From assembly GCF_014137995.1 (NCBI RefSeq), contig NZ_JACGWV010000001.1, positions 3,596,001 to 3,660,000 on the forward strand: a stretch of 64,000 bases of DNA. Direction: 5' to 3'. A program made the position numbers and the translations under genes. Source of the stretch: Promicromonospora sukumoe. Its GTDB lineage: Bacteria > Actinomycetota > Actinomycetes > Actinomycetales > Cellulomonadaceae. Below, piece after piece: positions 1 through 64,000 of this stretch (position 1 is the stretch's first letter; each line of letters begins with the position of its first letter). The notes beneath the pieces were generated by a model that saw only the letters and a list, made by a program, of their open reading frames with translations, was not told the origin of the DNA and ran no database searches.

Positions 1-1699
1 ACGCCGCCCGAAGGTCGCGCTCCACAACCACCGACACGAACCCCTCCTCCACCGCCAGCACCACATCCACGCGCCCACCGCCTTCGGCAGCCAGACGCGT
101 CATCACCACAACCCCGTCCTGCACCCGCACCGACGTCAAACCCCGATCCCCCGAAGCCACGGCCGCCTCCGACCGCCGCAACCCCACCAGCCCCCGATAC
201 AGCTCCAGCATCCGCGCCCCACCCTCAGAAGCAGCCTCGCCCCAGTCCAACCGAGAAGCCTCAAACGTCGACACCGCCTGAGGATCAGGCACCACCACAT
301 CCGCCCCGTACAGCTCCGCCCACCCGTGCCCACCGAACTCTGCGGCCCGGCCGCGCGAGATCGCCGCCCCGAGCTCCGGCTCCTCGTGGTCCGAGAAGTA
401 CTGGAACGGCGTCGTCGCGCCCCACTCCTCGCCCATGAACAGCATCGGCGTGAACGGCCCGAGCAGCACCACGGCCGCGCTCACCGCGAGCGCCCCCGGC
501 GACAGCACGCGCGACGGCCGGTCGCCGAGCGCCCGGTTGCCGACCTGGTCGTGGTTCTGCGAGCAGACGACGAAGCGGCGTCGGTCCATGTCGGGCGGCA
601 CGGGCGCGCCCCAGTTCTTGCCGCGGAAGGTGGACCAGCCGCCGTCGTGCACGAACACGTCGGTCAGCGCCTTGGCGAGCGTCTCCGGGGTGCCGAAGTC
701 GGCGTAGTACCCCTGCCGCTCGCCGGTCAGGAGGGTGTGCAGGGCGTGGTGGACGTCGTCGGCCCACTGCGCCGTCATCCCGTACCCGGCCCGCCCCTCA
801 AACTGAGAACCGGTAGGCGTCACCGTCCGCGGATCGTTCGCATCCGACTCCGCCACCAGCGACAACGGCCGCCCCAGATCGGCCGCAAGCACAGCAACGG
901 CATCAGAAAGATCAGCCAGCACATGCCGCGGCGAGTCGTCCACCAGCGCATGGACGGCGTCGAGCCGCAGGGCGTCGACGTGGAAGTCGCGGAACCATCG
1001 CAGCGCCTTCTCGATGACGAACGCCCGCACCTCCGCGGAGCCGTCGCCGTCGAGGTTCACGGCCGAGCCCCATGGCGTCTGGTGCTCGTCGGTGAAGTAC
1101 GGACCGAACTCGGCGAGGTAGTTGCCCGAGGGCCCCAGGTGGTTGTCGACGACGTCGAGGCAGACTGCGAGCCCGCGAGCGTGCGCGGCGTCGACGAAGC
1201 GCTGGAGCGCCGCCGGCCCGCCGTACGGCTCGTGCACGGCCCACAGCGCGACGCCGTCGTACCCCCAGCCGTGGTGCCCGCCGAACGCGGCGACCGGCAT
1301 CAGCTCGATCATCTCGACGCCGAGGTCGGCCAGGTGGTCCAGGCGCCCGACGGCGGCGTCGAGCGTGCCCTCGGGCGTGAACGTCCCCATGTGCAGCTCG
1401 TAGGTGACGGCGCCGAGCGCGTCGCGGCCGGCCCAACCGCCGTCGGCCCAGGTGTGGGCGCCGACGTCGAAGGTGCGCGACGGACCGTGCACACCGACCG
1501 GCTGCCAGGGGCTGCGCGGGTCGGGGCGCGACGGTCCGCCGTCGAGCGAGAACGCGTAGTCGGTGCCGGCCAGCAGGGGCCGCGGCGAGCGCCACCAGCC
1601 TCCGTCGTCGGCCACCATCGCCTCCGTGGTGCCGTTTGCGGGCAGCACCAGGTCGACGCGCGACGCCGAGGGCGCCCAGACCCGCAGGTCCCCGCTCAT
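1..1699 (-). CDS. treZ: Malto-oligosyltrehalose trehalohydrolase TreZ (C-terminus cut by window edge)
   Basis: The frame is open from an ATG at 1699 to the window start, giving 566 codons, so only a short C-terminal piece is missing (family about 570-600 residues). The enzyme cleaves trehalose from maltooligosyltrehalose made by TreY, in the cytoplasm. Visible GH13 landmarks are the N-terminal beta domain beginning MSGDLRVWAPSASRVDLVLP, the GGHHGWGYDG segment, DVVDNHLGP (usually DVVYNHLGP), ALRLDAVHAL with the nucleophile Asp, LVAESD with the acid Glu, and the NHDQVGNRA segment. Its ATG overlaps the treY stop as ATGA, so the two genes are translationally coupled. Identification is firm. Confidence 0.93.
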   Translation of the reverse strand, partial: MSGDLRVWAPSASRVDLVLPANGTTEAMVADDGGWWRSPRPLLAGTDYAFSLDGGPSRPDPRSPWQPVGVHGPSRTFDVGAHTWADGGWAGRDALGAVTYELHMGTFTPEGTLDAAVGRLDHLADLGVEMIELMPVAAFGGHHGWGYDGVALWAVHEPYGGPAALQRFVDAAHARGLAVCLDVVDNHLGPSGNYLAEFGPYFTDEHQTPWGSAVNLDGDGSAEVRAFVIEKALRWFRDFHVDALRLDAVHALVDDSPRHVLADLSDAVAVLAADLGRPLSLVAESDANDPRTVTPTGSQFEGRAGYGMTAQWADDVHHALHTLLTGERQGYYADFGTPETLAKALTDVFVHDGGWSTFRGKNWGAPVPPDMDRRRFVVCSQNHDQVGNRALGDRPSRVLSPGALAVSAAVVLLGPFTPMLFMGEEWGATTPFQYFSDHEEPELGAAISRGRAAEFGGHGWAELYGADVVVPDPQAVSTFEASRLDWGEAASEGGARMLELYRGLVGLRRSEAAVASGDRGLTSVRVQDGVVVMTRLAAEGGGRVDVVLAVEEGFVSVVVERDLRAA

Positions 1700-4239
1700 G
1701 CGCCGGCCCCGTCCGCCGAACCGGCACCAGCAGCACCGGCACCAGCAGCACCACCCGAGTCCGCTACCAGCAACGCAACCGGCCACGCCCCCAGCAGCTC
1801 CCCGAGCCGCACGGCCCCACCTTCAAAGACAGAACCGGTCAGCACAGACCGCCACCCCTCCCCCGGACCAAGATCCGGCAACACCACCAGAGCCTCATCA
1901 AGCCCGGGCGCATCCCCCAGCCGCGTAGCCACCACAGCCACCCGAGGCCCAGCACCGTCCGACCGCACGAACCCCACAGCCCGCGCAGTCGTCACCGGCA
2001 GCGGCTCATACCCGGCCCCCTCGCTGACGAACGCCCCGGGATACGCCCGCCGAACCCGCAGCGCAGCAGCCGTCACCACCAGCTTCTCCTCGGCCAGTCC
2101 CGACGGCGTCCGCCCCGCATCCAGCGACTCAAGTACAGCCGCAAGCCCCTCAAAATCAACGGCCCGCCGATTATCCGGATCAACCAGCGACGTCCCGGTC
2201 ACTTCGGTCCCCTGATACACATCAGCGACGCCAGGCACCGTGAGCTGCAGCAGCTTCGTCGCCAGCACCGACCGCCGCACCGTCGGCGTCACCCGCTCCA
2301 CCCAGTCGGCAAAACCGGCGACCACCTCGGGATGCGCCAACAGCGAGGTCGCGTACTCCACCAGACCGGCTTCCCGAGCAAGATCCGGCGCCGTCCACAG
2401 AGTCCAGGACTTCTGCTCCCGCGACGCCTTGACCAGGTAATCAGCAAGCCTTTCGGCCTCAATCGGTCCAGCAACAGTCCACGTCCCCGCGAGCGTCTGC
2501 CACAGCAGGTTCTCGGTCCGCCCGTCGAGGTCGGCGGGCCGCACGTCCGACGTCGCCTCCCGCAGCCGCCGCACCAGCGAGATCCACGCATCCGCATGCG
2601 AGGAGACTGCCCCGATCCGCGACCGCACGTCCTCGCCCCGCTTCGTGTCGTGCGTCGAGCCGGCGGTCATCGTCGCGGGCCACGACTCCGCGGTCTGCCG
2701 GGCATGGGCATGCAGTTCGTCCGGCCCGACGCCGAAACGCGCCGGCGCCGCACCCACCTCGCACAGGCTGACCAGGTGGGTCCACCGGTAGTACGCGGTG
2801 TCCTCCACGCCCTTGGCCATGACGGCGCCGCACACCTGCGGGAACCGGACGACGAACTCGGCACGCCGCTCCTCGTCCCGCCGGCCCGCGGACCCGGCCT
2901 CGCGCCCGAGCACCAGCTCGACGACGAGGTCGAGCGTGTCGTGCCGGTCCGGGTCGAGGCGCGTCCGGGCGACGTCGGCCGCCTCCCGCACCACGCGCTC
3001 CGCCTCGGGCGGGGCCTCCTCCCCCGGCACGACGTACGCGCGGTACCGGCCGAACGCGACGACCAGCTCGACCACGCAGTCCTGCAGGGACCGGAACGTG
3101 TGGTCGCGCAGCCGCACGTCCTCGCGGCAGATGTCGGCGAGCATGGTCGTCAGCAGGTGGATCTCCGCGTACAGCGAGGTCTCGACGATCTGCCGCTTGG
3201 CCTGCTCGATCACGTCGCCCAGGGTGGTCTGCTCGCCCGTCACCTCGTGCATCAGGCCGGCGAGCGGGGCCGCGCCGTCGGGGTCGACCTGGAGGGCGTG
3301 CAGCCGCCACGCCGTGTCGTAGCCCGTGGTCCCTGCGACGGGCCAGTCGTCGGGCAGCGCCTCGTCCTCCTCCAGGATCTTCTCGGCCACGACCCACGCC
3401 CCGCCCGTCGCCGCGTCCAGCCGGCGCAGATACCCGCGGGGATCGGCCAGCCCGTCGGGGTGGTCGATGCGGAAGCCGTCGATCACGCCCGCGTCGAAGA
3501 GCTCGAACAGCAGGGCGTGCGTGGCGTCGAAGACGTCGTCGTCCTCCACGCGGATGCCCGCCAGCGTGCCGACGTCGAAGAAACGCCGGTAGTTGAGCTC
3601 CTCGTCGGCCACGCGCCAGTACGCGAGCCGGTAGTGCTGCCGCCCCACGAGCTCGGCCAGCGGCAGGTCCTCCGTCTCCGGGCGCACGGGGAACAGGTGG
3701 TCGTAGTACCGCAGGACGGGCTGCTCCTCATCCCCTTCCCCGGGCACGACGGCGCGGTCGAGCACGAGCTCCCCCGCCGCGAGCACCGTGCCGATCCGCG
3801 CCCCCAGCACCGGCATGAGGAGGCCCTCACCAGCGGCGATGTCGAGGTCGAACCAGTCCGCGTACGGCGACTCGTGACCGTGCTTGAGCGCGGACCACAG
3901 GGCGCGGTTGTGCCAGGCCGGCGTCGGCACGGCCATGTGGTTCGGTACGACGTCGACGACGACGCCCATCCCGCGCGCGTGCGCCGCCGCCGCGAGCCGT
4001 TCGAGGCCCTCGCGGCCGCCCATGACGTCGCTGATCCGGGTGTGGTCCACGACGTCGTACCCGTGCGTGGAACCCGGCGCCGCCTGCAGCACCGGCGAGA
4101 GGTAGAGGTCCGTGACCCCCAGGGTGTCGAGGTACGGGAGCGTCTTCTCGGCGTCCGCGAACGTCAGGTCGGGGCCGAGCTGCAGCCGGTAGGTGCTCAC
4201 CGGGGTGCGGCGGCCGGGTCCAGGGAGATGGGAATGCAC
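1696..4239 (-). CDS. treY: Maltooligosyltrehalose synthase TreY
   Basis: This 847-residue GH13 enzyme isomerises the reducing end of maltodextrin to an alpha,alpha-1,1 linkage, making the TreZ substrate. The N-terminus carries STYRLQLGPDLTFADA, then the TreY signatures YLSPVLQAAPGSTHGYDVVD and VDVVPNHMA, later GFRIDHPDGLADP (catalytic Asp region), VVAEKILEEDE (acid Glu) and GVEDTAYYRW with STHDTKRGEDVR. Length is normal for actinobacterial TreY. The start is a GTG at 4239 preceded at close range by GGAGG. The 3' end overlaps treZ by four bases. treX would be expected nearby but is not in the window. Confidence 0.95.
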   Translation of the reverse strand: MHSHLPGPGRRTPVSTYRLQLGPDLTFADAEKTLPYLDTLGVTDLYLSPVLQAAPGSTHGYDVVDHTRISDVMGGREGLERLAAAAHARGMGVVVDVVPNHMAVPTPAWHNRALWSALKHGHESPYADWFDLDIAAGEGLLMPVLGARIGTVLAAGELVLDRAVVPGEGDEEQPVLRYYDHLFPVRPETEDLPLAELVGRQHYRLAYWRVADEELNYRRFFDVGTLAGIRVEDDDVFDATHALLFELFDAGVIDGFRIDHPDGLADPRGYLRRLDAATGGAWVVAEKILEEDEALPDDWPVAGTTGYDTAWRLHALQVDPDGAAPLAGLMHEVTGEQTTLGDVIEQAKRQIVETSLYAEIHLLTTMLADICREDVRLRDHTFRSLQDCVVELVVAFGRYRAYVVPGEEAPPEAERVVREAADVARTRLDPDRHDTLDLVVELVLGREAGSAGRRDEERRAEFVVRFPQVCGAVMAKGVEDTAYYRWTHLVSLCEVGAAPARFGVGPDELHAHARQTAESWPATMTAGSTHDTKRGEDVRSRIGAVSSHADAWISLVRRLREATSDVRPADLDGRTENLLWQTLAGTWTVAGPIEAERLADYLVKASREQKSWTLWTAPDLAREAGLVEYATSLLAHPEVVAGFADWVERVTPTVRRSVLATKLLQLTVPGVADVYQGTEVTGTSLVDPDNRRAVDFEGLAAVLESLDAGRTPSGLAEEKLVVTAAALRVRRAYPGAFVSEGAGYEPLPVTTARAVGFVRSDGAGPRVAVVATRLGDAPGLDEALVVLPDLGPGEGWRSVLTGSVFEGGAVRLGELLGAWPVALLVADSGGAAGAGAAGAGSADGAGA

Positions 4240-4288
4240 TGTGCCTCCGTCGTTCGGTGGCCGTCCGGCCGTCCCGCGTGGTCCACAC

Positions 4289-4301
4289 GATGTCGGACAT
4301 C
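4289..4301. promoter_or_regulatory. Short palindrome in the treY / 4408-gene divergent region
   Basis: GATGTC-G-GACATC is a 6-bp inverted repeat with a one-base centre. It lies in the 168-bp divergent intergenic region and could be an operator. There is no independent support, and short palindromes are common at this GC content. Confidence 0.3.
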
Positions 4302-4407
4302 GACGTATCTCGCCAGGCCACGGGGTGAATCTCTCATCCTGGTCTCACGTACTTCTCATGATCGCGTGGAAACGTGGTCCTTCCGCCCGACGGAAGGAAC
4401 GGACCGC

Positions 4408-5406
4408 ATGTCCAAGCTCTCGAACATGATCGGCCTGGCCAAGAAGGTGCTCGACTCGCAGAACGGGCAGCAGCAGCAGCAACAGGGCGCGCCGCAGAGT
4501 GGCTCGACGGGCCAGAGATCGTGGCAGTCCACCCTTCGGGACGTCGCCAACGCGGTGAGCGGGCAGAACCAGCAGCAGGGACAGGGTCAGGGCTACCCGG
4601 GTCAGCAGCAGGGCTACCCGCCCGCTCCGCAGGGTTACCCGGGCCAGCAGCAGGGCTACCCCGCCCAGCAGGGTTACCCGGGCGGGCACGGCCCCGCCGA
4701 CGCCGACCGTCAGGCGATCGCCCGCTACGACTACCTCATGCAGACCGCCGACCCGCACCAGGTCGAGCGGATCCACGCCGAGGCCTTCGCGCGCCTGACG
4801 CCGGCGCAGCGCCACGCCGTGATGCAGCGTATGCAGACCGAGCTCCCGCAGCACGAGCAGCCCCGCTCCGCCGACCCGGTCGAGCTGTCCCGCGCAGCGG
4901 GCCGCAGCGAGGCCCGCCGGCCGGGCTCCATGCGGTCCGTGCTCGCCAAGGTCGGCAAGGGCGGCGCCGTCGCCGGAGTCGCCGTGGGCGCGGTCGGTAT
5001 CCTGGGCGCCGTCGCGGCCGGTGCGGTCGTCAGCAGCGTCGCCGGGCCCCTCCTGGCTGACGCCGCGAACCTCGGCGTCGACTTCGAGTCTCTTGCCTCG
5101 GGCGTCGACATCGAGGGCCTGACGGCGGCTGCCGGCGAGTTCGGGACCGGTGCCCTGGGCGAGGCCGCGGCCGGCTTCGAGGAGTACGGGACGGGCGCGA
5201 TCGACCAGGCCACGGCGGGCATCGAGGGCTACGGGGCTGACGCCCTGGGCCAGGCGACCACGGGCGTCGAGGACTTCGCCGGCAGCGCCGAGGGCGCGGT
5301 GTCCGGCGTCGGGGACCAGGTCTCCGGGGTCGGCGACCAGGTCTCGGAGGCCGGCCAGGGTCTCTCGGACATCGCGGAGAAGTTCGACCCGCGCAACTTC
5401 TTCTGA
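4408..5406 (+). CDS. Gln/Tyr-Pro-Gly-rich protein with hydrophobic stretch, unknown function
   Basis: This 332-residue protein starts at ATG 4408, after an AAGGA-type ribosome site. Three parts are visible. The N-terminal helix MSKLSNMIGLAKKVLDS is followed by a low-complexity zone (residues about 20-95) with a poly-Gln run and repeated QGYPGQQ-like units. A conserved-looking central segment, RYDYLMQTADPHQVERIHAE with FARLTPAQRHAVMQRMQTEL, is found in other actinobacterial hypothetical proteins. After a glycine/alanine/valine stretch (about 190-215) that could enter a membrane comes a run of near-repeats containing GALGEAAAGFEEYG and GVGDQVSGVGDQVSEAGQGL. There is no catalytic motif and I cannot assign a function. 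It is followed directly by a strong terminator and is probably monocistronic. Confidence 0.85.
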   Translation: MSKLSNMIGLAKKVLDSQNGQQQQQQGAPQSGSTGQRSWQSTLRDVANAVSGQNQQQGQGQGYPGQQQGYPPAPQGYPGQQQGYPAQQGYPGGHGPADADRQAIARYDYLMQTADPHQVERIHAEAFARLTPAQRHAVMQRMQTELPQHEQPRSADPVELSRAAGRSEARRPGSMRSVLAKVGKGGAVAGVAVGAVGILGAVAAGAVVSSVAGPLLADAANLGVDFESLASGVDIEGLTAAAGEFGTGALGEAAAGFEEYGTGAIDQATAGIEGYGADALGQATTGVEDFAGSAEGAVSGVGDQVSGVGDQVSEAGQGLSDIAEKFDPRNFF

Positions 5407-5431
5407 GCGGCACCGTCCGACCGGGCCTGAC

Positions 5432-5474
5432 GCGCTACGCACCCTTCCTCACCGGCAGGGTGCGTAGCGCTTTT
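5432..5474 (+). terminator. Rho-independent terminator after the QYPG-rich gene
   Basis: A 13-bp perfect stem, GCGCTACGCACCC at 5432-5444 pairing with 5458-5470, with a 13-nt loop, is followed by TTTT. It starts 25 bases after the stop codon. Confidence 0.92.
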
Positions 5475-5589
5475 CGGCCAGGTCGTACTATCCAGACATG
5501 ACGGGCGGACAGAGATCCACGGGGTGCTGCGACCGGGAGCAGCCACGGTGAGCCATCACGACTAGACGTTCGCCGACGCCGGTCCCAGC

Positions 5590-5952
5590 GTGGTCGGCGA
5601 GGCAGTCGGATCCCTGATCGCTCTCGCGGGCCCCTTTGTCCTGCTCGTCAACCTGTGGGACGCCTACGGATTCCTGACGTCGTCCACACCGCAAGCTCGG
5701 CACACGATCGTGTACGCGGCGGTTGCCCTGCTCATGCTGGCCTCGGTGGCGTGGACCTTCGTGTCGGCCTGGCGTCGACAGGCTCGCGTCATCGCATTCG
5801 TCTGGCACGTGCTGGTGGGGGCCGTGGCGATCGCAGCAATCGCGCTGTTCATCGTTCCACAGGTGGACTGGCGTTCACTCAACGATCCGCCGCCAGTAGA
5901 GCAGAACATCGACTACGACCCGTGCTACTCGGGCGGAGCCCCCTGCGGCTGA
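5590..5952 (+). CDS. Small membrane protein, unknown
   Basis: This 120-residue protein has three hydrophobic segments (about 7-27, 41-60 and 70-91) and a short periplasmic-type tail ending in a Cys-containing NIDYDPCYSGGAPCG. GTG 5590 is the first usable start after an in-frame stop at 5563, and the ribosome site is weak. The last 28 bases overlap tail-to-tail with the potassium channel gene on the other strand. No family is recognised. The clear membrane topology and the absence of a better frame make it a likely gene. Confidence 0.6.
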   Translation: MVGEAVGSLIALAGPFVLLVNLWDAYGFLTSSTPQARHTIVYAAVALLMLASVAWTFVSAWRRQARVIAFVWHVLVGAVAIAAIALFIVPQVDWRSLNDPPPVEQNIDYDPCYSGGAPCG

Positions 5953-6608
5953 GTCAGCTGTGTTCGCGGCTCTCCACCAGTGACCCTGTCGCCCTGGACC
6001 TGGGAGATGATCCACGCCGTGGCGCCGGCGATCACCGCCCCGACCGTCGCGATCCCAACGATCATCAGCCCCACCGCGATGAATCTGCCCTCGGTCGTCA
6101 CCGGGTACCGGTCCCCGTAACTCACGGTCGTGACGGTGGCGGCCGACCACCAGAGCGCATCGCCGATCGACGTGATGTTGGCGTCAGCCGCATCCTGTTC
6201 GGCGTCGAGCATCGCGATCGCCGCGAGCCCGGAGACGACGACGGCCGTGCCGATCACATAGATACCGACGCGTCCGACGAGGGAGTTCTTCGCGGACCGG
6301 TTCAAGATGCGTGCCAGCGCAAGCACCCGCAACAACCTGAGCGATCTGAACATCGGCAGCACGATCAGCGCGACGTCGTACCAATGGCGAATGACGTAGG
6401 TCCGGCGCTGTTCGGCTAGCCAGATGCGCACCGCGAAGTCGACCGCGAACGCTCCCCACACCGTCCAGCTGCCGACCCGCAGCACCGTCTCCAGGTCGGG
6501 GTCGAGCCGCGGATCGATCACGGGCCATGCGTAGGCGATGAGAAACGCGACCGCCAGCAGGAGCAACGGGATCTCCGCGCGGTCCTCCCACCTTTCGAGT
6601 CTCGTCAT
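5925..6608 (-). CDS. Voltage-gated-type potassium channel, one pore domain
   Basis: This 227-residue Kv-like channel has S1-S4-like helices, a basic S4-like segment FRSLRLLRVLALARILNRS (several Arg/Lys at third or fourth positions), then the pore helix and filter TVTTVSYGDRYPVT followed by the S6 helix. The filter reads T-V-S-Y-G-D rather than the usual T-V-G-Y-G-D. It should sit in the membrane as a tetramer and pass K+. ATG 6608 gives MTRLERW; an in-frame GTG at 6617 is possible. It lacks the C-terminal RCK/TrkA-N domain seen in many bacterial channels. The 3' end overlaps the small membrane gene by 28 bases. Confidence 0.9.
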   Translation of the reverse strand: MTRLERWEDRAEIPLLLLAVAFLIAYAWPVIDPRLDPDLETVLRVGSWTVWGAFAVDFAVRIWLAEQRRTYVIRHWYDVALIVLPMFRSLRLLRVLALARILNRSAKNSLVGRVGIYVIGTAVVVSGLAAIAMLDAEQDAADANITSIGDALWWSAATVTTVSYGDRYPVTTEGRFIAVGLMIVGIATVGAVIAGATAWIISQVQGDRVTGGEPRTQLTQPQGAPPE

Positions 6609-6819
6609 GCATTTCACGTTACGCAGACGAACACTGCGCTTCTCGGCACCCGTCCGGAACGACCGGATGAATTCCGTTCGGCCAAGGGCCCCGGTCTGAC
6701 GAGCGCTATCAAGCGATCCCGCGCGGGTCGACCTGAGATGTCAACCAGGCCACGTGATTCACCCGCCCGCGCCCCCTGCGTAGCCTGAAGCCCTGTCCGC
6801 ACACGAGGGGGTCTGGCTG

Positions 6820-6969
6820 ATGGCTGGTCTGTGGGGTAGGAAGTCTCGCGCGAAGAGCTGGAAGCGCGGCCTGTGGGGAAGCACGACGAAGGGCCGCAGC
6901 AAGAACCTGTTCAAGCGGACGTGGGGCAGCAGCAAGAACACCAAGCGCTCCAAGGGCGGCCTGTGGTGA
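6820..6969 (+). CDS. 49-residue highly basic, Trp-repeat small protein
   Basis: This short gene has ATG at 6820, an AGGGGG ribosome site eight bases upstream and TGA at 6967. The product has 15 Lys/Arg, no acidic residue and five Trp. The unit (G)LWG recurs: AGLWG, RGLWG, RTWG and a terminal GGLW, spaced by basic Ser/Lys/Arg linkers such as RKSRAKSWKR and STTKGRSKNLFKR. There are no Cys residues and no signal peptide. The composition fits binding to nucleic acid or anionic membrane, but that is inference and I recognise no family. The neighbours (potassium channel, acidic protein) give no functional hint. Confidence 0.7.
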   Translation: MAGLWGRKSRAKSWKRGLWGSTTKGRSKNLFKRTWGSSKNTKRSKGGLW

Positions 6970-7002
6970 GCGCACGCCGCTCGCGCTAGCTCAGGCGTTA
7001 GC

Positions 7003-7800
7003 TCAGTTCGAGCCGGGCTCCGCCTGCTCGCCGACAGTCACCGCGGCGGCGTCCAGCACGGCCCGGAGCTGATCGTGCGGAAATCCGTCGTCGGCCTCCG
7101 GGTCCGGCGCGAGCCGCGTGCTGTAGAACGGCTCGGCGTCGGCATCACGCTCGGCGACCCACCGGTTCCCGGCCTCGTCGCTCTGCCACGTGACGCCCTT
7201 GCCGCGGAAGTCGGCACGTTCGAGCCAGTCGGTGCCGCGCGGCCAGTAGCCTTCCCAGCTCTCGGGGCGCAGTCCGGCGTACGCCTCCTCGACGGCGGCG
7301 ACGGCACCGTCCACGTCGTCGTCGTCGAAGACGGCCGCGAACCGGCACAGCAGGGCCAGTGCCGCGCCCGGGGGCCACTGCCCCGGGTTCTTCGCCGCGA
7401 TGGCCCGGGTGATCAGGTCGAGCTCCGACCAGCGCAGCGCGTGCGGGTGCCAGTGCGCCAGGTCGTCCCAGCCGAGCTCGGCCGGCTCGTCCGAGTCAGG
7501 GTCGGCGTCCGAGTCCGCGCCCGCGCCCGGGACGGTCACGCCCAGGCTGTAGGAGTCGGCCCAGACGTCGATGCTCAGCACGACGTGATGGCCGGCACCG
7601 ACCTCAAAGGCCACGTCGAACGACGAGTCATCGTCGTCGTCCTCCTCGTCCTCGTCGTCGTCCAGCCAGTCCTCGAGCTCACCGAGCCGGTCCGCACCGG
7701 GCCCGTCCGCGTAGGCGTAGGTGTACTGCGCCCAGAACCCGGGCTCGTGCAGCGACTCGTGCAGGGTCGAAGGCGTCGTCACGGGAGAAAGATAGGGCAC
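7003..7800 (-). CDS. Acidic hypothetical protein
   Basis: This 265-residue protein has a strongly acidic N-terminal third, including DWLDDDEDEEDDDDD, and a second Asp/Glu-rich linker around residues 92-108. The rest looks globular and Trp-rich, e.g. AHWHPHALRWSELDLI and YWPRGTDWLERADFRGKGV. There are no membrane segments or signal peptide. GTG 7800 is the longest start; GTG 7782 (MTTPSTLHESL) is equally plausible. I do not recognise the family. It resembles the many acidic cytosolic proteins of unknown role in high-GC actinobacteria. It is read in the same direction as the TetR gene 30 bases upstream and may be co-transcribed. Confidence 0.75.
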   Translation of the reverse strand: MPYLSPVTTPSTLHESLHEPGFWAQYTYAYADGPGADRLGELEDWLDDDEDEEDDDDDSSFDVAFEVGAGHHVVLSIDVWADSYSLGVTVPGAGADSDADPDSDEPAELGWDDLAHWHPHALRWSELDLITRAIAAKNPGQWPPGAALALLCRFAAVFDDDDVDGAVAAVEEAYAGLRPESWEGYWPRGTDWLERADFRGKGVTWQSDEAGNRWVAERDADAEPFYSTRLAPDPEADDGFPHDQLRAVLDAAAVTVGEQAEPGSN

Positions 7801-7830
7801 TTCCAGCCCGCCGGGTAACGGCTCTCGCGG

Positions 7831-8412
7831 TCAGTCCTTAGGCGCGGAAAAGCGCTCGATGAGCAGCCCCAGCCGCTGGTCGTGGCCGGCCGCCGGGAGA
7901 CGGCCGCTGCGCTCCAGCATGGCCAGGCCGTGCAGGCTCGCCCAGAAGGTCTCGGTGACGATGCCGGGGTCGTCGTCCCCGGCCAGCGGCTCGACCGCCT
8001 GGAGCAGCTCGCCGAACCCCTCACGCAGGTAGGCAGGGCCGTCCGCGTCGGCGAACCGCACCTCGACGGCATGCGTGAACATGGCGTCGTAGATCGCGGG
8101 ACGCTTCCGCGCGAAGTCCGTGTAGGACGCCGCCACCGCGGCCAGCGCCCCGCCCGGGCCGACGGCGGCGCTGCGCGCGGCGCGCATCTCACGCGCCAGC
8201 TCCTCGAACCCCTGGGCCGCGACCGCCGTCATGATGGCGTTCTTGCCCTTGAAGTGGCTGTACAAGACCGGCTGGCTGTACTCGATCTCGGCGGCGAGCC
8301 GGCGGGTCGTGACCGCGTCCCAGCCCTCCGCCTCGGCCAGCTCGCGGGCGGCCCGGACGATCAGTTCCTCCCGCTGCGCCCGCTCGCGCTCACGGCGCGT
8401 TCCCGTTGCCAT
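7831..8412 (-). CDS. TetR/AcrR-family transcriptional regulator
   Basis: This 193-residue protein has a canonical N-terminal TetR helix-turn-helix: IVRAARELAEAEGWDAVTTR, then RRLAAEIEYSQPVLYSHFKGK. The C-terminal ligand domain contains YDAMFTHAVEVRF and TETFWASLHGLAMLERSGRL, the WHG-like pattern seen in one TetR subfamily. It lies divergent from a DUF4267 gene, and two palindromes in the 86-bp gap are obvious operator candidates. The likely role is auto-repression plus control of the divergent membrane protein, with an unknown ligand. Confidence 0.92.
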   Translation of the reverse strand: MATGTRRERERAQREELIVRAARELAEAEGWDAVTTRRLAAEIEYSQPVLYSHFKGKNAIMTAVAAQGFEELAREMRAARSAAVGPGGALAAVAASYTDFARKRPAIYDAMFTHAVEVRFADADGPAYLREGFGELLQAVEPLAGDDDPGIVTETFWASLHGLAMLERSGRLPAAGHDQRLGLLIERFSAPKD

Positions 8413-8420
8413 GCCCAGAT

Positions 8421-8435
8421 CCTAGCACTGCTAGG
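8421..8435. promoter_or_regulatory. Palindromic operator candidate for the TetR regulator
   Basis: CCTAGCA-C-TGCTAGG is a perfect 7-bp inverted repeat with a one-base centre, nine bases upstream of the tetR start. The half site resembles the second inverted repeat in the same gap, which fits one repressor controlling both genes. Confidence 0.65.
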
Positions 8436-8452
8436 AATTCTGCCTCCGCTCT

Positions 8453-8485
8453 GCTAGCGTCGCTATATCCGCTATCAACGCTAGC
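8453..8485. promoter_or_regulatory. Second inverted repeat in the TetR/DUF4267 gap
   Basis: GCTAGCGT at 8453-8460 pairs with ACGCTAGC at 8478-8485, leaving a 17-base spacer containing CGCTATA and GCTATCAACG. It shares the CTAGC core with the 8421-8435 palindrome. It lies directly before the AAGGAGAC ribosome site of the DUF4267 gene, so a protein bound here would block its transcription. Confidence 0.55.
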
Positions 8486-8498
8486 AAGGAGACCCGCC

Positions 8499-8861
8499 GT
8501 GACTGTCGTCGCCTACGCCCTGGCCGTGGCCCTCAACGTGTTCATCCTCTACATCGGGACGCGGTTCCTGCTCCACCCCTTCGTCGCGGCGGCCGGCTAC
8601 GGCATCCCGGCCACGCAGGACCGGGCCTACCTCGAGATCAAGGGCCTGCGGGACGCCACGTTCGGGATCGTGGGACTGGTGCTGCTCGCGTTCGCCGGAG
8701 CCCACGCCGCGGCCTGGTTCATGCTCGCCGTCGCGCTGGCCCCGCTCGGCGACACCGTGATCGTCCTGCGGCACGGCGGGCGCCGGTCCGTCGCGTTCGG
8801 GATCCACTTCGCGACGGCCGTCGTCGTCCTCTTCAGCGCCGGGCTGCTGTTCGCCGTCTGA
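8499..8861 (+). CDS. DUF4267-like small membrane protein
   Basis: This 120-residue protein has four hydrophobic segments (about 2-21, 51-66, 67-85 and 96-119). It contains LEIKGLRDATFGIVGLVLLA, which matches my recollection of the DUF4267 family, small membrane proteins often paired with TetR regulators in actinobacteria. GTG 8499 is chosen because AAGGAGAC lies six bases upstream; the frame is open further up but without a ribosome site. It is expressed divergently from the TetR gene and is probably repressed by it. Function is unknown. Confidence 0.85.
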   Translation: MTVVAYALAVALNVFILYIGTRFLLHPFVAAAGYGIPATQDRAYLEIKGLRDATFGIVGLVLLAFAGAHAAAWFMLAVALAPLGDTVIVLRHGGRRSVAFGIHFATAVVVLFSAGLLFAV

Positions 8862-8950
8862 ACCAGTCGCCGGTCCGGGCGCACATCGAGCACGAGGGCG
8901 TCGCGGTCAACAGCCCTGAGCCGACCGCCCGCCAGGGTCCGCACATGACA

Positions 8951-8985
8951 ATGGCCCGAACCCACGTCCAGCGGGTCCGGGCCAT
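8951..8985 (-). terminator. Hairpin downstream of tRNA-fMet
   Basis: A 13-bp stem with one mismatch (8951-8963 with 8973-8985) and a 9-nt loop lies 27 bases after the tRNA 3' end on the minus strand. It has no T tract, so its strength as a terminator is uncertain. Confidence 0.55.
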
Positions 8986-9011
8986 CGTGATGTGCTGCGA
9001 CATCACACACG

Positions 9012-9085
9012 TAGCGGGGACAGGATTTGAACCTGCGACCTCTGGGTTATGAGCCCAGCGAGCTACCGAACTGCTCCACCCCGCG
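9012..9085 (-). tRNA. Initiator tRNA-fMet (anticodon CAT)
   Basis: A full cloverleaf can be drawn for 74 nt without an encoded CCA. The initiator marks are visible: position 1 C does not pair with position 72 T, and the anticodon stem has the three G-C pairs in CTGGG-CTCATAA-CCCAG. The T arm is GCAGG-TTCAAAT-CCTGT. It originally stood about 125 bases downstream of tRNA-Val, before the island separated them. Confidence 0.96.
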
Positions 9086-9209
9086 ATGACACCCTCAGGT
9101 GCGAAGCAAAGTTACCACGCAGGACGCCTCGGACCTGCCAACCCACCCGCCGCATCATCCGCCGAGGCCGACAAGGTTCCGGGTGAGCGGGGCGAGCCCG
9201 GGGGCGAGG

Positions 9210-9253
9210 GTGGGCCCGGAGGGATTCGAACCCCCGACATCCACGGTGTAAAC
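9210..9253 (-). repeat. attL: 44-bp copy of the tRNA-Val 3' half
   Basis: These 44 bases are identical to 50894-50937, covering the T arm, variable region and anticodon arm up to the loop of tRNA-Val(TAC). The 5' half of the tRNA is absent here, so this is a displaced end and not a gene. With the integrase at the other end, it marks the left boundary of a 41.7-kb integrated element. The repeat spacing from start to start is 41,684 bases. Confidence 0.93.
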
Positions 9254-10160
9254 CGTGGAAGTTGCCCTGACCTGCACGGACGCCCTCGGAGAGCACGCTC
9301 GTGGGCATCCCACGGGCATTCGAGGTTCGTGTGCGGAATCATCGCGACAGAGTCGCACGCCGGTGCAGCACCTGCTAGCGATGCGACAGTCCGAAATCGC
9401 GCCCCGCCCGTCATCTGACGCGTCACAGTTGTCCAGGCAGGCGCACACGCACGTCCAGGACTGTTGCATGGATAGCCGCTACACCAGTCGGCACCACAAC
9501 ACAGCCTGTCCGCGCGCCAGTCCCTGGCGTCGGGCGCGACCGCTCGACACCCATCCCCCTGAGCTGGCCCAGGTCTTCCTCCTCGCAGGTCCGAATCTGA
9601 GGCAAGGTTCGCCTCAGGGACGACAGGTGGTCTCTACCACCTGTCGGATCTGACAGCACTGCTCGCGCCGACACCGGCACGCGGTGGGGGCGGGCTACAT
9701 CAAGCACACCTGGCACATCGCGCCCATAGCGGCAGCCCGCTCGCATGGGTCCAGGCAGCGCTGCGAAACCAACAAAGCGTTCGCCACCTGGGTAAGCCGC
9801 GCCGCGTTGCACGATGGCTTCAGCCGCGATGACGGCGGGCGCAGCCCTACGCGAACACATGGTCGACCCTAAACTCCACCCGCCGGCGCCTCCGGGAAGG
9901 ATCGCGTCCGTCAACGGCATCCGGCTGCCGCGCGAGGTCACCCTCGACGCGAACGGCACTCAGGTACTGACCGGGCGCCACCTCCAGCGCGCGCACGATC
10001 CCTGACCTGACCAACCCGGCGACTAATCCCACCAGCCGGAACGGAGCGGCCGCACGACCCCGGCCGGAACCGGCGCACGCAGCGACACGCGATAGCGAAA
10101 CGATGCCAAACACCGTCAAGCCACACATGGGACGAAACCGTCAGGCCGGGCTACCCGCCA
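9254..10160. other. Gene-poor left end of the island
   Basis: This stretch of about 900 bases holds no reading frame with convincing codon use, ribosome site or recognisable product. Long frames on both strands here look like high-GC shadows. The only structure I can support is a pair of adjacent hairpins at 9597-9646. It may include attachment-arm sites or decayed genes. Confidence 0.5.
9597..9646. repeat. Two tandem perfect hairpins near attL
   Basis: CTGAGGC at 9597-9603 pairs with GCCTCAG at 9611-9617. Four bases later, CGACAGGTGG at 9621-9630 pairs with 9637-9646 across a 6-base loop. No coding gene adjoins them. They could be terminators for transcription entering the element or protein-binding sites. 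Confidence 0.5.
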
Positions 10161-10164
10161 AGTA

Positions 10165-10480
10165 AATGATCGAGGCTAACAGCACGTTCTGCAGGTACAA
10201 CTCCGTTTGCCGCCCGAGCCGTGCTCTTCACTCCTCGCAGCACGCCTTTCATCCCGAGTCCAACAACCCCACCGGTCGCAGCGCCTGCTGCAGCCGCTCT
10301 GCAATTCGGAATCGAATTCACTCTTCCAGGCCATCAGGCTACCCCAGAAGTTCCAGAAGAGCTCGGGGGCCCAGAACGCGTGATACGCGTCAATCGCAAA
10401 ATTGACGGAGTCAAGGAAGGCAAGGCGCGATCAAACCATCCCACCTCGGTTAATCACCAGGGGACGATCACAGGGACGCT
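10165..10480 (-). pseudogene. Relic of an RHS toxin tip (displaced C-terminal cassette)
   Basis: Read on the minus strand, this region is clearly homologous to the pre-toxin region of the intact RHS gene (about 11480-11750). The relic encodes PVIVPW-stop-LTEVGWFDRA, then DSVNFAIDAYHAF, FWNFWGSLMAWKSEFDSEL and GVVGLGMKGVLRGVKSTARA. The intact gene has IVPWWLTEEGWFDRA, DTVNFAIDTYHAF, FWGGPMGWKNELDFEL and GVLRGVKGTARA. The relic has an in-frame stop and at least two frameshifts, no core region upstream and no intact toxin domain. It lies directly after the immunity gene, where displaced RHS tips are expected. Confidence 0.85.
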
Positions 10481-10495
10481 GTCAGTTAGCCAAAA

Positions 10496-11050
10496 TCAGC
10501 CGCGATCCAGTTCCTGAAGAACGACTTCGCGTACATCTCGCTCCGATTCTCCACGCAGGAGCATAAGTTTCATGATTATTCTGCCAAGCAACTCAAAGTG
10601 GGCTTCACTTGAGGATGCGTCTCCGTACGCCGCACTCGTGATCAGCAGATCGCCGGCCGGAAGCTGCTCTGAGTCCAGTAGACCAGCAATCAGCCCTCCG
10701 GCGGCCGCGCGGGCGTACTCCTCCGGCAGCCCGAAGCGCGGCTCATCTAACGAGGCAACGAGATAACCGGAATGGCCCACAGGCTGATCCACTCTCCCAC
10801 TCGGCCCTAACGCCATTACGCGAAGCGCTGAACTAACTACATGTTGCGAGTAACTGACACCTAGCAATCCCCACTGCAGACTGGCACCTCTTGGCACCAG
10901 AAGTTCGACTGCCACTGTACCGTGGGAAATCTCGGCAGACCCGCCAGAAGTGAACCTCTCAATCTGGCGATCAGACTCGTGCAGATTAGCCTTCAACCCC
11001 TCGAGCCATACCCGAGCACGGCGATGATAATCAAGACCAATCTCGAACAT
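10496..11050 (-). CDS. Putative immunity protein for the RHS toxin
   Basis: This 184-residue soluble protein begins MFEIGLDYHRRARVWLEGL, with no signal peptide or membrane segment. Its ATG shares one base with the RHS stop codon (TAATG), so it is coupled to the toxin gene. Position immediately after a polymorphic toxin C-terminus is the standard place for the cognate immunity gene. The function is inferred from position only; I recognise no named immunity family. Base composition here is visibly more A+T-rich than the surrounding genes, in line with recent exchange of the toxin tip and its immunity gene. Confidence 0.8.
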   Translation of the reverse strand: MFEIGLDYHRRARVWLEGLKANLHESDRQIERFTSGGSAEISHGTVAVELLVPRGASLQWGLLGVSYSQHVVSSALRVMALGPSGRVDQPVGHSGYLVASLDEPRFGLPEEYARAAAGGLIAGLLDSEQLPAGDLLITSAAYGDASSSEAHFELLGRIIMKLMLLRGESERDVREVVLQELDRG

Positions 11051-14000
11051 TATTGCTCCCAGAATCGTCGATAACCCAAGGACAACTGACTCGAGAATTT
11101 CGACACGACCTCAGGCGGATATACACTGAACGGCGACACATCGTACTTTGCGAAAGCAGCGTTGTGCGCATCCTCATATCCCATGCCATTCCGCATGAAC
11201 TGAGATTCGGCCAGCTCATGCATGTAGAAACTTGCATCGCCTCCCGAAATGCGGGTACCGCTCGCGTGCGCCGCGCTCAATCGAGCGAGCATTGCATCAT
11301 TAATATCATGCTGCCCAAACTGGGCAAGGTGGACTTGCACTCGCTCCAGGCCCTTGCTCGAAACTCTAATCTCTTTTCCAGCCAGCCGCCCCAATCCGTT
11401 GCCCATCGACGCGGATGTACCAGTAGCTCCTGCGGTAGCACCCGAGCTCACGGGGCGAGAGACGGCGCGCTCTACGCGTACGGCTCCACTTACAGCACGA
11501 GCTGTGCCCTTCACTCCTCGCAGCACGCCCTTGGTCCCGACGCCAGCAACACCGCCCGTCATGGCACCAGCGGCGGCGCTCTTCAATTCGAAGTCGAGCT
11601 CGTTCTTCCAGCCCATCGGCCCGCCCCAGAAGTCATAGAAAAGCTGGGGGTCCTGGAACGCGTGATAAGTGTCAATCGCGAAATTGACGGTATCCGTGAC
11701 GGCACGGTCGAACCATCCCTCTTCGGTCAGCCACCACGGGACGATGGCCGGCGTGCCTCCCTGGGCGACAGAAGCGTCGTACGCGGACAAGTTCGACTGG
11801 TCTGCGTGAGCAGTTCCGGTCGGGGCGCTGCCGCCACCGGTCGGCTCGTTGCCCGGGTCGGGGTCGGGGCTGCCGCCTCCGCCACCTGGTCGTGGGTCGC
11901 TCTTGCCGCCCTCGACACCCCACTTGCCGCCGTAGTTGATGCAGGTATTGCCGCACCCGTCTGGCTTGAGACCGGTCGGGTCCGATCTGGTGATCGGGTT
12001 GCTGCCCGCGTAGGCGTAGCCGTTCCACTGCTGCGGATCGACCATGTCCATGATCGGGTCGACAGATAGGAACCGTCCGATGGCCGGGTCGTAGTACCTG
12101 GCTCCGAGCATGGTCAGCCCAGTAGCGTCTTCGGGCGCTCCGAGGAACCTGTGGTCTCCGGGTGGTGGCGTACCGCCGCGGGCCTGGCCGTAGGGCAGGG
12201 TGTGGTGCTTGTTGACACTGGTCGTCGTCCACTGGGTGTTGTGCACCGACGCCAGCGGTGTGCCGTGCGTGTCACTGATCAGGGAGGTGACGCCGCCCAG
12301 CCCCATGCCTGTGCGAACCGCGACGGTCTTGCCCGCGAAGGAGTAGTAGCGGGTAGCGGTGACCGATGACAGGTTGCTGTTTCCAGCGGTCAGGGCGATC
12401 TCTTGCCCGGCGCCGATGTAGGCGGTGACTGTGGTGCCGTGCTTGCGCAGGATCCGGTCGCCGTCTGCGGTGTAGATCATCGACTGGACGCTGGTCGTGG
12501 TCGTGGCCTCGCCGCGGGCGGGTCCGCTGGGTGTGGTGCCGCTCTGGTCGCCGTCGGAGTCGTCGTCGCCCGCACCTGGTTCGGGTTCGGCGTAGACGGT
12601 GGTCTGGGTGTTGACCTTGGTGAGCTCGCCCTCGGGGTCCCAGGTCAGGTCCTGGGTCGTGTCCACGTAGTCGGCGGTGCTGTCCCGCTTGGTCGTGTTG
12701 CCGGCGGCGTCGTAGGTGTACTCCTGGCAGGTGGTTCCAGCGGCCGACTCGGTGCTGATCGCCGCGACCTGGTGCGGCCCGGTGACCGTCGCTGGGGCCG
12801 CGCAGTCCCCTGCGGCAAGGGCGCCCTCGGTGACGCCACCGATCCCGTATCCGACCTCGGTGGGGTCGGGGCTGGTTGCCGGGTCGTAGGTGGTGGCGTC
12901 GGTGCGGTTGCCGAGCTGGTCGTGCGTGAACGACTGCCAGTACGGTGCCGGACCGGCCCCTGCGACCACGCTCTCGGCCGTCTGCTGGTCGGGTACTGCG
13001 GCGCAGGTGCCAGCAGACGGGGTCCAGGCGTTGTTCAGACGCCGGAGTCCGTCATAGGTGTAGCACTGCACGTCTGCCGCAGACCCGGCGCGTGTGGGCT
13101 GGTCGGCCGCCTTGGTGATGTTGCCGGCGGGGTCGTAGCTGTAGGTGACGTCGAGCTCGGTCCCCGAGACACGTTCCCGGTCCAGGGAGACGTTTGCCAG
13201 GCGGCGGGTGCCGTGCTCGTACCGGTAGGAGACCGCAGTGCCGTAGGTGTTGCCGAGGTCGGTGTAGAGCAGGTCGCCGTAGGCGTTGAAGCGCGAGTCG
13301 GCGACGTAGACGCCCCACCCGAATCCGGACGAGGTCCACTCGGGCATGCTCGTATCCGTGAACTTCGTGGTTACGGTCTCGCGACGCAGGTTCCCGGCCG
13401 CGGGCAGGGTCGTCGTGGCGACCTGCCCGTCGTGGGTATAGGTGTACGCGGTTTCGAACGTGCGCTGCGCGGCCGTCGTGCCCAGGCCGGCCAGGTCGGT
13501 GTTGCCCAGCGGCAGGATGACCTGCTGCGTCAGGGGCCGGTAGGCGGCGTCGACGTTGGTGACCGCGGTGATGTACAGGTCGTCGTTGGTGTCGGTGTCG
13601 CCGGCACCGTCCGGAGTATGCCGGATCGTGGCCGTCGTCAAACCCTTGACGATCGAGTTAGAGCCAGTGGCGTTGGGCCCGTAGGCGTACTTGTCGTACC
13701 GCCACTCGGCCCGGATCGCGCCGCTGACCGATCCCGTGCGCATGGTGGTGCGGCGGGCGAGGTTGTCGTAGGTGTACGCCAGAGTGGCGCCGTTGGCGTC
13801 CTTGGTCGTGACTACCTGGCCGGCCTTGTCATAGGTCGTCTCGGTGGTGCCGTTGTCCGGATCGACAGCCTTCGTCTGCTGGCCAGCGAGGTCGTAGGAG
13901 TAGGACCAGACGTTGGTGTCGCCGTCAGTGACCTTCCCCAGCAGCCCCGCGGCGGTGTATCCGTAAGTCGTGGTCTGGGAGTCCAGCTCCTCGATCTCAG

Positions 14001-17000
14001 AACGTGTATCCGCGAACCCGGCAGCGGCCGGGTCGTTTCCTTCCCGTTCGTACTCGGTGAGCGCCGCGGTGCGTCCCTGAGCGTCGACGGTCGTGGCCGA
14101 CGGGGTCGCGCCGGCGGGCGGGATCGTCATGGTGGTGGCGCCGTCGTGGACGGTGGTTGTGCGCCAGCGTTCGGAGCTCGGGTTGTCCGGGGTGCCCACC
14201 ATGAAGATCTCTGCGGTGGTGCGCCCGGCCTTGTCGTAGAGGAACCGGGTGGTGCTCGGCGGAGCCTTGGTGGTGGAGAACAGGGTTGCGCTGGGCGAAC
14301 CGCCGTCCGCGAACCAGGGGCCCTGGGTCTGGTAGACGCGTCCGGCGTCGTCGTACCGAGTGTCTGTCACGACCCGGCCCTCGTCGGCGGCGTCCACTGA
14401 CGCGGTCTGGGTCTGGACCGGGCGCAGCAGACCGTCGTACAGCTGCACGCTCTTGTGATAGGTGCTGCCGTCGCCGCGCAGCGTCTCGGTGGTCACGGCA
14501 TTCACGCCCGTGGCCGAGACGGTGTAGGCGTACTTGACCGACGCCTCGGTGCTGGCATGCTGCGGGTAGCGCACCAACCGGAGCCGACCCATCGCATCGT
14601 AGGACGCAGTGGTAGCGCGGTTGTTCGCGTCCTTCACGGACATCGGCACACCACGGAGCAGGTCCAGGTCCGTGGTCGTGACGTGCGCGGTCAGCGTCGT
14701 CCCGCTTCCATCCGGATCGGGCGACGTCGCGGTCGTCTTGGACAGCACGCCGCCCGTGAGGGTGTAGTCGGAACGCGCGGTGCGGCCGGCAGCGTTCGTG
14801 GTCGCCACCGGACGACCGATCTTGGACGTGTAGGCATCCTCGCTGATGTCGTAAGTCGTGGTGCTGATCAGGTCCTCGGTGCCCGACCACGGCACGGACG
14901 TAAAAGCGGTGCCGTAGTCCACGTCGGCATCAGGGTCGATCTGACGGGTGGACGTCGGCAGTCCCCGGGTCGGCGCCGTCCCGTAGGAGGCATCGTCGTA
15001 GGACGTGCGCGTCGCCGAGACAATCTTGCCCGGGGTGCCGTCGTCCTGAGTGCCGCAGGTACCGGTGCGGGTGATGGTCTCCTTGACGGCCGTCGCGATG
15101 AACGTCGCGTCTGTTCCCGTTTCCGGGGCGTAGAACGTGCCACGGGTGCACAGCTGGTCGTCGGCCACGGCCATGTCGCCCTGGTCCTCGGCTTGGATCG
15201 TGTTGCCGTACTTGTCACGCCAGTTGACCGTCTTGCGGACGAAGTCCAGGTTTCCCTCGGAGTCATTGGTCGCGGCCAGGGCTACGACCCGGTTCACGTA
15301 CCCAGCGGTGACGCCGTCGTTCGACGTGGTGTTCGTGATCGTGGGGTAGCTCACCGACTTGGTCAGTGTCGCCCCTCCATTGAGCGCCAGCGTCTCCAAA
15401 ACCGTGCCTGCGAGACGGTCGTCGTCCGCCACGGTCATCGACTGGTCGCCGGCCTCGGTCGTCACATTCCCGCCCAGGCCCCGTAGGTAACGGGTGCGTG
15501 ACTGAGCAGGGCCCGGGTTGGTCGCTGGGCCTGTCGTGGTCTCGACTTTCTCGTACCCACGGAAGTCGGACCAGGTCAGGAACTCGGCGTCGTCATCGTC
15601 GGACTCGTCCCGGAAGCGGTCCTTGAGACGCGCCCACCGAGGCTCGTCCAGATAGGTGTAGTGGGTGGTGAAGTCAGGATCACCGTGGCCGTCGGAGCGC
15701 TTGCCGCCGGAGCGGGAGGCGCCGTCGGGGGTCTGGGTGACGGATTTGACGACGTAGGTGTTGAAGTACTCCGTCTTCGGGTCGTCCTCGCCCGGGAACT
15801 GCCACCGTACCGGGAAGCACAACTTCGTGTTGGCCTCCTGCGCGGTCAACGACTTGCCCGGCTGAGTCGTGGCGCACTGCGGGGTGGAGTACGTGACCGA
15901 GGTCTTGCCGCCGGTCTCGGTGGTGATGTCGGTCAGGTAGAACCGGTTCATCGCCGGCAGGCCGTCGGTCAGGTTGTCGTAGTCCGCGCGGCCAGGCTTG
16001 GTCTCTCCGGCGAAGTGCACCTTGCCCAGGGACAGGTTCGAGTCGTCAAGGGTGGACGAGTCGGTGGTGTCACCGAGGGCGGTGCGCTGGATCGACTGCA
16101 GCCACAGGAGGTTGCCCGTCCCGTCGCCCGGGTCACGGAACTTCTGCTCGAGCTTGTACTGATCCACGCCCACGTAGGCGCCGGAGATCCGGACGTTCGT
16201 GGTCACCTGGGTCAGCCGCTTGCGGGAGAAGAACGCCGGGGACATGACCGTCTTGCAGGACGTGGTCGAGGTGCAGACCAGGTCCAGCGGTGTGTCCCGC
16301 CACCGGGCCGACTCGCTCCGGGTCGGCTTCGCGGTCGTCGGGCAACCGGCACTGGAGAAGCACCGCTCGGTGACGCTGAAGTTTACGCGGTAGGGCGCGT
16401 TCGCGTGCCCGGCCGAGCCTGTGCGGGTGCCGTACTCGATGAAGTCGAGCCACCCGCCGCGGACGTACTTCTTGGAGCCGTCACGGTTGCGGTCCGACCC
16501 GTACTGGTTGGTTTCCTGCTTGTACGAGTACGTCATCGTGTTGCCGACCGTGTCGGTGACGTGGTCGAGCATGAACCGCCACACCTGGTCCCGGTCCGAC
16601 GCGGCGAAGCCACCGTTCGCTGCCGTCTGGTAGCCCGGCTCCCCGGAGTGGTTGCCGTAGACCGGGACCGTCCAGCGCGAGCCCTGGTTCAGGGTGTCGC
16701 CCGAGTACCGCTCGTCCTTGCCGAACATGTGCACGGTCCCGTTCGGCGTGGTGACCCGCCAGTACTCCTTGCTCGCCCGATCGGACGCGTTCGCACCACC
16801 CGGCAGGCGCTGCTCGACGAGGGTGCCGTCGTCGTCCTTCGGCGTCCAGATCACGCGCTCGGCGGTGGACTGCGAGGTGTTCTTGACCAGGTCGGTGTTA
16901 CGGCCGCCCAGCACGAGGGTGGCGTTGTCCTTGTCCCAGCACAGGTCGCCGGTGTCCCGGTCGGCGTTGTTCGCATCTCCCCCGACGGGGTCCTGGTCCT

Positions 17001-19656
17001 GGGCGCAGGAGGTATAGCGGCGCTCCACGTACCCGGTGGTCAGGTCCCAGCCGTCCGCGATCCACGAGGACTGGTTGTTCGACCCGGACACACGTCCGGT
17101 CAGCGCCGACGACGAGTACCCGATCGACAGCTCCGGCGACGGCCCAGCGGCCGGGGCCGGAACGGCCATCGGGTAGGACCACCCCATGCTGCCGGTCGCA
17201 CCAGACACCGACCACGAGCCGGTCATCGACATCGGCGTCGCCGACCAGTCCCCCGTGCTGGATGCGACACCGGAGGACACGGCGAACTTGTCACCCGCCT
17301 GCACGCTCGCCACCTGGGCGCTGGCGGTTGTTGCGGTCCGGGCGTTGTCGGAGTCCTTCGACTCTGACGTGGCTGCGCTGTCCTTGGTCAGGGCATTGGG
17401 CGTGGCGGCGGCGGCCGTGCCCGCGGCGGGGATCTCGAGGTCCGCCGTCAGCGTGCGTGCCTCGGCGTTGTTCGTGGTCTGCACTGGTTCGGGTTGGCAC
17501 TCCGGTGCGTCCGGAGTGACCTCCGCGCACGCGGGGATCCGGATCACCTGCAGGCGGGAGCCCCAGTCCGCACCGGCCGCGTCGGTGAACTCGTCGTAAG
17601 AAACGGTCGCGGTCACGTGACGCGACTCGGAGGCAGCAATCGCTGCGGCTTCTGCTTCCGCCTCCATGGAGGCGCCATCGTCATTGCCCGCGGACGACGC
17701 CGAAGCGCCGGCCGCCGAGGTGTCGGTGACCTCGAGGAGCACGCCGGTGATCCCGTCGGCCTCCGTTGATGGCTGGTCCGAGACCGTTACCTGCACCTCG
17801 TCAGGTGCCGCCTGCCCACTGGTCGGCGCAAGTGTCACATCCATACCGCCCAGGTCGACCTGTGCCGGCTCGGCGGCGAGCGGCACGGTGACGGTGTCTG
17901 CGTCGGGCAGGTCTTCGACCGCGGCCGGCGGTGTCGCCGGTACCGCCTCCGGGGCGGCTCTGGTCGGGACGGGGGACGGCGTCACCGCCTCCGGGGTGTC
18001 GGCAGCGGCCTCGACCGGGTCCAGGTTCGCGTCGCGGGCACCCAGGTCCTGACCCAGATCGTCTGCGGCCGCGACCTCCATCGGCTCGTACTCCACCACC
18101 AGCGTGGCCGTCGAGCTCCAGGTCAGGTCCGATGGCACCTCGGCTGCGTCCTCGTCGCCGCCGTCGGCGACAACACGGGTACCGAAGACCGCGGTGCCGG
18201 CGTCGGACGACGCGAGCTCGCGCGCCGCATCGGTGACGTCCCAGGTCACCTGGGAGCAGTCCTCGTCAAGGGTCTGTGCGTCCAGGGGTGCCAGGAACCC
18301 GGTCTTGGCCCAGGTACGCCGGGCGGTGGCGTCCATCAGCGAGTCGAGCGCCGTCGTACGCCAGACCTGCACGTCCAGCTCGTCCGAGCACAGGGAATCG
18401 TCGAGCGGGTTCAGGGTCAAGGACGCCTTCGTGACCTGGTCCGGGTCGACGAACCCGACCTCGTCCAGGCCCGCCATCGCCCACCCGGACCGGGCAAGCA
18501 TGCCCTCGCCGGAAGCCGCCGGCTGAGAGTTCCCCGTCCGCACGTTCGGCGAACCTGAGACCTGTGCCGTGACGGACAACGGGAAGGCCATACCAGCGCT
18601 CTCACGGCCGGCAGCCGCGTCCTTCTGCTTCGTGTCCACCTTCAGACGCAGGCCCACGGTCGCGGCCTGCTCCGTCCCAGCAGACTGCGCGACGTCTGCG
18701 GTGTCGAGTGCCTGCCCGCCCACGGTCGCGCCGCCCGCGGTGGCGCCCAGACCACCGGACGTCGGCGTCGACGTACCGGCCGCACCCGAAGCGGCACCGT
18801 TTTCAGTGCTCGAGCCCTTGTCGGGCGTGTGGCGAGGTGCTGCGGGAACGATCTGCACACCGACGGGGCTTGCTGGACGACCGGAGACAGACAGGCTCGG
18901 CGCGGGGAAGGTAAATACTTGCTGACCGAACCCGTCGGCCACGCGAGCGGCGTTGCCGACCCCGGACCCGGCTTCGTCCTGTGTACCGGCCGCTGAGAGC
19001 TGCAGCCCGGGCCCGGTCGTGACGGGAAACGTGAGTCCCTTCAGGTTCAGCTTCTTGCCGGCCCGCGCCCAGGCGGCCTGGTCGGCGAACCGCAGCGCAT
19101 AGGCGATACCGGTGGCGTCAGCGTTGACCGTCACGATCAGGTCGACGCCCTTGCCCGCCACGCCCGGGTAGGTCACCCGGTTCGCATCAAGGACCGGTTC
19201 GGTCAGGTCGACCGGCGCGTCCACGACCAGTTCCTGCCCGTCGCGCACCAGGCGCGCCAGTGGCTGCCCCTCGGAGCCGTCCGAGACCGAGATCTCGTTG
19301 ACGGACACCGCCACGTCCAGCCGCCCGTCGCCGGGCATGCGGTCGACGAACCGATTGTCCGTGGGCAGCCACCTGCCGTCGACCAGGACCCGGGCTGCGC
19401 CCGCTGTGGTCGTCAGACGCAGCCGGCCGTCCTCGGTCGCGTGCGTGGTCTGCCACGGGGTGCGGTCATCCGTGATCTCGACGTCCAGCCCACACTGGTG
19501 CGCCAGCTCCAGAGCCTCCGCCTGCGTAGCGACGGCCACCTGGCAGTCCACATTCATCGCCGCGGGGACGGCCAATGCGGGCTGGGCGCCTAGCACCACC
19601 ACGACCAGCCCCGCCACACCTGCGACCAGCGTCTGCTGGATCCGAGCCCGCCCCAT
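11050..19656 (-). CDS. Secreted RHS-repeat polymorphic toxin
   Basis: This 2868-residue protein starts at ATG 19656, overlapping the upstream stop as TGATG and preceded by AGAGG. Residues 1-29 are a signal peptide (LVAGVAGLVVVVLGAQPALA region). An N-terminal module related to that of the upstream protein follows, then a DNRLRE-like region, then a long RHS/YD-repeat shell. The RHS core ends with GARYYDPAIGRFLSVDPI and SNPITRSDPTGL at about residues 2515-2555. After a Pro/Gly linker and a hydrophobic pre-toxin segment, the last 110 residues form a variable tip with FYMHELAESQFMRNGMGYED, AHNAAFAKYDVSPFSVY and a C-terminal RRFWEQ. The RHS shell normally encloses the toxin until delivery. The tip chemistry is not established; HE-x2-E followed by His suggests, but does not prove, metal-dependent activity. 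Confidence 0.92.
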   Translation of the reverse strand: MGRARIQQTLVAGVAGLVVVVLGAQPALAVPAAMNVDCQVAVATQAEALELAHQCGLDVEITDDRTPWQTTHATEDGRLRLTTTAGAARVLVDGRWLPTDNRFVDRMPGDGRLDVAVSVNEISVSDGSEGQPLARLVRDGQELVVDAPVDLTEPVLDANRVTYPGVAGKGVDLIVTVNADATGIAYALRFADQAAWARAGKKLNLKGLTFPVTTGPGLQLSAAGTQDEAGSGVGNAARVADGFGQQVFTFPAPSLSVSGRPASPVGVQIVPAAPRHTPDKGSSTENGAASGAAGTSTPTSGGLGATAGGATVGGQALDTADVAQSAGTEQAATVGLRLKVDTKQKDAAAGRESAGMAFPLSVTAQVSGSPNVRTGNSQPAASGEGMLARSGWAMAGLDEVGFVDPDQVTKASLTLNPLDDSLCSDELDVQVWRTTALDSLMDATARRTWAKTGFLAPLDAQTLDEDCSQVTWDVTDAARELASSDAGTAVFGTRVVADGGDEDAAEVPSDLTWSSTATLVVEYEPMEVAAADDLGQDLGARDANLDPVEAAADTPEAVTPSPVPTRAAPEAVPATPPAAVEDLPDADTVTVPLAAEPAQVDLGGMDVTLAPTSGQAAPDEVQVTVSDQPSTEADGITGVLLEVTDTSAAGASASSAGNDDGASMEAEAEAAAIAASESRHVTATVSYDEFTDAAGADWGSRLQVIRIPACAEVTPDAPECQPEPVQTTNNAEARTLTADLEIPAAGTAAAATPNALTKDSAATSESKDSDNARTATTASAQVASVQAGDKFAVSSGVASSTGDWSATPMSMTGSWSVSGATGSMGWSYPMAVPAPAAGPSPELSIGYSSSALTGRVSGSNNQSSWIADGWDLTTGYVERRYTSCAQDQDPVGGDANNADRDTGDLCWDKDNATLVLGGRNTDLVKNTSQSTAERVIWTPKDDDGTLVEQRLPGGANASDRASKEYWRVTTPNGTVHMFGKDERYSGDTLNQGSRWTVPVYGNHSGEPGYQTAANGGFAASDRDQVWRFMLDHVTDTVGNTMTYSYKQETNQYGSDRNRDGSKKYVRGGWLDFIEYGTRTGSAGHANAPYRVNFSVTERCFSSAGCPTTAKPTRSESARWRDTPLDLVCTSTTSCKTVMSPAFFSRKRLTQVTTNVRISGAYVGVDQYKLEQKFRDPGDGTGNLLWLQSIQRTALGDTTDSSTLDDSNLSLGKVHFAGETKPGRADYDNLTDGLPAMNRFYLTDITTETGGKTSVTYSTPQCATTQPGKSLTAQEANTKLCFPVRWQFPGEDDPKTEYFNTYVVKSVTQTPDGASRSGGKRSDGHGDPDFTTHYTYLDEPRWARLKDRFRDESDDDDAEFLTWSDFRGYEKVETTTGPATNPGPAQSRTRYLRGLGGNVTTEAGDQSMTVADDDRLAGTVLETLALNGGATLTKSVSYPTITNTTSNDGVTAGYVNRVVALAATNDSEGNLDFVRKTVNWRDKYGNTIQAEDQGDMAVADDQLCTRGTFYAPETGTDATFIATAVKETITRTGTCGTQDDGTPGKIVSATRTSYDDASYGTAPTRGLPTSTRQIDPDADVDYGTAFTSVPWSGTEDLISTTTYDISEDAYTSKIGRPVATTNAAGRTARSDYTLTGGVLSKTTATSPDPDGSGTTLTAHVTTTDLDLLRGVPMSVKDANNRATTASYDAMGRLRLVRYPQHASTEASVKYAYTVSATGVNAVTTETLRGDGSTYHKSVQLYDGLLRPVQTQTASVDAADEGRVVTDTRYDDAGRVYQTQGPWFADGGSPSATLFSTTKAPPSTTRFLYDKAGRTTAEIFMVGTPDNPSSERWRTTTVHDGATTMTIPPAGATPSATTVDAQGRTAALTEYEREGNDPAAAGFADTRSEIEELDSQTTTYGYTAAGLLGKVTDGDTNVWSYSYDLAGQQTKAVDPDNGTTETTYDKAGQVVTTKDANGATLAYTYDNLARRTTMRTGSVSGAIRAEWRYDKYAYGPNATGSNSIVKGLTTATIRHTPDGAGDTDTNDDLYITAVTNVDAAYRPLTQQVILPLGNTDLAGLGTTAAQRTFETAYTYTHDGQVATTTLPAAGNLRRETVTTKFTDTSMPEWTSSGFGWGVYVADSRFNAYGDLLYTDLGNTYGTAVSYRYEHGTRRLANVSLDRERVSGTELDVTYSYDPAGNITKAADQPTRAGSAADVQCYTYDGLRRLNNAWTPSAGTCAAVPDQQTAESVVAGAGPAPYWQSFTHDQLGNRTDATTYDPATSPDPTEVGYGIGGVTEGALAAGDCAAPATVTGPHQVAAISTESAAGTTCQEYTYDAAGNTTKRDSTADYVDTTQDLTWDPEGELTKVNTQTTVYAEPEPGAGDDDSDGDQSGTTPSGPARGEATTTTSVQSMIYTADGDRILRKHGTTVTAYIGAGQEIALTAGNSNLSSVTATRYYSFAGKTVAVRTGMGLGGVTSLISDTHGTPLASVHNTQWTTTSVNKHHTLPYGQARGGTPPPGDHRFLGAPEDATGLTMLGARYYDPAIGRFLSVDPIMDMVDPQQWNGYAYAGSNPITRSDPTGLKPDGCGNTCINYGGKWGVEGGKSDPRPGGGGGSPDPDPGNEPTGGGSAPTGTAHADQSNLSAYDASVAQGGTPAIVPWWLTEEGWFDRAVTDTVNFAIDTYHAFQDPQLFYDFWGGPMGWKNELDFELKSAAAGAMTGGVAGVGTKGVLRGVKGTARAVSGAVRVERAVSRPVSSGATAGATGTSASMGNGLGRLAGKEIRVSSKGLERVQVHLAQFGQHDINDAMLARLSAAHASGTRISGGDASFYMHELAESQFMRNGMGYEDAHNAAFAKYDVSPFSVYPPEVVSKFSSQLSLGYRRFWEQ

Positions 19657-22600
19657 CACATGTCCTCTTTCTCGGTCGGGTCCAGCAGTGCCATTGCTTC
19701 GTCGGCGTCGCCGGTGCCGGTGAAGGTCTCGAAGTCCGACCCCTGGCACAGGCGACGGATCTTCGACTCGGCCACGACCTGCCCGTCGAACACCCGGACG
19801 TTGTCGACCCGGCCCTGCCAGAAGTTGTCCTGGACCCCGGACATGAGCCGGCGTCCGACGGAGAAGGGCGCGTTCGTGGTCCACGAGGTGGTGAGCTTCG
19901 TGGCGGCGACTCCTACGACGGGGTCGCCGGGTAGCGGGGTCTGCCGGGTTCCAATCTGGCATGCCCAGACCTTCACCTCGTCGGTCTTGTCGTCGTACGC
20001 GCCGGTCAGGTGCACCCACTCGCCGGGCTTGGCCTCGAACGGCGCCTGCGCCGACACTGCCGAGGCACCGTCCGTGTCCGAGCCGTACATGATGAACGAC
20101 CAGCACGGCTTGCTGTTCATCGCCGCGCACGAGGCCCGGTAGCCCAACGTGAACGGACTGGTGCGTGTCCCGTTCTGCGACAGAGCGACATGCTGACCGG
20201 TCAAGCTGGTGTTCGGGTCCAACCAGACGTGGGCGGAGACCACGAAGCTCTTGGACGTGTCCACCACGGGGCCGTCAGTGACCAACCTGTCGTCCACGCC
20301 GTCGAACGACACAGCCTTGTCGCCGGCCCGGGACTCGAACTCCTCGTGCGGGCCCGTGGTCCACTGCGGCAACGTCGAATTGGTCTCCGTGCCACGGAAC
20401 TGCAGAGGCTGAGTGCCCTTGCCCTGCACTCGCTCGGAGGCGACAGTGCCGGTTCCGTCGTCCAGCGGCCACACCGCCGTCGCGATCGCGGGCGCCACAT
20501 CGAACTTGTACTCACGCACCGACAACGACGCATTGCCAGCGCGGTCGAACGCCTTGACGCTCAAGGTGATCGCTCCCGGTCTTTTCGGGGTATAGGAGAT
20601 CGTATGGTTCGCGCCAGGGGCCACACTCTCGCCCTCTGAGAACGTGTCGGTGCCGAACGACCACTCGTACCGGACCGTGTCAGTCGAGCCCTGCGCGCCG
20701 AGGAGGAACTTGCCTTCCTGACCGGCCCCGCCGGACTCCAGGCCGCCCTTTTCCACATTGGGGTACACCGCTTCCACCCCGACGGTCACCGGGTCAACCG
20801 TCGGAGTGTGCGGCGGAGCGGTATCCACCTCGAAGTAGCACCACGCCGACCAGGCGCCCGTGGCCCCAGCCGGGTCCACCGCACGCACCCGCCACCGATA
20901 GATGTTCCCGTTGAAGAGCTTGCCGCTCGACACCATCAACTTGTGTTGGCCGCCAGCCTTCAACCCGGAGTACGCGCCCCACACCTTGTTCTCGGTCGCG
21001 GTGTTCCAGACCTCGAACTGCCCCTTGGACTGCGTTCCGTCAGGATCCGTAATCGTCGCCCCGACGGTCGGCCGAGTAGTTCTCAAATACGCCCTCGAAG
21101 TCGCCGGCCGGCAACCCTTGTCGATGCCGTCGACCCACGTCTTCAGGTACTTGGGGTCACCCGGCGGCCGGTTATAGGTCACCGACAGCGTCGCACCGTG
21201 GTCCGCGTCGCCGTTGTACTGCGAGCCCGCGTAGCGCTTCCACTTCGACATCGTGGACTCGTCAACCTTGAGCCCCAGGGTCAGGTACGACCAGTTCGAC
21301 GACGCAACCTTCTTCGCCGACTCCGTCACGTCGAACCCGATACGCACCTGGCGCCCGTCGCACCCCGACCGGTGGATCACCGACTTCGAGCCGACCTGGG
21401 TGGACCAGGACGCCATCGAGTTCCACGACGTCGAGGTGGAGACCTGCGCGTTGCCGAGCTGGTAGAGCATCGTCCCGGCGGCCTGGCAGGTCGCACCGAA
21501 GACGCCACTGACCGAGAACTCGGCACCGGTCACATCCATCGACCGCAGCTCGCCGACCTTCGTCGCCCGGAACTCGTACAGCACCCGCTGCTTGGACGTC
21601 ACCCCCGCGCACTCGGCCCCGTACGAGCTGGCCGCATCGCACAGGCCGACACCGTGGTCACCCAGCGGCCGGTCCTGGAACTTGTACCCGGACGACGAAG
21701 TGGGCCACGCCGACTTCACACCCGCCCACTCGTTCAGTGTCACGCCCGTCACCGACGGGTCGATCACGACAGGGAAGACCGCGCCCTCCCCGACCAGCAT
21801 CTCCTGGTCCGGGACGATCGACACCGTTGCAGAGCGCCCGGACTCGGTGGTCGGCTCGACGTCGACCGGAAGCTCGGCAAGATCCTCGCGATGTGCCATC
21901 CCAGGCGCGGCCGGCTCATCCCCCGCAGCGGATTCCGCATCCGAGGCTCCGGCCGCACCAACCCTGGCTGCCGACGGAACGGGTTCCGCCGACGGCTGCT
22001 CCGGCTCGCTCCACATCAGCGGCACCGGTGCCAGGAAGACCTGCTCGCCCTCTGCATCGATCGCGGCGAACCCGTCCCCTTCGTCCACCAGGGTCAGTCC
22101 CGGCGAGACCCGCACATCGAACGCGAGCTCTTCCAGCTCCGGGTTCGACGCTGCTTCCTCGTCCGCAACCCGGATCAACTCACGAAACCCTGTGGCCTCC
22201 GGGTCGGCCTGAACGATCAGGTCGATCCCCTCCCCCATGACCGCCGGATACGTCACGACATCGCCCTCGACCACCGGCTCGGGCAGATCGAACGGCACGT
22301 CGTACTCGATCCAGTGCCCCTCACGCTCCACCTTCGCCAACGGCTCAGCGTCGTCCACACCCGAAGCGAAGCTGACATCGAACACCGGCGCCGCAACGTC
22401 AAGGCGCCCGTCACCGTCCACGTCGCTGGGCTCAACCGTGCGATCAACGCTCGCCCAAGAGCCGTCGTCCTGCCCCGCGCGCACGGCGGATGCCGAGGAC
22501 GACCAGCGGACGTCGAGGCCGTTCGGCTGGGCGTAGGACGTCTCCCACGGGCTGTAGGAGTCCTGCGCTGCGACCTCGTGCCCGCACCGGACCGCCATCT

Positions 22601-22859
22601 CGAACGCGGCATCCATCGTCGGCGCCACGCTGTCGCAGTCCTCAGCCGCCAAGCCCACTCCCAGGGCGGAGAACGCCATGTCGTCGAGATCCGTCATCGC
22701 CGCCGTCGCACCGCTGGCAACCATCACCAGCGCGACCGCACCCGCGACGATCGCAGACACTTGCGTCCGTCCAGCAGCCGTCAAACTGGCGAAAGACCGC
22801 CGAAATCGCCCTACAGATGTACGAAGTCTGGCCGTCAGGCCACCCACCAGATCCAGCAC
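19656..22859 (-). CDS. Secreted DNRLRE/LamG-domain partner of the RHS protein
   Basis: This protein is 1067 residues from GTG 22859, which has GGGGGAG seven bases upstream. A longer frame from GTG 22901 lacks a ribosome site. A hydrophobic signal/anchor (VSAIVAGAVALVMVASGATA) is near the N-terminus. Residues about 80-230 resemble the N-terminal module of the RHS toxin: both have a CDS/CQ-type start, PW-T at the same place, DGRLDVA, and VVTYPAVMGEGIDLIVQAD against RVTYPGVAGKGVDLIVTVN. A DNRLRE-like beta domain (about 370-560) and a fibronectin-like stretch follow. A C-terminal LamG/concanavalin fold contains AVSFDGVDDRLVTDGPVV and GRVDNVRVFDG. It is coupled to the RHS gene and is probably an extracellular partner. 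Adhesive binding is known for LamG; the partner role is inferred. Confidence 0.85.
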   Translation of the reverse strand: MLDLVGGLTARLRTSVGRFRRSFASLTAAGRTQVSAIVAGAVALVMVASGATAAMTDLDDMAFSALGVGLAAEDCDSVAPTMDAAFEMAVRCGHEVAAQDSYSPWETSYAQPNGLDVRWSSSASAVRAGQDDGSWASVDRTVEPSDVDGDGRLDVAAPVFDVSFASGVDDAEPLAKVEREGHWIEYDVPFDLPEPVVEGDVVTYPAVMGEGIDLIVQADPEATGFRELIRVADEEAASNPELEELAFDVRVSPGLTLVDEGDGFAAIDAEGEQVFLAPVPLMWSEPEQPSAEPVPSAARVGAAGASDAESAAGDEPAAPGMAHREDLAELPVDVEPTTESGRSATVSIVPDQEMLVGEGAVFPVVIDPSVTGVTLNEWAGVKSAWPTSSSGYKFQDRPLGDHGVGLCDAASSYGAECAGVTSKQRVLYEFRATKVGELRSMDVTGAEFSVSGVFGATCQAAGTMLYQLGNAQVSTSTSWNSMASWSTQVGSKSVIHRSGCDGRQVRIGFDVTESAKKVASSNWSYLTLGLKVDESTMSKWKRYAGSQYNGDADHGATLSVTYNRPPGDPKYLKTWVDGIDKGCRPATSRAYLRTTRPTVGATITDPDGTQSKGQFEVWNTATENKVWGAYSGLKAGGQHKLMVSSGKLFNGNIYRWRVRAVDPAGATGAWSAWCYFEVDTAPPHTPTVDPVTVGVEAVYPNVEKGGLESGGAGQEGKFLLGAQGSTDTVRYEWSFGTDTFSEGESVAPGANHTISYTPKRPGAITLSVKAFDRAGNASLSVREYKFDVAPAIATAVWPLDDGTGTVASERVQGKGTQPLQFRGTETNSTLPQWTTGPHEEFESRAGDKAVSFDGVDDRLVTDGPVVDTSKSFVVSAHVWLDPNTSLTGQHVALSQNGTRTSPFTLGYRASCAAMNSKPCWSFIMYGSDTDGASAVSAQAPFEAKPGEWVHLTGAYDDKTDEVKVWACQIGTRQTPLPGDPVVGVAATKLTTSWTTNAPFSVGRRLMSGVQDNFWQGRVDNVRVFDGQVVAESKIRRLCQGSDFETFTGTGDADEAMALLDPTEKEDM

Positions 22860-23079
22860 CGGCAAGCTCCCCCACAGATCATGACGGCGCCTGGACGGCA
22901 CCTGAACGCCCGAAATCTACTGCCTCACCTGGGTCCGGTACGACGAAAATGTCCACAACGCCGGGTGATCTTTTCACCATGGCCTCGCTATCAGCCTCCT
23001 ACGGCACGGTCCGAGCCGGCCAAACCCGTGCCGGTCGAGTCCAGCGGGCTGTCATCGTCCCGAACGCTCGCGTGGACGC

Positions 23080-24747
23080 ATGTCAGTGCTGAGCTGCACG
23101 GGCAATGGTTACGCTGCGGACCCACGACAAAGAGCCGAAGGGCGGGGCAAAGTGGTGGTGCCTCGGGCGCAGGACAGGGTGCAGTGCGCGGAGTGCGGCA
23201 GGTGGTTCGTCTCGGTGGCGAACCATGTCCTCAGGGCGCATGGCATGACGGCCGACGAGTACCGGGCAGCACATGACCTGTTGAAGTCGGACCCTCTGAT
23301 CGGTCAGGACCTCCTGGAGTGGCGAAGGGAGCTCGGCGCGCGGCGCATGCGTGAGCCTGAGCAGCGCGACAAGCTGCTGTCGGTAGGGTTCCGCGCCCGC
23401 CCGGAGAACATCACAGGGCAGCGGGACCCGCGCACGACACGGAGGGTCGGCCGCTCGCACCGGGAACGCTCAGCCCAGTGGTGGTGTGACCGGCTTGCCA
23501 TCATCGGGTGCGAGTCGCTGGAAGAGGCTGTCGCCTGGGCTGCCCAGCGCAACGTCGGTTGGATCGAGGTCGCCCAAGCGATCGGTGTCAGCCCAGCACA
23601 TCTGCGGGCGACCGCCAAGAAGCAGGGCGTGCGTGCCCGCCGCCGCGTCACGCCCCATCAGGAGCGAATGCTGGACCTGGCAAGGCAGTACGTTGCGGAG
23701 CACGGGCCGCTGCGGTGGATCCCTGACCAGCGCGACCTCGGACAATGGATATCGGCCCAGCGTCAGACGCTGGCCGACGGCCGACCACGCTCGGCGGTGC
23801 ACGACCGGCTAGACGAGATCGACCCCCACTGGCACCTGCGCCACGATGAACGCGAACCGGTCTGCGCCCACGAGGAATGCGAGTCCGTCGCCGTCACTCG
23901 GGGCTTGTGCCACCGGCACTCCGAGCAGCTCTTCCGTTCACAACGCCGCGCCACGCAGAACGCGGATGTCGATCTGGTGACCTGCCGAGAGTGCCGGGCG
24001 GTGTTCCGCACCCTCAAAGCGCACCTGCGCCAGGTGCACCACATGAGCGGCGACGAATACCAGACCAAACACCAGGTCGGCCCGAGCGCCTTGGAGTCCC
24101 CCGCGGTAAACGACGACCGGACTGCCAGAACCGCCCAGATCTGGGCGGAACGACTCGGGCGTGCCGGCTGGACCAGTTGGCGACAGGCAGCGCACTGGGC
24201 GGTCACGAACGATGTCGGATGGCCCGAGGCCGGTGCACGGATGGGAGCGTCCTGGCGGATGGCCCAAGCCCAGGTACGCTCCGACGGAATCACCATCCCG
24301 CGACGCAAGCACGACGCGCGACACCGCCAAGCGGACACAGCCATGCAGGCCACCGCTGTCACGCTGGGCTACGACGACCTGGCCAACCTGCTCGAGCAGG
24401 CACGCCATCTGAACGACGTCGAGTTCGGCAAGCTCGTCGGCCTCGGTCAAGGACCAGCGGCCACGTTCCGTCGGCGCCACGGCATTCCCACACCCGGACG
24501 GTACACACCCCACCGCACGCAACGGGTTGAGACCGCCGCGGCCGCCCGTTGGCAACCCAACTCCAGGCGATGGGCTGGACAACGTGGGACGACGCGATCG
24601 ACTGGGCGATCGAACACGAAAGCACCTGGGACGACGTCGCAACCCACCTGGGCGTCTCGCCCGCGCTGCTGCGCAAGTGGATCGCCAAGCACAACGACAT
24701 CCCGACAATGCCGCGCAAGCTCACCGCAGACGAGATCGAACTACTAG
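23080..24747 (+). CDS. Ros/MucR-type zinc-finger repeat protein (frameshifted near its end)
   Basis: The frame codes for 555 residues, but only about the first 490 look genuine. Two Ros/MucR-like fingers are visible: CAECGRWF-x4-NHVLRAHGMTADEYR and CRECRAVF-x4-HLRQVHHMSGDEYQ. A further Cys/His cluster (VCAHEEC, GLCHRHSEQ) lies between them. Three copies of a module of about 120 residues (W-x2-RL, AGW/IGC, WA, VGVS-x3-LR, HQ-R-LDLARQYVAEHGPL) can be aligned, the third in another frame. At 24549-24550 one G appears missing: restoring it joins ETAAAARW to ATQLQAMGWTTWDDAIDWA. The start could instead be GTG 23152. It is probably a DNA-binding protein of the island; a regulatory role is inferred. 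Confidence 0.7.
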   Translation: MSVLSCTGNGYAADPRQRAEGRGKVVVPRAQDRVQCAECGRWFVSVANHVLRAHGMTADEYRAAHDLLKSDPLIGQDLLEWRRELGARRMREPEQRDKLLSVGFRARPENITGQRDPRTTRRVGRSHRERSAQWWCDRLAIIGCESLEEAVAWAAQRNVGWIEVAQAIGVSPAHLRATAKKQGVRARRRVTPHQERMLDLARQYVAEHGPLRWIPDQRDLGQWISAQRQTLADGRPRSAVHDRLDEIDPHWHLRHDEREPVCAHEECESVAVTRGLCHRHSEQLFRSQRRATQNADVDLVTCRECRAVFRTLKAHLRQVHHMSGDEYQTKHQVGPSALESPAVNDDRTARTAQIWAERLGRAGWTSWRQAAHWAVTNDVGWPEAGARMGASWRMAQAQVRSDGITIPRRKHDARHRQADTAMQATAVTLGYDDLANLLEQARHLNDVEFGKLVGLGQGPAATFRRRHGIPTPGRYTPHRTQRVETAAAARWQPNSRRWAGQRGTTRSTGRSNTKAPGTTSQPTWASRPRCCASGSPSTTTSRQCRASSPQTRSNY

Positions 24748-24902
24748 ATCTCGCCCGCAGGCATCACGCCGCAGCTGGCACGTTACGGCCGGCCCACCCC
24801 GAACGGCTCGAATCCTGGCTCACCCGACAACGCCGTCGCCGCGACAACGGCACCACTACCCGCGCGATGATCGAACTATCGAGGATCGACCCCACCTGGT
24901 AG
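24549..24902 (+). pseudogene. Frameshifted third module of the zinc-finger repeat protein
   Basis: This frame continues the upstream gene after a one-base slip. Its product (TQLQAMGWTTWDDAIDWAIE, then ATHLGVSPALLRKWIAKHN and ELLDLARRHHAAAGTLRPAH, ending SRIDPTW) matches the first module of the same protein, which ends LDEIDPHW. It begins at a TTG with no ribosome site, so independent expression is unlikely. The slip is either an inactivating deletion or a sequence error; a programmed frameshift is possible, but I see no slippery site or stimulatory structure. Confidence 0.65.
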
Positions 24903-25262
24903 CTCGACTCTAGAAGGAACTGCTGCACGCACGGTCGACGCCGGACCCCCTTCACGCATGGACACGTGAACGTGCCGGAGTTGCACGGCTTACAACATGT
25001 CAGAAGGGACAGCAGTAGTTGCGCTGGTGGGGCGGGGAGGGCCTGGGGAGCGGTTTCGACATCACGCGCGGCCGCATCGACGCGGCCACAGCGAGTGCCA
25101 CACGCGCTGCAAAGCGAGGTCAAGTATCTACGAGCCGTGCATCGTCCACCCCAACGTGAGGCCGACTCTCAAATCAGTCACGTGTCCGTGCAACACCCAC
25201 CACGTCATAACCGTGTGGGTGGCACGAGGTCACGCTACCCTCGCTCACCAGATTCGTCGTTT
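24903..25262. other. Intergenic region before the WD40-KAP gene
   Basis: No supported gene lies in these 360 bases. Short frames on both strands lack ribosome sites. The region should contain the promoter of the WD40-KAP gene, but I see no clear -35/-10 pair and no strong hairpin. Confidence 0.5.
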
Positions 25263-28200
25263 ATGGGAGTTGTCGTGACCGAGCAAGACGCGTTCGGTGG
25301 GCATCCAGGGCAAGTCAATTCGGTGGCCGTGACGCCAGACGGCCACCGCATCCTCACTGGTGGCGAAGATGCGACCGTGCGGGCGTGGGACGCGATATCG
25401 GGCGAGCCCCTCGGCTTATTCCTCGGTCACCGTCGCTCTGTGCGTGCAGTGGCCGTGACGCCAGACGGTCGCCGGGCTGTGACCGTAGGAGGCGAACACA
25501 TGGTGCGGGTCTGGGACCTGACCACGGGTACCCAGACGAACGAGCTCACCGGACACACTGGCTGGGTGAACGCCGTGATTACGACACCCGACGGCCGCCA
25601 AGCCATCACCGCGGGACTTGACGGCAGTGTGCGGTTTTGGGACCTGACCACCGGCACCCAAACCACCGAAATCATCGGGGACTTCTCCGTGCGTGCGGTG
25701 GCCGTGACACCCGATGGTCGCCACGTCATCACCGCCAGTGACGACGACGCGGTGCGGGTCTGGGACCCGACCTTCGGCACTCAAGCCGCCAAGCTCACCG
25801 GACACACCAGCCGGGTGAACGCGGTAGTAGTGACACCCGACGGCCGCGAGGCCATCACCGCGGGAATGGACGGCAGCGTGCGGGTCTGGGACCTGGACAC
25901 CGCCACCCAAACCGCCGAGCTCACCGGACACACCGGCTCGGTGAACGCCGTGGCGGTGACACCCGACGGCCGCTTCGCCATCACCGCCGGGGACGACCGC
26001 GCGGTGCGGGTCTGGGACCTGGACACCGCCACCCAAACCGCCGAGCTCACCGGACACACCAGCCGGGTGAACGCCGTGACAGTGACACCCGACGGCCGCC
26101 ACGCCATCACCGCCGGAGACAACGACGCGGTGCGGATGTGGGACCTGGACACCGCCACCCAAACCGCCGAGCTCACCGGACACACCAGCCGGGTGAACGC
26201 CGTGACAGTGACACCCGACGGCCGCCACGCCATTACGGGTGGGAACGACCGCGCGGTGCGAGTTTGGGATCTGGTCACCGGCACCCAATCCACCGAGCTC
26301 ACCGGACACACCGGCTGGGTGAACGCGGTAGCAGTGACACCCGACGGCCGCCACGCCATCACCGCAGGAAACAACGATGCGGTCCGGATCTGGGATCTGG
26401 CCACCGGGACTCAGACCACCCAGCTCACCGGACTTTTTCGATGGGTGAACGCGGTAGCTCTCACACCCGACGGCCGGCTCGCCATCACGGGAGAGCGCGA
26501 TGGCGCGGTGCGGGTCTGGGATCTGACCACCGGCACGCAGACCACCCAGCTCATCGGACACGCTCACGACGTGAACGCGATAGCTGTTACGCCCGACGGT
26601 CGCCACGCCATCTCCGCAGGAATCGGCCACGGGGTGTGGGTTTGGGACCTGACCACCGGCACCCAGACTGCCCGTATCACCGGACACACTGGTCCAGTGA
26701 ACGCGGTGACCGTTACACCCGACGGGCGCCACGTCGTCATCGCCGGGAGCGACGCGATAGTCCGGATCTGGGATCTGACCACCGCTACCCAGACCGCCCA
26801 GCTCACCGGGCACACCGGCTGGGTGAACGCGGTGGCTGTGACGCCGGATGGTCGTCGCGCCATCACGGTCGCCGATGACGCGACCGTACGAGTCTGGGAT
26901 CTCGCGTCGGGGCGCCTGCTCCACGTCCTACGCGGCCACTGGGGCGCGGTGCTGGATGTCGCTATCATTCCAACATCTGACCAGGCCGGTCAGGAGGCCA
27001 TCAGCGTCGGGGTCGATGGAACGATCCGCGTGTGGGACGTGAACCAAGGCGTTCAAGTCCGTGGCACGTTTGACCCTGGCATCATCAACGTCCTACATGC
27101 AGCAGTTCTGTCGGACGATGCGTCGTCACGTGATGCGCTTGGCCTCGATTCTCACGTGGACGCTATTGGGCGGCTGATTGCCGCTCGTTCGACTCAACCA
27201 CCTCTCGCGATCGCACTCCTGGCTCCGTGGGGTGGTGGGAAGTCGACGTTCTTACGTCTTCTGGACCGCCACGTCACCCAGGCTCACCAGGGTGATGCCG
27301 CGTTTGTCCAGCATCCCCGCGTGGTGACGTTTAACGTCTGGCACTACTCAGACACGTCGGTGCTGGTCGGCCTCGCCACCCAGGTCGTGCGAACCCTGCG
27401 CGGAGACGACAAAGTGCCACCCGATGGCCCCACCGAGACCAGTGGTACGACCGACAGTGACATCCTCGGCCGTCGCGTCCGTGATGCGACGTTGGAAGCA
27501 GCTCGACTCTCTCGGCTCAGGGCTGGGTTGAACACCGAGCGCCCGAGGACTGTTAAGGAGGCGATCGCATGGGCGCATGCCCAGGCCCGGATCCTCCGAC
27601 TCCTGCCTGGGGTTCTCCGGCAGGGCGGACCTGTCCCGGTCCTGTTGGTCGTCGCCAGTCTCGGCATTGCCGCTCTTGCAATCGGTGTCGCGACTGTTCT
27701 GACACTCAACGCTCCCGGCTTTATTGCCTGGGCACAGGATCGCGTTTCCGGGGTTGCCACCATCTGGACGTCCCTTGGCTGGGTCACCGTCGTCTCCGCG
27801 CTCGTAGTTTCTGCCGCGAGGGCCTTGTCGAAGCTGGTCCGGACCTGGCCTCGAGTAGCCGCGTCGTGGTCACGCCTTCGGCGGCTCGTGCTGGACTCCC
27901 TAGCCGAACGTGAGCAGGAACTTGTCGCCGTCGTTTCGACGGCGAGGGCTGCAGACTTCGTCGCCCGCCTCGCCGACCACCTCCACGACCCCCAACGCCT
28001 AGAGAAATTGGACAAGCACCGCGGCGCCGCGGGCGCGGTCCAGGACGAGCTCACCGAACTCGCCCGGCTCCTAGAACGAGCACACGAACAACGCGACGCA
28101 CTGCCCGAAGAGCAGCGCAAGGACCTGGACGCTGTCTACACCGACCGGATCATCCTGCACCTCGACGACTTGGACAGGTGCAAACCTGACAGGGTCGTCG

Positions 28201-29186
28201 AGGTTCTCCACGCTGTCGCGCTCTTGCAGTCGATCCCGTTGTTCATCGTGATCGTGTCGGTCGACCCACGCTGGTTGCGACGATCGGTCGAGCAACATAA
28301 CAACGAGATCTTCCGGTTGGCCGAAGTCCACGAACAGCTGGGCTCAGTTGTTGGCGACCCACTCAGCTTCCTCGACAAGATCTTCCAAATCCCCTACGCA
28401 CTGCCCAAATTGACGCCCGAGATCGCCGGCGACTACCTCCTACGCACTGCCGCCGACGGCAACCTGGTCGATCGTGCATTGCTCGATCTCCAGACCGTCA
28501 CCGAGACACCGTTGCCTCCGAAGGAGGGCAAGACGGCGTCGAACGAAGACCCAACGGACCGCGCGACGCTGCAAGCTGTGCCTGCGCCGACCGACACGCC
28601 CGGTACGTCGGGCAACGAGTTCGACGACGTTCGCCTCAGCGAGCCTCATCTGATCGATCCGGGCACGTTGGAGGCCGTCACCCGTGAACGTCGCGCGAAC
28701 ACGCTGCGCCTGACAAACCACGAGGCCCGTTACCTCGCCGTGGTCGCGCAGGCAGCAACAACCCCGCGGGCCGTGAAGAAGATCCTGAACCTCTACCAGC
28801 TGTTACGCCTCGGGCGGCACGTCGCGGGACATGAGACGTTCGACCGGGAGCGCACCGGCGGCTATCTGTCGGCAGGGTTGTTGCTAGGCCTCCTGGTGGC
28901 CGCGCCCGCGCAAGCAGCGCGGATCTTTCGCGCACTCGACGATTCGCAAGCCGGGATGCCGCTGCCCGCGTTGCTCACGAACGTTCGCGCCGAACACGCG
29001 CTCGTGCGTCATGAGCACTGCCCGGAGTGCAGTATCTGGGACAGGCTCACGATGATGACAGATAACGCGTTGCAGGCCGGGGCGCCCGCGGCATCCGACG
29101 GCTACCAGGACTGGCTGAAAGAAGTCGCCCGGCTGAGCTTCCACACGGAGTACCTCTGGAACGACGACGACGCCGCCGTCCGATAG
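25263..29186 (+). CDS. WD40-repeat / KAP P-loop NTPase fusion protein
   Basis: This protein is 1307 residues from ATG 25263 (GTG 25275 is possible). Residues about 8-610 hold 14 WD40 repeats, nearly all of 42 residues, with the pattern GHT-x2-VNAVAVTPDGRHAITAG, then DAVRVWDL and TGTQT; this is enough for two seven-bladed propellers. Blades 5-8 are almost identical even in DNA. A KAP NTPase follows, with Walker A LAPWGGGKSTFL at about 653, two membrane helices inserted at about 790-820 and 836-856, and Walker B IILHLDDLDRCKPDRV at about 963. The membrane insertion between Walker A and B is the KAP hallmark. KAP proteins include PifA of plasmid F, which excludes phage T7. A defence or stress-sensing role is inferred, with the propellers as sensor. 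Confidence 0.92.
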   Translation: MGVVVTEQDAFGGHPGQVNSVAVTPDGHRILTGGEDATVRAWDAISGEPLGLFLGHRRSVRAVAVTPDGRRAVTVGGEHMVRVWDLTTGTQTNELTGHTGWVNAVITTPDGRQAITAGLDGSVRFWDLTTGTQTTEIIGDFSVRAVAVTPDGRHVITASDDDAVRVWDPTFGTQAAKLTGHTSRVNAVVVTPDGREAITAGMDGSVRVWDLDTATQTAELTGHTGSVNAVAVTPDGRFAITAGDDRAVRVWDLDTATQTAELTGHTSRVNAVTVTPDGRHAITAGDNDAVRMWDLDTATQTAELTGHTSRVNAVTVTPDGRHAITGGNDRAVRVWDLVTGTQSTELTGHTGWVNAVAVTPDGRHAITAGNNDAVRIWDLATGTQTTQLTGLFRWVNAVALTPDGRLAITGERDGAVRVWDLTTGTQTTQLIGHAHDVNAIAVTPDGRHAISAGIGHGVWVWDLTTGTQTARITGHTGPVNAVTVTPDGRHVVIAGSDAIVRIWDLTTATQTAQLTGHTGWVNAVAVTPDGRRAITVADDATVRVWDLASGRLLHVLRGHWGAVLDVAIIPTSDQAGQEAISVGVDGTIRVWDVNQGVQVRGTFDPGIINVLHAAVLSDDASSRDALGLDSHVDAIGRLIAARSTQPPLAIALLAPWGGGKSTFLRLLDRHVTQAHQGDAAFVQHPRVVTFNVWHYSDTSVLVGLATQVVRTLRGDDKVPPDGPTETSGTTDSDILGRRVRDATLEAARLSRLRAGLNTERPRTVKEAIAWAHAQARILRLLPGVLRQGGPVPVLLVVASLGIAALAIGVATVLTLNAPGFIAWAQDRVSGVATIWTSLGWVTVVSALVVSAARALSKLVRTWPRVAASWSRLRRLVLDSLAEREQELVAVVSTARAADFVARLADHLHDPQRLEKLDKHRGAAGAVQDELTELARLLERAHEQRDALPEEQRKDLDAVYTDRIILHLDDLDRCKPDRVVEVLHAVALLQSIPLFIVIVSVDPRWLRRSVEQHNNEIFRLAEVHEQLGSVVGDPLSFLDKIFQIPYALPKLTPEIAGDYLLRTAADGNLVDRALLDLQTVTETPLPPKEGKTASNEDPTDRATLQAVPAPTDTPGTSGNEFDDVRLSEPHLIDPGTLEAVTRERRANTLRLTNHEARYLAVVAQAATTPRAVKKILNLYQLLRLGRHVAGHETFDRERTGGYLSAGLLLGLLVAAPAQAARIFRALDDSQAGMPLPALLTNVRAEHALVRHEHCPECSIWDRLTMMTDNALQAGAPAASDGYQDWLKEVARLSFHTEYLWNDDDAAVR

Positions 29187-29430
29187 GAACCGAAACCCAT
29201 TCAGCCATCACCGCCTCGCCGCTCAAGCGCGTCAAACATCGAACCCGTCAGGCAACTCCAGATCGTTGTCAGCGATCATTGTGGTTCCCGCCTACGCGAC
29301 GGGCAGCATGCCTTCGGCTACGTCGTGTCACCGCGTTGACGCTGACGACTCGCTGCGCTAGTTCGACCAGCCGCCAATCTTCGTCTCGTCGAAGCTATCG
29401 ACGCCGGTTGGCGAAAGGGACCTGTCTCGA
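29187..29430. other. Convergent gap between WD40-KAP and DUF4062 genes
   Basis: These 244 bases lie between two convergent stop codons. I see no gene and no strong terminator hairpin in it. Confidence 0.4.
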
Positions 29431-30579
29431 TCACAGGCCCGTCACGGTGCCGTCGATCGAGACGGGTGCTGGGTCGGGTTCGTTCGCATAGACCTGCGGC
29501 GGGGTCCAGGTGGCCCGTAGACGCCGCGCGCCCTGGTGGGAGGGGCCGAGCGCAAATGAATCAACTCTGGTCGCGGCCTGGTCTGTGATCAGCCGCTCAG
29601 CGAACAACAGTCGCGCCACCGGACGCAGGACGCTGTCGTCCAGGCCCAGTCCCCGCAGCGGTGCCAGCGGATCGATCGGCCGCGTCATCCACCCCATCTG
29701 CTGGCCGAGCAGCGAGGTGCCGAACAGCCCATCGGACAACGCCCGCCGGCCCACCTCGTCAGCCGATATCCCATTGATCGTGGACGCGCGCAGGTTCGAG
29801 CTCCGCTGATCCTGGGCGACCAACGTCAACCGCTCCTCATGACCGATCGTCGAGACAGTCGTCGTGGACAGCCCCGAGATCTGGACCGGCAGCGCGGTAT
29901 GAGGGGAGGCGAACGGGACACCTCCAGCTCGGCTGTCCCGCAACCGCACCAGCTCGGCATGGACCGCGTCGCTGCGCACCGCCGCGGTGAGCGAGATCGT
30001 CCTCCCGTCGTTGGTGATCTCGCGCGCACGAAACAGTGTCCGGCCCACCCGCACCCAAGGTGCCAGTTCCTCCGCCGCCAATTCCTCCAGGCGGCGCCGC
30101 ACCCGCCTGCCGAGGTCTTCCGGGTCGGTCCACGGGCTCGTCGTGTACAGATTGCGGGCACCCTGGATCAGATCGCGCTGCGCACCATCCATCTCTCCGC
30201 CGGTCTCGCCGTTGACAAACAGGCACAACCGCAGCCCGTTGCGTTCGGCTTCCAAGAACTCCGCATGCGTGGCTGAGTACCCGTCGGGCATCCGCACGCC
30301 GTAGCGCGAGCCCCACATGCCGACGTAGACCTCGGAGCTGCGAACTCCCGAGAGGTAGGCCTGCTCGGCCGAGATGTCCTGCGCGCCGAGATCCTCGAAC
30401 ATCACCGCCGTCGCCCCGACCGACTCGATCGCTGCCCGCACCGCGGCCCGCTCGTCGGGCATGTCGGTGATCAGGCTGGATACGAACACCCGCCGCCCGC
30501 TCGCCCACGCCCGCACATCCTCCCCGGCAGCCGCCAAAGAGGCCGAGCGCTGGTCAATCAGCAACGACGCATCATCCAT
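29431..30579 (-). CDS. DUF4062 (TIR-like) domain protein
   Basis: In this 382-residue protein, residues about 28-125 match DUF4062: RRVFVSSLITDMPDERAAVR, an AVMFEDLGAQ strand, the VYVGMWGSRYGVR motif and GYSATHAEFLEAERNGLRLC. DUF4062 is a TIR/STIR-related fold often found N-terminal to STAND NTPases in conflict proteins. Here no NTPase follows; the remaining 250 residues are unassigned and carry LTLVAQDQRSSNLRASTING and a winged-helix-like tail. The ribosome site GGAGGT abuts ATG 30579, so the true start could be slightly downstream. It converges on the WD40-KAP gene and may belong with it functionally. That link is inference. Confidence 0.8.
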   Translation of the reverse strand: MDDASLLIDQRSASLAAAGEDVRAWASGRRVFVSSLITDMPDERAAVRAAIESVGATAVMFEDLGAQDISAEQAYLSGVRSSEVYVGMWGSRYGVRMPDGYSATHAEFLEAERNGLRLCLFVNGETGGEMDGAQRDLIQGARNLYTTSPWTDPEDLGRRVRRRLEELAAEELAPWVRVGRTLFRAREITNDGRTISLTAAVRSDAVHAELVRLRDSRAGGVPFASPHTALPVQISGLSTTTVSTIGHEERLTLVAQDQRSSNLRASTINGISADEVGRRALSDGLFGTSLLGQQMGWMTRPIDPLAPLRGLGLDDSVLRPVARLLFAERLITDQAATRVDSFALGPSHQGARRLRATWTPPQVYANEPDPAPVSIDGTVTGL

Positions 30580-30695
30580 ACCTCCAGTCCATCACGGACA
30601 GGCCAGGAGATTTGAGCGCACACGCGAGCCTTACACGCCAACGGTGCAGCAGTCCCGTCTCGAATGTTCACCCATGGGCTGGGCGCGCCAGACCG

Positions 30696-31469
30696 TCAGC
30701 TGATGTTCTGTATGAGGACCGGTCGGGCAAGCAGAACGGACGTGGCGCCGTCGTACGTCTCGGATTGAACATCACAGACCTCTGCAACTACGCGTGCCGA
30801 GTGGATGCGCTCCCGAATCCACGTTTCCGGTGTGCCTGGGACCGCACTGGGGTAGGTCGCGCGCGTCGTCTGTCCCCACGCGAACTCTGCCCGCTCCCCC
30901 GGCCCGGGCTCGTACGCATCTTCGTAGTCGTGGACATGCTGGGCGACCGCGGCACCGGTGAGCCGGAGTTCGGCGGCCACGATCCGGGACAGGAATCCTG
31001 GCTCTGACGGGTAGTCATGAGCCAGTTCGCCGGGCTTCCACGGGCTCCAACGCCGTGTCGGGAGATTGTCCAGTGAGCCCAGCATCACGACCTGAAGCGG
31101 CCGACCACGATTCCCACGTCGCGATTCGACGGTGGCGTGCGCCCAGAACGCCACGGCGGCACCGGGCACCTCCAGTCCGTCCAGATCAGCGAAGTAGAGA
31201 AACGGCATGACGCCAACAGCTAGATTTGTGACCTTCATGTCGACGAGCTGCCCTTTTCGGACAGCGCGACGAGGATTCCGGGTGACTCGGCGACGATGGT
31301 CGATTCGACGCAGTCGCAGCGCACGATCGACGTTCCGTGTGAACCCGCTTTCGATTGTCGTCTCCACCGCGCTCATCAAGACCCGCTCCAGCCCGAACTT
31401 CTCCACGGACTGAATCACGCGGCTGTCCTCTATCTCCCGCAGCGCGCGGTTGGACTCGTAGAACGCCAT
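30696..31469 (-). CDS. Hypothetical protein of the defence-like cassette
   Basis: This 257-residue protein is not recognised. The start ATG 31469 has AAGGG nine bases upstream. The N-terminal half is basic (LRLRRIDHRRRVTRNPRRAV) and is followed by MPFLYFADLDGLEVPGAAVA, then WSPWKPGELAHDY, LRLTGAAVAQHVHDYEDAYE and a C-terminal VLLARPVLIQNIS. There is no signal peptide or membrane helix. It lies between the DUF4062 gene and another unknown gene, all read leftwards with gaps of 41-117 bases, so an operon is likely. Codon use agrees with a real gene. Confidence 0.7.
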   Translation of the reverse strand: MAFYESNRALREIEDSRVIQSVEKFGLERVLMSAVETTIESGFTRNVDRALRLRRIDHRRRVTRNPRRAVRKGQLVDMKVTNLAVGVMPFLYFADLDGLEVPGAAVAFWAHATVESRRGNRGRPLQVVMLGSLDNLPTRRWSPWKPGELAHDYPSEPGFLSRIVAAELRLTGAAVAQHVHDYEDAYEPGPGERAEFAWGQTTRATYPSAVPGTPETWIRERIHSARVVAEVCDVQSETYDGATSVLLARPVLIQNIS

Positions 31470-31510
31470 GATTCGAGACCCTTCTTTGTGGTCGTGATGG
31501 CCACGACGTG

Positions 31511-32578
31511 TCAGGCGGAACCCTTGGACGGCTTAACCATCCCCAGGTGCCATGGCGAGGGCAACATGATGTAGGGGTTGTTGGCGCGTGAGACCTGATA
31601 CCTGCCCACCGCGAGCATGTACGCGCCGATCAGCGTGGCCCGCTGATCCTCGTCCAACCCCAGCGCGGCCGCCTGCTGCTTCGTGACCACCACCTTCAGC
31701 GACGGGTCCCGCACGCCGTCGGCATAGAGCATGAACGATCCTGTACTTACGTTGCTCTCCACGCGGCGGACGCGACCCCAGTAGCCACGGGTCTGCCCAG
31801 CGGACCTTGCGGGGTCGGTACTGGTCATGTGTACGAAGAAGACCGCGGCCAGCATCGGAGCCGTTTCCTCCACGGCGACCATCACCTCAGGGTCGAGCTT
31901 GCCCGCGAGCAACGCGGACAGCACAGTGCGCAGGCGACGTGTGGTCGCTCCCTCACCCACAACCGCCCACGCGGGGCGCAGAACGTGCCTGACCGACGTG
32001 GCCCCCGGCACATCGTCATCCGGCCTCCGGCGCTGATCTGGACCTGTCGATGGCCGGGGCGGGTCAACACGGAGCGTGATCAGCCCGGCGGACGCTGTCA
32101 GCACCTGGGCGTCACGTCCCTCGTCGCCCTCGGCGTCGTCGGACGCGATCGACGCCGAGGAACAGCCGTCGCTGTGCGCGGTGTTGTAGAAGCACGGGCG
32201 GCGGCCGTCGACCGACCGACGTCGATAGTGCGCCGCGCCGGCGCACGCTGCACCCGAGGGCACGCTGCCATCGCAGACCAGCTGCAGCCGCGAACGCTCG
32301 TCGGGGCCGAGGCGGCCGTAGACGTCCACAGACACGATCGCGCCGGTGCGCTCGTCTCGGGCGGCCTCCACCGGTAGAGGATCGCATCCACACCCCGGCA
32401 CGACCAGACCACCACCAGCCCACCGCACCATGGAGACCAGCACGGGCCCCGGCCCAACCGAGTCCGGGGCAACGCCGCCAAGGATCCGTCTGCGCATCGC
32501 CGCCGCGTCGCTGGTGAGGAGGCTGCCCCCACCGAAGGCACGACCCGTCCACCGCTGCCCCGAAGTCAAGTACGACAC
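31511..32578 (-). CDS. Hypothetical protein, first gene of the cassette
   Basis: This 355-residue protein is not recognised. GTG 32578 is the longest start; the ribosome site is weak, and an in-frame ATG (MRRRILGGVAPDSVG) is an alternative. The N-terminal half contains several Cys (VVPGCGCDP, LVCDGSVPSGAACAG, RPCFYN, DGCSS) that could bind metal. The C-terminal half includes VMVAVEETAPMLAAVFFVHM, GYWGRVRRVESN and LKVVVTKQQAAALGLDEDQR. It lies 41 bases upstream of the next unknown gene in the same direction. Its function may be tied to the DUF4062 gene downstream. Confidence 0.65.
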   Translation of the reverse strand: MSYLTSGQRWTGRAFGGGSLLTSDAAAMRRRILGGVAPDSVGPGPVLVSMVRWAGGGLVVPGCGCDPLPVEAARDERTGAIVSVDVYGRLGPDERSRLQLVCDGSVPSGAACAGAAHYRRRSVDGRRPCFYNTAHSDGCSSASIASDDAEGDEGRDAQVLTASAGLITLRVDPPRPSTGPDQRRRPDDDVPGATSVRHVLRPAWAVVGEGATTRRLRTVLSALLAGKLDPEVMVAVEETAPMLAAVFFVHMTSTDPARSAGQTRGYWGRVRRVESNVSTGSFMLYADGVRDPSLKVVVTKQQAAALGLDEDQRATLIGAYMLAVGRYQVSRANNPYIMLPSPWHLGMVKPSKGSA

Positions 32579-32868
32579 GGCGCTGCGTTGTGCCTGCGCC
32601 GCAGGGCACCGCTGTCCACATCGGATGCACTCGGGATCGGAAGGGGCTCCATCCTAGCCTGGCACCATCGGATGGCAATGGCGAGACGTCCTTGTTCAGC
32701 CTTCGCGGAGGGCCGCGCCAGTCTCGTACGCATGATCCACATCGGTGTCCCGACCAGGCTGCCATCTACCCGCAAGGCCCACTGACATCAACAAAGAGCC
32801 ACGTACCTCCTGACGACTGGCTGTCTGGCCACCCACCGGCGGTGCTCGGTCGCAAAAGTGAGCCTCGT
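32579..32868. other. Gap between relaxase and the unknown-gene operon
   Basis: These 290 bases hold no supported gene. They lie downstream of the relaxase stop and upstream of the 31511-32578 gene on the minus strand, so they should hold the promoter of that operon. I see no clear terminator hairpin. Confidence 0.4.
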
Positions 32869-35800
32869 TTACCAGCTCCCGGCGGTCGCCCGGTCGCGTT
32901 CCTGCTCGGCGCGGCCGCGGCGAGCGCGTTCGTCGGCCTCTCGGCGCATCCATTCGGCGCTGACCCGCGCGTCAGCCAGCACGGCTGGCGCCCGTCCCAG
33001 CGGCTTGGGGCGGGGCCGGACCGGCCGGGCCACGGGTCGAGTTCCGGTGCCGCGGGCGGTGATGGTGTCCAGAGCCCGGTCGGCGATACCGCGGGCGTCG
33101 GCGCGCTCGCCCTGCCCGATCTGGGGTCCGAGTGGGTGGACGGGGTCGGTGATCTGGTACCTGTCGCGGTATGCCAGTACCTGCTCCATCGCCACCATCC
33201 AGGCCTCGCGTGCGGGACCGGGCAGGGGCGGCGGGATGATGGCCTCCATCCACAGCTGCGGGTCGGTGAGGGCGTCCTGGACCAGGGTGTTCAGGCGGGC
33301 AGCGATGAGGTCGGCGTGACGGGCCAGCCACGCGGCCACAAGCGGGTCCGTCTCCCACGCACGCGCGGCGTCGGTCTCCCGGTGTCCCGGGTCGGCGGGG
33401 TCGGTGTAGAGGGCGCCGTCGTGGTCCGGGCCGGTGTGCGCGTCGGGCAGGATCCGGCTGGCGAGGTGGTCGGTCACGACTCGCCGTACGGAGGGGACGT
33501 CGAGCTGGGCGTGGGTCGCCGAGCCGGGGGTGTCGCCGATGGCGCGTGCGACGTGTTCGACCAGGGGCCACCACTGGTCCAGCCCGACCCGGTCGTAGAG
33601 GTGGTCGACGAGGGCCCGCAGCGCCGGGATCTGTCGTTCGAAATGGTCCAGCTCTCGGATGGTCTGCAAGTTGGGCTCCATCGCGAACCAGCTCAGCGGC
33701 ATCGTCTCGGCCAGAGCACCGGCGAGAGCCCCGGGATTGTCGGTCGCGGTCTGCGCGGGGTCGGTCGGCAGATCAAGCGCTTGGGCGCGGGTGGCTTCTT
33801 CGAGGGTCAGCATGGCCCAGACCCGGGCCGCCGCGGTGCGGCCCGCGGCGTCGGGGTCCAGGGCGACGATCAGGTCGGACAGGTCCCTACCGGTCGCGTC
33901 ACGCAGGGCTTGCAGGTGCTGCTCGGTGATGCCGGTACCGCCGGCCGCGACCGGCACGATCTCGACCCCAGTCTGCTCCGCCAGGCGGACGGCGGCCAGA
34001 TGCAGGGCGGCGTGGTCGGTCGGGCCCTCGACCAACACCGGCCGGGCACCGGCCGCCAGGCGACTGATCGCGTCGGGGTCCAGACCGTAGACGAGCTCGC
34101 CCTTGCGGTACGCGGCGGTCTCGGGAGTGTTCAGGTACTTCGGTGCCCGCCCGTCACCGGTGTCTGCCTCGGCGGGGTTAATGCGTGCGGTGACGCCGAC
34201 GACCTGCCCGGTCTGGTCGCGGTAGGGGAACACGATCCGGTTGCGGAACTTGTCGATGACCCGCCCGTTCTTGGTACGGGTGGCGACCCCTGCGGTGACG
34301 AGCTGGTCGGGCGTGTACCCGAGGGACTCCAGGTGGTCGGTCAGGCCGGTCCACAACGCGGGAGCGGCACCCCATTCCGCGTCAATCAGGCCGCGGCTGG
34401 TCATGTACCGGGTCGCCCAGGACTGGGTGGACTTCTGCCCGGTCCACCATGCCCAGGCCCGGCTGGTGATCTCGACGACCAGGTCCCGCTCCCCCGCGTC
34501 GACCACAGGCTCCTTGGCACCGGTCCTGGCCGGCTCCCGATCCGTGCCCGCCGGGACGCACAAACCGCCCGTCGCACTGCTTTTGGTTCCGGCTTCCTGC
34601 GGCGCTGAGCCGTGCGACGGCGTCGTCCCGAGCGGGTCACCAAGCTCGTCCGCGCCGATCGTCGGGGCGCCAGCGGCCCAGACCATTTCGTCGGTGGTGT
34701 CGGGTGCTGTCGTGATCCAGGCCGGAAGTCCGCGCTCGTCGTGGTCGTGGGGGCGGGGTAGGCCGATGCGGTGGTGCAGGACCTTCGCGATCGACCGGGC
34801 GTTGCCGAACCCCGTGCTGGCCGCGCGGCGGACCACGGTGGCGGGGTCGGTACCGGCGGCCTCATGCATGGACAGCCGCTTGGCCAGCACCGGCCACACC
34901 TCATCGCCCAGGACCCGGTCCGCCACCCGGCCGGGCAGCACCGACCGCATAGCCTCTGCGAGGCGACCGGTGCGGTCTGGTTCGAGGAAGGCGAGGTAGG
35001 CGTCCTCGTACTCCGGGACGAGGCGGGCCAGGGAGTGCGCGTAATCCCACTCGTCCTCGATGACCCGGGAGGCGGACTGTTCCTCGCCGTCACGGTCCAG
35101 GACACCCTTGAGCGCGTTCAGCACCGCCCGCTCCAGGTCCGGCTGACGGTGCGGGTCCAATTCCAGGACGTCGTCCGTCTCCACGTAGACCCGGTTGGAG
35201 TCCGCGCCGCGGGTGATGGCGGTGTAGAGCTCGTTGCGGGTCATCCCAACGCCGACCATCGCGTGGGAGGTGTCGACGGTCATGCCCTGCACCCGGTGGA
35301 TCGTGGCCGCGTATCCGAGCTCGACATGCGCCGCGACGTAGTCGGCCGGGAGCACCACGGTCGCCCCAGTCTCCAGGTGGGTGGCCTGCAGCGCACCGTT
35401 CTCGTCGCGGGCGGTCACGCGCCAGAGGTCGCCGTTGCGGACCCAGTCGCGAGCCCAGTCGATGTGCCCGTCGTCGTGCTGGGCGCGCAGGTGGCGGTTG
35501 TTCAGCCGGGTCACGATGACGTCCCCGATCCCGGCCCGGTTCTCGTCGTGCAGGGCCACGCCGTCGTCCTCGACCTCGCCGCGGGTCACGCGGTGCAGGC
35601 GGGCGCGGGCGGACAGCTCGGTGACGAGGGTGTTGGTCGCGGCGATCATGATGGTCTTGCGACCGTGGTCGGAGTCGGTCTGCCAGTTGGCGAACATCTC
35701 CTCCGCCATCGCCGCTGCCGACCCACCCTGGGTGCGACGGCTGGTGATGTAGAAGTCCAGGCCACGGTGGTCGCCGTCGCGGAGCTGGAGGGAGGCTTCT

Positions 35801-38217
35801 GCTTCGCCTCCGGTGTGGAACCGGTGGATTTGCGTCAGCTCGACCGCACCGACCTGCTGCGCGATCAGCCGCAACGCGCCCCCGGCCGCGACGGCACCGA
35901 GCTGGGCCGGGTCCCCCAGCAACCGGACACTCCCACCCGCCCGCTGGGTGATGGCCAGGACGTCGGCGAGAGCGAGCGTGCCCGCGAGGCTGGCCTCGTC
36001 GACCAGGACCACCGTCCCAGGCTCCACCGTGAGGCGTTCGCGCAGACGTTCACTTCCCGCGCCGCGGTTAGCCAGGAGGAACATGTCCAGGGTCTCCGCC
36101 GTGATCCCGTCACCGAGGTCCGCGCCGAGGACTTCCGCGGCGGCCGCCGATGGCGCGAGAGCGATGAGCTTGCCGCCCGATTCCTGGACCGCTGTCGCGA
36201 AGGCGCGCATCGCGGTGGTCTTCCCGGTCCCGGCCGGCCCGATCCCCGCCGCCAGCACCGTGCTGGCCCCGAAGTGGGCCACCAGGTCCCGCTGCCCCCG
36301 GTTCAGGACCCGCCCCCGGTCGACCCGGACCTGATCGATCGCGCCCTCCACCGCGTCCGGGTCGATGACCAGGCCACCGGGAGTGCGGGCGGCGGCCAGG
36401 AGCTGGTCTTCGGCCTCCAGGACCGCGAGGGAGGTGTACTTCGTGGAGCCGTGCACGAAGTAGACGCTCTCGCCGTCCTTGCGGCGCATGACGTCCGGTG
36501 GCTCGTTCAGGTCTGGGGGCGTGATCACGAGGCTGCCCGCTTCCGCATACCCGGCGATCCTCGCTGCCAGGACCAGCAGGTCGGTCCCTCGGGGAGAGTG
36601 CTCGCGGGCCAGCCGGGTGGCTTCTGCCTGCAGGTGGTAGGTCGTCCAGGTCGCCCGTTTGCCCGCCACGTTCGTCAGGCACGCGTCGACAAGGTCGCCC
36701 TGAGCGCGCACCTGTGCGGCCCAGTCGGTCAGCACGGCTTGCCGGCCGGCCGGTGTGCGCCACCGCAGTTGCCGGAAGACCTGGGCGCGCGGCCACGCCA
36801 CAGCGAGGCGCTCAACCGCCCCGGTAACGTCCTGGGCCGCCCACCGGGCAATCCCCCGACCGGCCAGGTCCTGGGCGACGGCAGGCCAGAGGTCCTTCAG
36901 CTCGTCGACCACGACCCGTCCGGTGTCCGGGCGAGGGTGGAGCGCGCGGGCGAGCATGCGCTCTACCGCGTCTGGTCCGCCCATGACCGTGGCTGCCGTC
37001 TGCGCCCACTGGGGTAGCCGGTGACGCAGCCCGACCGGGGTGCCCTTGCCTTGGCGAGTATCTAGATTGGCTTGTTGCGTCAGCCGGTAGGCGGTCTTCG
37101 TGTCCGGCTCGTGCCCGTACTTCGCCCGGTATTCGGCCCGCAGGGACTCGTAGGACTCCTGGATCACCGCACGCCGCCTCGAGAACGCATCCCGGAGTGG
37201 CTTGGGGATACCGACGATCTCGCGCACACCTTGCTTGCCGCGCCCCCGGGTCTCGGTGTGGAACGCGACCCCGAGCACCTCGACGAGGAGCTGCTCGATG
37301 CGGGTGTTGTACCGCTCGGACGCCGCAACCTTCAGTCCCAATAGCACCCGGCCGTCCAGCGCGCGCCAGGTCCCGTCGACACCTAGCACCTTGGTGGAGA
37401 CCGCGACGTGCGTGTGCAGGTTGGGGTCGCCAGCCCGGGAGTCGAGGTGGTCGAACGCGACGGCGGTCAGCCCGTGAGTGTCGATCTGCCGCACACCACC
37501 CGCCCCGCCGCGGGTCAGCGCGGCCTCGGACTCGATCCATGCCAGGGTGTCTTGCCAGGCCTGGGTGTGCGCCTTCGTGATCGCCTCCCGCGTGGCCGCA
37601 TTGCCCAGACCCCACAGGACCGAGATGCTCTTGGACGGCGTGAACACCAGGTCGTACCCGGCCACGGCTTTGCGGGGCTGCTGACCCCGCTTCGCCAGCC
37701 AGGTCGCTACGTCCTTCTCAGAGACGCCGCCCGAGCCGCCCTTCTCGGTGTGCTCCTGCTGCGCCAGCGTGCGCGCGACGTTCCAGCGGATCAGGTCCCG
37801 CTCGACGCCTGCCTCCGGTGGCCGGTCGTTCTCGCGGGCGAACCGTGCGAATGCGGCTTCCAGCGCGGCGGTATAGCCGTCGTCGGCCTTGGCTTTGAAC
37901 TCGGGGAACGCGCGACCTAGCGCACCGACGCGAGCCGCGTCTTGCTTCGACACGCCGCGGGCGAGGGCTTCGACCTCCAAGCGGTCGGCGTCGGGGTGTC
38001 GGCCCTGGCCGAACAGGGACTTCATCTGCTTCTCCAGCACCTGGCCCGAGACCCCGAGCTGGTCGAGCCCCGTGCCGACCCAGTGGCCGGGCGGGTTGCC
38101 GTGCTGCATGTAGTAGTCCGTCAACGACATCCCGCGGCCCCGCGGCACATCGCCTGAGGCGACCTGCTGGGTGAGGTAGGTGTAGCCGCTGCCGGCGCTG
38201 AGCACGTGGACCGTCAT
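32869..38217 (-). CDS. MobF relaxase-helicase-primase fusion
   Basis: This 1782-residue protein starts at ATG 38217. The N-terminal TrwC-type relaxase has candidate Tyr in GYTYLTQQV, LTDYYMQHGNPPGHWVGTGL and the metal-binding triad in DPNLHTHVAVSTKV (about 262). A RecD2/TraI-like helicase follows, with Walker A GIGPAGTGKTTAM (about 660), VVLVDEASLAG, LLGDPAQLGAV and the late motif GYAATIHRVQGMTVD. The last 450 residues carry DnaG-type primase features: FRNRIVFPYRDQTGQVVGV, APKYLNTPET, VLVEGPTDHAAL (TOPRIM Glu) and LIVALDPDAAGR (TOPRIM Asp). It should nick oriT, unwind the strand and possibly prime synthesis in the recipient. No VirD4-like coupling protein is encoded nearby, so it probably depends on another element for export. 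Confidence 0.93.
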   Translation of the reverse strand: MTVHVLSAGSGYTYLTQQVASGDVPRGRGMSLTDYYMQHGNPPGHWVGTGLDQLGVSGQVLEKQMKSLFGQGRHPDADRLEVEALARGVSKQDAARVGALGRAFPEFKAKADDGYTAALEAAFARFARENDRPPEAGVERDLIRWNVARTLAQQEHTEKGGSGGVSEKDVATWLAKRGQQPRKAVAGYDLVFTPSKSISVLWGLGNAATREAITKAHTQAWQDTLAWIESEAALTRGGAGGVRQIDTHGLTAVAFDHLDSRAGDPNLHTHVAVSTKVLGVDGTWRALDGRVLLGLKVAASERYNTRIEQLLVEVLGVAFHTETRGRGKQGVREIVGIPKPLRDAFSRRRAVIQESYESLRAEYRAKYGHEPDTKTAYRLTQQANLDTRQGKGTPVGLRHRLPQWAQTAATVMGGPDAVERMLARALHPRPDTGRVVVDELKDLWPAVAQDLAGRGIARWAAQDVTGAVERLAVAWPRAQVFRQLRWRTPAGRQAVLTDWAAQVRAQGDLVDACLTNVAGKRATWTTYHLQAEATRLAREHSPRGTDLLVLAARIAGYAEAGSLVITPPDLNEPPDVMRRKDGESVYFVHGSTKYTSLAVLEAEDQLLAAARTPGGLVIDPDAVEGAIDQVRVDRGRVLNRGQRDLVAHFGASTVLAAGIGPAGTGKTTAMRAFATAVQESGGKLIALAPSAAAAEVLGADLGDGITAETLDMFLLANRGAGSERLRERLTVEPGTVVLVDEASLAGTLALADVLAITQRAGGSVRLLGDPAQLGAVAAGGALRLIAQQVGAVELTQIHRFHTGGEAEASLQLRDGDHRGLDFYITSRRTQGGSAAAMAEEMFANWQTDSDHGRKTIMIAATNTLVTELSARARLHRVTRGEVEDDGVALHDENRAGIGDVIVTRLNNRHLRAQHDDGHIDWARDWVRNGDLWRVTARDENGALQATHLETGATVVLPADYVAAHVELGYAATIHRVQGMTVDTSHAMVGVGMTRNELYTAITRGADSNRVYVETDDVLELDPHRQPDLERAVLNALKGVLDRDGEEQSASRVIEDEWDYAHSLARLVPEYEDAYLAFLEPDRTGRLAEAMRSVLPGRVADRVLGDEVWPVLAKRLSMHEAAGTDPATVVRRAASTGFGNARSIAKVLHHRIGLPRPHDHDERGLPAWITTAPDTTDEMVWAAGAPTIGADELGDPLGTTPSHGSAPQEAGTKSSATGGLCVPAGTDREPARTGAKEPVVDAGERDLVVEITSRAWAWWTGQKSTQSWATRYMTSRGLIDAEWGAAPALWTGLTDHLESLGYTPDQLVTAGVATRTKNGRVIDKFRNRIVFPYRDQTGQVVGVTARINPAEADTGDGRAPKYLNTPETAAYRKGELVYGLDPDAISRLAAGARPVLVEGPTDHAALHLAAVRLAEQTGVEIVPVAAGGTGITEQHLQALRDATGRDLSDLIVALDPDAAGRTAAARVWAMLTLEEATRAQALDLPTDPAQTATDNPGALAGALAETMPLSWFAMEPNLQTIRELDHFERQIPALRALVDHLYDRVGLDQWWPLVEHVARAIGDTPGSATHAQLDVPSVRRVVTDHLASRILPDAHTGPDHDGALYTDPADPGHRETDAARAWETDPLVAAWLARHADLIAARLNTLVQDALTDPQLWMEAIIPPPLPGPAREAWMVAMEQVLAYRDRYQITDPVHPLGPQIGQGERADARGIADRALDTITARGTGTRPVARPVRPRPKPLGRAPAVLADARVSAEWMRREADERARRGRAEQERDRATAGSW

Positions 38218-38721
38218 CACGGGCCCCCACCCCCTTCCGCAGGCGCTTGTCAGGCTGTTCCAGGTCGCCTTCGGCGGCCTCCGCTCACGGCTTGTGCATT
38301 AGGTGTGTGGCCTTCGTCGTGGCGGTCCGCGGGACCCGCTGTCCCGGTGCGCGCCTGCCCTCGTCGCGCAGCCGCGTGCATCGCGTCGGTGCATCGGTCG
38401 CGCGTACGTCGTCGCATGCCTGCGCGTCGCTGTCGCTGTTCGTCGCCGCTGTCGCCGCTGCTGGAAACGTGGCGGTGGGTCCCCGCGTCGAGACCCCACG
38501 CACCAAGGGCGGCCAGACTCCCCCGGGCATGCGAAAAGACCGCCTCCCATTCGGGATGGCGGTCTTCGGGCCGACAGGGAGTAACCCGGGGCGACGGGCC
38601 CTGAAACAAACAGAAGTTGCGAAGTCACCCGCCGAGTTGCGCGTCCCCCGGGCATACGGGATGCCTGTGTGCCACGCCACCCTTGTGTCGTGGCGTCACG
38701 AAGGAGGCCATCGTGCTGGAG
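38218..38721. other. Non-coding region upstream of relaxase, possible oriT
   Basis: These 500 bases separate the relaxase start from the end of an XRE gene. They contain short GTCGC-type repeats around 38396-38460, a near-inverted repeat at about 38262-38280 and the terminator at 38534-38566. Relaxase genes usually lie next to their oriT, so the nic site is likely here, but I cannot point to it. Confidence 0.4.
38534..38566 (-). terminator. Rho-independent terminator of the 38.7-kb XRE gene
   Basis: AAGACCGCC TCCC (38536-38548) pairs with GGGA and GGCGGTCTT (38553-38566) with one bulged T and an ATTC loop. On the minus strand it is followed by TTTT (38534-38537). It lies about 160 bases beyond the XRE stop codon. 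Confidence 0.75.
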
Positions 38722-39222
38722 CTACGCGACGGCGGGTGGTTCCAGAACGCCCACCAACTGGGCGTCGTCGGCAGCTGCGGCCTCCGCTGGGTGCTGGCCC
38801 TGTGGTTCGGTTCCCAAAAGTTCGTCGAGCTGATCGAGCGTCACCCCGAGCGCGTTAGCGATCCGAGGCCGAGCCCAGAGAGACGGCGTCGTGTCGCCGG
38901 CCTCCCAGCGGGTCACGGTCGACCGTTGGACCCCGACCTCCATCGCCAGGCCCTCCTGTGTCTTGCAGACTTCACGTCTGCGGCGGGCCAGCGCATCCCG
39001 GCGCGACTGCGGCGCGCGGCTCACCCCGTCGCGGAGGGTTGCGAGGCGAGCTGCTTCCCGCTCGGTCGGGTTCTTCTCCGGTTGACTGTGCGCGAGCACG
39101 ACCACGATGACGGCCGCAGTGTCGTCAGATTCGGCGAGCTGCTCGATCGCTCGCGTATCACCGGCAGCCTGGAGCAAGCGCTTGATGTCGCGCCTGTGGA
39201 GTGTCACTGCCTGGGTTGCCAT
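38722..39222 (-). CDS. XRE-family DNA-binding protein
   Basis: This protein is 166 residues from ATG 39222 with GAGGGGGA upstream; a longer frame lacks a ribosome site. The N-terminal half (QAVTLHRRDIKRLLQAAGDT, AVIVVVLAHSQPEKNPTERE) is unassigned. Residues about 85-145 form a Cro/CI-type helix-turn-helix: ARRRREVCKTQEGLAMEVGV then QRSTVTRWEAGDTTPSLWAR. It lies upstream of the relaxase and is probably a regulator of transfer genes. The palindrome at 39283-39301 in front of it could be its operator. Confidence 0.85.
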   Translation of the reverse strand: MATQAVTLHRRDIKRLLQAAGDTRAIEQLAESDDTAAVIVVVLAHSQPEKNPTEREAARLATLRDGVSRAPQSRRDALARRRREVCKTQEGLAMEVGVQRSTVTRWEAGDTTPSLWARPRIANALGVTLDQLDELLGTEPQGQHPAEAAAADDAQLVGVLEPPAVA

Positions 39223-39282
39223 GCGTCCCCCTCGATGGATGGTTCCCGACTGAACCAGAATCCGGGAGAAGCAAGACCCTAA

Positions 39283-39301
39283 GTACCCCACGGCGGGGTA
39301 C
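39283..39301. promoter_or_regulatory. Palindrome upstream of XRE gene
   Basis: GTACCCC at 39283-39289 and GGGGTAC at 39295-39301 form a 7-bp inverted repeat with five bases between. It lies 61 bases before the XRE start and 33 bases after the next gene's stop, a natural place for autoregulation. Confidence 0.5.
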
Positions 39302-39333
39302 CACCCATAGCCGCCAGCACTTGACGCCAGGTG

Positions 39334-40563
39334 TCAGGCCGTCTCGGGGTTGGCCGACCCGATCCAGGCCGCCAACGCGCGGACCTCTTCGCCGGCCTTG
39401 CGGTGCTGGCCGGCCAGGACGCGGACGGCTTCGCGCGCCATCGGGTGGTACCGCGTCTGCTGCGGTGCAACCGCGCGGGCCTGCTGCAACGCACCCAGAG
39501 CCGCGTCGCGGTCCTCAACGGCGATGAAGGCACGCGCGGCATCGATCAGATGGTGCCCTCGACGGGTTCGCGGCATCGAGGCGGGCAGGTGCAGCTCGCG
39601 GGCTCGTTCGGCGGCGATATCGGGGTGCTTGAGCTCGATCTGCGCGGCGATGTCGTGGACGGCGGTGTTCACCGGCCCGAAGGTCAGGTGGTAGTGGATG
39701 CGGTCGACGCCGTCAGGAACCCGCTCGGCCAGCCGACGTGCCTCCTCCAGGTAATGGACTGTGGCATCGTCGTCGCGAGCACGGGAAGCCTGCGTGACCT
39801 GCCGGAGCCGGATGCTTCCCAGCAGCGTGACTGCTGCCCCGGACGGATCGGCACCGACCGCCTCTTGAAGCTGGTCGTAGGACGATTCCAGGAGCCGGAG
39901 CCCGGTGTCGTAGTCCTTGGCGACCTGGAACCCGTTGGCGCGGGTCCACTGCGACAGGCCGATCGAGAGCGGGTCGTCGGCCAGTGATGACGCCCACTGA
40001 AGCCGCTCTTCGAGGATCGAGGCCAGGTCGACGTAGCCGAGGCGTGAGGCCAGGCAGTAGGCCATGTAGTAGCAAGAGGCCAGAAGGCGAGCTGCTCGGC
40101 GGCGGGCCTTGCCGTCCAGGTGGTGCACGCACGCGGTGAGCTCTTCCAGGAGTGCGGGGAGCATCTCGCCCAGTGCGGTGTAGCGGGCTGCGGCGCGGTA
40201 GCTGGTGGCCAGGTCGACGTCGCGGGCAATGGCGTCCAGTGACCGTGGTTCGGGGCGCCATGCGGGCGGGAGGTCGTAGGAACGCGCGACGGCGCGGATG
40301 GCTGCGATCGGGGCGTGGACACGAGCGTCGGACCGTTTGCGTCCGCGGTAGGGCTGGCCGGTGAGTTCCTCGACGCTGACGGCGAGCGTGCGCGCTGCGG
40401 TGTTGAGGAAGCCGTAGGTGGGCAGGCGCTCGCCCTGTTCGACCTTGCGGACCGCTCCCAGGGAGAGGTGGGCGTGGTCGGCGAACTCGCGCTGGGTGTA
40501 GCCCGCGAGCTTGCGGTAGGTCGCGATGCGCGATCCGACGGTCTCGTCCGCGTTGCCGGTCAT
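39334..40563 (-). CDS. XRE-family regulator with TPR-like domain
   Basis: This 409-residue protein has ATG 40563 after AGGGGAGG. Residues about 10-65 are a Cro/CI helix-turn-helix (SRIATYRKLAGYTQREFADH, LSLGAVRKVEQGERLPTYGF). The rest is helical with TPR-like repeats, e.g. YMAYCLASRLGYVDLASILE, VHYLEEARRLAERVPDGVDR and DAARAFIAVEDRDAALGALQ. This architecture is common in actinobacterial peptide-responsive and specialised-metabolite regulators. It lies 60 bases after the alpha/beta hydrolase in the same direction and close to the RiPP-like genes, which it plausibly controls. Confidence 0.88.
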   Translation of the reverse strand: MTGNADETVGSRIATYRKLAGYTQREFADHAHLSLGAVRKVEQGERLPTYGFLNTAARTLAVSVEELTGQPYRGRKRSDARVHAPIAAIRAVARSYDLPPAWRPEPRSLDAIARDVDLATSYRAAARYTALGEMLPALLEELTACVHHLDGKARRRAARLLASCYYMAYCLASRLGYVDLASILEERLQWASSLADDPLSIGLSQWTRANGFQVAKDYDTGLRLLESSYDQLQEAVGADPSGAAVTLLGSIRLRQVTQASRARDDDATVHYLEEARRLAERVPDGVDRIHYHLTFGPVNTAVHDIAAQIELKHPDIAAERARELHLPASMPRTRRGHHLIDAARAFIAVEDRDAALGALQQARAVAPQQTRYHPMAREAVRVLAGQHRKAGEEVRALAAWIGSANPETA

Positions 40564-40623
40564 CCTGGCCTCCCCTCGCGGTCTGGTGTCTCGCGCCAGG
40601 GTACCGGCGGCCCCTCGCTCCGG

Positions 40624-41445
40624 TCAGTGCCCCGGGGTGACCCAGTTGGTGATCGCCTCGATGACCTCGGTCTGCCAGGCCAGGGTCTGCGGCTGCTGGT
40701 AGGCCTTGTCGCCGGCGACGGCGAAGCCGTGGCCGGCTCCCTCGACGACCATAAGTCGTGACTGCTCGTTGAGTTCCTTGATCGCGTCGTAGGACGGGCC
40801 GATCGGGACCTGGGTGTCCGCGTCCCCGTGGACCAGCAAGGTCGGGGCGGCGACATCGCCGAGAGCCGTGTGGGGCTGGAGCCAGAAGACCTCGTTGAGG
40901 AACGCGCGCCCGTGCCGGAACGAGGTCGAGTACTGCAGGAACCCGTCCCGGGTCAGGAGGTCGGCGTGCTCGTCGTCCAGGTGGTCGTCCACCCAGTACG
41001 GCCGGCCGTCGATCGTGCGTGCCTTGTAGTCGATCCGCGGGCACAGCATCACCAGATGCTGCACCTCCGCCGGACGCCTCGCGGCGTAGTACGCACACAC
41101 CCCTCCGGCGAACGACTGACCCACCAGCGACGTCGTCGCAACGCCCGTCTCGGCGCGCAGCACCTCGAACCCGGCCCTCACGTCGTTGAGCAGGCCGGCG
41201 AGCGTCACGTCCTCCTGGGTTCCCTCGGACTCGCCGTGCCCACGCAGGTCGAACCGCAGCGAGGCGATCCCCGCCGCCGCGAGGCCTTCGGCGATCCGGT
41301 CGAAGAACCCTGACTCGTGCCGGGTCACGCCACGGCCGTGCACCAGAAGAACACCGATCTCGGGTGTGGTGTCGGGCATGACGACGTCGCCGACCAGGCG
41401 CAGGCCGTCGAGCGAGCGGAACTCCACACGAGACTCCGTGGGCAT
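40624..41445 (-). CDS. Alpha/beta hydrolase
   Basis: This protein is 273 residues from ATG 41445 with GGAG seven bases upstream. The fold markers are GVLLVHGRGVTRHESGFFDR (oxyanion region), RFDLRGHGESEG, the nucleophile elbow LVGQSFAGG, TLLVHGDADTQVP (Asp) and VEGAGHGFAVAG (His). It belongs to the peptidase/esterase-like serine hydrolases and is cytosolic. It is divergent from the 53-residue peptide and the AsnB-like ligase across a 243-bp regulatory region. In that context it could cleave a leader peptide or release a product; this is inference. Confidence 0.9.
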   Translation of the reverse strand: MPTESRVEFRSLDGLRLVGDVVMPDTTPEIGVLLVHGRGVTRHESGFFDRIAEGLAAAGIASLRFDLRGHGESEGTQEDVTLAGLLNDVRAGFEVLRAETGVATTSLVGQSFAGGVCAYYAARRPAEVQHLVMLCPRIDYKARTIDGRPYWVDDHLDDEHADLLTRDGFLQYSTSFRHGRAFLNEVFWLQPHTALGDVAAPTLLVHGDADTQVPIGPSYDAIKELNEQSRLMVVEGAGHGFAVAGDKAYQQPQTLAWQTEVIEAITNWVTPGH

Positions 41446-41587
41446 CACGTTCTCCAGGTCGGACGGGGTACTGACGTCCACAGTGTGCCCCACGCTCACC
41501 CAGCCGGGCCCGTTTGTCCGGCTAACCGGCGCCGAGGCGACAGCAGTGATCTGGGGTGGTGTCGGGTCGCGCCGCACGAACGCCGCA

Positions 41588-41618
41588 GGGATGCCGCACC
41601 GATGCTCTGGGATGCCGC
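41588..41618. promoter_or_regulatory. Direct repeat GGGATGCCGC, 21-bp period, before the RiPP-like genes
   Basis: The same ten bases occur at 41588-41597 and 41609-41618, two helical turns apart, within the divergent region between the hydrolase and the 53-residue peptide. The spacing fits tandem binding by a regulator, for which the XRE-TPR protein is the obvious candidate. Confidence 0.5.
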
Positions 41619-41688
41619 TGTGCTGGGCGTTTGGATCGGTAGCGGGCAGGCATGGCGTCTGCCCGGTTACCGATATGGGAGGTGCCTG

Positions 41689-41850
41689 ATGGAGATGTTC
41701 GAGCTTCCTCGAAAGCCTGACCTGGGCTTCGAGACCCTGTTCTGCTCTCGGTCCGTTCGCTTCGTGCAGTCCCCCGAAGAGGCGCACGACTACAAGAAGG
41801 TCTCCGGGTCGTCCGACGGCGCGAAGACCTACGACACCACGGCCGTCTGA
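41689..41850 (+). CDS. 53-residue putative precursor peptide
   Basis: This small gene has ATG 41689 preceded by GGGAGG at good spacing, and it ends 18 bases before the AsnB-like gene. The product begins MEMFELPRKPDLGFETLFC, continues with VRFVQSPEEAHDYKKV and ends SGSSDGAKTYDTTAV. It has one Cys and no signal peptide or hydrophobic helix. Size, position and linkage to a ligase and an acetyltransferase suggest a ribosomal precursor whose C-terminal Ser/Thr/Asp-rich part is modified. It does not show the usual lasso leader motif (YxxP and a Thr before the core). It was chosen as a gene because of its ribosome site and tight spacing. Confidence 0.75.
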   Translation: MEMFELPRKPDLGFETLFCSRSVRFVQSPEEAHDYKKVSGSSDGAKTYDTTAV

Positions 41851-41868
41851 CGAAAGGAGCAAAACCTC

Positions 41869-43440
41869 ATGCTGCGGATGCGTATCGATACCCGTGCGGC
41901 CGGTCCCCTGACGTGGACCGGCACGAGCTACCAGAGCCAGGACGGGGCGACCCGGATCACTCCGGTCGACAATCCCGCCGTCGAGCAGGTGGCCGTGACC
42001 GACCAGACCCGGACCCTGGTCGTGGTCCGCGAGAGAGCCTCCGGAACCAGCCCGACGTCGGCGGCCGTCGAGACGGTGACGCCGGAGGTCTTCGAGCGCA
42101 TCCGCAGCCTGGCCGTGCAGTGGCCGCTGGACTTCGTCGCGATCGAGCTGGCCGACGGCGAACCGGTGCGGGTGACCGCCGGGGCTGCTCGGGTCACGCC
42201 GCTGTACCTGGCCCATGACGCACACGTCCTCGCCGGGTCATGGGACATGGCCGACCTGACCGACTACGTGCGCGGGATCAACGTGCGCGAGGCCGCACGG
42301 CTGCTCGTGTACCGGCCCCGCTACAGCACCGACACGTTCTTCACCGGCATCTGGCACCTGACCGAACGTGCCACCGCACACTTCGCCGGCCACCTCGTGA
42401 TCCGTTACCCGGAACCCGCGCTCCACCTCCGCCCCCGTGAGCTGGCCCAGGACGCCGAGGTGATCGACGCCTTCACCAGCACCATCGACGTCGTCCTGGA
42501 CAAGCGGCCCCTGGATCCCGACCGGACGCTGTTCCACCTCACCGGAGGCTTCGACTCCGGCACCATCGCGGCCCGCGCCGCAGCACGCTGGCCCGGACGC
42601 CTGAAGACCGCAGCACTTCTCATCGGCGGACCCGGCCGCGACTCGCAGATCCGACGACGGACCGAGATGCGCACCGTCATGTCCTACGCCGAGACCGACA
42701 TCCTGATCGACGCCATGGCACACCAGCCCCTGGCCGCCGCCTGCCTACGCACCCAGGGCGCCCCCATCAGCCCGGCCGAAGAACCCCTGCACCACCCGTT
42801 CACGCTCATGGCCCGTGCCACCGCTCGGACCGGGGCGACCAGCGTCGTCACCGGCCTCGGCGGGGACGAGATGGTCGCCCTGTCCGTCGAGGAGTACCCC
42901 GACAAGAAGCTGCCGCCCCTGTCCACCGCGGCGGACCTGCCCTGGATCGGAGCGCGAACCCGGGCCGCGCTGGAGTTCGCGGACGACGGCATCGCCCCAC
43001 CTGCGCAGATCAACTCCATGACGCTCCTGTCGCTGGAGACCACCGCACCCGTCCTGCTGCGCGAAGGACTCTGGCCGGTCCACCCGTTCGCCGACCCGGA
43101 CATGGTCGCGCTCGGCGAACAGCTCCCCTACGACTGGCGAATGCTCAAGCAGCTCCAGCGCGAGCACCTGGCCTCGCACGGCATGTCCGACGACGTCACC
43201 CACCCCACCGCGCGCGAATCGTTCGCCGAACTCGTCCAGCACGCCCTGACCACCCAAGGAGTCACCTTGCTCAAGGAGATGCTCGACGAGGGATCACTGC
43301 TGTTCGACGAGAAGCTCGTCGACCCCGACGGCATCACCTCCGCCGTGGACCGCCTCCAGTCCGGCACCTACGGTGAGGACCACGACGCCAAGCTCCTAGA
43401 AGTCCTGACCCTGCACCACGCGACCACCGCCTACTGCTGA
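41869..43440 (+). CDS. Asparagine-synthetase-like ligase lacking the glutaminase Cys
   Basis: This 523-residue protein has ATG 41869 with AAAGGAG nine bases upstream. The C-terminal half is an AsnB-type ATP pyrophosphatase: LFHLTGGFDSGTIAARAAAR (PP-loop, normally SGGxDS) at about 224 and SVVTGLGGDEMVALS (normally GDGGDE). The N-terminal 200 residues have the size of the Ntn glutaminase domain, but residue 2 is Leu, not the catalytic Cys, so it should not hydrolyse glutamine. Such enzymes activate a carboxylate with ATP, as lasso cyclases and beta-lactam synthetases do. With a 53-residue peptide just upstream, amide or macrocycle formation on that peptide is the most natural hypothesis. Confidence 0.88.
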   Translation: MLRMRIDTRAAGPLTWTGTSYQSQDGATRITPVDNPAVEQVAVTDQTRTLVVVRERASGTSPTSAAVETVTPEVFERIRSLAVQWPLDFVAIELADGEPVRVTAGAARVTPLYLAHDAHVLAGSWDMADLTDYVRGINVREAARLLVYRPRYSTDTFFTGIWHLTERATAHFAGHLVIRYPEPALHLRPRELAQDAEVIDAFTSTIDVVLDKRPLDPDRTLFHLTGGFDSGTIAARAAARWPGRLKTAALLIGGPGRDSQIRRRTEMRTVMSYAETDILIDAMAHQPLAAACLRTQGAPISPAEEPLHHPFTLMARATARTGATSVVTGLGGDEMVALSVEEYPDKKLPPLSTAADLPWIGARTRAALEFADDGIAPPAQINSMTLLSLETTAPVLLREGLWPVHPFADPDMVALGEQLPYDWRMLKQLQREHLASHGMSDDVTHPTARESFAELVQHALTTQGVTLLKEMLDEGSLLFDEKLVDPDGITSAVDRLQSGTYGEDHDAKLLEVLTLHHATTAYC

Positions 43441-43470
43441 CCGCCCCTGGCCCTGCAAGGAGTCCCGACC

Positions 43471-44010
43471 GTGTTCACGATCCGACCCAGCACCACAGCC
43501 GACCGTCCAGGAGTGCGGGACCTGATCCTGGCCCGTTCGGACTGGCTCGAACAGCGAGGAATGGAGACGTGGCGCGACGCCGCGGAGTCGGTCGCCGACC
43601 TGGCCGGCGAGGACGGCGGAGGCATGTGGGTGGTGCAGGCCGGTCAGCAGATCATCGGCACCACCACCTTGCAGGACCAGGCTCCACCGGAGTGGACCGC
43701 CGATGAGGCCGCACAACCGGCCCTGTACCTGTTCACCACGGCAACTCACCCGGACTGGCGAGAGCACCGGATCGGCACCCAGATCGCCTGGTGGGCGCTC
43801 GACCACGCCGCACAACGCGATCTCGACTGGGTACGCCGCGGCTGCTACTTCGACGGACTTGCGGCCCTCTACCGACAGCAGGGCTACACGCTCGTTCGCA
43901 CGACCCAACGCAACACCCGCACGCTGCACATGTTCCAGCACCCGGCACAGTTGCGCAGCGACGTCGTCCTTACGGCAGCAACGGAGGCGCCGGATTTACC
44001 GGCCCGCTGA
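43471..44010 (+). CDS. GNAT-family N-acetyltransferase
   Basis: This protein is 179 residues from GTG 43471 with AAGGAG eight bases upstream and only 30 bases after the ligase gene, so it is probably co-transcribed. GNAT features are MFTIRPSTTADRPGVRDLIL at the N-terminus, WVVQAGQQIIGTTTLQD, the acetyl-CoA loop region ATHPDWREHRIGTQIAWWAL and YFDGLAALYRQQGYTLV. It should transfer an acyl group from acyl-CoA to an amine. In context it could modify the precursor peptide or protect the host. The lasso peptide albusnodin is a precedent for an acetyltransferase in such a cluster. Confidence 0.88.
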   Translation: MFTIRPSTTADRPGVRDLILARSDWLEQRGMETWRDAAESVADLAGEDGGGMWVVQAGQQIIGTTTLQDQAPPEWTADEAAQPALYLFTTATHPDWREHRIGTQIAWWALDHAAQRDLDWVRRGCYFDGLAALYRQQGYTLVRTTQRNTRTLHMFQHPAQLRSDVVLTAATEAPDLPAR

Positions 44011-44066
44011 CCGACGGTGGGACCAGCCCGCCATCCGTCCGCGCATCTGATCTAGCGGCTCTCTCG

Positions 44067-44504
44067 CTACCAGTAGTCAGGCGCGACGCGGCGGTCTCGA
44101 CGGGCTGACTCACGGACCAGAGCTAGGCGCCGCCGGATCTCGCGCCTGTCGATATGCGGTTCCGTCCTCTGGCGAACGATCCGTCGCGAGACAGCATCGA
44201 CATAGTCAGCGTCGTCGATGTTCGGGGCGATCGTGGTGTATCCGGCTGCTCTCTCACGGGAAACAGGGCGCTGCGCGACCCCCAGCGCGATCCGCCCTGC
44301 AACCAGTGAACCCCCGAACACCAGGAACGTCAGCAGCCACCAGTCCGGCGCAGGTTTGCCGTACCCGGCGAAGAAGCCAATACAGACCGGAACGAAGGTG
44401 ACGCAGCCGATCCACCAGCAGACCGACACAACGTGCATGGGCTTGCTTGCAGGTTGCCCGGGCACGAGGTCGACCTTGAGGTCGGGATGCCACGGTGTGC
44501 TCAC
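44067..44504 (-). CDS. Small membrane protein, unknown
   Basis: This protein is 145 residues from GTG 44504, chosen because GAGGAGGAATGTC directly precedes it; the frame runs further upstream without a ribosome site. Two membrane segments lie at about 25-50 (VVSVCWWIGCVTFVPVCIGF) and 57-78 (WWLLTFLVFGGSLVAGRIAL). The cytoplasmic tail is long and strongly basic (RQRTEPHIDRREIRRRLALV, then ESARRDRRVAPDYW). No family is recognised. It converges with the GNAT gene. Confidence 0.75.
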   Translation of the reverse strand: MSTPWHPDLKVDLVPGQPASKPMHVVSVCWWIGCVTFVPVCIGFFAGYGKPAPDWWLLTFLVFGGSLVAGRIALGVAQRPVSRERAAGYTTIAPNIDDADYVDAVSRRIVRQRTEPHIDRREIRRRLALVRESARRDRRVAPDYW

Positions 44505-44796
44505 GACATTCCTCCTCAACTCCCGGGCCATTCGCCTGCCGTGAGGCCGACCGTCAGCGGCAGCAAGCCGACGTCGGCTGTGGTCTCCCACTTGTACGTC
44601 TGCGCACGTCCCAGTCACGCATGAGCTCGAAGAAGCGTCCGGCCGTGGCCTGGCCCGGAATACTACCGGGCCCTGCACGCAGGAACTGTGGAAATGCGGG
44701 GAACGTGGTGCTGTTCAGGACCCTCGGGTCGCGGTCCCGACCAATGGTTCGCCCGGCGGTGGGCAGACTCACGTTCGGATCGGGCCGGAGTTGAGT
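44505..44796. other. Intergenic region, nothing recognised
   Basis: These 292 bases lie upstream of the small membrane gene and downstream of the HAD gene, both read leftwards. Short frames here have no ribosome site. I see no strong hairpin. Confidence 0.4.
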
Positions 44797-45909
44797 TCAT
44801 CGCTGCCAGATCGGCAGCTCGAACAGGGCTGGCCTGGCCTCTCCGCGGGTCCAGCGGGCTCGTAGTCCCAAATCGGTCGTCGGATAGCCAAGGCTCGCCT
44901 GATCCGCCGCGTCCGTGAGGGCCAGCATGGTGGACCCGACGGCTTCGGGGATCGGGGCGTGACGTCGCCAGGCGCGGGCGACCGCTGCGTGGATCTCTGC
45001 CCCGGCCAGCTCCGCGCCCGCTCCGTGCCAGACCCGCAGCTTGGTCACGCCCGGCGCCGACTCCACTGCGACGGCGAGTTGCGCCGCAAGGTCGGATAGC
45101 CCTGTCGTGTCGATGGGCGGCAGAAGTGAGTCCAGTGCCGTCGCGACGCCGTGCTCATCGATCGTGCCGGTGACCTCGTCAGCCACACCCTGCACAACGG
45201 CCGGCGCATGGCCCATGCTGATCCCACGCCCGGCCCAGGCCAGCGCTTCGAGGTCGTTCTCGGAATCCCCAACGGCCACCGTCGACCCGGGCGAGATATC
45301 GAGCTTCTCGCGCAGGACTTCGAGTGCACTCGCCTTCGTGACACCCGGGCCGGTCACGTCCAGCCACGACTCACCAGCCCGGGTGACGGTGGCACCGGTC
45401 GCCCGCAGCAGGTCGAGGTGCCTCGCGACGCCGGGTGCGGCCACCGCAACACGGGTAGCAGGGCTGGAGCACAGGTCGGCGACGGAGGCGACCTTCTGCT
45501 CGCCATTGACCTGGCCCGGCGCGAACGGCTCGTTCACGCGCCAGCCCCAACCCGGCTCCTCGACCGCGACCCGTGCAGGGGGTTCCAATTCCAGGGCACG
45601 ACGGATCACGGCCGTCGCGTCGAACAGGTCGGTGCGCACGAACCGGTACCCACCCGGAGCCAGCGGGTCGAGACGGACCGTCATGGCACCGTTCGAGCAC
45701 ACGACATACCCATCAGTCAGGCCGATACGCTCCGCGACAGGCAGCACGCCCGCAAGGGATCTTCCGGTCGCGAGCACGATCTGGTGGTGCCCCGCCGCAC
45801 GTGACAACCCGATCGAGCGGTGGACCGCGGGTGCGATGGTGCCGTCAGCCGACATGATCGTCCCGTCGACATCGAGCGCAATGAGTTTTCCGCGCACGAC
45901 GCCGCTCAT
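44797..45909 (-). CDS. HAD-IIB (Cof-like) hydrolase with C-terminal extension
   Basis: This 370-residue protein has ATG 45909 overlapping the upstream stop by four bases (ATGA). HAD motifs are KLIALDVDGTIMSADG (motif I, nucleophile Asp), IVLATGRSL (motif II), a Lys around 190 in GVTKASALEVL and STVAVGDSENDLEAL (motif IV). The Cof-type cap lies between motifs II and III. After residue about 255 there is an extra 115-residue domain (AVESAPGVTKLRVWHGAGAE and ALFELPIWQR) not typical of Cof phosphatases. It is probably a sugar- or nucleotide-phosphate phosphatase. It is third in a coupled operon. Confidence 0.88.
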   Translation of the reverse strand: MSGVVRGKLIALDVDGTIMSADGTIAPAVHRSIGLSRAAGHHQIVLATGRSLAGVLPVAERIGLTDGYVVCSNGAMTVRLDPLAPGGYRFVRTDLFDATAVIRRALELEPPARVAVEEPGWGWRVNEPFAPGQVNGEQKVASVADLCSSPATRVAVAAPGVARHLDLLRATGATVTRAGESWLDVTGPGVTKASALEVLREKLDISPGSTVAVGDSENDLEALAWAGRGISMGHAPAVVQGVADEVTGTIDEHGVATALDSLLPPIDTTGLSDLAAQLAVAVESAPGVTKLRVWHGAGAELAGAEIHAAVARAWRRHAPIPEAVGSTMLALTDAADQASLGYPTTDLGLRARWTRGEARPALFELPIWQR

Positions 45910-46253
45910 GAACGGCTCCCGAGACCCGACAGGACATGGCCGTGCCGGGTGGTCGGGTGCGGGTCGCCCAGCAGGACGCACCGCATCCCGTCCCGTTCCA
46001 GCTCGTACGCCAACCGGGTGTACGCCTCCGCCAGCCGCGCCTCAGCCGGGACCACTACGACGTCCACGCCGTGGGTGCGGGCGGCGTCGGCGACCTGGCT
46101 GATCGTGAGACCGTCACGCGTGTCGTCGAGGATCTCCACCAAGGCCAGCCCTTCGGCTGACACGTAGGCGGTGACCTCGCGGCTCTGGCGTTCGACTTCC
46201 GCTGTGTCCCGGGCGGCGACGTAGCCCAGCGCTACCGGACGCGGCCCGGTCAT
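45906..46253 (-). CDS. Resolvase-like N-domain protein without the catalytic Ser
   Basis: This protein is 115 residues from ATG 46253. It resembles the serine-recombinase catalytic fold: ALGYVAARDTAEVERQSREV, LALVEILDDTRDGLTISQVA, then THGVDVVVVPAEARLAEAYT and MRCVLLGD. The position normally holding the active Ser (Y-x-R-x-S) reads AARD here, and there is no DNA-binding C-domain. It is therefore unlikely to recombine DNA and may serve as a structural or regulatory protein. Four-base overlaps link it to both neighbours. Confidence 0.7.
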   Translation of the reverse strand: MTGPRPVALGYVAARDTAEVERQSREVTAYVSAEGLALVEILDDTRDGLTISQVADAARTHGVDVVVVPAEARLAEAYTRLAYELERDGMRCVLLGDPHPTTRHGHVLSGLGSRS

Positions 46254-46537
46254 CGCACGGCTCCCGCCAGCGAGCGGACGTGGCACTCCAGCCCGGCAAC
46301 CGTCCCGGACCAGTCCGCCACGGCGGGCGTCGCCAACCGGTGCACGACGCCTTCGGTCAAGCCCAGCTCACGTGCCATCACCACGCCGTCGGACAACCGG
46401 GACGGCTCGATCCGCACCGACCCACGCAGGATCGTCAGGCCCGCGACACGCTCTTCACCGAGCACGTCCAGGATCTCGATGAGGGCAACGAACATGCCGT
46501 GCAACTCGCCTGCTGGGGGTTTGCTTTGGGCCTGCAT
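46250..46537 (-). CDS. Small hypothetical protein heading the HAD operon
   Basis: This protein is 95 residues from ATG 46537 with GGAG nine bases upstream. It contains MFVALIEILDVLGEERVAGL and VVHRLATPAVADWSGTVAGL and looks helical, with no membrane segment. No family is recognised. Its stop overlaps the next start (ATGA), so it is translated together with the resolvase-like and HAD genes. Confidence 0.75.
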   Translation of the reverse strand: MQAQSKPPAGELHGMFVALIEILDVLGEERVAGLTILRGSVRIEPSRLSDGVVMARELGLTEGVVHRLATPAVADWSGTVAGLECHVRSLAGAVR

Positions 46538-46779
46538 GGCTCACGCTCCGGGTCTGGTCCGAGCCCGCTGGAACACGGACTCTCGTACCTTTCCCATCGA
46601 ACCCAAGGCACCATCCCGTCAGTAGCGCACAAGGGATGCGGTCACGACGCACCCTCGCCGCATGGACGGACATCGCACAAATGGACAGGAGAACTCGGCC
46701 CCTGGCGACGAACTGGAGCGCTCAGAGACCACGGCTTACGAGACGAGGTGGTGCGCGCTTCTGACCAGTAAGAACGTCC

Positions 46780-46813
46780 CGCACACCCGTGGTGTGCGCA
46801 GGTTAGGTGTGCG
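46780..46813. promoter_or_regulatory. Three half-sites GGTGTGCG upstream of the ParB-like gene
   Basis: CGCACACC (46780-46787) and GGTGTGCG (46791-46798) form a palindrome with a three-base centre, and a third copy GGTGTGCG follows at 46806-46813. They lie 33-66 bases before the leader peptide gene. This fits binding by an autoregulator, possibly the ParB-like protein. Confidence 0.55.
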
Positions 46814-46845
46814 GAAAGCGCGCGCTGGATCGTCACGGTGGAGTC

Positions 46846-46938
46846 ATGGCTACCACGCACGAGCTCGACCTGGCGCCGCTGGCGGTAGGCCATTGCTGGC
46901 CGTCGCGGCCTGTCTTGCAGGTGATGTGCGATGCCTGA
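46846..46938 (+). CDS. 30-residue leader peptide overlapping the ParB-like gene
   Basis: ATG 46846 follows GGTGGAG and encodes MATTHELDLAPLAVGHCWPS followed by RPVLQVMCDA. Its stop lies eight bases inside the ParB-like gene, which has no good ribosome site of its own. Translational coupling is therefore likely. The peptide may be only a coupling leader. Confidence 0.5.
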   Translation: MATTHELDLAPLAVGHCWPSRPVLQVMCDA

Positions 46939-47980
46939 GACCCGGCGACAGAAGCGGGACACCGCGGAAGGTCTGCTGCGCTTGGACGTAGCCGTCGACG
47001 CGATCACCGTCGGCGAGCGTCACCGGCACGACCTGGGCGACATCGACGCCCTGGCCGCGTCGATCCAACAGTTCGGTTTGTTGCAGCCGATCACGGTGAC
47101 CCCGGACCTGGTGCTGGTGTGCGGGTTCCGGCGCCTGATGGCGATCCAACGCCTCGGGTGGGCCACGACGCGCCCGTGGGTACGGAGTGGGATCTCCGAC
47201 CGGCTGCAAGCAGTGCTGGCCGAACGCGACGAGGTACAACTGCGCAAGCCCCTCAACGACGTCGAGGCGGCTCAGCTGTACCGGGAGATCAAGCAGCTCC
47301 TCGCCGAGGACGCCGCACGCCGCCAGTCAAGCACCCGCTTCGGCGCCGCCAACGCCGCCCAAGACACCACCGCAGAGCCTGCATCCGAAGCGGGGGCTAA
47401 TTCGGACATCGACGGTGGTGCCAAATCGGCACCACCGCGTGACCTGCGCGGACGGACTCGGGCGCAGGCAGCTCGGATCGTCACCGGGAAAGCGTCGTAC
47501 TCCCGCCTGGACCGCATCGCGACGCTGTCCGACATCGCGCAGGACCCCGATCGTCCCGAGCGGGTCCGGGCCCTGGCCGCCGAGGCCCTCGAACAAATTC
47601 GCGAGGGAGCATCCGTGTTCCCGCTGTACGACCGGGTCAAGGTCGAGCTCGCTGCGACCGACCCGACCGCCCAGGCCGTGGAATCGGTCAGCCAGGACGA
47701 CGTCGACGAGGTCGTCGCCGCTGCCATCCAGCGGTTGAACCAGCCCAAGTCGACCCGGGATACGCGCGGCAAGACGCGGCACTCACTGCGCGCGTTCGCA
47801 CTGCTCTGGCAGGGCTTAGACAGGTGGTGGGAGCACTACGACCCCGCTGACGTCGGCGCCGGCACCCACGAGAAGGACTGGGCCATGTTCGAGAACGTCC
47901 TGGAGCAGACCAACCGGTTCGCAGCCGCAGCGCGCGGCGTACGCGACCCGGCGGCCTGGCGCGACCAGACGGAGGCATGA
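46931..47980 (+). CDS. ParB-like nuclease-domain protein
   Basis: This 349-residue protein has an N-terminal ParB/Srx-like domain (about 18-110): DAITVGERHRHDLGDIDALA, ASIQQFGLLQPITVTPDLVL and VCGFRRLMAIQRLGWATTRP, where CGFRR is the ParB-type motif (usually GERR). A middle region has the helix-turn-helix-like AQAARIVTGKASYSRLDRIA, and the C-terminus is helical and Trp-rich. There is no ParA nearby. It may be a regulator or maintenance factor of the element. It is translated through the overlapping 30-codon leader. Confidence 0.88.
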   Translation: MPETRRQKRDTAEGLLRLDVAVDAITVGERHRHDLGDIDALAASIQQFGLLQPITVTPDLVLVCGFRRLMAIQRLGWATTRPWVRSGISDRLQAVLAERDEVQLRKPLNDVEAAQLYREIKQLLAEDAARRQSSTRFGAANAAQDTTAEPASEAGANSDIDGGAKSAPPRDLRGRTRAQAARIVTGKASYSRLDRIATLSDIAQDPDRPERVRALAAEALEQIREGASVFPLYDRVKVELAATDPTAQAVESVSQDDVDEVVAAAIQRLNQPKSTRDTRGKTRHSLRAFALLWQGLDRWWEHYDPADVGAGTHEKDWAMFENVLEQTNRFAAAARGVRDPAAWRDQTEA

Positions 47981-48079
47981 CCATCCGCAACCTGCAAGGC
48001 CTAAGGACCTGAGTCATTGTGCACCGACGGCCTCCGCCCTGCTCGTTCCCCAGTTCAGCATCGGGCGCGAGCCCGGTTG

Positions 48080-48128
48080 TGCAAGCTTCTAATGAGGATC
48101 GTGGGTTCGATTCCCACAGACGGCTCCG
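48080..48128 (+). other. tRNA 3'-half-like fragment
   Basis: The sequence contains a loop-like CTTCTAA and a perfect T arm GTGGG-TTCGATT-CCCAC followed by AGACGGCTCCGA. I cannot pair it with a matching 5' half, so it is not a complete tRNA. It resembles the 3' half of tRNA-Arg(TCT). It may be a former attachment site or a decayed tRNA carried by the island. Confidence 0.4.
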
Positions 48129-48165
48129 AAGGCCCAGGTCAGATGCACTTTCTGACCTGGGCCTT
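48129..48165. terminator. 14-bp perfect hairpin after the tRNA-like fragment
   Basis: AAGGCCCAGGTCAG (48129-48142) pairs exactly with 48152-48165 over a 9-base loop. It ends in TT only, so it has no long T tract, but stem strength makes a terminator likely. It could serve the ParB-like gene and the convergent membrane protein gene. Confidence 0.7.
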
Positions 48166-48267
48166 ATGCATTGCTGATCGGCTGGGGGTTAGCACCGGAT
48201 GCCAGGTAGGGCAGACCCAGCGCCAAGTCACTGAACTTGGTAGAGCGCTCGCCGACGACGCGCAGCG

Positions 48268-49128
48268 TCAACGCTGGACGACGCGCGGGGCCTCGGACCG
48301 GACGAGCCATCGTTCCGACGTCCTACGCGCCGCCATGACGGCGAAGACCGCGGCGCCCGAGACGACGAGAACACGGGTCACTGTGATGCCGACCTGCACG
48401 CTCTCCGTCGCGCCGCCGTCCAGGCTTGGGGGCACGTGCAGGGCGAGTATCAGGGCGAGCACGGCGAACGTCCCGGCCGCCGCCCACCGGGTGCCGCGGT
48501 GCGGCAAGCCGACAAGGCCCGCAGCGACGATGCCCAGCACCATCCCGAGATAGGCCGCAAGCAGGTCCAGCCTGACGTACACCACCGCCATCACGATCGC
48601 CGGCAGGTAAGTCACCGCAGGCACCGCGAGGACGAAACCGAGCAGCAACCACCGGCGCGCGATGATGCCTCGCCGGATCGCAATCCACCAGAGGGCGAGC
48701 GGGCAGACGATCAGCATGAGCAGCGCGATGTGACCGATCCTCGGGACCTCGCTGTCCGACGCCAGACGGACGCCCAACAGGCCGGCCTCCATCACGATGC
48801 CCACCGCGGTAACGAGAGACGCCGCCGTGAGGAGCCGCAGCGACCCGAGCGCCACCGCCGCCGCAGTGAGCGTGGCGATCGTTAGCAGGACATCGAGCGT
48901 GACCACTCTGGTGAGGACCGACGGGTCAACGCCATCGCCGTGAGCAGCCACGAGGCCCAGGGGTATGAGCAGGGCCATCGCGAACGTCACCAGCAGCCCC
49001 GCGACGAGCGCCGAACCTAGTCCCCCGTCGGTCGCCAGCGCAGGCACGAGGGGCGTCGTCTCTACGTGGGCGCGTGCGGCGTGTTCGGACGGGGCCGGGG
49101 TGGCCGATGGCGTCACATCGTCGTTCAC
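48268..49128 (-). CDS. Polytopic membrane protein, unknown
   Basis: This protein is 286 residues from GTG 49128. About eight hydrophobic segments follow an acidic/Ala-rich cytosolic N-terminus, e.g. LVAGLLVTFAMALLIPLGLV, ALLMLIVCPLALWWIAI and GMVLGIVAAGLVGL. The C-terminal tail is basic (AARRTSERWLVRSEAPRVVQ). No family is recognised and there are no transporter signatures. It is the last cargo gene before the integration module and could be exclusion- or host-related; that is speculation. Confidence 0.75.
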   Translation of the reverse strand: MNDDVTPSATPAPSEHAARAHVETTPLVPALATDGGLGSALVAGLLVTFAMALLIPLGLVAAHGDGVDPSVLTRVVTLDVLLTIATLTAAAVALGSLRLLTAASLVTAVGIVMEAGLLGVRLASDSEVPRIGHIALLMLIVCPLALWWIAIRRGIIARRWLLLGFVLAVPAVTYLPAIVMAVVYVRLDLLAAYLGMVLGIVAAGLVGLPHRGTRWAAAGTFAVLALILALHVPPSLDGGATESVQVGITVTRVLVVSGAAVFAVMAARRTSERWLVRSEAPRVVQR

Positions 49129-49177
49129 GGGCCCCAGCCTGGCAGAGGCGGGACGCCCCTGGGGAACTTGAGCACAA

Positions 49178-49420
49178 CTACCGTGCTGACGGGATCACCA
49201 CCGCCAGTGCTTCACGGACCTCGTCGAGGTCAAGCCGTATCAGTCGACCAACTCGGTAGCCACGCACGGTGCCATCGGCGATACGACGCCGCACGGTCTT
49301 GGTAGAGATGCCAAGCGTCTCTGCGGCCACTGTCAGGCTGACCAGGTTTTCCTTCGGTCCCCGCCCGGCCACCGTCGATGGCGAGGGACGTGGGCTGTTC
49401 GTTCCGGCACGAGGTTTCAT
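49178..49420 (-). CDS. Excisionase-like helix-turn-helix protein
   Basis: This 80-residue protein has ATG 49420 after AAGGAG. Its core, LTVAAETLGISTKTVRRRIA then DGTVRGYRVGRLIRLDLDEV, is the MerR-like winged helix of the excisionase family (helix_turn_helix_17 type). It lies 33 bases downstream of the integrase gene on the same strand. It should bend DNA at the attachment site and favour excision. Confidence 0.88.
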   Translation of the reverse strand: MKPRAGTNSPRPSPSTVAGRGPKENLVSLTVAAETLGISTKTVRRRIADGTVRGYRVGRLIRLDLDEVREALAVVIPSAR

Positions 49421-49453
49421 GTTGCTCCTTCATCATCAGACGGACCTGTCAGA

Positions 49454-50737
49454 TCACAGGTGTCCGATGCTGTCCGCAGGCGGCTCCGAACGATCGGTGC
49501 GGCGCTCGTCAGGTTCCAGCACGGCCGGGTTCCGTCGCAGCCGCCGTTCGGCCAGCTCGTCCTTACGTGCCGCTGCAGACATGCGTTCGGCAATCATCCG
49601 GTCGCGTTCGGCGGCAGCATGCTGATAGTCCATGGCTACGCGCGGTTCGGAGTGGCCGGCGCGGTACATCAGCTCGGCAGTCGTCGCTCCCGCTCGTGCA
49701 GCAAGGGTGAGGCTCGTGTGCCGAAGGTCGTGGGTCTTCACGCCCGGCAAGCCCGCCTTGTTGCGTGCTCTGATCCAGTTGTCGCGCCACGTCCCCTCCG
49801 GGAGAACACCGCCCTTCTGGCCAGGGAAGACCAGACCGTCCCGTCCAGACTGAGCGAAGCGATCGATGTGCGCGGCGAGTATCGGCACCAGGTCTTCCGC
49901 GATCGCGATGGTCCGATATCCCGCGTCCGTCTTCACCGGGCCGACCACTGCATTGATGCCCTTGCCGCCCTGCGAGACGTTCTGCTCCACACTGACCGAA
50001 GCGTTCTGCGGGTCTCGCAGGTCGACGTCGCACCGGCGGAGCGCTCGGGCCTCGCCGATGCGCATGCCCGTCCAGTTGAGCAGATCTGCCAGTGCACGCA
50101 GGTTCTCGGGGAGCGCGTCAGCCAGTGTCCGCACTTCTACGGGGGTCAGGATGACCGGTCGTCGGCGCCGCTTGTAGCGCCCGGCTCCGACGACCCGCGC
50201 CGGCGAGATCCCGATGAGGCCGCCCTCGACTGCTCCCTTGAAGACACCGGAGAGGAACTTGTAGACCTGAGCGGCTTCACCGGCTCCGGTGCGGTCCGCG
50301 CGATTGGCCTTCTTCGCTCGCGCTCGCGCCTCGGCCTTCAGCTTGGTGTGCCACACCGTGACGTCCGTGACCGTGATCTCGTCGACGTACTTCTTGCCGA
50401 TCGCGGGCTCGATGTAGACGCGGAGGTTGCGGGTGTAGTTGCGGTAGGTCGACGGCGCGAGCGTCCGCGACTCGATGTACTCCCGCGCCCACTCGCTCAG
50501 CGTCAAGCGCCCCACCGCGGAACCGCGCGACTTTGGTGGACTCCACTCGTCCCGATCGATAAGTCGCTTCTCTTCGACGAGCCAGGCTTCTGCGGCGAGC
50601 TTGTCCCCGAAGGAACGCGGGTGCGTCTGACCATCTGGTCCGAGGTACCGCGCGCGATAGCCCGAGACCTTCTTGGTCCGTGTGTTGCGGCGCGTCTCGA
50701 TGTTGCCGAACGCCCGGTGACCTGACTTACCTGCCAT
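49454..50737 (-). CDS. Tyrosine recombinase / integrase of the island
   Basis: This protein is 427 residues from ATG 50737 (GAGGGGG upstream); a longer frame lacks a ribosome site. An arm-binding N-domain (KVSGYRARYLGPDGQTHPRS) and a SAM-like core-binding domain (LSEWAREYIESRTLAPSTYR) precede the catalytic domain. The catalytic residues are Arg in NWTGMRIGEARAL, His-x2-Arg in THDLRHTSLTLAARAG, a second His in YRAGHSEPRVAM and the Tyr in DYQHAAAERD. It sits 157 bases from the tRNA-Val 3' end. It should recombine the 44-bp tRNA repeats. Confidence 0.95.
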   Translation of the reverse strand: MAGKSGHRAFGNIETRRNTRTKKVSGYRARYLGPDGQTHPRSFGDKLAAEAWLVEEKRLIDRDEWSPPKSRGSAVGRLTLSEWAREYIESRTLAPSTYRNYTRNLRVYIEPAIGKKYVDEITVTDVTVWHTKLKAEARARAKKANRADRTGAGEAAQVYKFLSGVFKGAVEGGLIGISPARVVGAGRYKRRRRPVILTPVEVRTLADALPENLRALADLLNWTGMRIGEARALRRCDVDLRDPQNASVSVEQNVSQGGKGINAVVGPVKTDAGYRTIAIAEDLVPILAAHIDRFAQSGRDGLVFPGQKGGVLPEGTWRDNWIRARNKAGLPGVKTHDLRHTSLTLAARAGATTAELMYRAGHSEPRVAMDYQHAAAERDRMIAERMSAAARKDELAERRLRRNPAVLEPDERRTDRSEPPADSIGHL

Positions 50738-50893
50738 GGAGACCGACCCCCTCACAGAGTGAGGTGGGCGACGGGCGCCAGCAGCCGTGGGCATGAGGTG
50801 GGCATTCGAATGCCCACAGGAGTCCAGAAGTGTCTACTGCTGTCCAGATGAGGAGGAAGCGTCGACGCAGGTCAGGCCGCATTTCTGCAGCGA

Positions 50894-50937
50894 GTGGGCC
50901 CGGAGGGATTCGAACCCCCGACATCCACGGTGTAAAC
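50894..50937 (-). repeat. attR: 44-bp repeat inside tRNA-Val
   Basis: This repeat is identical to 9210-9253. It runs from one base beyond the tRNA 3' end to the anticodon loop. The element therefore restored the tRNA gene on integration. It is the right boundary of the 41.7-kb island. Confidence 0.93.
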
Positions 50938-50968
50938 GTGGCGCTCTAACCAACTGAGCTACGAGCCC
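50895..50968 (-). tRNA. tRNA-Val (anticodon TAC), integration site
   Basis: A 74-nt cloverleaf begins GGGCTCG and ends CGGGCCC plus discriminator A. The anticodon arm is CCACG-TTTACAC-CGTGG and the T arm GGGGG-TTCGAAT-CCCTC. CCA is not encoded. The gene is intact although its 3' half belongs to the integrated element. Confidence 0.96.
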
Positions 50969-51071
50969 CGGCAGCACTGCCTCAGCAGCACAACGCCAGC
51001 AGCGGACAACAATACCTTCCCGGCATCCGAAACCCGGCCAGATTTTCGACCCGGTGAGGACCAGGACCAGG

Positions 51072-51560
51072 TCAGATCTCCTCGACCGCCCGCCGGTAGT
51101 CCTCCAGGTCACGCGCCTGCCCGCGCGGGTTGACCACGCTCCAGCGGACGATCCCGTCGGCGTCGATCAGGAACGAGCCGCGCAGCGCGATGCCGGAGCC
51201 CTCGTCGAACACCCCGTAGGCCTGCGCGACCTCACCGTGCGGCCAGAAGTCCGACAGGAGGTCGAACTGGTAGCCCTCGGCCGCCTGCCACGCCTTGAGC
51301 GTGAACACGGCGTCCGTCGAGATCACGAGGAGCCGCACTCCGGCGGTCTCGAAGTCCTCGATGTTGTCGCGCAGCGCGCACAGCTCGCCCGTGCACGTGC
51401 CCGAGAAGGCGAACGGCACGAAGACGACCAGCACCGGGGTGCCACGCAGGTCGGACAGCGTGGTCGGGGTGCCGTGCGTGTCGGGGAGCGTGAAGTCGGG
51501 TGCGGGGTCACCCGGCTTCAGCGCCACCACGTCGGCGCGCGCGCCGGAAGACTCTGTCAT
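51072..51560 (-). CDS. AhpE-like peroxiredoxin
   Basis: This 162-residue thiol peroxidase reduces hydrogen and organic peroxides in the cytoplasm. The thioredoxin fold is clear: DPAPDFTLPDTHGTPTTLSD, then FVPFAFSGTCTGELCALRDN with the peroxidatic Cys at about 56 in the P-x3-S/T-x2-C context. An additional Cys lies at 61. The C-terminal part has SFLIDADGIVRWSVVN. Length and order match the 1-Cys AhpE/bacterioferritin-comigratory group. It lies six bases after the DUF3052 gene on the same strand, so the two are probably co-transcribed. Confidence 0.92.
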   Translation of the reverse strand: MTESSGARADVVALKPGDPAPDFTLPDTHGTPTTLSDLRGTPVLVVFVPFAFSGTCTGELCALRDNIEDFETAGVRLLVISTDAVFTLKAWQAAEGYQFDLLSDFWPHGEVAQAYGVFDEGSGIALRGSFLIDADGIVRWSVVNPRGQARDLEDYRRAVEEI

Positions 51561-51566
51561 GACTCG

Positions 51567-51974
51567 CTACTTGCCCCGGCCCCGATAGCCGAGCTTCGTG
51601 GCCGACCAGTCCTCTGCGATGGCGAACGTGCTGGTGGTCTGCAGGCCGGCGGTGGTGGCCGCCTCCTGGATGTCGCCGTGGCCCACCTCGCCGTCGCGCC
51701 CGGGCTTGGGCGTGAAGATCCAGATCAGGCCGCCGTCGTCGAGGACGGTCTGCACGTCGACCAGTGCATCGGTGAGGTCGCCGTCGTCGTCGCGCCACCA
51801 GAGGATGACGCCGTCGGTGACATCACCGAAGTCCTCGTCCTCCAGCTCGCTGCCGATGATCTCCTCGATCTCGGCGCGGAGTGCTTCGTCGACGTCGTCT
51901 CCCCAGCCGAACTCCTGCACGACCTGGCCGGCCTCGAAGCCGAGGCGCCCCGCGCCCTGGGTGTCCGTGCTCAC
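51567..51974 (-). CDS. DUF3052 family protein
   Basis: This protein is 135 residues from GTG 51974 (AGAGGA upstream). The family signature is visible: RLGFEAGQVVQEFGWGDDVD, then DGVILWWRDDDGDLTDALVD, GLIWIFTPKPGRDGEV and TSTFAIAEDWSATKL. DUF3052 proteins are small, acidic and conserved across actinobacteria, usually beside the AhpE/aceE region as here. Their biochemical role is not known to me. It is probably transcribed with the peroxiredoxin. Confidence 0.92.
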   Translation of the reverse strand: MSTDTQGAGRLGFEAGQVVQEFGWGDDVDEALRAEIEEIIGSELEDEDFGDVTDGVILWWRDDDGDLTDALVDVQTVLDDGGLIWIFTPKPGRDGEVGHGDIQEAATTAGLQTTSTFAIAEDWSATKLGYRGRGK

Positions 51975-52418
51975 TTGGTTGATCGTTCCTCTCTCTGTCC
52001 GGCTGCTTGCTGCCGGGTCGTGTGTCCGTCTTGTCTGTCGGCCCGTCGTCGGGCCCTCCGTCGCCAAAGGTAGTGCACGCACCCCCGCCATGCCTCGTAG
52101 CCAGCACGTGTGGTGCCTATTTGATGAATTGATGAGTCCTGGGCAACGACCGGGTCACGCACTCAGTCTCAACATTGCGATACTGCGTATCAATACTGGT
52201 GCGAACCGACACAGACGTAACGCAGATCACGCACTCTTGACCGCCCTATGGTGTGAGCGCACGCTGTGAGGGGACAGAATGGCTCTGACCACCTGTGCGT
52301 GGGCGTGCACAGCCGCAACCCCAGCTGTGGTGACGCTGCTGCCGACGCGACGGGTTCTGACGAGGCGGCGAGGAGCGCGAACCGCGACCGCGCCGCGCGA
52401 CACCGAGAGAGGTTGCTG
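51975..52418. other. Divergent promoter region of DUF3052 and aceE
   Basis: These 444 bases separate divergent genes. An A+T-richer zone around 52170-52215 (TTGCGATACTGCGTATCAAT) is the best promoter candidate. A frame runs in phase into aceE from 52266 but has no ribosome site, so it is treated as untranslated leader. Confidence 0.5.
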
Positions 52419-55184
<2,766 letters not shown>

Positions 55185-55195
55185 CCCAGCGGTAG

Positions 55196-55249
55196 ACGAC
55201 GAAGAGCTGCGGCGCACCGGTTGACCGGTGCGCCGCAGCTCTTCGTCGT
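55196..55249. terminator. 26-bp perfect palindrome, bidirectional terminator
   Basis: Bases 55196-55221 pair exactly with 55224-55249, leaving two central bases. It sits between the convergent ends of aceE (12 bases away) and the 55259 gene (10 bases away). There is no T tract; termination would rest on stem strength. Confidence 0.85.
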
Positions 55250-55258
55250 GGGGACCGG

Positions 55259-55948
55259 CTACTTCGGGGTCGTCTGCTCCGCAGCCGCGATCGCCTGCGC
55301 CAGCTCCGCCTGGAGCGGCTTCACGGCCTTGCCGTCCGGGTGCAGGTCCAGGGCCCGCAGGTGCTGCTTCGCCTCGAACACCCGCCCGGCCTCCAGCGCG
55401 GCCAGCACGAGGTGCTTGCCGACGACGGGCGAGTGCTCCCGCACGCGCCAGTGCCCGACGCCGAGGCCCAGGGCCTCCACGGGCATCCCCGCGCCACGCA
55501 GGATGGCGAGACCCTCGGCCAGGGCGTTGCCGTCCGGGTCGCGCTCGGCGGCCGTGATGAAGCGGCGGACGGCGCCCTCCGGGTCGTCGGCCAGCGACAG
55601 CCGGCCCAGCTCGATCAGCGGGTACCAGCCGCGCGGGTGCCCGGCCAGCTCCTCGGCCAGCGACCAGACGGCCAGGTCGGCTGCCTGCTGCTTGGACTCG
55701 GGGATCTCGTCGGAGTCGCGCAGCGGGTCGTCCAGCGTGGGGTCCTCGGCGGCCCGACGGCGGACGATCTCCGCCAGCGCGCCGAACGCCTCCTCGTTGT
55801 TGGGATCGTCGGTCAGCTGCGCGCGCAGCGCGTCCTCGTGCCCGACGTCCCCGCGTCGGGGCGCCGACGGCGACGGCCGACGTGCACCGACCGTGGACGC
55901 GGACAAGGGCCGACGGATGAGACGACGGAGCCGGTGCATCAGGGCCAT
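55259..55948 (-). CDS. TPR-like hypothetical protein
   Basis: This protein is 229 residues from ATG 55948; a longer frame begins at 55978. The N-terminus is basic (HRLRRLIRRPLSAS). The rest is helical repeats of tetratricopeptide type: DDPNNEEAFGALAEIVRRRA, LAGHPRGWYPLIELGRLSLA, AVRRFITAAERDPDGNALAE and LVLAALEAGRVFEAKQHLRA. There is no catalytic motif. It is probably a cytosolic protein-interaction factor; the family is known to me only as an actinobacterial hypothetical. It is convergent with aceE. Confidence 0.8.
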   Translation of the reverse strand: MALMHRLRRLIRRPLSASTVGARRPSPSAPRRGDVGHEDALRAQLTDDPNNEEAFGALAEIVRRRAAEDPTLDDPLRDSDEIPESKQQAADLAVWSLAEELAGHPRGWYPLIELGRLSLADDPEGAVRRFITAAERDPDGNALAEGLAILRGAGMPVEALGLGVGHWRVREHSPVVGKHLVLAALEAGRVFEAKQHLRALDLHPDGKAVKPLQAELAQAIAAAEQTTPK

Positions 55949-56048
55949 GCACTCGACCCTACAGTTTCTCACCCGCACTCACTGGAATAGCAGTGTCGCG
56001 AAAGTCCGTTTGTGGACTCCCCACAACTCGGGCTCGTATGCTGCCGGG

Positions 56049-57317
56049 GTGCCAGCAACGCGACGGGCCGCTCGAGCCACCGCCCAGGAGACCGACCAGG
56101 AGGCCGGGCAGGCGACCGACCGCAGCACGGACCAGAACGACGGTCCGGCACCCGACGCCGGCCTCGACCCCGCCGGCTTCCCGATGAACCTCCAGCGGGT
56201 CCGCGAGGCCAGCGGCGTGCTCACGGCCGCGGCGATGCGCCGCCTCGACGAGGACCTCAACTGGTACCGCGACCTCCCCGCGGAGGACCGCTCCTACGTC
56301 GGACTGGTCGCCCAGGCCGGCATCAACGCGTTCACCTCCTGGTTCACCGACCCGGACCGGCCGCCGCACGGCGTCAGCGAGATCTTCGCCGCGGCGCCCA
56401 CGGAGCTGACCCGCTCCATCTCCCTGCAGCACACCCTGCAGCTCGTGCGCGTCGTGGTCGACGTCGTCGAGACGCACTCCGACCGGATCGCCGCCCCCGG
56501 CGGCGAGCGCGACCTGCGCGAGGCCGTGCTGCGCTACTCCCGCGAGGTCGCGTTCTCCGCGGCCGAGGTCTACGCCCGCGCCGCCGAGTGGCGCGGCGCC
56601 TGGGACGCCCGGCTGGAGGCCCTCGTGGTCGACGCCCTGGTCCGCGGCGACGGCGACGACTCCCTGCGCTCCCGCATCTCGGCTCTCGGCTGGAGCGGTC
56701 GGGGCAACGCGCTCGTGGTCGTGGGGCTCGCGACCGAGGAGCTCGACGAGATCCGCACCGCCGAGATCCGCCGCGTGGCCCGCCGCGCCGCGGGCGACGC
56801 CCTCGTCGGCATCCACGGCGACCGGCTCGTGCTCGTGCTCGGCGGCGAGGGCGACCTCGTCGCCGCCGCGACAGCCCTGATGTCCCGCTTCGGCAGCGGC
56901 CCGGTGGTGATCGGCACCCAGGTGCCCAGCCTGACCGAGGCCCCGCGGTCCGCCCGTTCCGCGCTCGCCGGCCTCACGGCCGCCCCGGCCTGGCCCCAGG
57001 CGCCCCGTCCGGTGATGGCGGACGACCTGCTGCCCGAGCGCGTCCTGACGGGCGACTACACGGCCCGCGCCACGCTGATCGCGCAGGCCTTCACCCCGCT
57101 GCAGGACGCCGGCGGCGCCGTGCTGGAGACCCTCTCGGCCTACCTCGGCACCGGCCGCTCGCTGGAGGCCGCGGCGCGTCATCTGTACGTTCACCCCAAC
57201 ACGGTGCGCTACCGCCTGCGCAAGGTCTCGGAGATCACGGGGTGGGACCCGCTCGACGCCCGGGAGTCGTTCGTGCTGCAGGTGGCGCTGGCGCTGGGAC
57301 AGCTCGGCCGGGGCTGA
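56049..57317 (+). CDS. fasR: PucR-family regulator, FasR-like
   Basis: This protein is 422 residues from GTG 56049. The N-terminal about 35 residues are low complexity. The middle carries an ANTAR-like sensor region (LRYSREVAFSAAEVYARAAE). The C-terminus is the PucR helix-turn-helix: LETLSAYLGTGRSLEAAARH then YVHPNTVRYRLRKVSEITGW. Its place directly upstream of fabD matches the activator FasR of Streptomyces and mycobacteria. The symbol rests on synteny and domain type. It should control the fab genes in response to acyl-CoA. Confidence 0.85.
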   Translation: MPATRRAARATAQETDQEAGQATDRSTDQNDGPAPDAGLDPAGFPMNLQRVREASGVLTAAAMRRLDEDLNWYRDLPAEDRSYVGLVAQAGINAFTSWFTDPDRPPHGVSEIFAAAPTELTRSISLQHTLQLVRVVVDVVETHSDRIAAPGGERDLREAVLRYSREVAFSAAEVYARAAEWRGAWDARLEALVVDALVRGDGDDSLRSRISALGWSGRGNALVVVGLATEELDEIRTAEIRRVARRAAGDALVGIHGDRLVLVLGGEGDLVAAATALMSRFGSGPVVIGTQVPSLTEAPRSARSALAGLTAAPAWPQAPRPVMADDLLPERVLTGDYTARATLIAQAFTPLQDAGGAVLETLSAYLGTGRSLEAAARHLYVHPNTVRYRLRKVSEITGWDPLDARESFVLQVALALGQLGRG

Positions 57318-57339
57318 CCCCGCCGAGACGTACGTCACT

Positions 57340-57371
57340 AACCTGCGCCCGATACGGGCGCCTTGTAGGTT
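57340..57371. promoter_or_regulatory. Nested inverted repeat before fabD
   Basis: AACCT (57340-57344) and AGGTT (57367-57371) enclose GCGCCCG (57345-57351) and CGGGCGC (57355-57361). It lies 76 bases upstream of fabD and 23 after fasR. It could be a FasR operator, or a weak terminator of fasR. Confidence 0.45.
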
Positions 57372-57446
57372 CTCGACAAGGGCCCCCGACCAGGTTGGTA
57401 CAGGTCGCGACGTCCCGGGAGCGACTCGGGTTGGCAGAGTGGACGC

Positions 57447-58436
57447 GTGCTCGCCGTCGTCTGCCCTGGACAGGGCTCTCAGACCCCCGGGATGCTCAGC
57501 GACTGGCTGGAGCTGCCCGGAACCGAACAACGCCTCGCGGCAGCCTCCGAGGCCGCAGGACTGGACCTCGTCGCGCACGGTACGACGTCGGACGCGGACA
57601 CGATCCGCGACACCGCCGTGGCCCAGCCGCTGATCGTCACCACCTCCCTGCTCGCGCTGCGCGCCCTGCTGGACGGCCGCGCCGCCGCTGACGTCGTCGA
57701 CATCACCGCGGGCCACTCGGTCGGCGAGCTGTCGGCCGCTGCGGTCGCGGGCGCCCTGACGGACGACGGCGCGGCCGGCCTGGTCGCACGCCGCGCCCGG
57801 GCGATGGCCACGGCGGCAGCCGCGGCGCCGTCGGGCATGAGCGCCGTCGTGGGCGGCGACCCGGACGAGGTGCTCGCCGCGATCGAGGCCGCCGGTCTGT
57901 GGCCCGCCAACGTGAACGGCGCCGGCCAGACGGTCGCGGCCGGTGCGCTGGAGGATCTCGCCAAGCTGGCCGAGAACCCGCCCACCCGGGCCCGCGTGAT
58001 CCCGCTGCAGGTCGCGGGCGCCTTCCACACCCCGTTCATGGACGCGGCGCGCGCCGAGTTCGAGCCGGTGGCCCTCGGCTGGGACGCCGCCGACCCGACG
58101 CTGCCCTTCCTCGCCGACCTGGACGGGACCGCCTACACGGGCGGCGCCCACGGTCACGGGTCCGGCGCCGACGTGCTGCGCAACATCGCGGGCCAGGTCA
58201 CGGCGCCGGTGCGCTGGGACCTCATCATGACCAACCTCGCCGAGCGCGGCGTCACGGGCCTGCTGGAGCTCGCCCCCGGCGGCGTGCTCACGGGTCTGGC
58301 CAAGCGCGGCCTCAAGGGGGTCGAGACGGTGGCGGTGAAGACGCCGACCGACCTCGACGCGGCCCGCGAGCTCATCGCGGCCCACAGCACCGCCCTGTCC
58401 GGCGGCACGAGCGCAACCGGAGACGACGACCAGTGA
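57447..58436 (+). CDS. fabD: Malonyl-CoA:ACP transacylase FabD
   Basis: This protein is 329 residues from GTG 57447. It moves malonyl from CoA to ACP to supply the extender unit. Markers are VVCPGQGSQTPGM at the N-terminus, the active-site elbow ITAGHSVGELSAA (Ser about 92), and GAFHTPFMDAARAEFEPV with the catalytic His. Length is at the normal upper end (family about 310). The stop overlaps the fabH GTG (GTGA), so the genes are coupled. Confidence 0.95.
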   Translation: MLAVVCPGQGSQTPGMLSDWLELPGTEQRLAAASEAAGLDLVAHGTTSDADTIRDTAVAQPLIVTTSLLALRALLDGRAAADVVDITAGHSVGELSAAAVAGALTDDGAAGLVARRARAMATAAAAAPSGMSAVVGGDPDEVLAAIEAAGLWPANVNGAGQTVAAGALEDLAKLAENPPTRARVIPLQVAGAFHTPFMDAARAEFEPVALGWDAADPTLPFLADLDGTAYTGGAHGHGSGADVLRNIAGQVTAPVRWDLIMTNLAERGVTGLLELAPGGVLTGLAKRGLKGVETVAVKTPTDLDAARELIAAHSTALSGGTSATGDDDQ

Positions 58437-59434
58437 CCGAGCTGCAGCAGGCCCAGACCACGCAGTTCTCGCGCATCCTCGCGATCGGCGCGGAGCGCGG
58501 CGAGCTCGTCGTGACGAACGACGACATCGCGGGCCCCATCGACTCCTCGGACGAGTGGATCCGCCAGCGCACCGGCATCGTGACGCGCCGTCGGGCCGCC
58601 GAGGGCACGGACATGCTCGACCTCGCCGAGGCCGCCTCGAAGAAGGCGCTGGAGGCCGCGGGTCTGACCGGCGCCGACATCGACGCGATCATCCTGTCGA
58701 CGATCACGCACATGCACATGACGCCGTCGGCCGCCGCGATCCTGGCCGACCGCCTCGGCGCCACGCCCGCGGCCGCCTACGACGTGTCGGCGGCCTGCGC
58801 CGGCTACGCGTACGGCATCGGCCAGGCGGACGCCCTGGTGCGCTCGGGCCTGGCCCGGCACGTGCTCGTGATCGGCGCCGAGAAGCTCAGCGAGATCATC
58901 GACCCGACCGACCGCTCCATCTCCTTCCTGCTGGGCGACGGCGCGGGCGCCGCGATCGTCGGCCCCTCGGACACGCCGGGCATCGGCCCGACGGTCTGGG
59001 GCTCGGACGGCTCCAAGGCCACCGCGATCCGGCAGACGCACTCCTGGACCGAGCTCCGCGAGGACCCGGAGCTGGGCTGGCCCACGCTGCGCCAGGACGG
59101 GCAGACCGTGTTCAAGTGGGCGAGCTTCCAGATGGCGCCCATCGCCGAGAAGGCCATGGCCGAGGCCGGCGTGACCGCCCAGGACATCAAGGTGTTCATC
59201 CCGCACCAGGCGAACATGCGGATCATCGACCAGATGAAGAAGCAGCTCGGTCTGCCGGATACCGTGGTGATCGCGCGGGACATCGCCGAGACCGGCAACA
59301 CGTCCGCCGCGTCGATCCCGCTGGCCGCCGACCGGCTCCTGTCCGAGGGACAGGCGCAGTCCGGCGACCTGGCACTGCAGATCGGGTTCGGCGCGGGTCT
59401 GGTCTACGCGGCACAGGTCGTGGTGCTGCCGTAG
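58433..59434 (+). CDS. fabH: 3-oxoacyl-ACP synthase III FabH
   Basis: This protein is 333 residues from GTG 58433, inside the fabD stop. It condenses an acyl-CoA primer with malonyl-ACP to start each chain. The catalytic triad is visible: Cys in YDVSAACAGYAYGIGQA (about 122), His in KVFIPHQANMRIIDQM and Asn in ETGNTSAASIPLA. The N-terminus has the substrate loop DSSDEWIRQRTGI. In actinobacteria FabH usually accepts branched primers. The longer open frame upstream is a shadow of fabD. Confidence 0.96.
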   Translation: MTELQQAQTTQFSRILAIGAERGELVVTNDDIAGPIDSSDEWIRQRTGIVTRRRAAEGTDMLDLAEAASKKALEAAGLTGADIDAIILSTITHMHMTPSAAAILADRLGATPAAAYDVSAACAGYAYGIGQADALVRSGLARHVLVIGAEKLSEIIDPTDRSISFLLGDGAGAAIVGPSDTPGIGPTVWGSDGSKATAIRQTHSWTELREDPELGWPTLRQDGQTVFKWASFQMAPIAEKAMAEAGVTAQDIKVFIPHQANMRIIDQMKKQLGLPDTVVIARDIAETGNTSAASIPLAADRLLSEGQAQSGDLALQIGFGAGLVYAAQVVVLP

Positions 59435-59559
59435 CCAGGGCGTGGCGGGTCGCACAGCGGCCCGTGTGCAATCCGGTCGCCGGATGCGCCAAGATCTGAC
59501 CAGCAAGACTCCGGTGCCCGACGGCGCCGGTGACCGTTACCGAAAGATAAGGAAGTCCC

Positions 59560-59808
59560 ATGGCCAACACGGACCAGGAGATCCTCGAGGGCCTCGCCGA
59601 GATCGTCGCCGAGGAGACGGGCCTCGACACGGCCGACGTCCTGCTCGAGAAGTCCTTCACGGACGACCTCGACATCGACTCCCTGTCGATGATGACCATC
59701 GTCACGCACGCCGAGGACAAGTTCGGGGTTCGCATCCCGGACGAGGAGGTCAAGAACCTCGCGACCGTCGGCGACGCCGTGAGCTTCATCAAGGGCGCCC
59801 AGGACTGA
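59560..59808 (+). CDS. acpP: Acyl carrier protein AcpP
   Basis: This 82-residue acidic protein starts at ATG 59560 after AAGGAAG. The phosphopantetheine Ser is Ser41 in the motif DIDSLSM. The helices EILEGLAEIVAEETGLD and GVRIPDEEVKNLATVGDAVS are standard for ACP. It carries the growing acyl chain between FabD, FabH and FabF. It is separated from fabH by 125 bases and from fabF by a strong hairpin, so its expression may exceed that of the enzymes. Confidence 0.97.
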   Translation: MANTDQEILEGLAEIVAEETGLDTADVLLEKSFTDDLDIDSLSMMTIVTHAEDKFGVRIPDEEVKNLATVGDAVSFIKGAQD

Positions 59809-59815
59809 GCCGCCC

Positions 59816-59871
59816 CCCGACGGCGGCCGCGCGGCCACCTGAGCCGCACCGGTCCGCGCGCCGCCGTCGGG
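59816..59871 (+). terminator. Strong hairpin between acpP and fabF
   Basis: CCCGACGGCGG (59816-59826) and CGCGCGG (59828-59834) pair with CCGCGCG (59854-59860) and CCGCCGTCGGG (59861-59871), making 18 pairs with one bulged C and a 19-base loop. It starts eight bases after acpP and has no T tract. It may attenuate read-through to fabF or stabilise the acpP message. Confidence 0.75.
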
Positions 59872-59940
59872 CACCTGCTGCCCACAGGCAGCACCCCCAA
59901 GCACCTGCCCCCTCGTCCCACCACCCTCGGGAGCATCATC

Positions 59941-61185
59941 ATGACCTCCGCACGCGAAGTCGTCGTCACTGGCCTCGGCGCCACCACCCCGATCGGCGGG
60001 GACGTGGCATCCACGTGGGAGGCCGCGCTCGCCGGCGTGTCCGGTGCGCGCACCCTCGAGAACGACTGGGCCGAGAAGTACGGGATCCCCGTGAACTTCG
60101 CCGCCACTATCAAGGTGGACCCGGCCGAGGTGCTGTCCCGCCCCGAGACCAAGCGCATGGACCCGTCCGCGCAGTACGCGATCGTCGCGACCCGCGAGGC
60201 CTGGGCCGACGCGGGCAGCCCCGAGGTCCCGGGCGAGCGGATCGGCGCCGTGGTCTCCTCGGGCATCGGCGGCATCCAGACCATCCTGGACGGCTGGGAC
60301 ACGCTGCGTGAGCGCGGCGCCCGGCGCATGCTGCCCATGACCGTCCCCATGCTCATGCCGAACTCGCCGACGGCCTACGTGTCGCTGGAGCTCGGCGCCC
60401 GTGCCGGCACGCACGCGCTGGTCTCGGCCTGTGCCTCCGGCGCCGAGGCGGTCGGCTACGCCGTCGAGATGATCCGCTCCGGCCGGGCCGACGTCGTCGT
60501 CGCCGGTGGGACCGAGGCCTCGATCCACCCGATGCCGCTCGCGGCGTTCGCGGCGTCGCGCACGCTCTCGCTGCGCAACGACGACCCGCAGCACGCCTCC
60601 CGCCCGTACGACGTCGACCGCGACGGGTTCGTGCTCGGCGAGGGCGCGGCCGTGCTGGTGCTGGAGAGCGCGGAGCACGCCGCCGCCCGCGGCGCCCGCG
60701 TGTACGCCAAGGTCAGCGGCGTGGGCCTGTCGTCCGACGCGTACCACATCACCTCCCCGGACCCCGAGGGCACCGGCCAGGTGACCGCGATGCGCTTCGC
60801 GATGGAGGACGCCGGGGTCACCGCGTCCGACATCGTGCACGTCAACGCGCACGCCACCTCCACCAAGGTGGGCGACCTCACGGAGACCGCGTCGATCCGC
60901 AAGCTCTTCGGGTCCGACGCCGACCACGTGCAGCTCTCGGCGACCAAGTCGATGACGGGCCACCTGCTGGGCGGCGCCGGCGCCATCGAGTCGGTGTTCG
61001 CGGTCAAGGCGATCGCCGAGCGGCTCGCCCCGCCCACGATCAACGTGGACAACCCCGACCCCGAGCTGCAGGTGCCGCTCGTGCGCAACGAGCCGGCCAA
61101 GCTGCCGGGCGGCGACATCGCCGCGATCAACAACTCGTTCGGGTTCGGCGGGCACAACGTCGCCCTGGTGATCCAGAACGCCTGA
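59941..61185 (+). CDS. fabF: 3-oxoacyl-ACP synthase II FabF
   Basis: This protein is 414 residues from ATG 59941 (GGGAGC upstream). It elongates acyl-ACP with malonyl-ACP. The thiolase-fold triad is Cys in VSACASGAEAVGYAVE (about 165), His in VNAHATSTKVGDLTE and His in ATKSMTGHLLGGAGAI. The C-terminal GFGGHNVALV loop is standard. It closes the fatty-acid block in the usual actinobacterial order. A palindrome with arms of 27 bases follows 11 bases after the stop. Confidence 0.97.
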   Translation: MTSAREVVVTGLGATTPIGGDVASTWEAALAGVSGARTLENDWAEKYGIPVNFAATIKVDPAEVLSRPETKRMDPSAQYAIVATREAWADAGSPEVPGERIGAVVSSGIGGIQTILDGWDTLRERGARRMLPMTVPMLMPNSPTAYVSLELGARAGTHALVSACASGAEAVGYAVEMIRSGRADVVVAGGTEASIHPMPLAAFAASRTLSLRNDDPQHASRPYDVDRDGFVLGEGAAVLVLESAEHAAARGARVYAKVSGVGLSSDAYHITSPDPEGTGQVTAMRFAMEDAGVTASDIVHVNAHATSTKVGDLTETASIRKLFGSDADHVQLSATKSMTGHLLGGAGAIESVFAVKAIAERLAPPTINVDNPDPELQVPLVRNEPAKLPGGDIAAINNSFGFGGHNVALVIQNA

Positions 61186-61196
61186 GGCTCCCCGTC

Positions 61197-61250
61197 CGCA
61201 CGTGTCAGACGCTCAGGTCACCCGGGTGACCTGAGCGTCTGACATGTGCG
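61197..61250. terminator. Near-perfect 54-base palindrome after fabF
   Basis: The 27-base arms (61197-61223 and 61224-61250) are complementary except for one G-T pair and meet at CCCGGG without a loop. It lies 11 bases after fabF and 46 before the def start, so def must either have a very compact promoter or be read through it. Confidence 0.8.
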
Positions 61251-61295
61251 GGGAGGCGACGGCGTCCCCCGGTTCTGACATGGGAGAATGTGCGC

Positions 61296-61781
61296 ATGGC
61301 AATGCGTGAGATCCGTCTGGTTCCCGACCCCGTGCTGCGCACCCCGTGCGACACCGTGACAACGATCGACGACCGCGTACGCGGGCTGATCGCCGACCTG
61401 GTCGAGACGGTCGACGACGAGGGGCGCGCCGGGCTGGCCGCCAACCAGATCGGCGTCTCGCTGCGGGCCTTCTCGTGGAACATCGAGGGCGAGATCGGCT
61501 ACGTGATCAACCCGCGCATCGTCGAGCTGGGCGAGGAGCAGCAGGACGGCAGCGAGGGCTGCCTGTCCGTGCCCGGGCTCTGGTACCCGACCGTGCGCGC
61601 CGACTACGCGCGGGTCGAGGGCATCGACCTGGACGGCCAGCCGGTCACCGTCGAGGGCACCGGGCTCATGGCCCGCTGCCTCCAGCACGAGACCGACCAC
61701 CTCGACGGCATGGTCTACCTCGACCGGCTCCAGAAGGAGACGCGGCGGGCCGCGATGCGGGAGCTTCGCGCGCGCCTGTGA
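61296..61781 (+). CDS. def: Peptide deformylase
   Basis: This protein is 161 residues from ATG 61296 (GGGAGAA upstream; GTG 61290 is also possible). It removes formyl from nascent peptides. The three metalloenzyme motifs are [17 protein letters not shown] (motif 1), [14 protein letters not shown] (Cys metal ligand) and [18 protein letters not shown] (two His ligands and catalytic Glu). Motif 1 lacks the first Gly of GxGLAAxQ, which is common in actinobacterial paralogues. A second deformylase elsewhere in the genome is likely. A hairpin follows at 61915-61951. Confidence 0.94.
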
Positions 61782-62057
61782 GGGACTTGGGCCGGATTTC
61801 GTACATATCGTTCATGTGGGATGAATCATCGGGAGATTCGTCCGGGTACTAGTGGCGGTACGTCCTTTTAGGCAAGAATGTGCCGCACGAACTCGTCGTA
61901 CGAAGTGATTCTTTCGGTGACATGCGTGTCGTTTCGCCTCGCATGTCACCGAGGGATCGGGCAGGATGTGGTCCGAAGCACCGCTGTGCAGCCGACCACA
62001 GCGTCACCGCCCGGGTGAGGACGTAGGGGAAGACGTACCTCGACCCAGGAGGAAGAC
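61782..62057. other. Intergenic region between def and DUF3145 gene
   Basis: No gene is supported in these 276 bases. They are A+T-richer than the surroundings and contain the hairpin at 61915-61951 and, after it, the probable promoter of the DUF3145 gene. Confidence 0.5.
61915..61951 (+). terminator. Hairpin downstream of def
   Basis: CGGTGACATGCG (61915-61926) pairs with CGCATGTCACCG (61940-61951) over a 13-base loop. It lies 133 bases after def and has no T tract on the plus side. Confidence 0.65.
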
Positions 62058-62555
62058 ATGGCCGGTGTCATCACGCGGGGTGTGCTTTTTGTGCATTCCG
62101 CGCCTCGTGCCCTGAGCCCCCACATCGAGTGGGCGGCGGGGAACGTCCTCGGCGTGCGCGTTTCCATGGACTGGACCGCGCAGCCAGCTGGGCGTGGTCT
62201 GTACCGCGCCGAGTACTCGTGGCAGGGTCCGCAGGGCACGGGCGCCAAGCTGGCGTCCGCCCTGCGCGGGTGGTCCCACCTGCGGTACGAGGTCACGGAG
62301 GACGCGAGCAACGGCGCCGACGGCGCCCGTTGGTCCCACACGCCGGACCTCGGCATCTTCCACGCCATGACCGACGTGCACGGCAACGTCGTGGTGCAGG
62401 AGGACCGGGTCCGCGCCGCCCTGGAGCTCGCCGACCCGCGCGCCATGCGGGACGCCCTCGACCTCGCCCTCGGCGCGGCCTGGGACGACGAGCTCGAGCC
62501 GTTCCGCTACGCCGGCCTGGGCGCCCCGGTCCGCTGGCTCCACCAGGTCGGCTGA
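62058..62555 (+). CDS. DUF3145 family protein
   Basis: This protein is 165 residues from ATG 62058 after GGAGGAAGAC. Signature segments are GVLFVHSAPRALSPHIEWAA, RAEYSWQGPQGTGAKLASAL, LRYEVTEDASNGADGARWSH and PDLGIFHAMTDVHGNVVVQE. DUF3145 is an actinobacterial family of about 160-170 residues with no known biochemical role, commonly found next to the fatty-acid genes. It is cytosolic and ends at a strong hairpin shared with the convergent HTTM gene. Confidence 0.93.
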   Translation: MAGVITRGVLFVHSAPRALSPHIEWAAGNVLGVRVSMDWTAQPAGRGLYRAEYSWQGPQGTGAKLASALRGWSHLRYEVTEDASNGADGARWSHTPDLGIFHAMTDVHGNVVVQEDRVRAALELADPRAMRDALDLALGAAWDDELEPFRYAGLGAPVRWLHQVG

Positions 62556-62591
62556 CCGGGCTGGTCCCGCTCGGCCGCGCTCCGCGCAGGT

Positions 62592-62652
62592 GTTGACCAC
62601 AGCAGTTGCTGCCAGAAGGCTCACCGGCCTGGCAGCAACTGCTGTGGTCGAC
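62592..62652. terminator. 23-bp stem terminator overlapping the HTTM 3' end
   Basis: Bases 62592-62614 pair with 62630-62652 with one G-T pair and a 15-base loop. The HTTM stop codon (62621-62623) lies in the loop, so one arm encodes the protein's last residues. It serves both convergent genes. Confidence 0.8.
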
Positions 62653-63559
62653 GTCGTCTCGGGGGCCGTGGCGTGGCGCGAGGGCCCAGGAAGAGGCAGT
62701 CGCCCGCCATCATGAAGAGCGAGAAGAACGGCAGGCCCATGAGCAGCGCAATGCCCGCGTGCATGGCGAGCGCCCCGGCCACGGCGCCCACGCGCAGGTG
62801 TCGCTGCAAGAGCAGGAGCGGGAACATGAGCTGCAGCGCGAGCGTCCCCCACGTCACGGCGGCCACGAGCCAGCCGTTGCTCGCGATGAGGTCGGCCAGG
62901 GGCGGCCACGGCCGGAACTGAGGCAGCGAGAGCGGGTAGTACACCGCCGAGCCGTCGCGCCACGCCTCCCCCTGGAGCTTGAACAGCCCCGACAGCACGT
63001 ACACCAGGCAGATCTGCGCGCCCACCGCGAGCACGGCGGCGTTGTGCAGCAGGTTGCGTACCTGCGCCCGGCCGGGTCCCGGGGCCGACGACGGCGACGC
63101 CGCCGGGCGCGATCTCGCGAGGCCCGCGCCGCTCCCCCGCCGTCGGGCGTCCAGGGACCAGCGGGCCGACGTGTCCGCGAAGCACAGGTACACCAGCAGG
63201 ATGCGGGAGATGTTGTCGCCCTGGTCGGCGAGCAGCGGGTTGACCGACGTCAGGCCCCACCAGCCGAGCAGGAGCAGCGGCACCGTCCACCGCGCGCGCC
63301 AGCCGGCCGCCACGAGCACCGCGACCAGGAACAGCGCGACGAGGCCCGCCGTGAGCAGCGGGGCGGCGGTCAGGACGTGCCCGCCGAGCGGCGTCGTCCA
63401 GCGGGCGCCCGTGCCCCACAGGGCCTGGTGCGCGGGGAAGTTCACGGCGACATACCCGGCGACGCCCACGCCGAACACGATGCGCATCAGCGCGACGCCG
63501 TAGGTCGCGTGGGCGCGGTCGGTCATCCAGCGGACGCCGGCGTCGAACAGGCGGGTCAC
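62621..63559 (-). CDS. HTTM-domain membrane protein
   Basis: This protein is 312 residues from GTG 63559, which overlaps the upstream stop as GTGA. The HTTM (horizontally transferred transmembrane, related to vitamin K-dependent carboxylase) pattern is visible: YGVALMRIVFGVGVAGYVAV at the start, LLLLGWWGLTSVNPLLADQG, NISRILLVYLCFADTSARWS, VYVLSGLFKLQGEAWRDGSA and PQFRPWPPLADLIASNGWLV. About seven membrane helices are present. The biochemical activity in bacteria is unproven. Coupling to the next gene upstream suggests a complex. Confidence 0.88.
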   Translation of the reverse strand: MTRLFDAGVRWMTDRAHATYGVALMRIVFGVGVAGYVAVNFPAHQALWGTGARWTTPLGGHVLTAAPLLTAGLVALFLVAVLVAAGWRARWTVPLLLLGWWGLTSVNPLLADQGDNISRILLVYLCFADTSARWSLDARRRGSGAGLARSRPAASPSSAPGPGRAQVRNLLHNAAVLAVGAQICLVYVLSGLFKLQGEAWRDGSAVYYPLSLPQFRPWPPLADLIASNGWLVAAVTWGTLALQLMFPLLLLQRHLRVGAVAGALAMHAGIALLMGLPFFSLFMMAGDCLFLGPRATPRPPRRRRPQQLLPGR

Positions 63560-64000
63560 GGGGTGCGCCCCGATCCCGTCAGCGTGTCCCAGGTGCCGCG
63601 GAACGCGCCGTCGTCCTGCCCGGGGACGACGACGGGCGGGCGGGCGCCGAGCAGGAGCTCGGTCGGCGCGGGGCGCTCGCTCGTCCCCTGCGGCGCCAGG
63701 GCCTGGCGCACGACGCTCACCTGGACGTACACGGGGTCGGCGCTGCCCCTTTCCGGTGCTCCTGACTCCGGCTCGGGCTCCGCCAGGTCGCCGGAAGCCC
63801 GCAGCACCTGCGTCGCGTACGCGGCGGCGGCGCGGTCCAGGCCGAGGTAGTCGTCGACGACGTCGGGTGGTCCCCCGGCGTCGAGCAGCGTGTCGCGGAG
63901 GCCCGGCCAGGGTGCGGCGTCGCCCGAGCCGGCGTCACCGGAACCAGCGTCGCCCGGCTCGGCAGTGCCGGTGCCTGCACCGCCCGGCCCCGCGGGCCCC
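63556..64000 (-). CDS. Partner of the HTTM protein, N-terminus cut by window edge
   Basis: The frame is open from the right edge of the window to a stop at 63556, giving 148 visible codons without the start. The visible part begins with a Gly/Ala/Glu-rich stretch, then LGLDRAAAAYATQVLRASGD, a Pro/Glu-rich linker, VYVQVSVVRQALAPQGTSER and a C-terminal GAFRGTWDTLTGSGRTP. It overlaps the HTTM start by four bases. HTTM genes in actinobacteria are usually coupled to a DUF5819 gene; the identity here is inferred from position only. Confidence 0.7.
   Translation of the reverse strand, partial: GPAGPGGAGTGTAEPGDAGSGDAGSGDAAPWPGLRDTLLDAGGPPDVVDDYLGLDRAAAAYATQVLRASGDLAEPEPESGAPERGSADPVYVQVSVVRQALAPQGTSERPAPTELLLGARPPVVVPGQDDGAFRGTWDTLTGSGRTP

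Follow-up and report, generated by a model that had tools for sequence, protein, structure and literature searches.

A conserved peptide, AsnB-like ligase and GNAT cassette on an integrative element of Promicromonospora sukumoe as a candidate RiPP family with a predicted Lys-Asp crosslink

The window, the whole 64,000-nucleotide stretch of the Promicromonospora sukumoe genome that was analysed, contains a forward-strand unit of a small peptide gene, an AsnB-like ligase gene and a GNAT acetyltransferase gene. The features of the unit and its surroundings are given below as positions in the window.

41689..41850, + strand: precursor peptide, 53 aa
41794..41796, + strand: codon of Lys36, predicted acetylation site
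41797..41799, + strand: codon of Lys37, predicted crosslink donor
41815..41817, + strand: codon of Asp43, predicted crosslink acceptor
41869..43440, + strand: AsnB-like ligase, 523 aa (Pfam Asn_synthase, E 1.4e-8)
42541..42561, + strand: PP-loop TGGFDSG, ligase residues 225-231
43471..44010, + strand: GNAT acetyltransferase, 179 aa (Pfam Acetyltransf_1, E 8.2e-8)
39334..40563, - strand: divergent XRE-TPR-type regulator, the probable cassette regulator (HTH_31, E 3e-9; TPR part assigned by length and blastp cluster, not by Pfam)
38722..39291, - strand: second XRE regulator, a neighbour of doubtful membership (HTH_31, E 3e-9; tblastn relatives in 3 of 57 loci)
about 40624..41445, - strand: alpha/beta hydrolase, a neighbour outside the conserved set (Pfam Hydrolase_4, 3e-23)
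9210..50937: integrative element carrying the cassette, 41.7 kb
9210 and 50894: copies of the 44-nt tRNA-Val end repeat
50894-50968: tRNA-Val
49454-50794: integrase
32869-38220: TrwC relaxase

The peptide was taken from its translation and was the top-ranked upstream open reading frame by ribosome site. An initial annotation of this DNA had described tight spacing, a good ribosome site and carriage on a mobile element, and all three were borne out: GGGAGG lies directly 5' of the peptide ATG, 18 nt separate the peptide stop from the ligase start, and the end repeats, integrase and relaxase mark an element integrated in tRNA-Val. The ligase has the SGGxDS-type PP-loop of AsnB-like ATP-dependent ligases in the form TGGFDSG, in which Gly226, Gly227, Asp229 and Ser230 were invariant (alignment A1, n=11). 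As the annotation had also stated, this PP-loop occurs without an N-terminal Cys, since the ligase begins MLRMRID.

The N-terminal Cys of glutamine-hydrolysing asparagine synthetase is the nucleophile of the glutaminase domain and the source of glutamine-derived ammonia. All 71 homologous ligases lack a Cys at residue 2, which is L, I, F, P, W or T (starts estimated), and 2 of 71 have one anywhere among residues 1 to 6. Glutamine-derived ammonia is thus not expected in this family.

Relatives of the window peptide adjoined the ligase in 23 of 57 loci searched by tblastn, and in a curated set a Lys-x5-Asp (K-x5-D) motif was present in 69 of the 71 peptides verified in their loci. Because the distant peptides were partly picked after the motif was known, the fairer test was one in which the open reading frame just 5' of the ligase was chosen blind to the motif, by position and ribosome site alone; K-x5-D was then found in 68 of 72 loci compared to 14 of 565 background windows. 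When ligases of less than 50% identity were considered, 19 of 20 peptides had K-x5-D, compared to 10 for the runner-up K-xn-D spacing and to a mean of 4.2 and a maximum of 10 in 2000 shuffles. Alignment of the 19 divergent peptides on the motif left only the Lys and the Asp invariant, corresponding to Lys37 and Asp43 of the window peptide. The exceptions included a Nocardia locus (L056) that kept the ligase beside a candidate peptide without Lys, and a locus (L072) in which the peptide was frameshifted. Loss of the peptide from beside the ligase in other genomes, named in the annotation as the outcome that would speak against its proposal, was therefore not observed; the precursor gene lies consistently beside its modifying enzyme, as expected of a RiPP.

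The motif sits C-terminally, behind some 20-50 residues, and the N-terminal half of the precursors has a recurrent motif like FExLF or DELF. In the annotated frame the peptide core is under purifying selection: over 24 sequences its pN/pS is 0.42, and the two shifted frames give 1.38 and 1.55. The leader side was more variable (pN/pS 0.76), the reverse of the conserved leader and variable core that had been anticipated.

In 33 of 71 loci a relative of the GNAT lay no more than 1.5 kb from the ligase, and the peptide, AsnB-like ligase and GNAT form a conserved cassette. A second Lys directly before the invariant Lys, Lys36 in the window, was present in all 31 loci with a window-type GNAT and in none of the 35 without, an association that on the tree needs only one or two events. 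The Lys doublet was absent from four alphaproteobacterial records that have another GNAT. The original proposal, that a peptide, a glutaminase-dead AsnB-like ligase and a GNAT make up a RiPP-type unit not yet described and without the lasso features tested, is supported. Searches of the open-access PMC literature returned no description of the peptide-ligase family.

The best explanation, to which we give a probability of about 0.58, is that the cassette represents a new family of RiPPs, with a Lys37-Asp43 isopeptide formed by the ligase and Lys36 acetylated by the GNAT. The ligase would recognise the N-terminal half of the precursor through the FExLF- or DELF-like motif, activate the Asp43 side chain with ATP and couple it to the amine on the Lys37 side chain, so that an isopeptide ring of seven residues closes near the C-terminus (-18 Da). 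Acetylation of Lys36 (+42 Da) would serve as tailoring or self-protection, and the neighbouring TPR-type regulator would probably control the cassette and may sense the product. The crosslink prediction is specified to exact residues; if it is true, one ligase acting alone on a fixed Lys-x5-Asp substrate would make lactam-stapled peptides accessible with two genes, and Lys-x5-Asp would double as a genome-mining signature.

The known systems nearest to this reading share parts of it. The sole solved-structure match of the family profile was beta-lactam synthetase (E 9.5e-7, over 240 of 528 profile positions), which forms an intramolecular amide, although in a small-molecule substrate. Graspetides likewise contain a side-chain amide joining Lys to an acidic residue, the product type predicted here (PMC13097080), but theirs is made by an ATP-grasp ligase. 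In the cassette, Asn_synthase was the sole Pfam match of the ligase at E 1, in agreement with the annotated misfit to graspetides, and no ATP-grasp family was found among the scanned representatives of recurrent neighbours. The preprint PMC13060819 puts uncharacterised AS-like RiPP candidates at about 300 and assigns most of the AsnB-like RiPP enzymes counted to lasso pathways.

A short lasso would, however, show the same Lys-Asp spacing. In this alternative, which we consider unlikely, an unlinked protease would cut just before Lys37 (or Lys36) and the ligase would link the amine thus freed at the N-terminus to Asp43; the resulting ring of 7 or 8 residues would have the 10-residue tail threaded through it. 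The ring size and the tails, which have 6-12 residues after the ring Asp and include Tyr, Phe, Trp or His in 59 of 69 cases, suit small lassos. Like canonical lasso peptides, the cassette has a ribosomal precursor beside an AsnB-like enzyme without the glutaminase Cys, a predicted isopeptide to Asp and an optional GNAT acetylation, the last as in albusnodin (PMC13352647). The ligase family aligned in hhalign with a canonical lasso cyclase and with the triculamin cyclase at a probability of 93 over part of the length, and the P. sukumoe genome has a B1/B2 pair elsewhere, on another contig. In contrast to canonical lasso peptides, the cassette has an invariant Lys and needs no B1/B2 partner in at least 6 of 17 carrier genomes: a match to PF13471 (the B2 leader peptidase) was absent in 6 of the 17 searched and in 3 of 3 plasmid records, one or more matches being present in the remaining 11 genomes. 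Among the 11 gene clusters recurring in at least four loci, ligase and peptide included, none of the 10 identified was a peptidase; the other one (112 aa) had no annotation. The residue preceding the invariant Lys varies and is Pro in 3 of the 19 divergent peptides, which argues against that residue being the N-terminal amine, and a Thr two residues before either Lys was not conserved in the aligned peptides.

The ligase relatives fell far short of the lasso cyclase models (25.7 against 525 and 35 against 300 bits) and no lasso model matched the window ligase at E 1, whereas the canonical lasso cyclase of the P. sukumoe genome passed (337 of 300). Membership of the canonical lasso class was rejected on these scores together with the 6 genomes lacking a PF13471 match, in line with the misfit noted earlier. 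Triculamin is a lasso peptide with a Lys2-x5-Asp8 arrangement (PMC13192320), its Lys standing at the same distance from the ring Asp; for triculamin and lariocidin an acetyltransferase is tied to self-resistance (PMC13192320, PMC13352647, PMC11451635). In the triculamin locus, unlike the cassette, the core directly follows the Met and a C-terminal extension lies behind it. Comparison with the locus in the S. triculaminicus genome (that of L027) led to rejection of a triculamin-type lasso: its cyclase, TriC, was too distant, scoring only 28 bits against the ligase family profile and aligning in hhalign over 132 columns only.

A ringless product is improbable. The ligase would then amidate or otherwise activate the Asp side chain or the C-terminus, as TsrC, ScdTA and PesC do at C-termini. 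These AsnB-like enzymes work on ribosomal peptides, where they introduce nitrogen at the carboxylate of the C-terminus; PesC can use free ammonia as well (PMC13060819). In contrast, the 71 ligases lack the glutaminase Cys, a Lys nucleophile is predicted, and a ringless product leaves the invariant Lys without explanation; amidation or nitrile chemistry was demoted to a minor rival. Least probable is that the small protein is not a substrate but an unprocessed ligase partner or regulator, such as a subunit or a leader-like protein, and that the ligase has some other target. In favour of this, the core is preserved instead of diversifying, and GNAT-type cassettes have no recurrent transporter or protease beside them, an ABC cluster being present at 8 of 56 loci. 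Against it, the sequence diverges everywhere except at one Lys and one Asp, which are almost perfectly conserved, and the second Lys tracks the acetyltransferase gene.

The annotation had suggested that the alpha/beta hydrolase could replace the leader peptidase. This candidate was rejected, as no relative was found in 57 loci (tblastn, E 1e-3; some flanks short). The annotation also noted the adjacent XRE-TPR regulator. In 39 of 56 actinobacterial loci a TPR-type regulator is encoded no more than 2 kb upstream, a stronger link than claimed, but the partner seen most often is a TPR protein of the NsdA family (31 of 56) and the XRE-TPR type of the window (same blastp cluster) accounts for 8 of 56. 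The recurrence of TPR-type regulators hints at signalling, and the product may be a conserved signal, not a diversified antibiotic.

The peptide-ligase pair occurs in Actinomycetota (soil actinobacteria) and in rhizobia (root-nodule bacteria); one viral-contig scan with a single protein query returned no viral copies. In four rhizobial records the pair adjoins an AHL synthase, and in one of these nif genes. A wider form of the Lys-Asp isopeptide reading, possible but less likely than not, is a new RiPP class whose AsnB-type ligase would need no partner to make a Lys-Asp side-chain amide on the intact precursor. The acetylated, conserved actinobacterial product would then be a peptide signal sensed by the TPR regulators next to it (NsdA family or XRE-TPR), and in rhizobia the pair would form part of AHL quorum-sensing circuits carried on symbiosis plasmids. 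Separately, a PCMT-like methyltransferase was present in 6 loci, in 5 of which it was far from the ligase.

The peptide, AsnB-like ligase and GNAT genes, together with the neighbours claimed in the initial annotation, were all found in place, with 18 nt between the end of the 53-residue peptide gene and the ligase start and 30 nt between the ligase end and the GNAT gene. The relevant features are:

9210-50937, integrative element in tRNA-Val carrying the cassette, bounded by a 44-nt end repeat
32869-38220, TrwC relaxase-primase
41689-41850, + strand, 53-residue peptide
41869-43440, + strand, AsnB-like ligase
43471-44010, + strand, GNAT
49454-50794, tyrosine integrase adjoining the tRNA gene

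The tRNA-Val end (50894-50937) has an exact 44-nt copy at 9210-9253. This repeat, the integrase and the TrwC relaxase-primase agree with the earlier claim that the cassette rides on a mobile element; it is cargo of an integrative element of approximately 41.7 kb, which is probably conjugative.

The ligase is rare. Its only Pfam match in the window was Asn_synthase (E 1.4e-8), and no NCBIfam family was matched at the NCBIfam cut-off. When 149 genomes (its own and relatives) were put through a protein search, 6 matched, its own included; one match, in G112, was weak and partial. A search by profile through 396 genomes from the phylum at E 1e-15 matched 2, again including its own. A pattern scan over 84,980 species gave 57 loci, a lower bound from a single scan pattern, chiefly in Streptomyces, Nocardiopsis and Actinomadura. 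The Myceligenerans pegani ligase was identical to one in a genome from the window organism's family, which would probably place that organism in the Promicromonosporaceae. Among plasmids, 52 records carried a match (Rhizobium 33, Bradyrhizobium 12), and 18 annotated plasmid regions were inspected.

The window peptide and ten relatives matched no Pfam or NCBIfam family, giving two chance-level rows far below cut-off (E up to 1). With the window peptide as query, tblastn found a relative on the upstream side of the ligase at 23 of the 57 loci. In a test blind to both motif and homology, every ORF ending near the ligase start was ranked by its ribosome site, and a Lys-x5-Asp motif was present in the top-ranked ORF at 68 of 72 loci, compared to 14 of 565 background windows drawn at random from these loci at distances above 2.5 kb. 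The co-occurrence of peptide and ligase anticipated in the initial annotation thus held by both approaches. The misses were L010, where the annotated peptide sits further upstream and has the motif; L031, where a wrong frame ranked first and the homologous peptide has the motif; L072, with a frameshifted peptide; and L056 (Nocardia gamkensis), whose candidate peptide has no Lys. Nine of the 81 ligase-match loci (L019, L041, L043, L049, L051, L073, L075, L077 and L086) had been excluded beforehand for ligases truncated, broken or starting too late in the profile, and the 72 include repeat or near-identical entries (L016/L064, L018/L074, L084/L085). Precursor genes of 31-47 codons were absent from the gene tables at L013, L081, L082, L084, L085, L086, L087 and L011, so pairing is underestimated by plasmid annotation.

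When peptides were checked base by base in their own loci, Lys-x5-Asp was found in 69 of 71 (exceptions L056 and L072). With one peptide per ligase cluster below 50% identity it occurred in 19 of 20, compared to 10 for the next commonest Lys-Asp spacing and a mean of 4.2 (maximum 10) in 2000 residue shuffles; below 40% identity the counts were 10 of 10 and 4, respectively. Since some distant peptides were chosen with the motif already known, the motif-blind ranking is the fairer test. Examples are KVSGSSD (window), KMPGGGD, KPAGTED, KGGKPGD (R. leguminosarum), KPYLGDD (X. sacchari), KVRLPGD (Mesorhizobium) and KFLVRGD (Rhizobium NLR16a). Alignment of 19 divergent peptides on the motif copy near their C-terminus showed that only the Lys and Asp were invariant; Gly stood at +3 in 13, and 6-12 residues followed the Asp. 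Of all 69 peptides, 68 have a tail of 6-12 residues and one has a tail of 26.

In 24 close-clade members the 19-codon core had a pN/pS of 0.42, compared to 1.38 and 1.55 in the two shifted frames and 0.76 in the 19 preceding codons. The core is genuine coding sequence that has been retained, while drift is greater on the leader side, contrary to the conserved leader and variable core that had been expected. A diversified antibiotic usually has the opposite pattern.

None of the 71 ligases had Cys at residue 2, which supports the proposal of a glutaminase-dead enzyme. Beta-lactam synthetase was the one solved structure that the family profile matched (E 9.5e-7). Against this profile the triculamin cyclase scored 28 bits (hhalign probability 93 over 132 columns) and the canonical lasso cyclase of the window's own genome 36 bits (probability 93 over 188 columns), and the family is a distinct branch of AsnB-like enzymes. 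That lasso cyclase lies with B1 and B2 on another contig than the cassette:

L090 2131-5689, about 968-972 kb on contig C2, lasso cluster apart from the cassette, holding B1, B2 and a cyclase of the albusnodin/ikarugamycin type

The ORF after this cluster looked by eye like a PIMT-type methyltransferase. The lasso leader peptidase family PF13471 had no match in 6 of 17 carrier genomes searched (one single-contig at 99% completeness, one of 5 contigs at 100%, four without a completeness value) and was matched in the other 11, so the pathway seems independent of that peptidase. By the features tested, profile scores and PF13471 distribution, the family is not a lasso member, in keeping with the misfit noted earlier.

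The most economical reading is that the ligase would form an ATP-dependent isopeptide between Lys37 and Asp43 on the intact precursor. Four features point to the side-chain amine in preference to the N-terminal one: the Lys is nearly invariant, the residue preceding it varies, the glutaminase Cys is absent and the peptidase is dispensable. Against this reading, a small lasso would fit the Lys-x5-Asp geometry as well, and in triculamin a Lys has the same spacing to the ring Asp (table in PMC13192320). Though not a lasso member, the family may nevertheless function as lassos do. No description of the family was found in searches of the open-access literature. A 2026 preprint (PMC13060819) reports approximately 300 uncharacterised AS-like RiPP candidates, which may include it.

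The GNAT is predicted to acetylate Lys36. A relative lay within 1.5 kb of the ligase at 33 of 71 loci. At 66 loci the motif was present and more than 700 bases were available downstream; among these, a Lys directly preceded the invariant Lys in 31 of 31 with the GNAT compared to 0 of 35 without. Left out were L056 and L072 (no motif) and three with short flanks; of these three, GNAT and doublet are both present at L023 and L046 and both absent at L018. In a tree of 60 ligases (11 of the 71 omitted) GNAT took two changes and the doublet one, a single independent pair and too few for a sign test, and four alphaproteobacterial records (L080, L084, L085, L087) carry another kind of GNAT, placed two genes downstream of the ligase, and no doublet. 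For these reasons the association is a lead for Lys36 as the acetylation site, not proof. The four operons also encode an APH-like phosphotransferase and Lys-x5-Asp peptides of 31-54 residues, possibly phosphorylated variants. L056 (6500-7000) has an open ligase within the GNAT clade, with no GNAT nearby and no doublet, and represents either decay or a real variant.

The survey of neighbours at 56 actinobacterial loci used heuristic gene calls, with blastp clusters built by single linkage. An NsdA-family TPR regulator cluster (representative matching NF053720, E 8.2e-136) lay divergently within 2 kb upstream at 31 loci. The XRE-TPR cluster of the window occupied the same 2-kb upstream range at 8 (2 divergent, 6 on the same strand), a raw combined count of 39 of 56. 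The conservation of the core next to a TPR regulator hints that the product may act as a signal. No peptidase was found among the annotated recurrent clusters of the 56 loci; one 112-residue cluster fell outside the annotated set. An ABC transporter cluster occurred at 8 loci, within 2.5 kb downstream in 5 of them. A methyltransferase followed the ligase at 18 loci, none with the GNAT. In a sister branch (L011, L060, L062 and relatives) it follows immediately, and the peptides, such as MNVDELFTG...DKMPGGGDNNGDHCSK, have a Cys near the C-terminus. In four Rhizobium plasmid records (L015, L078, L079, L083) an AHL synthase gene precedes the peptide-ligase pair; two of the records, L078 and L083, name RhiA, and in L083 the ligase is broken in two and nifHDK follows the pair.
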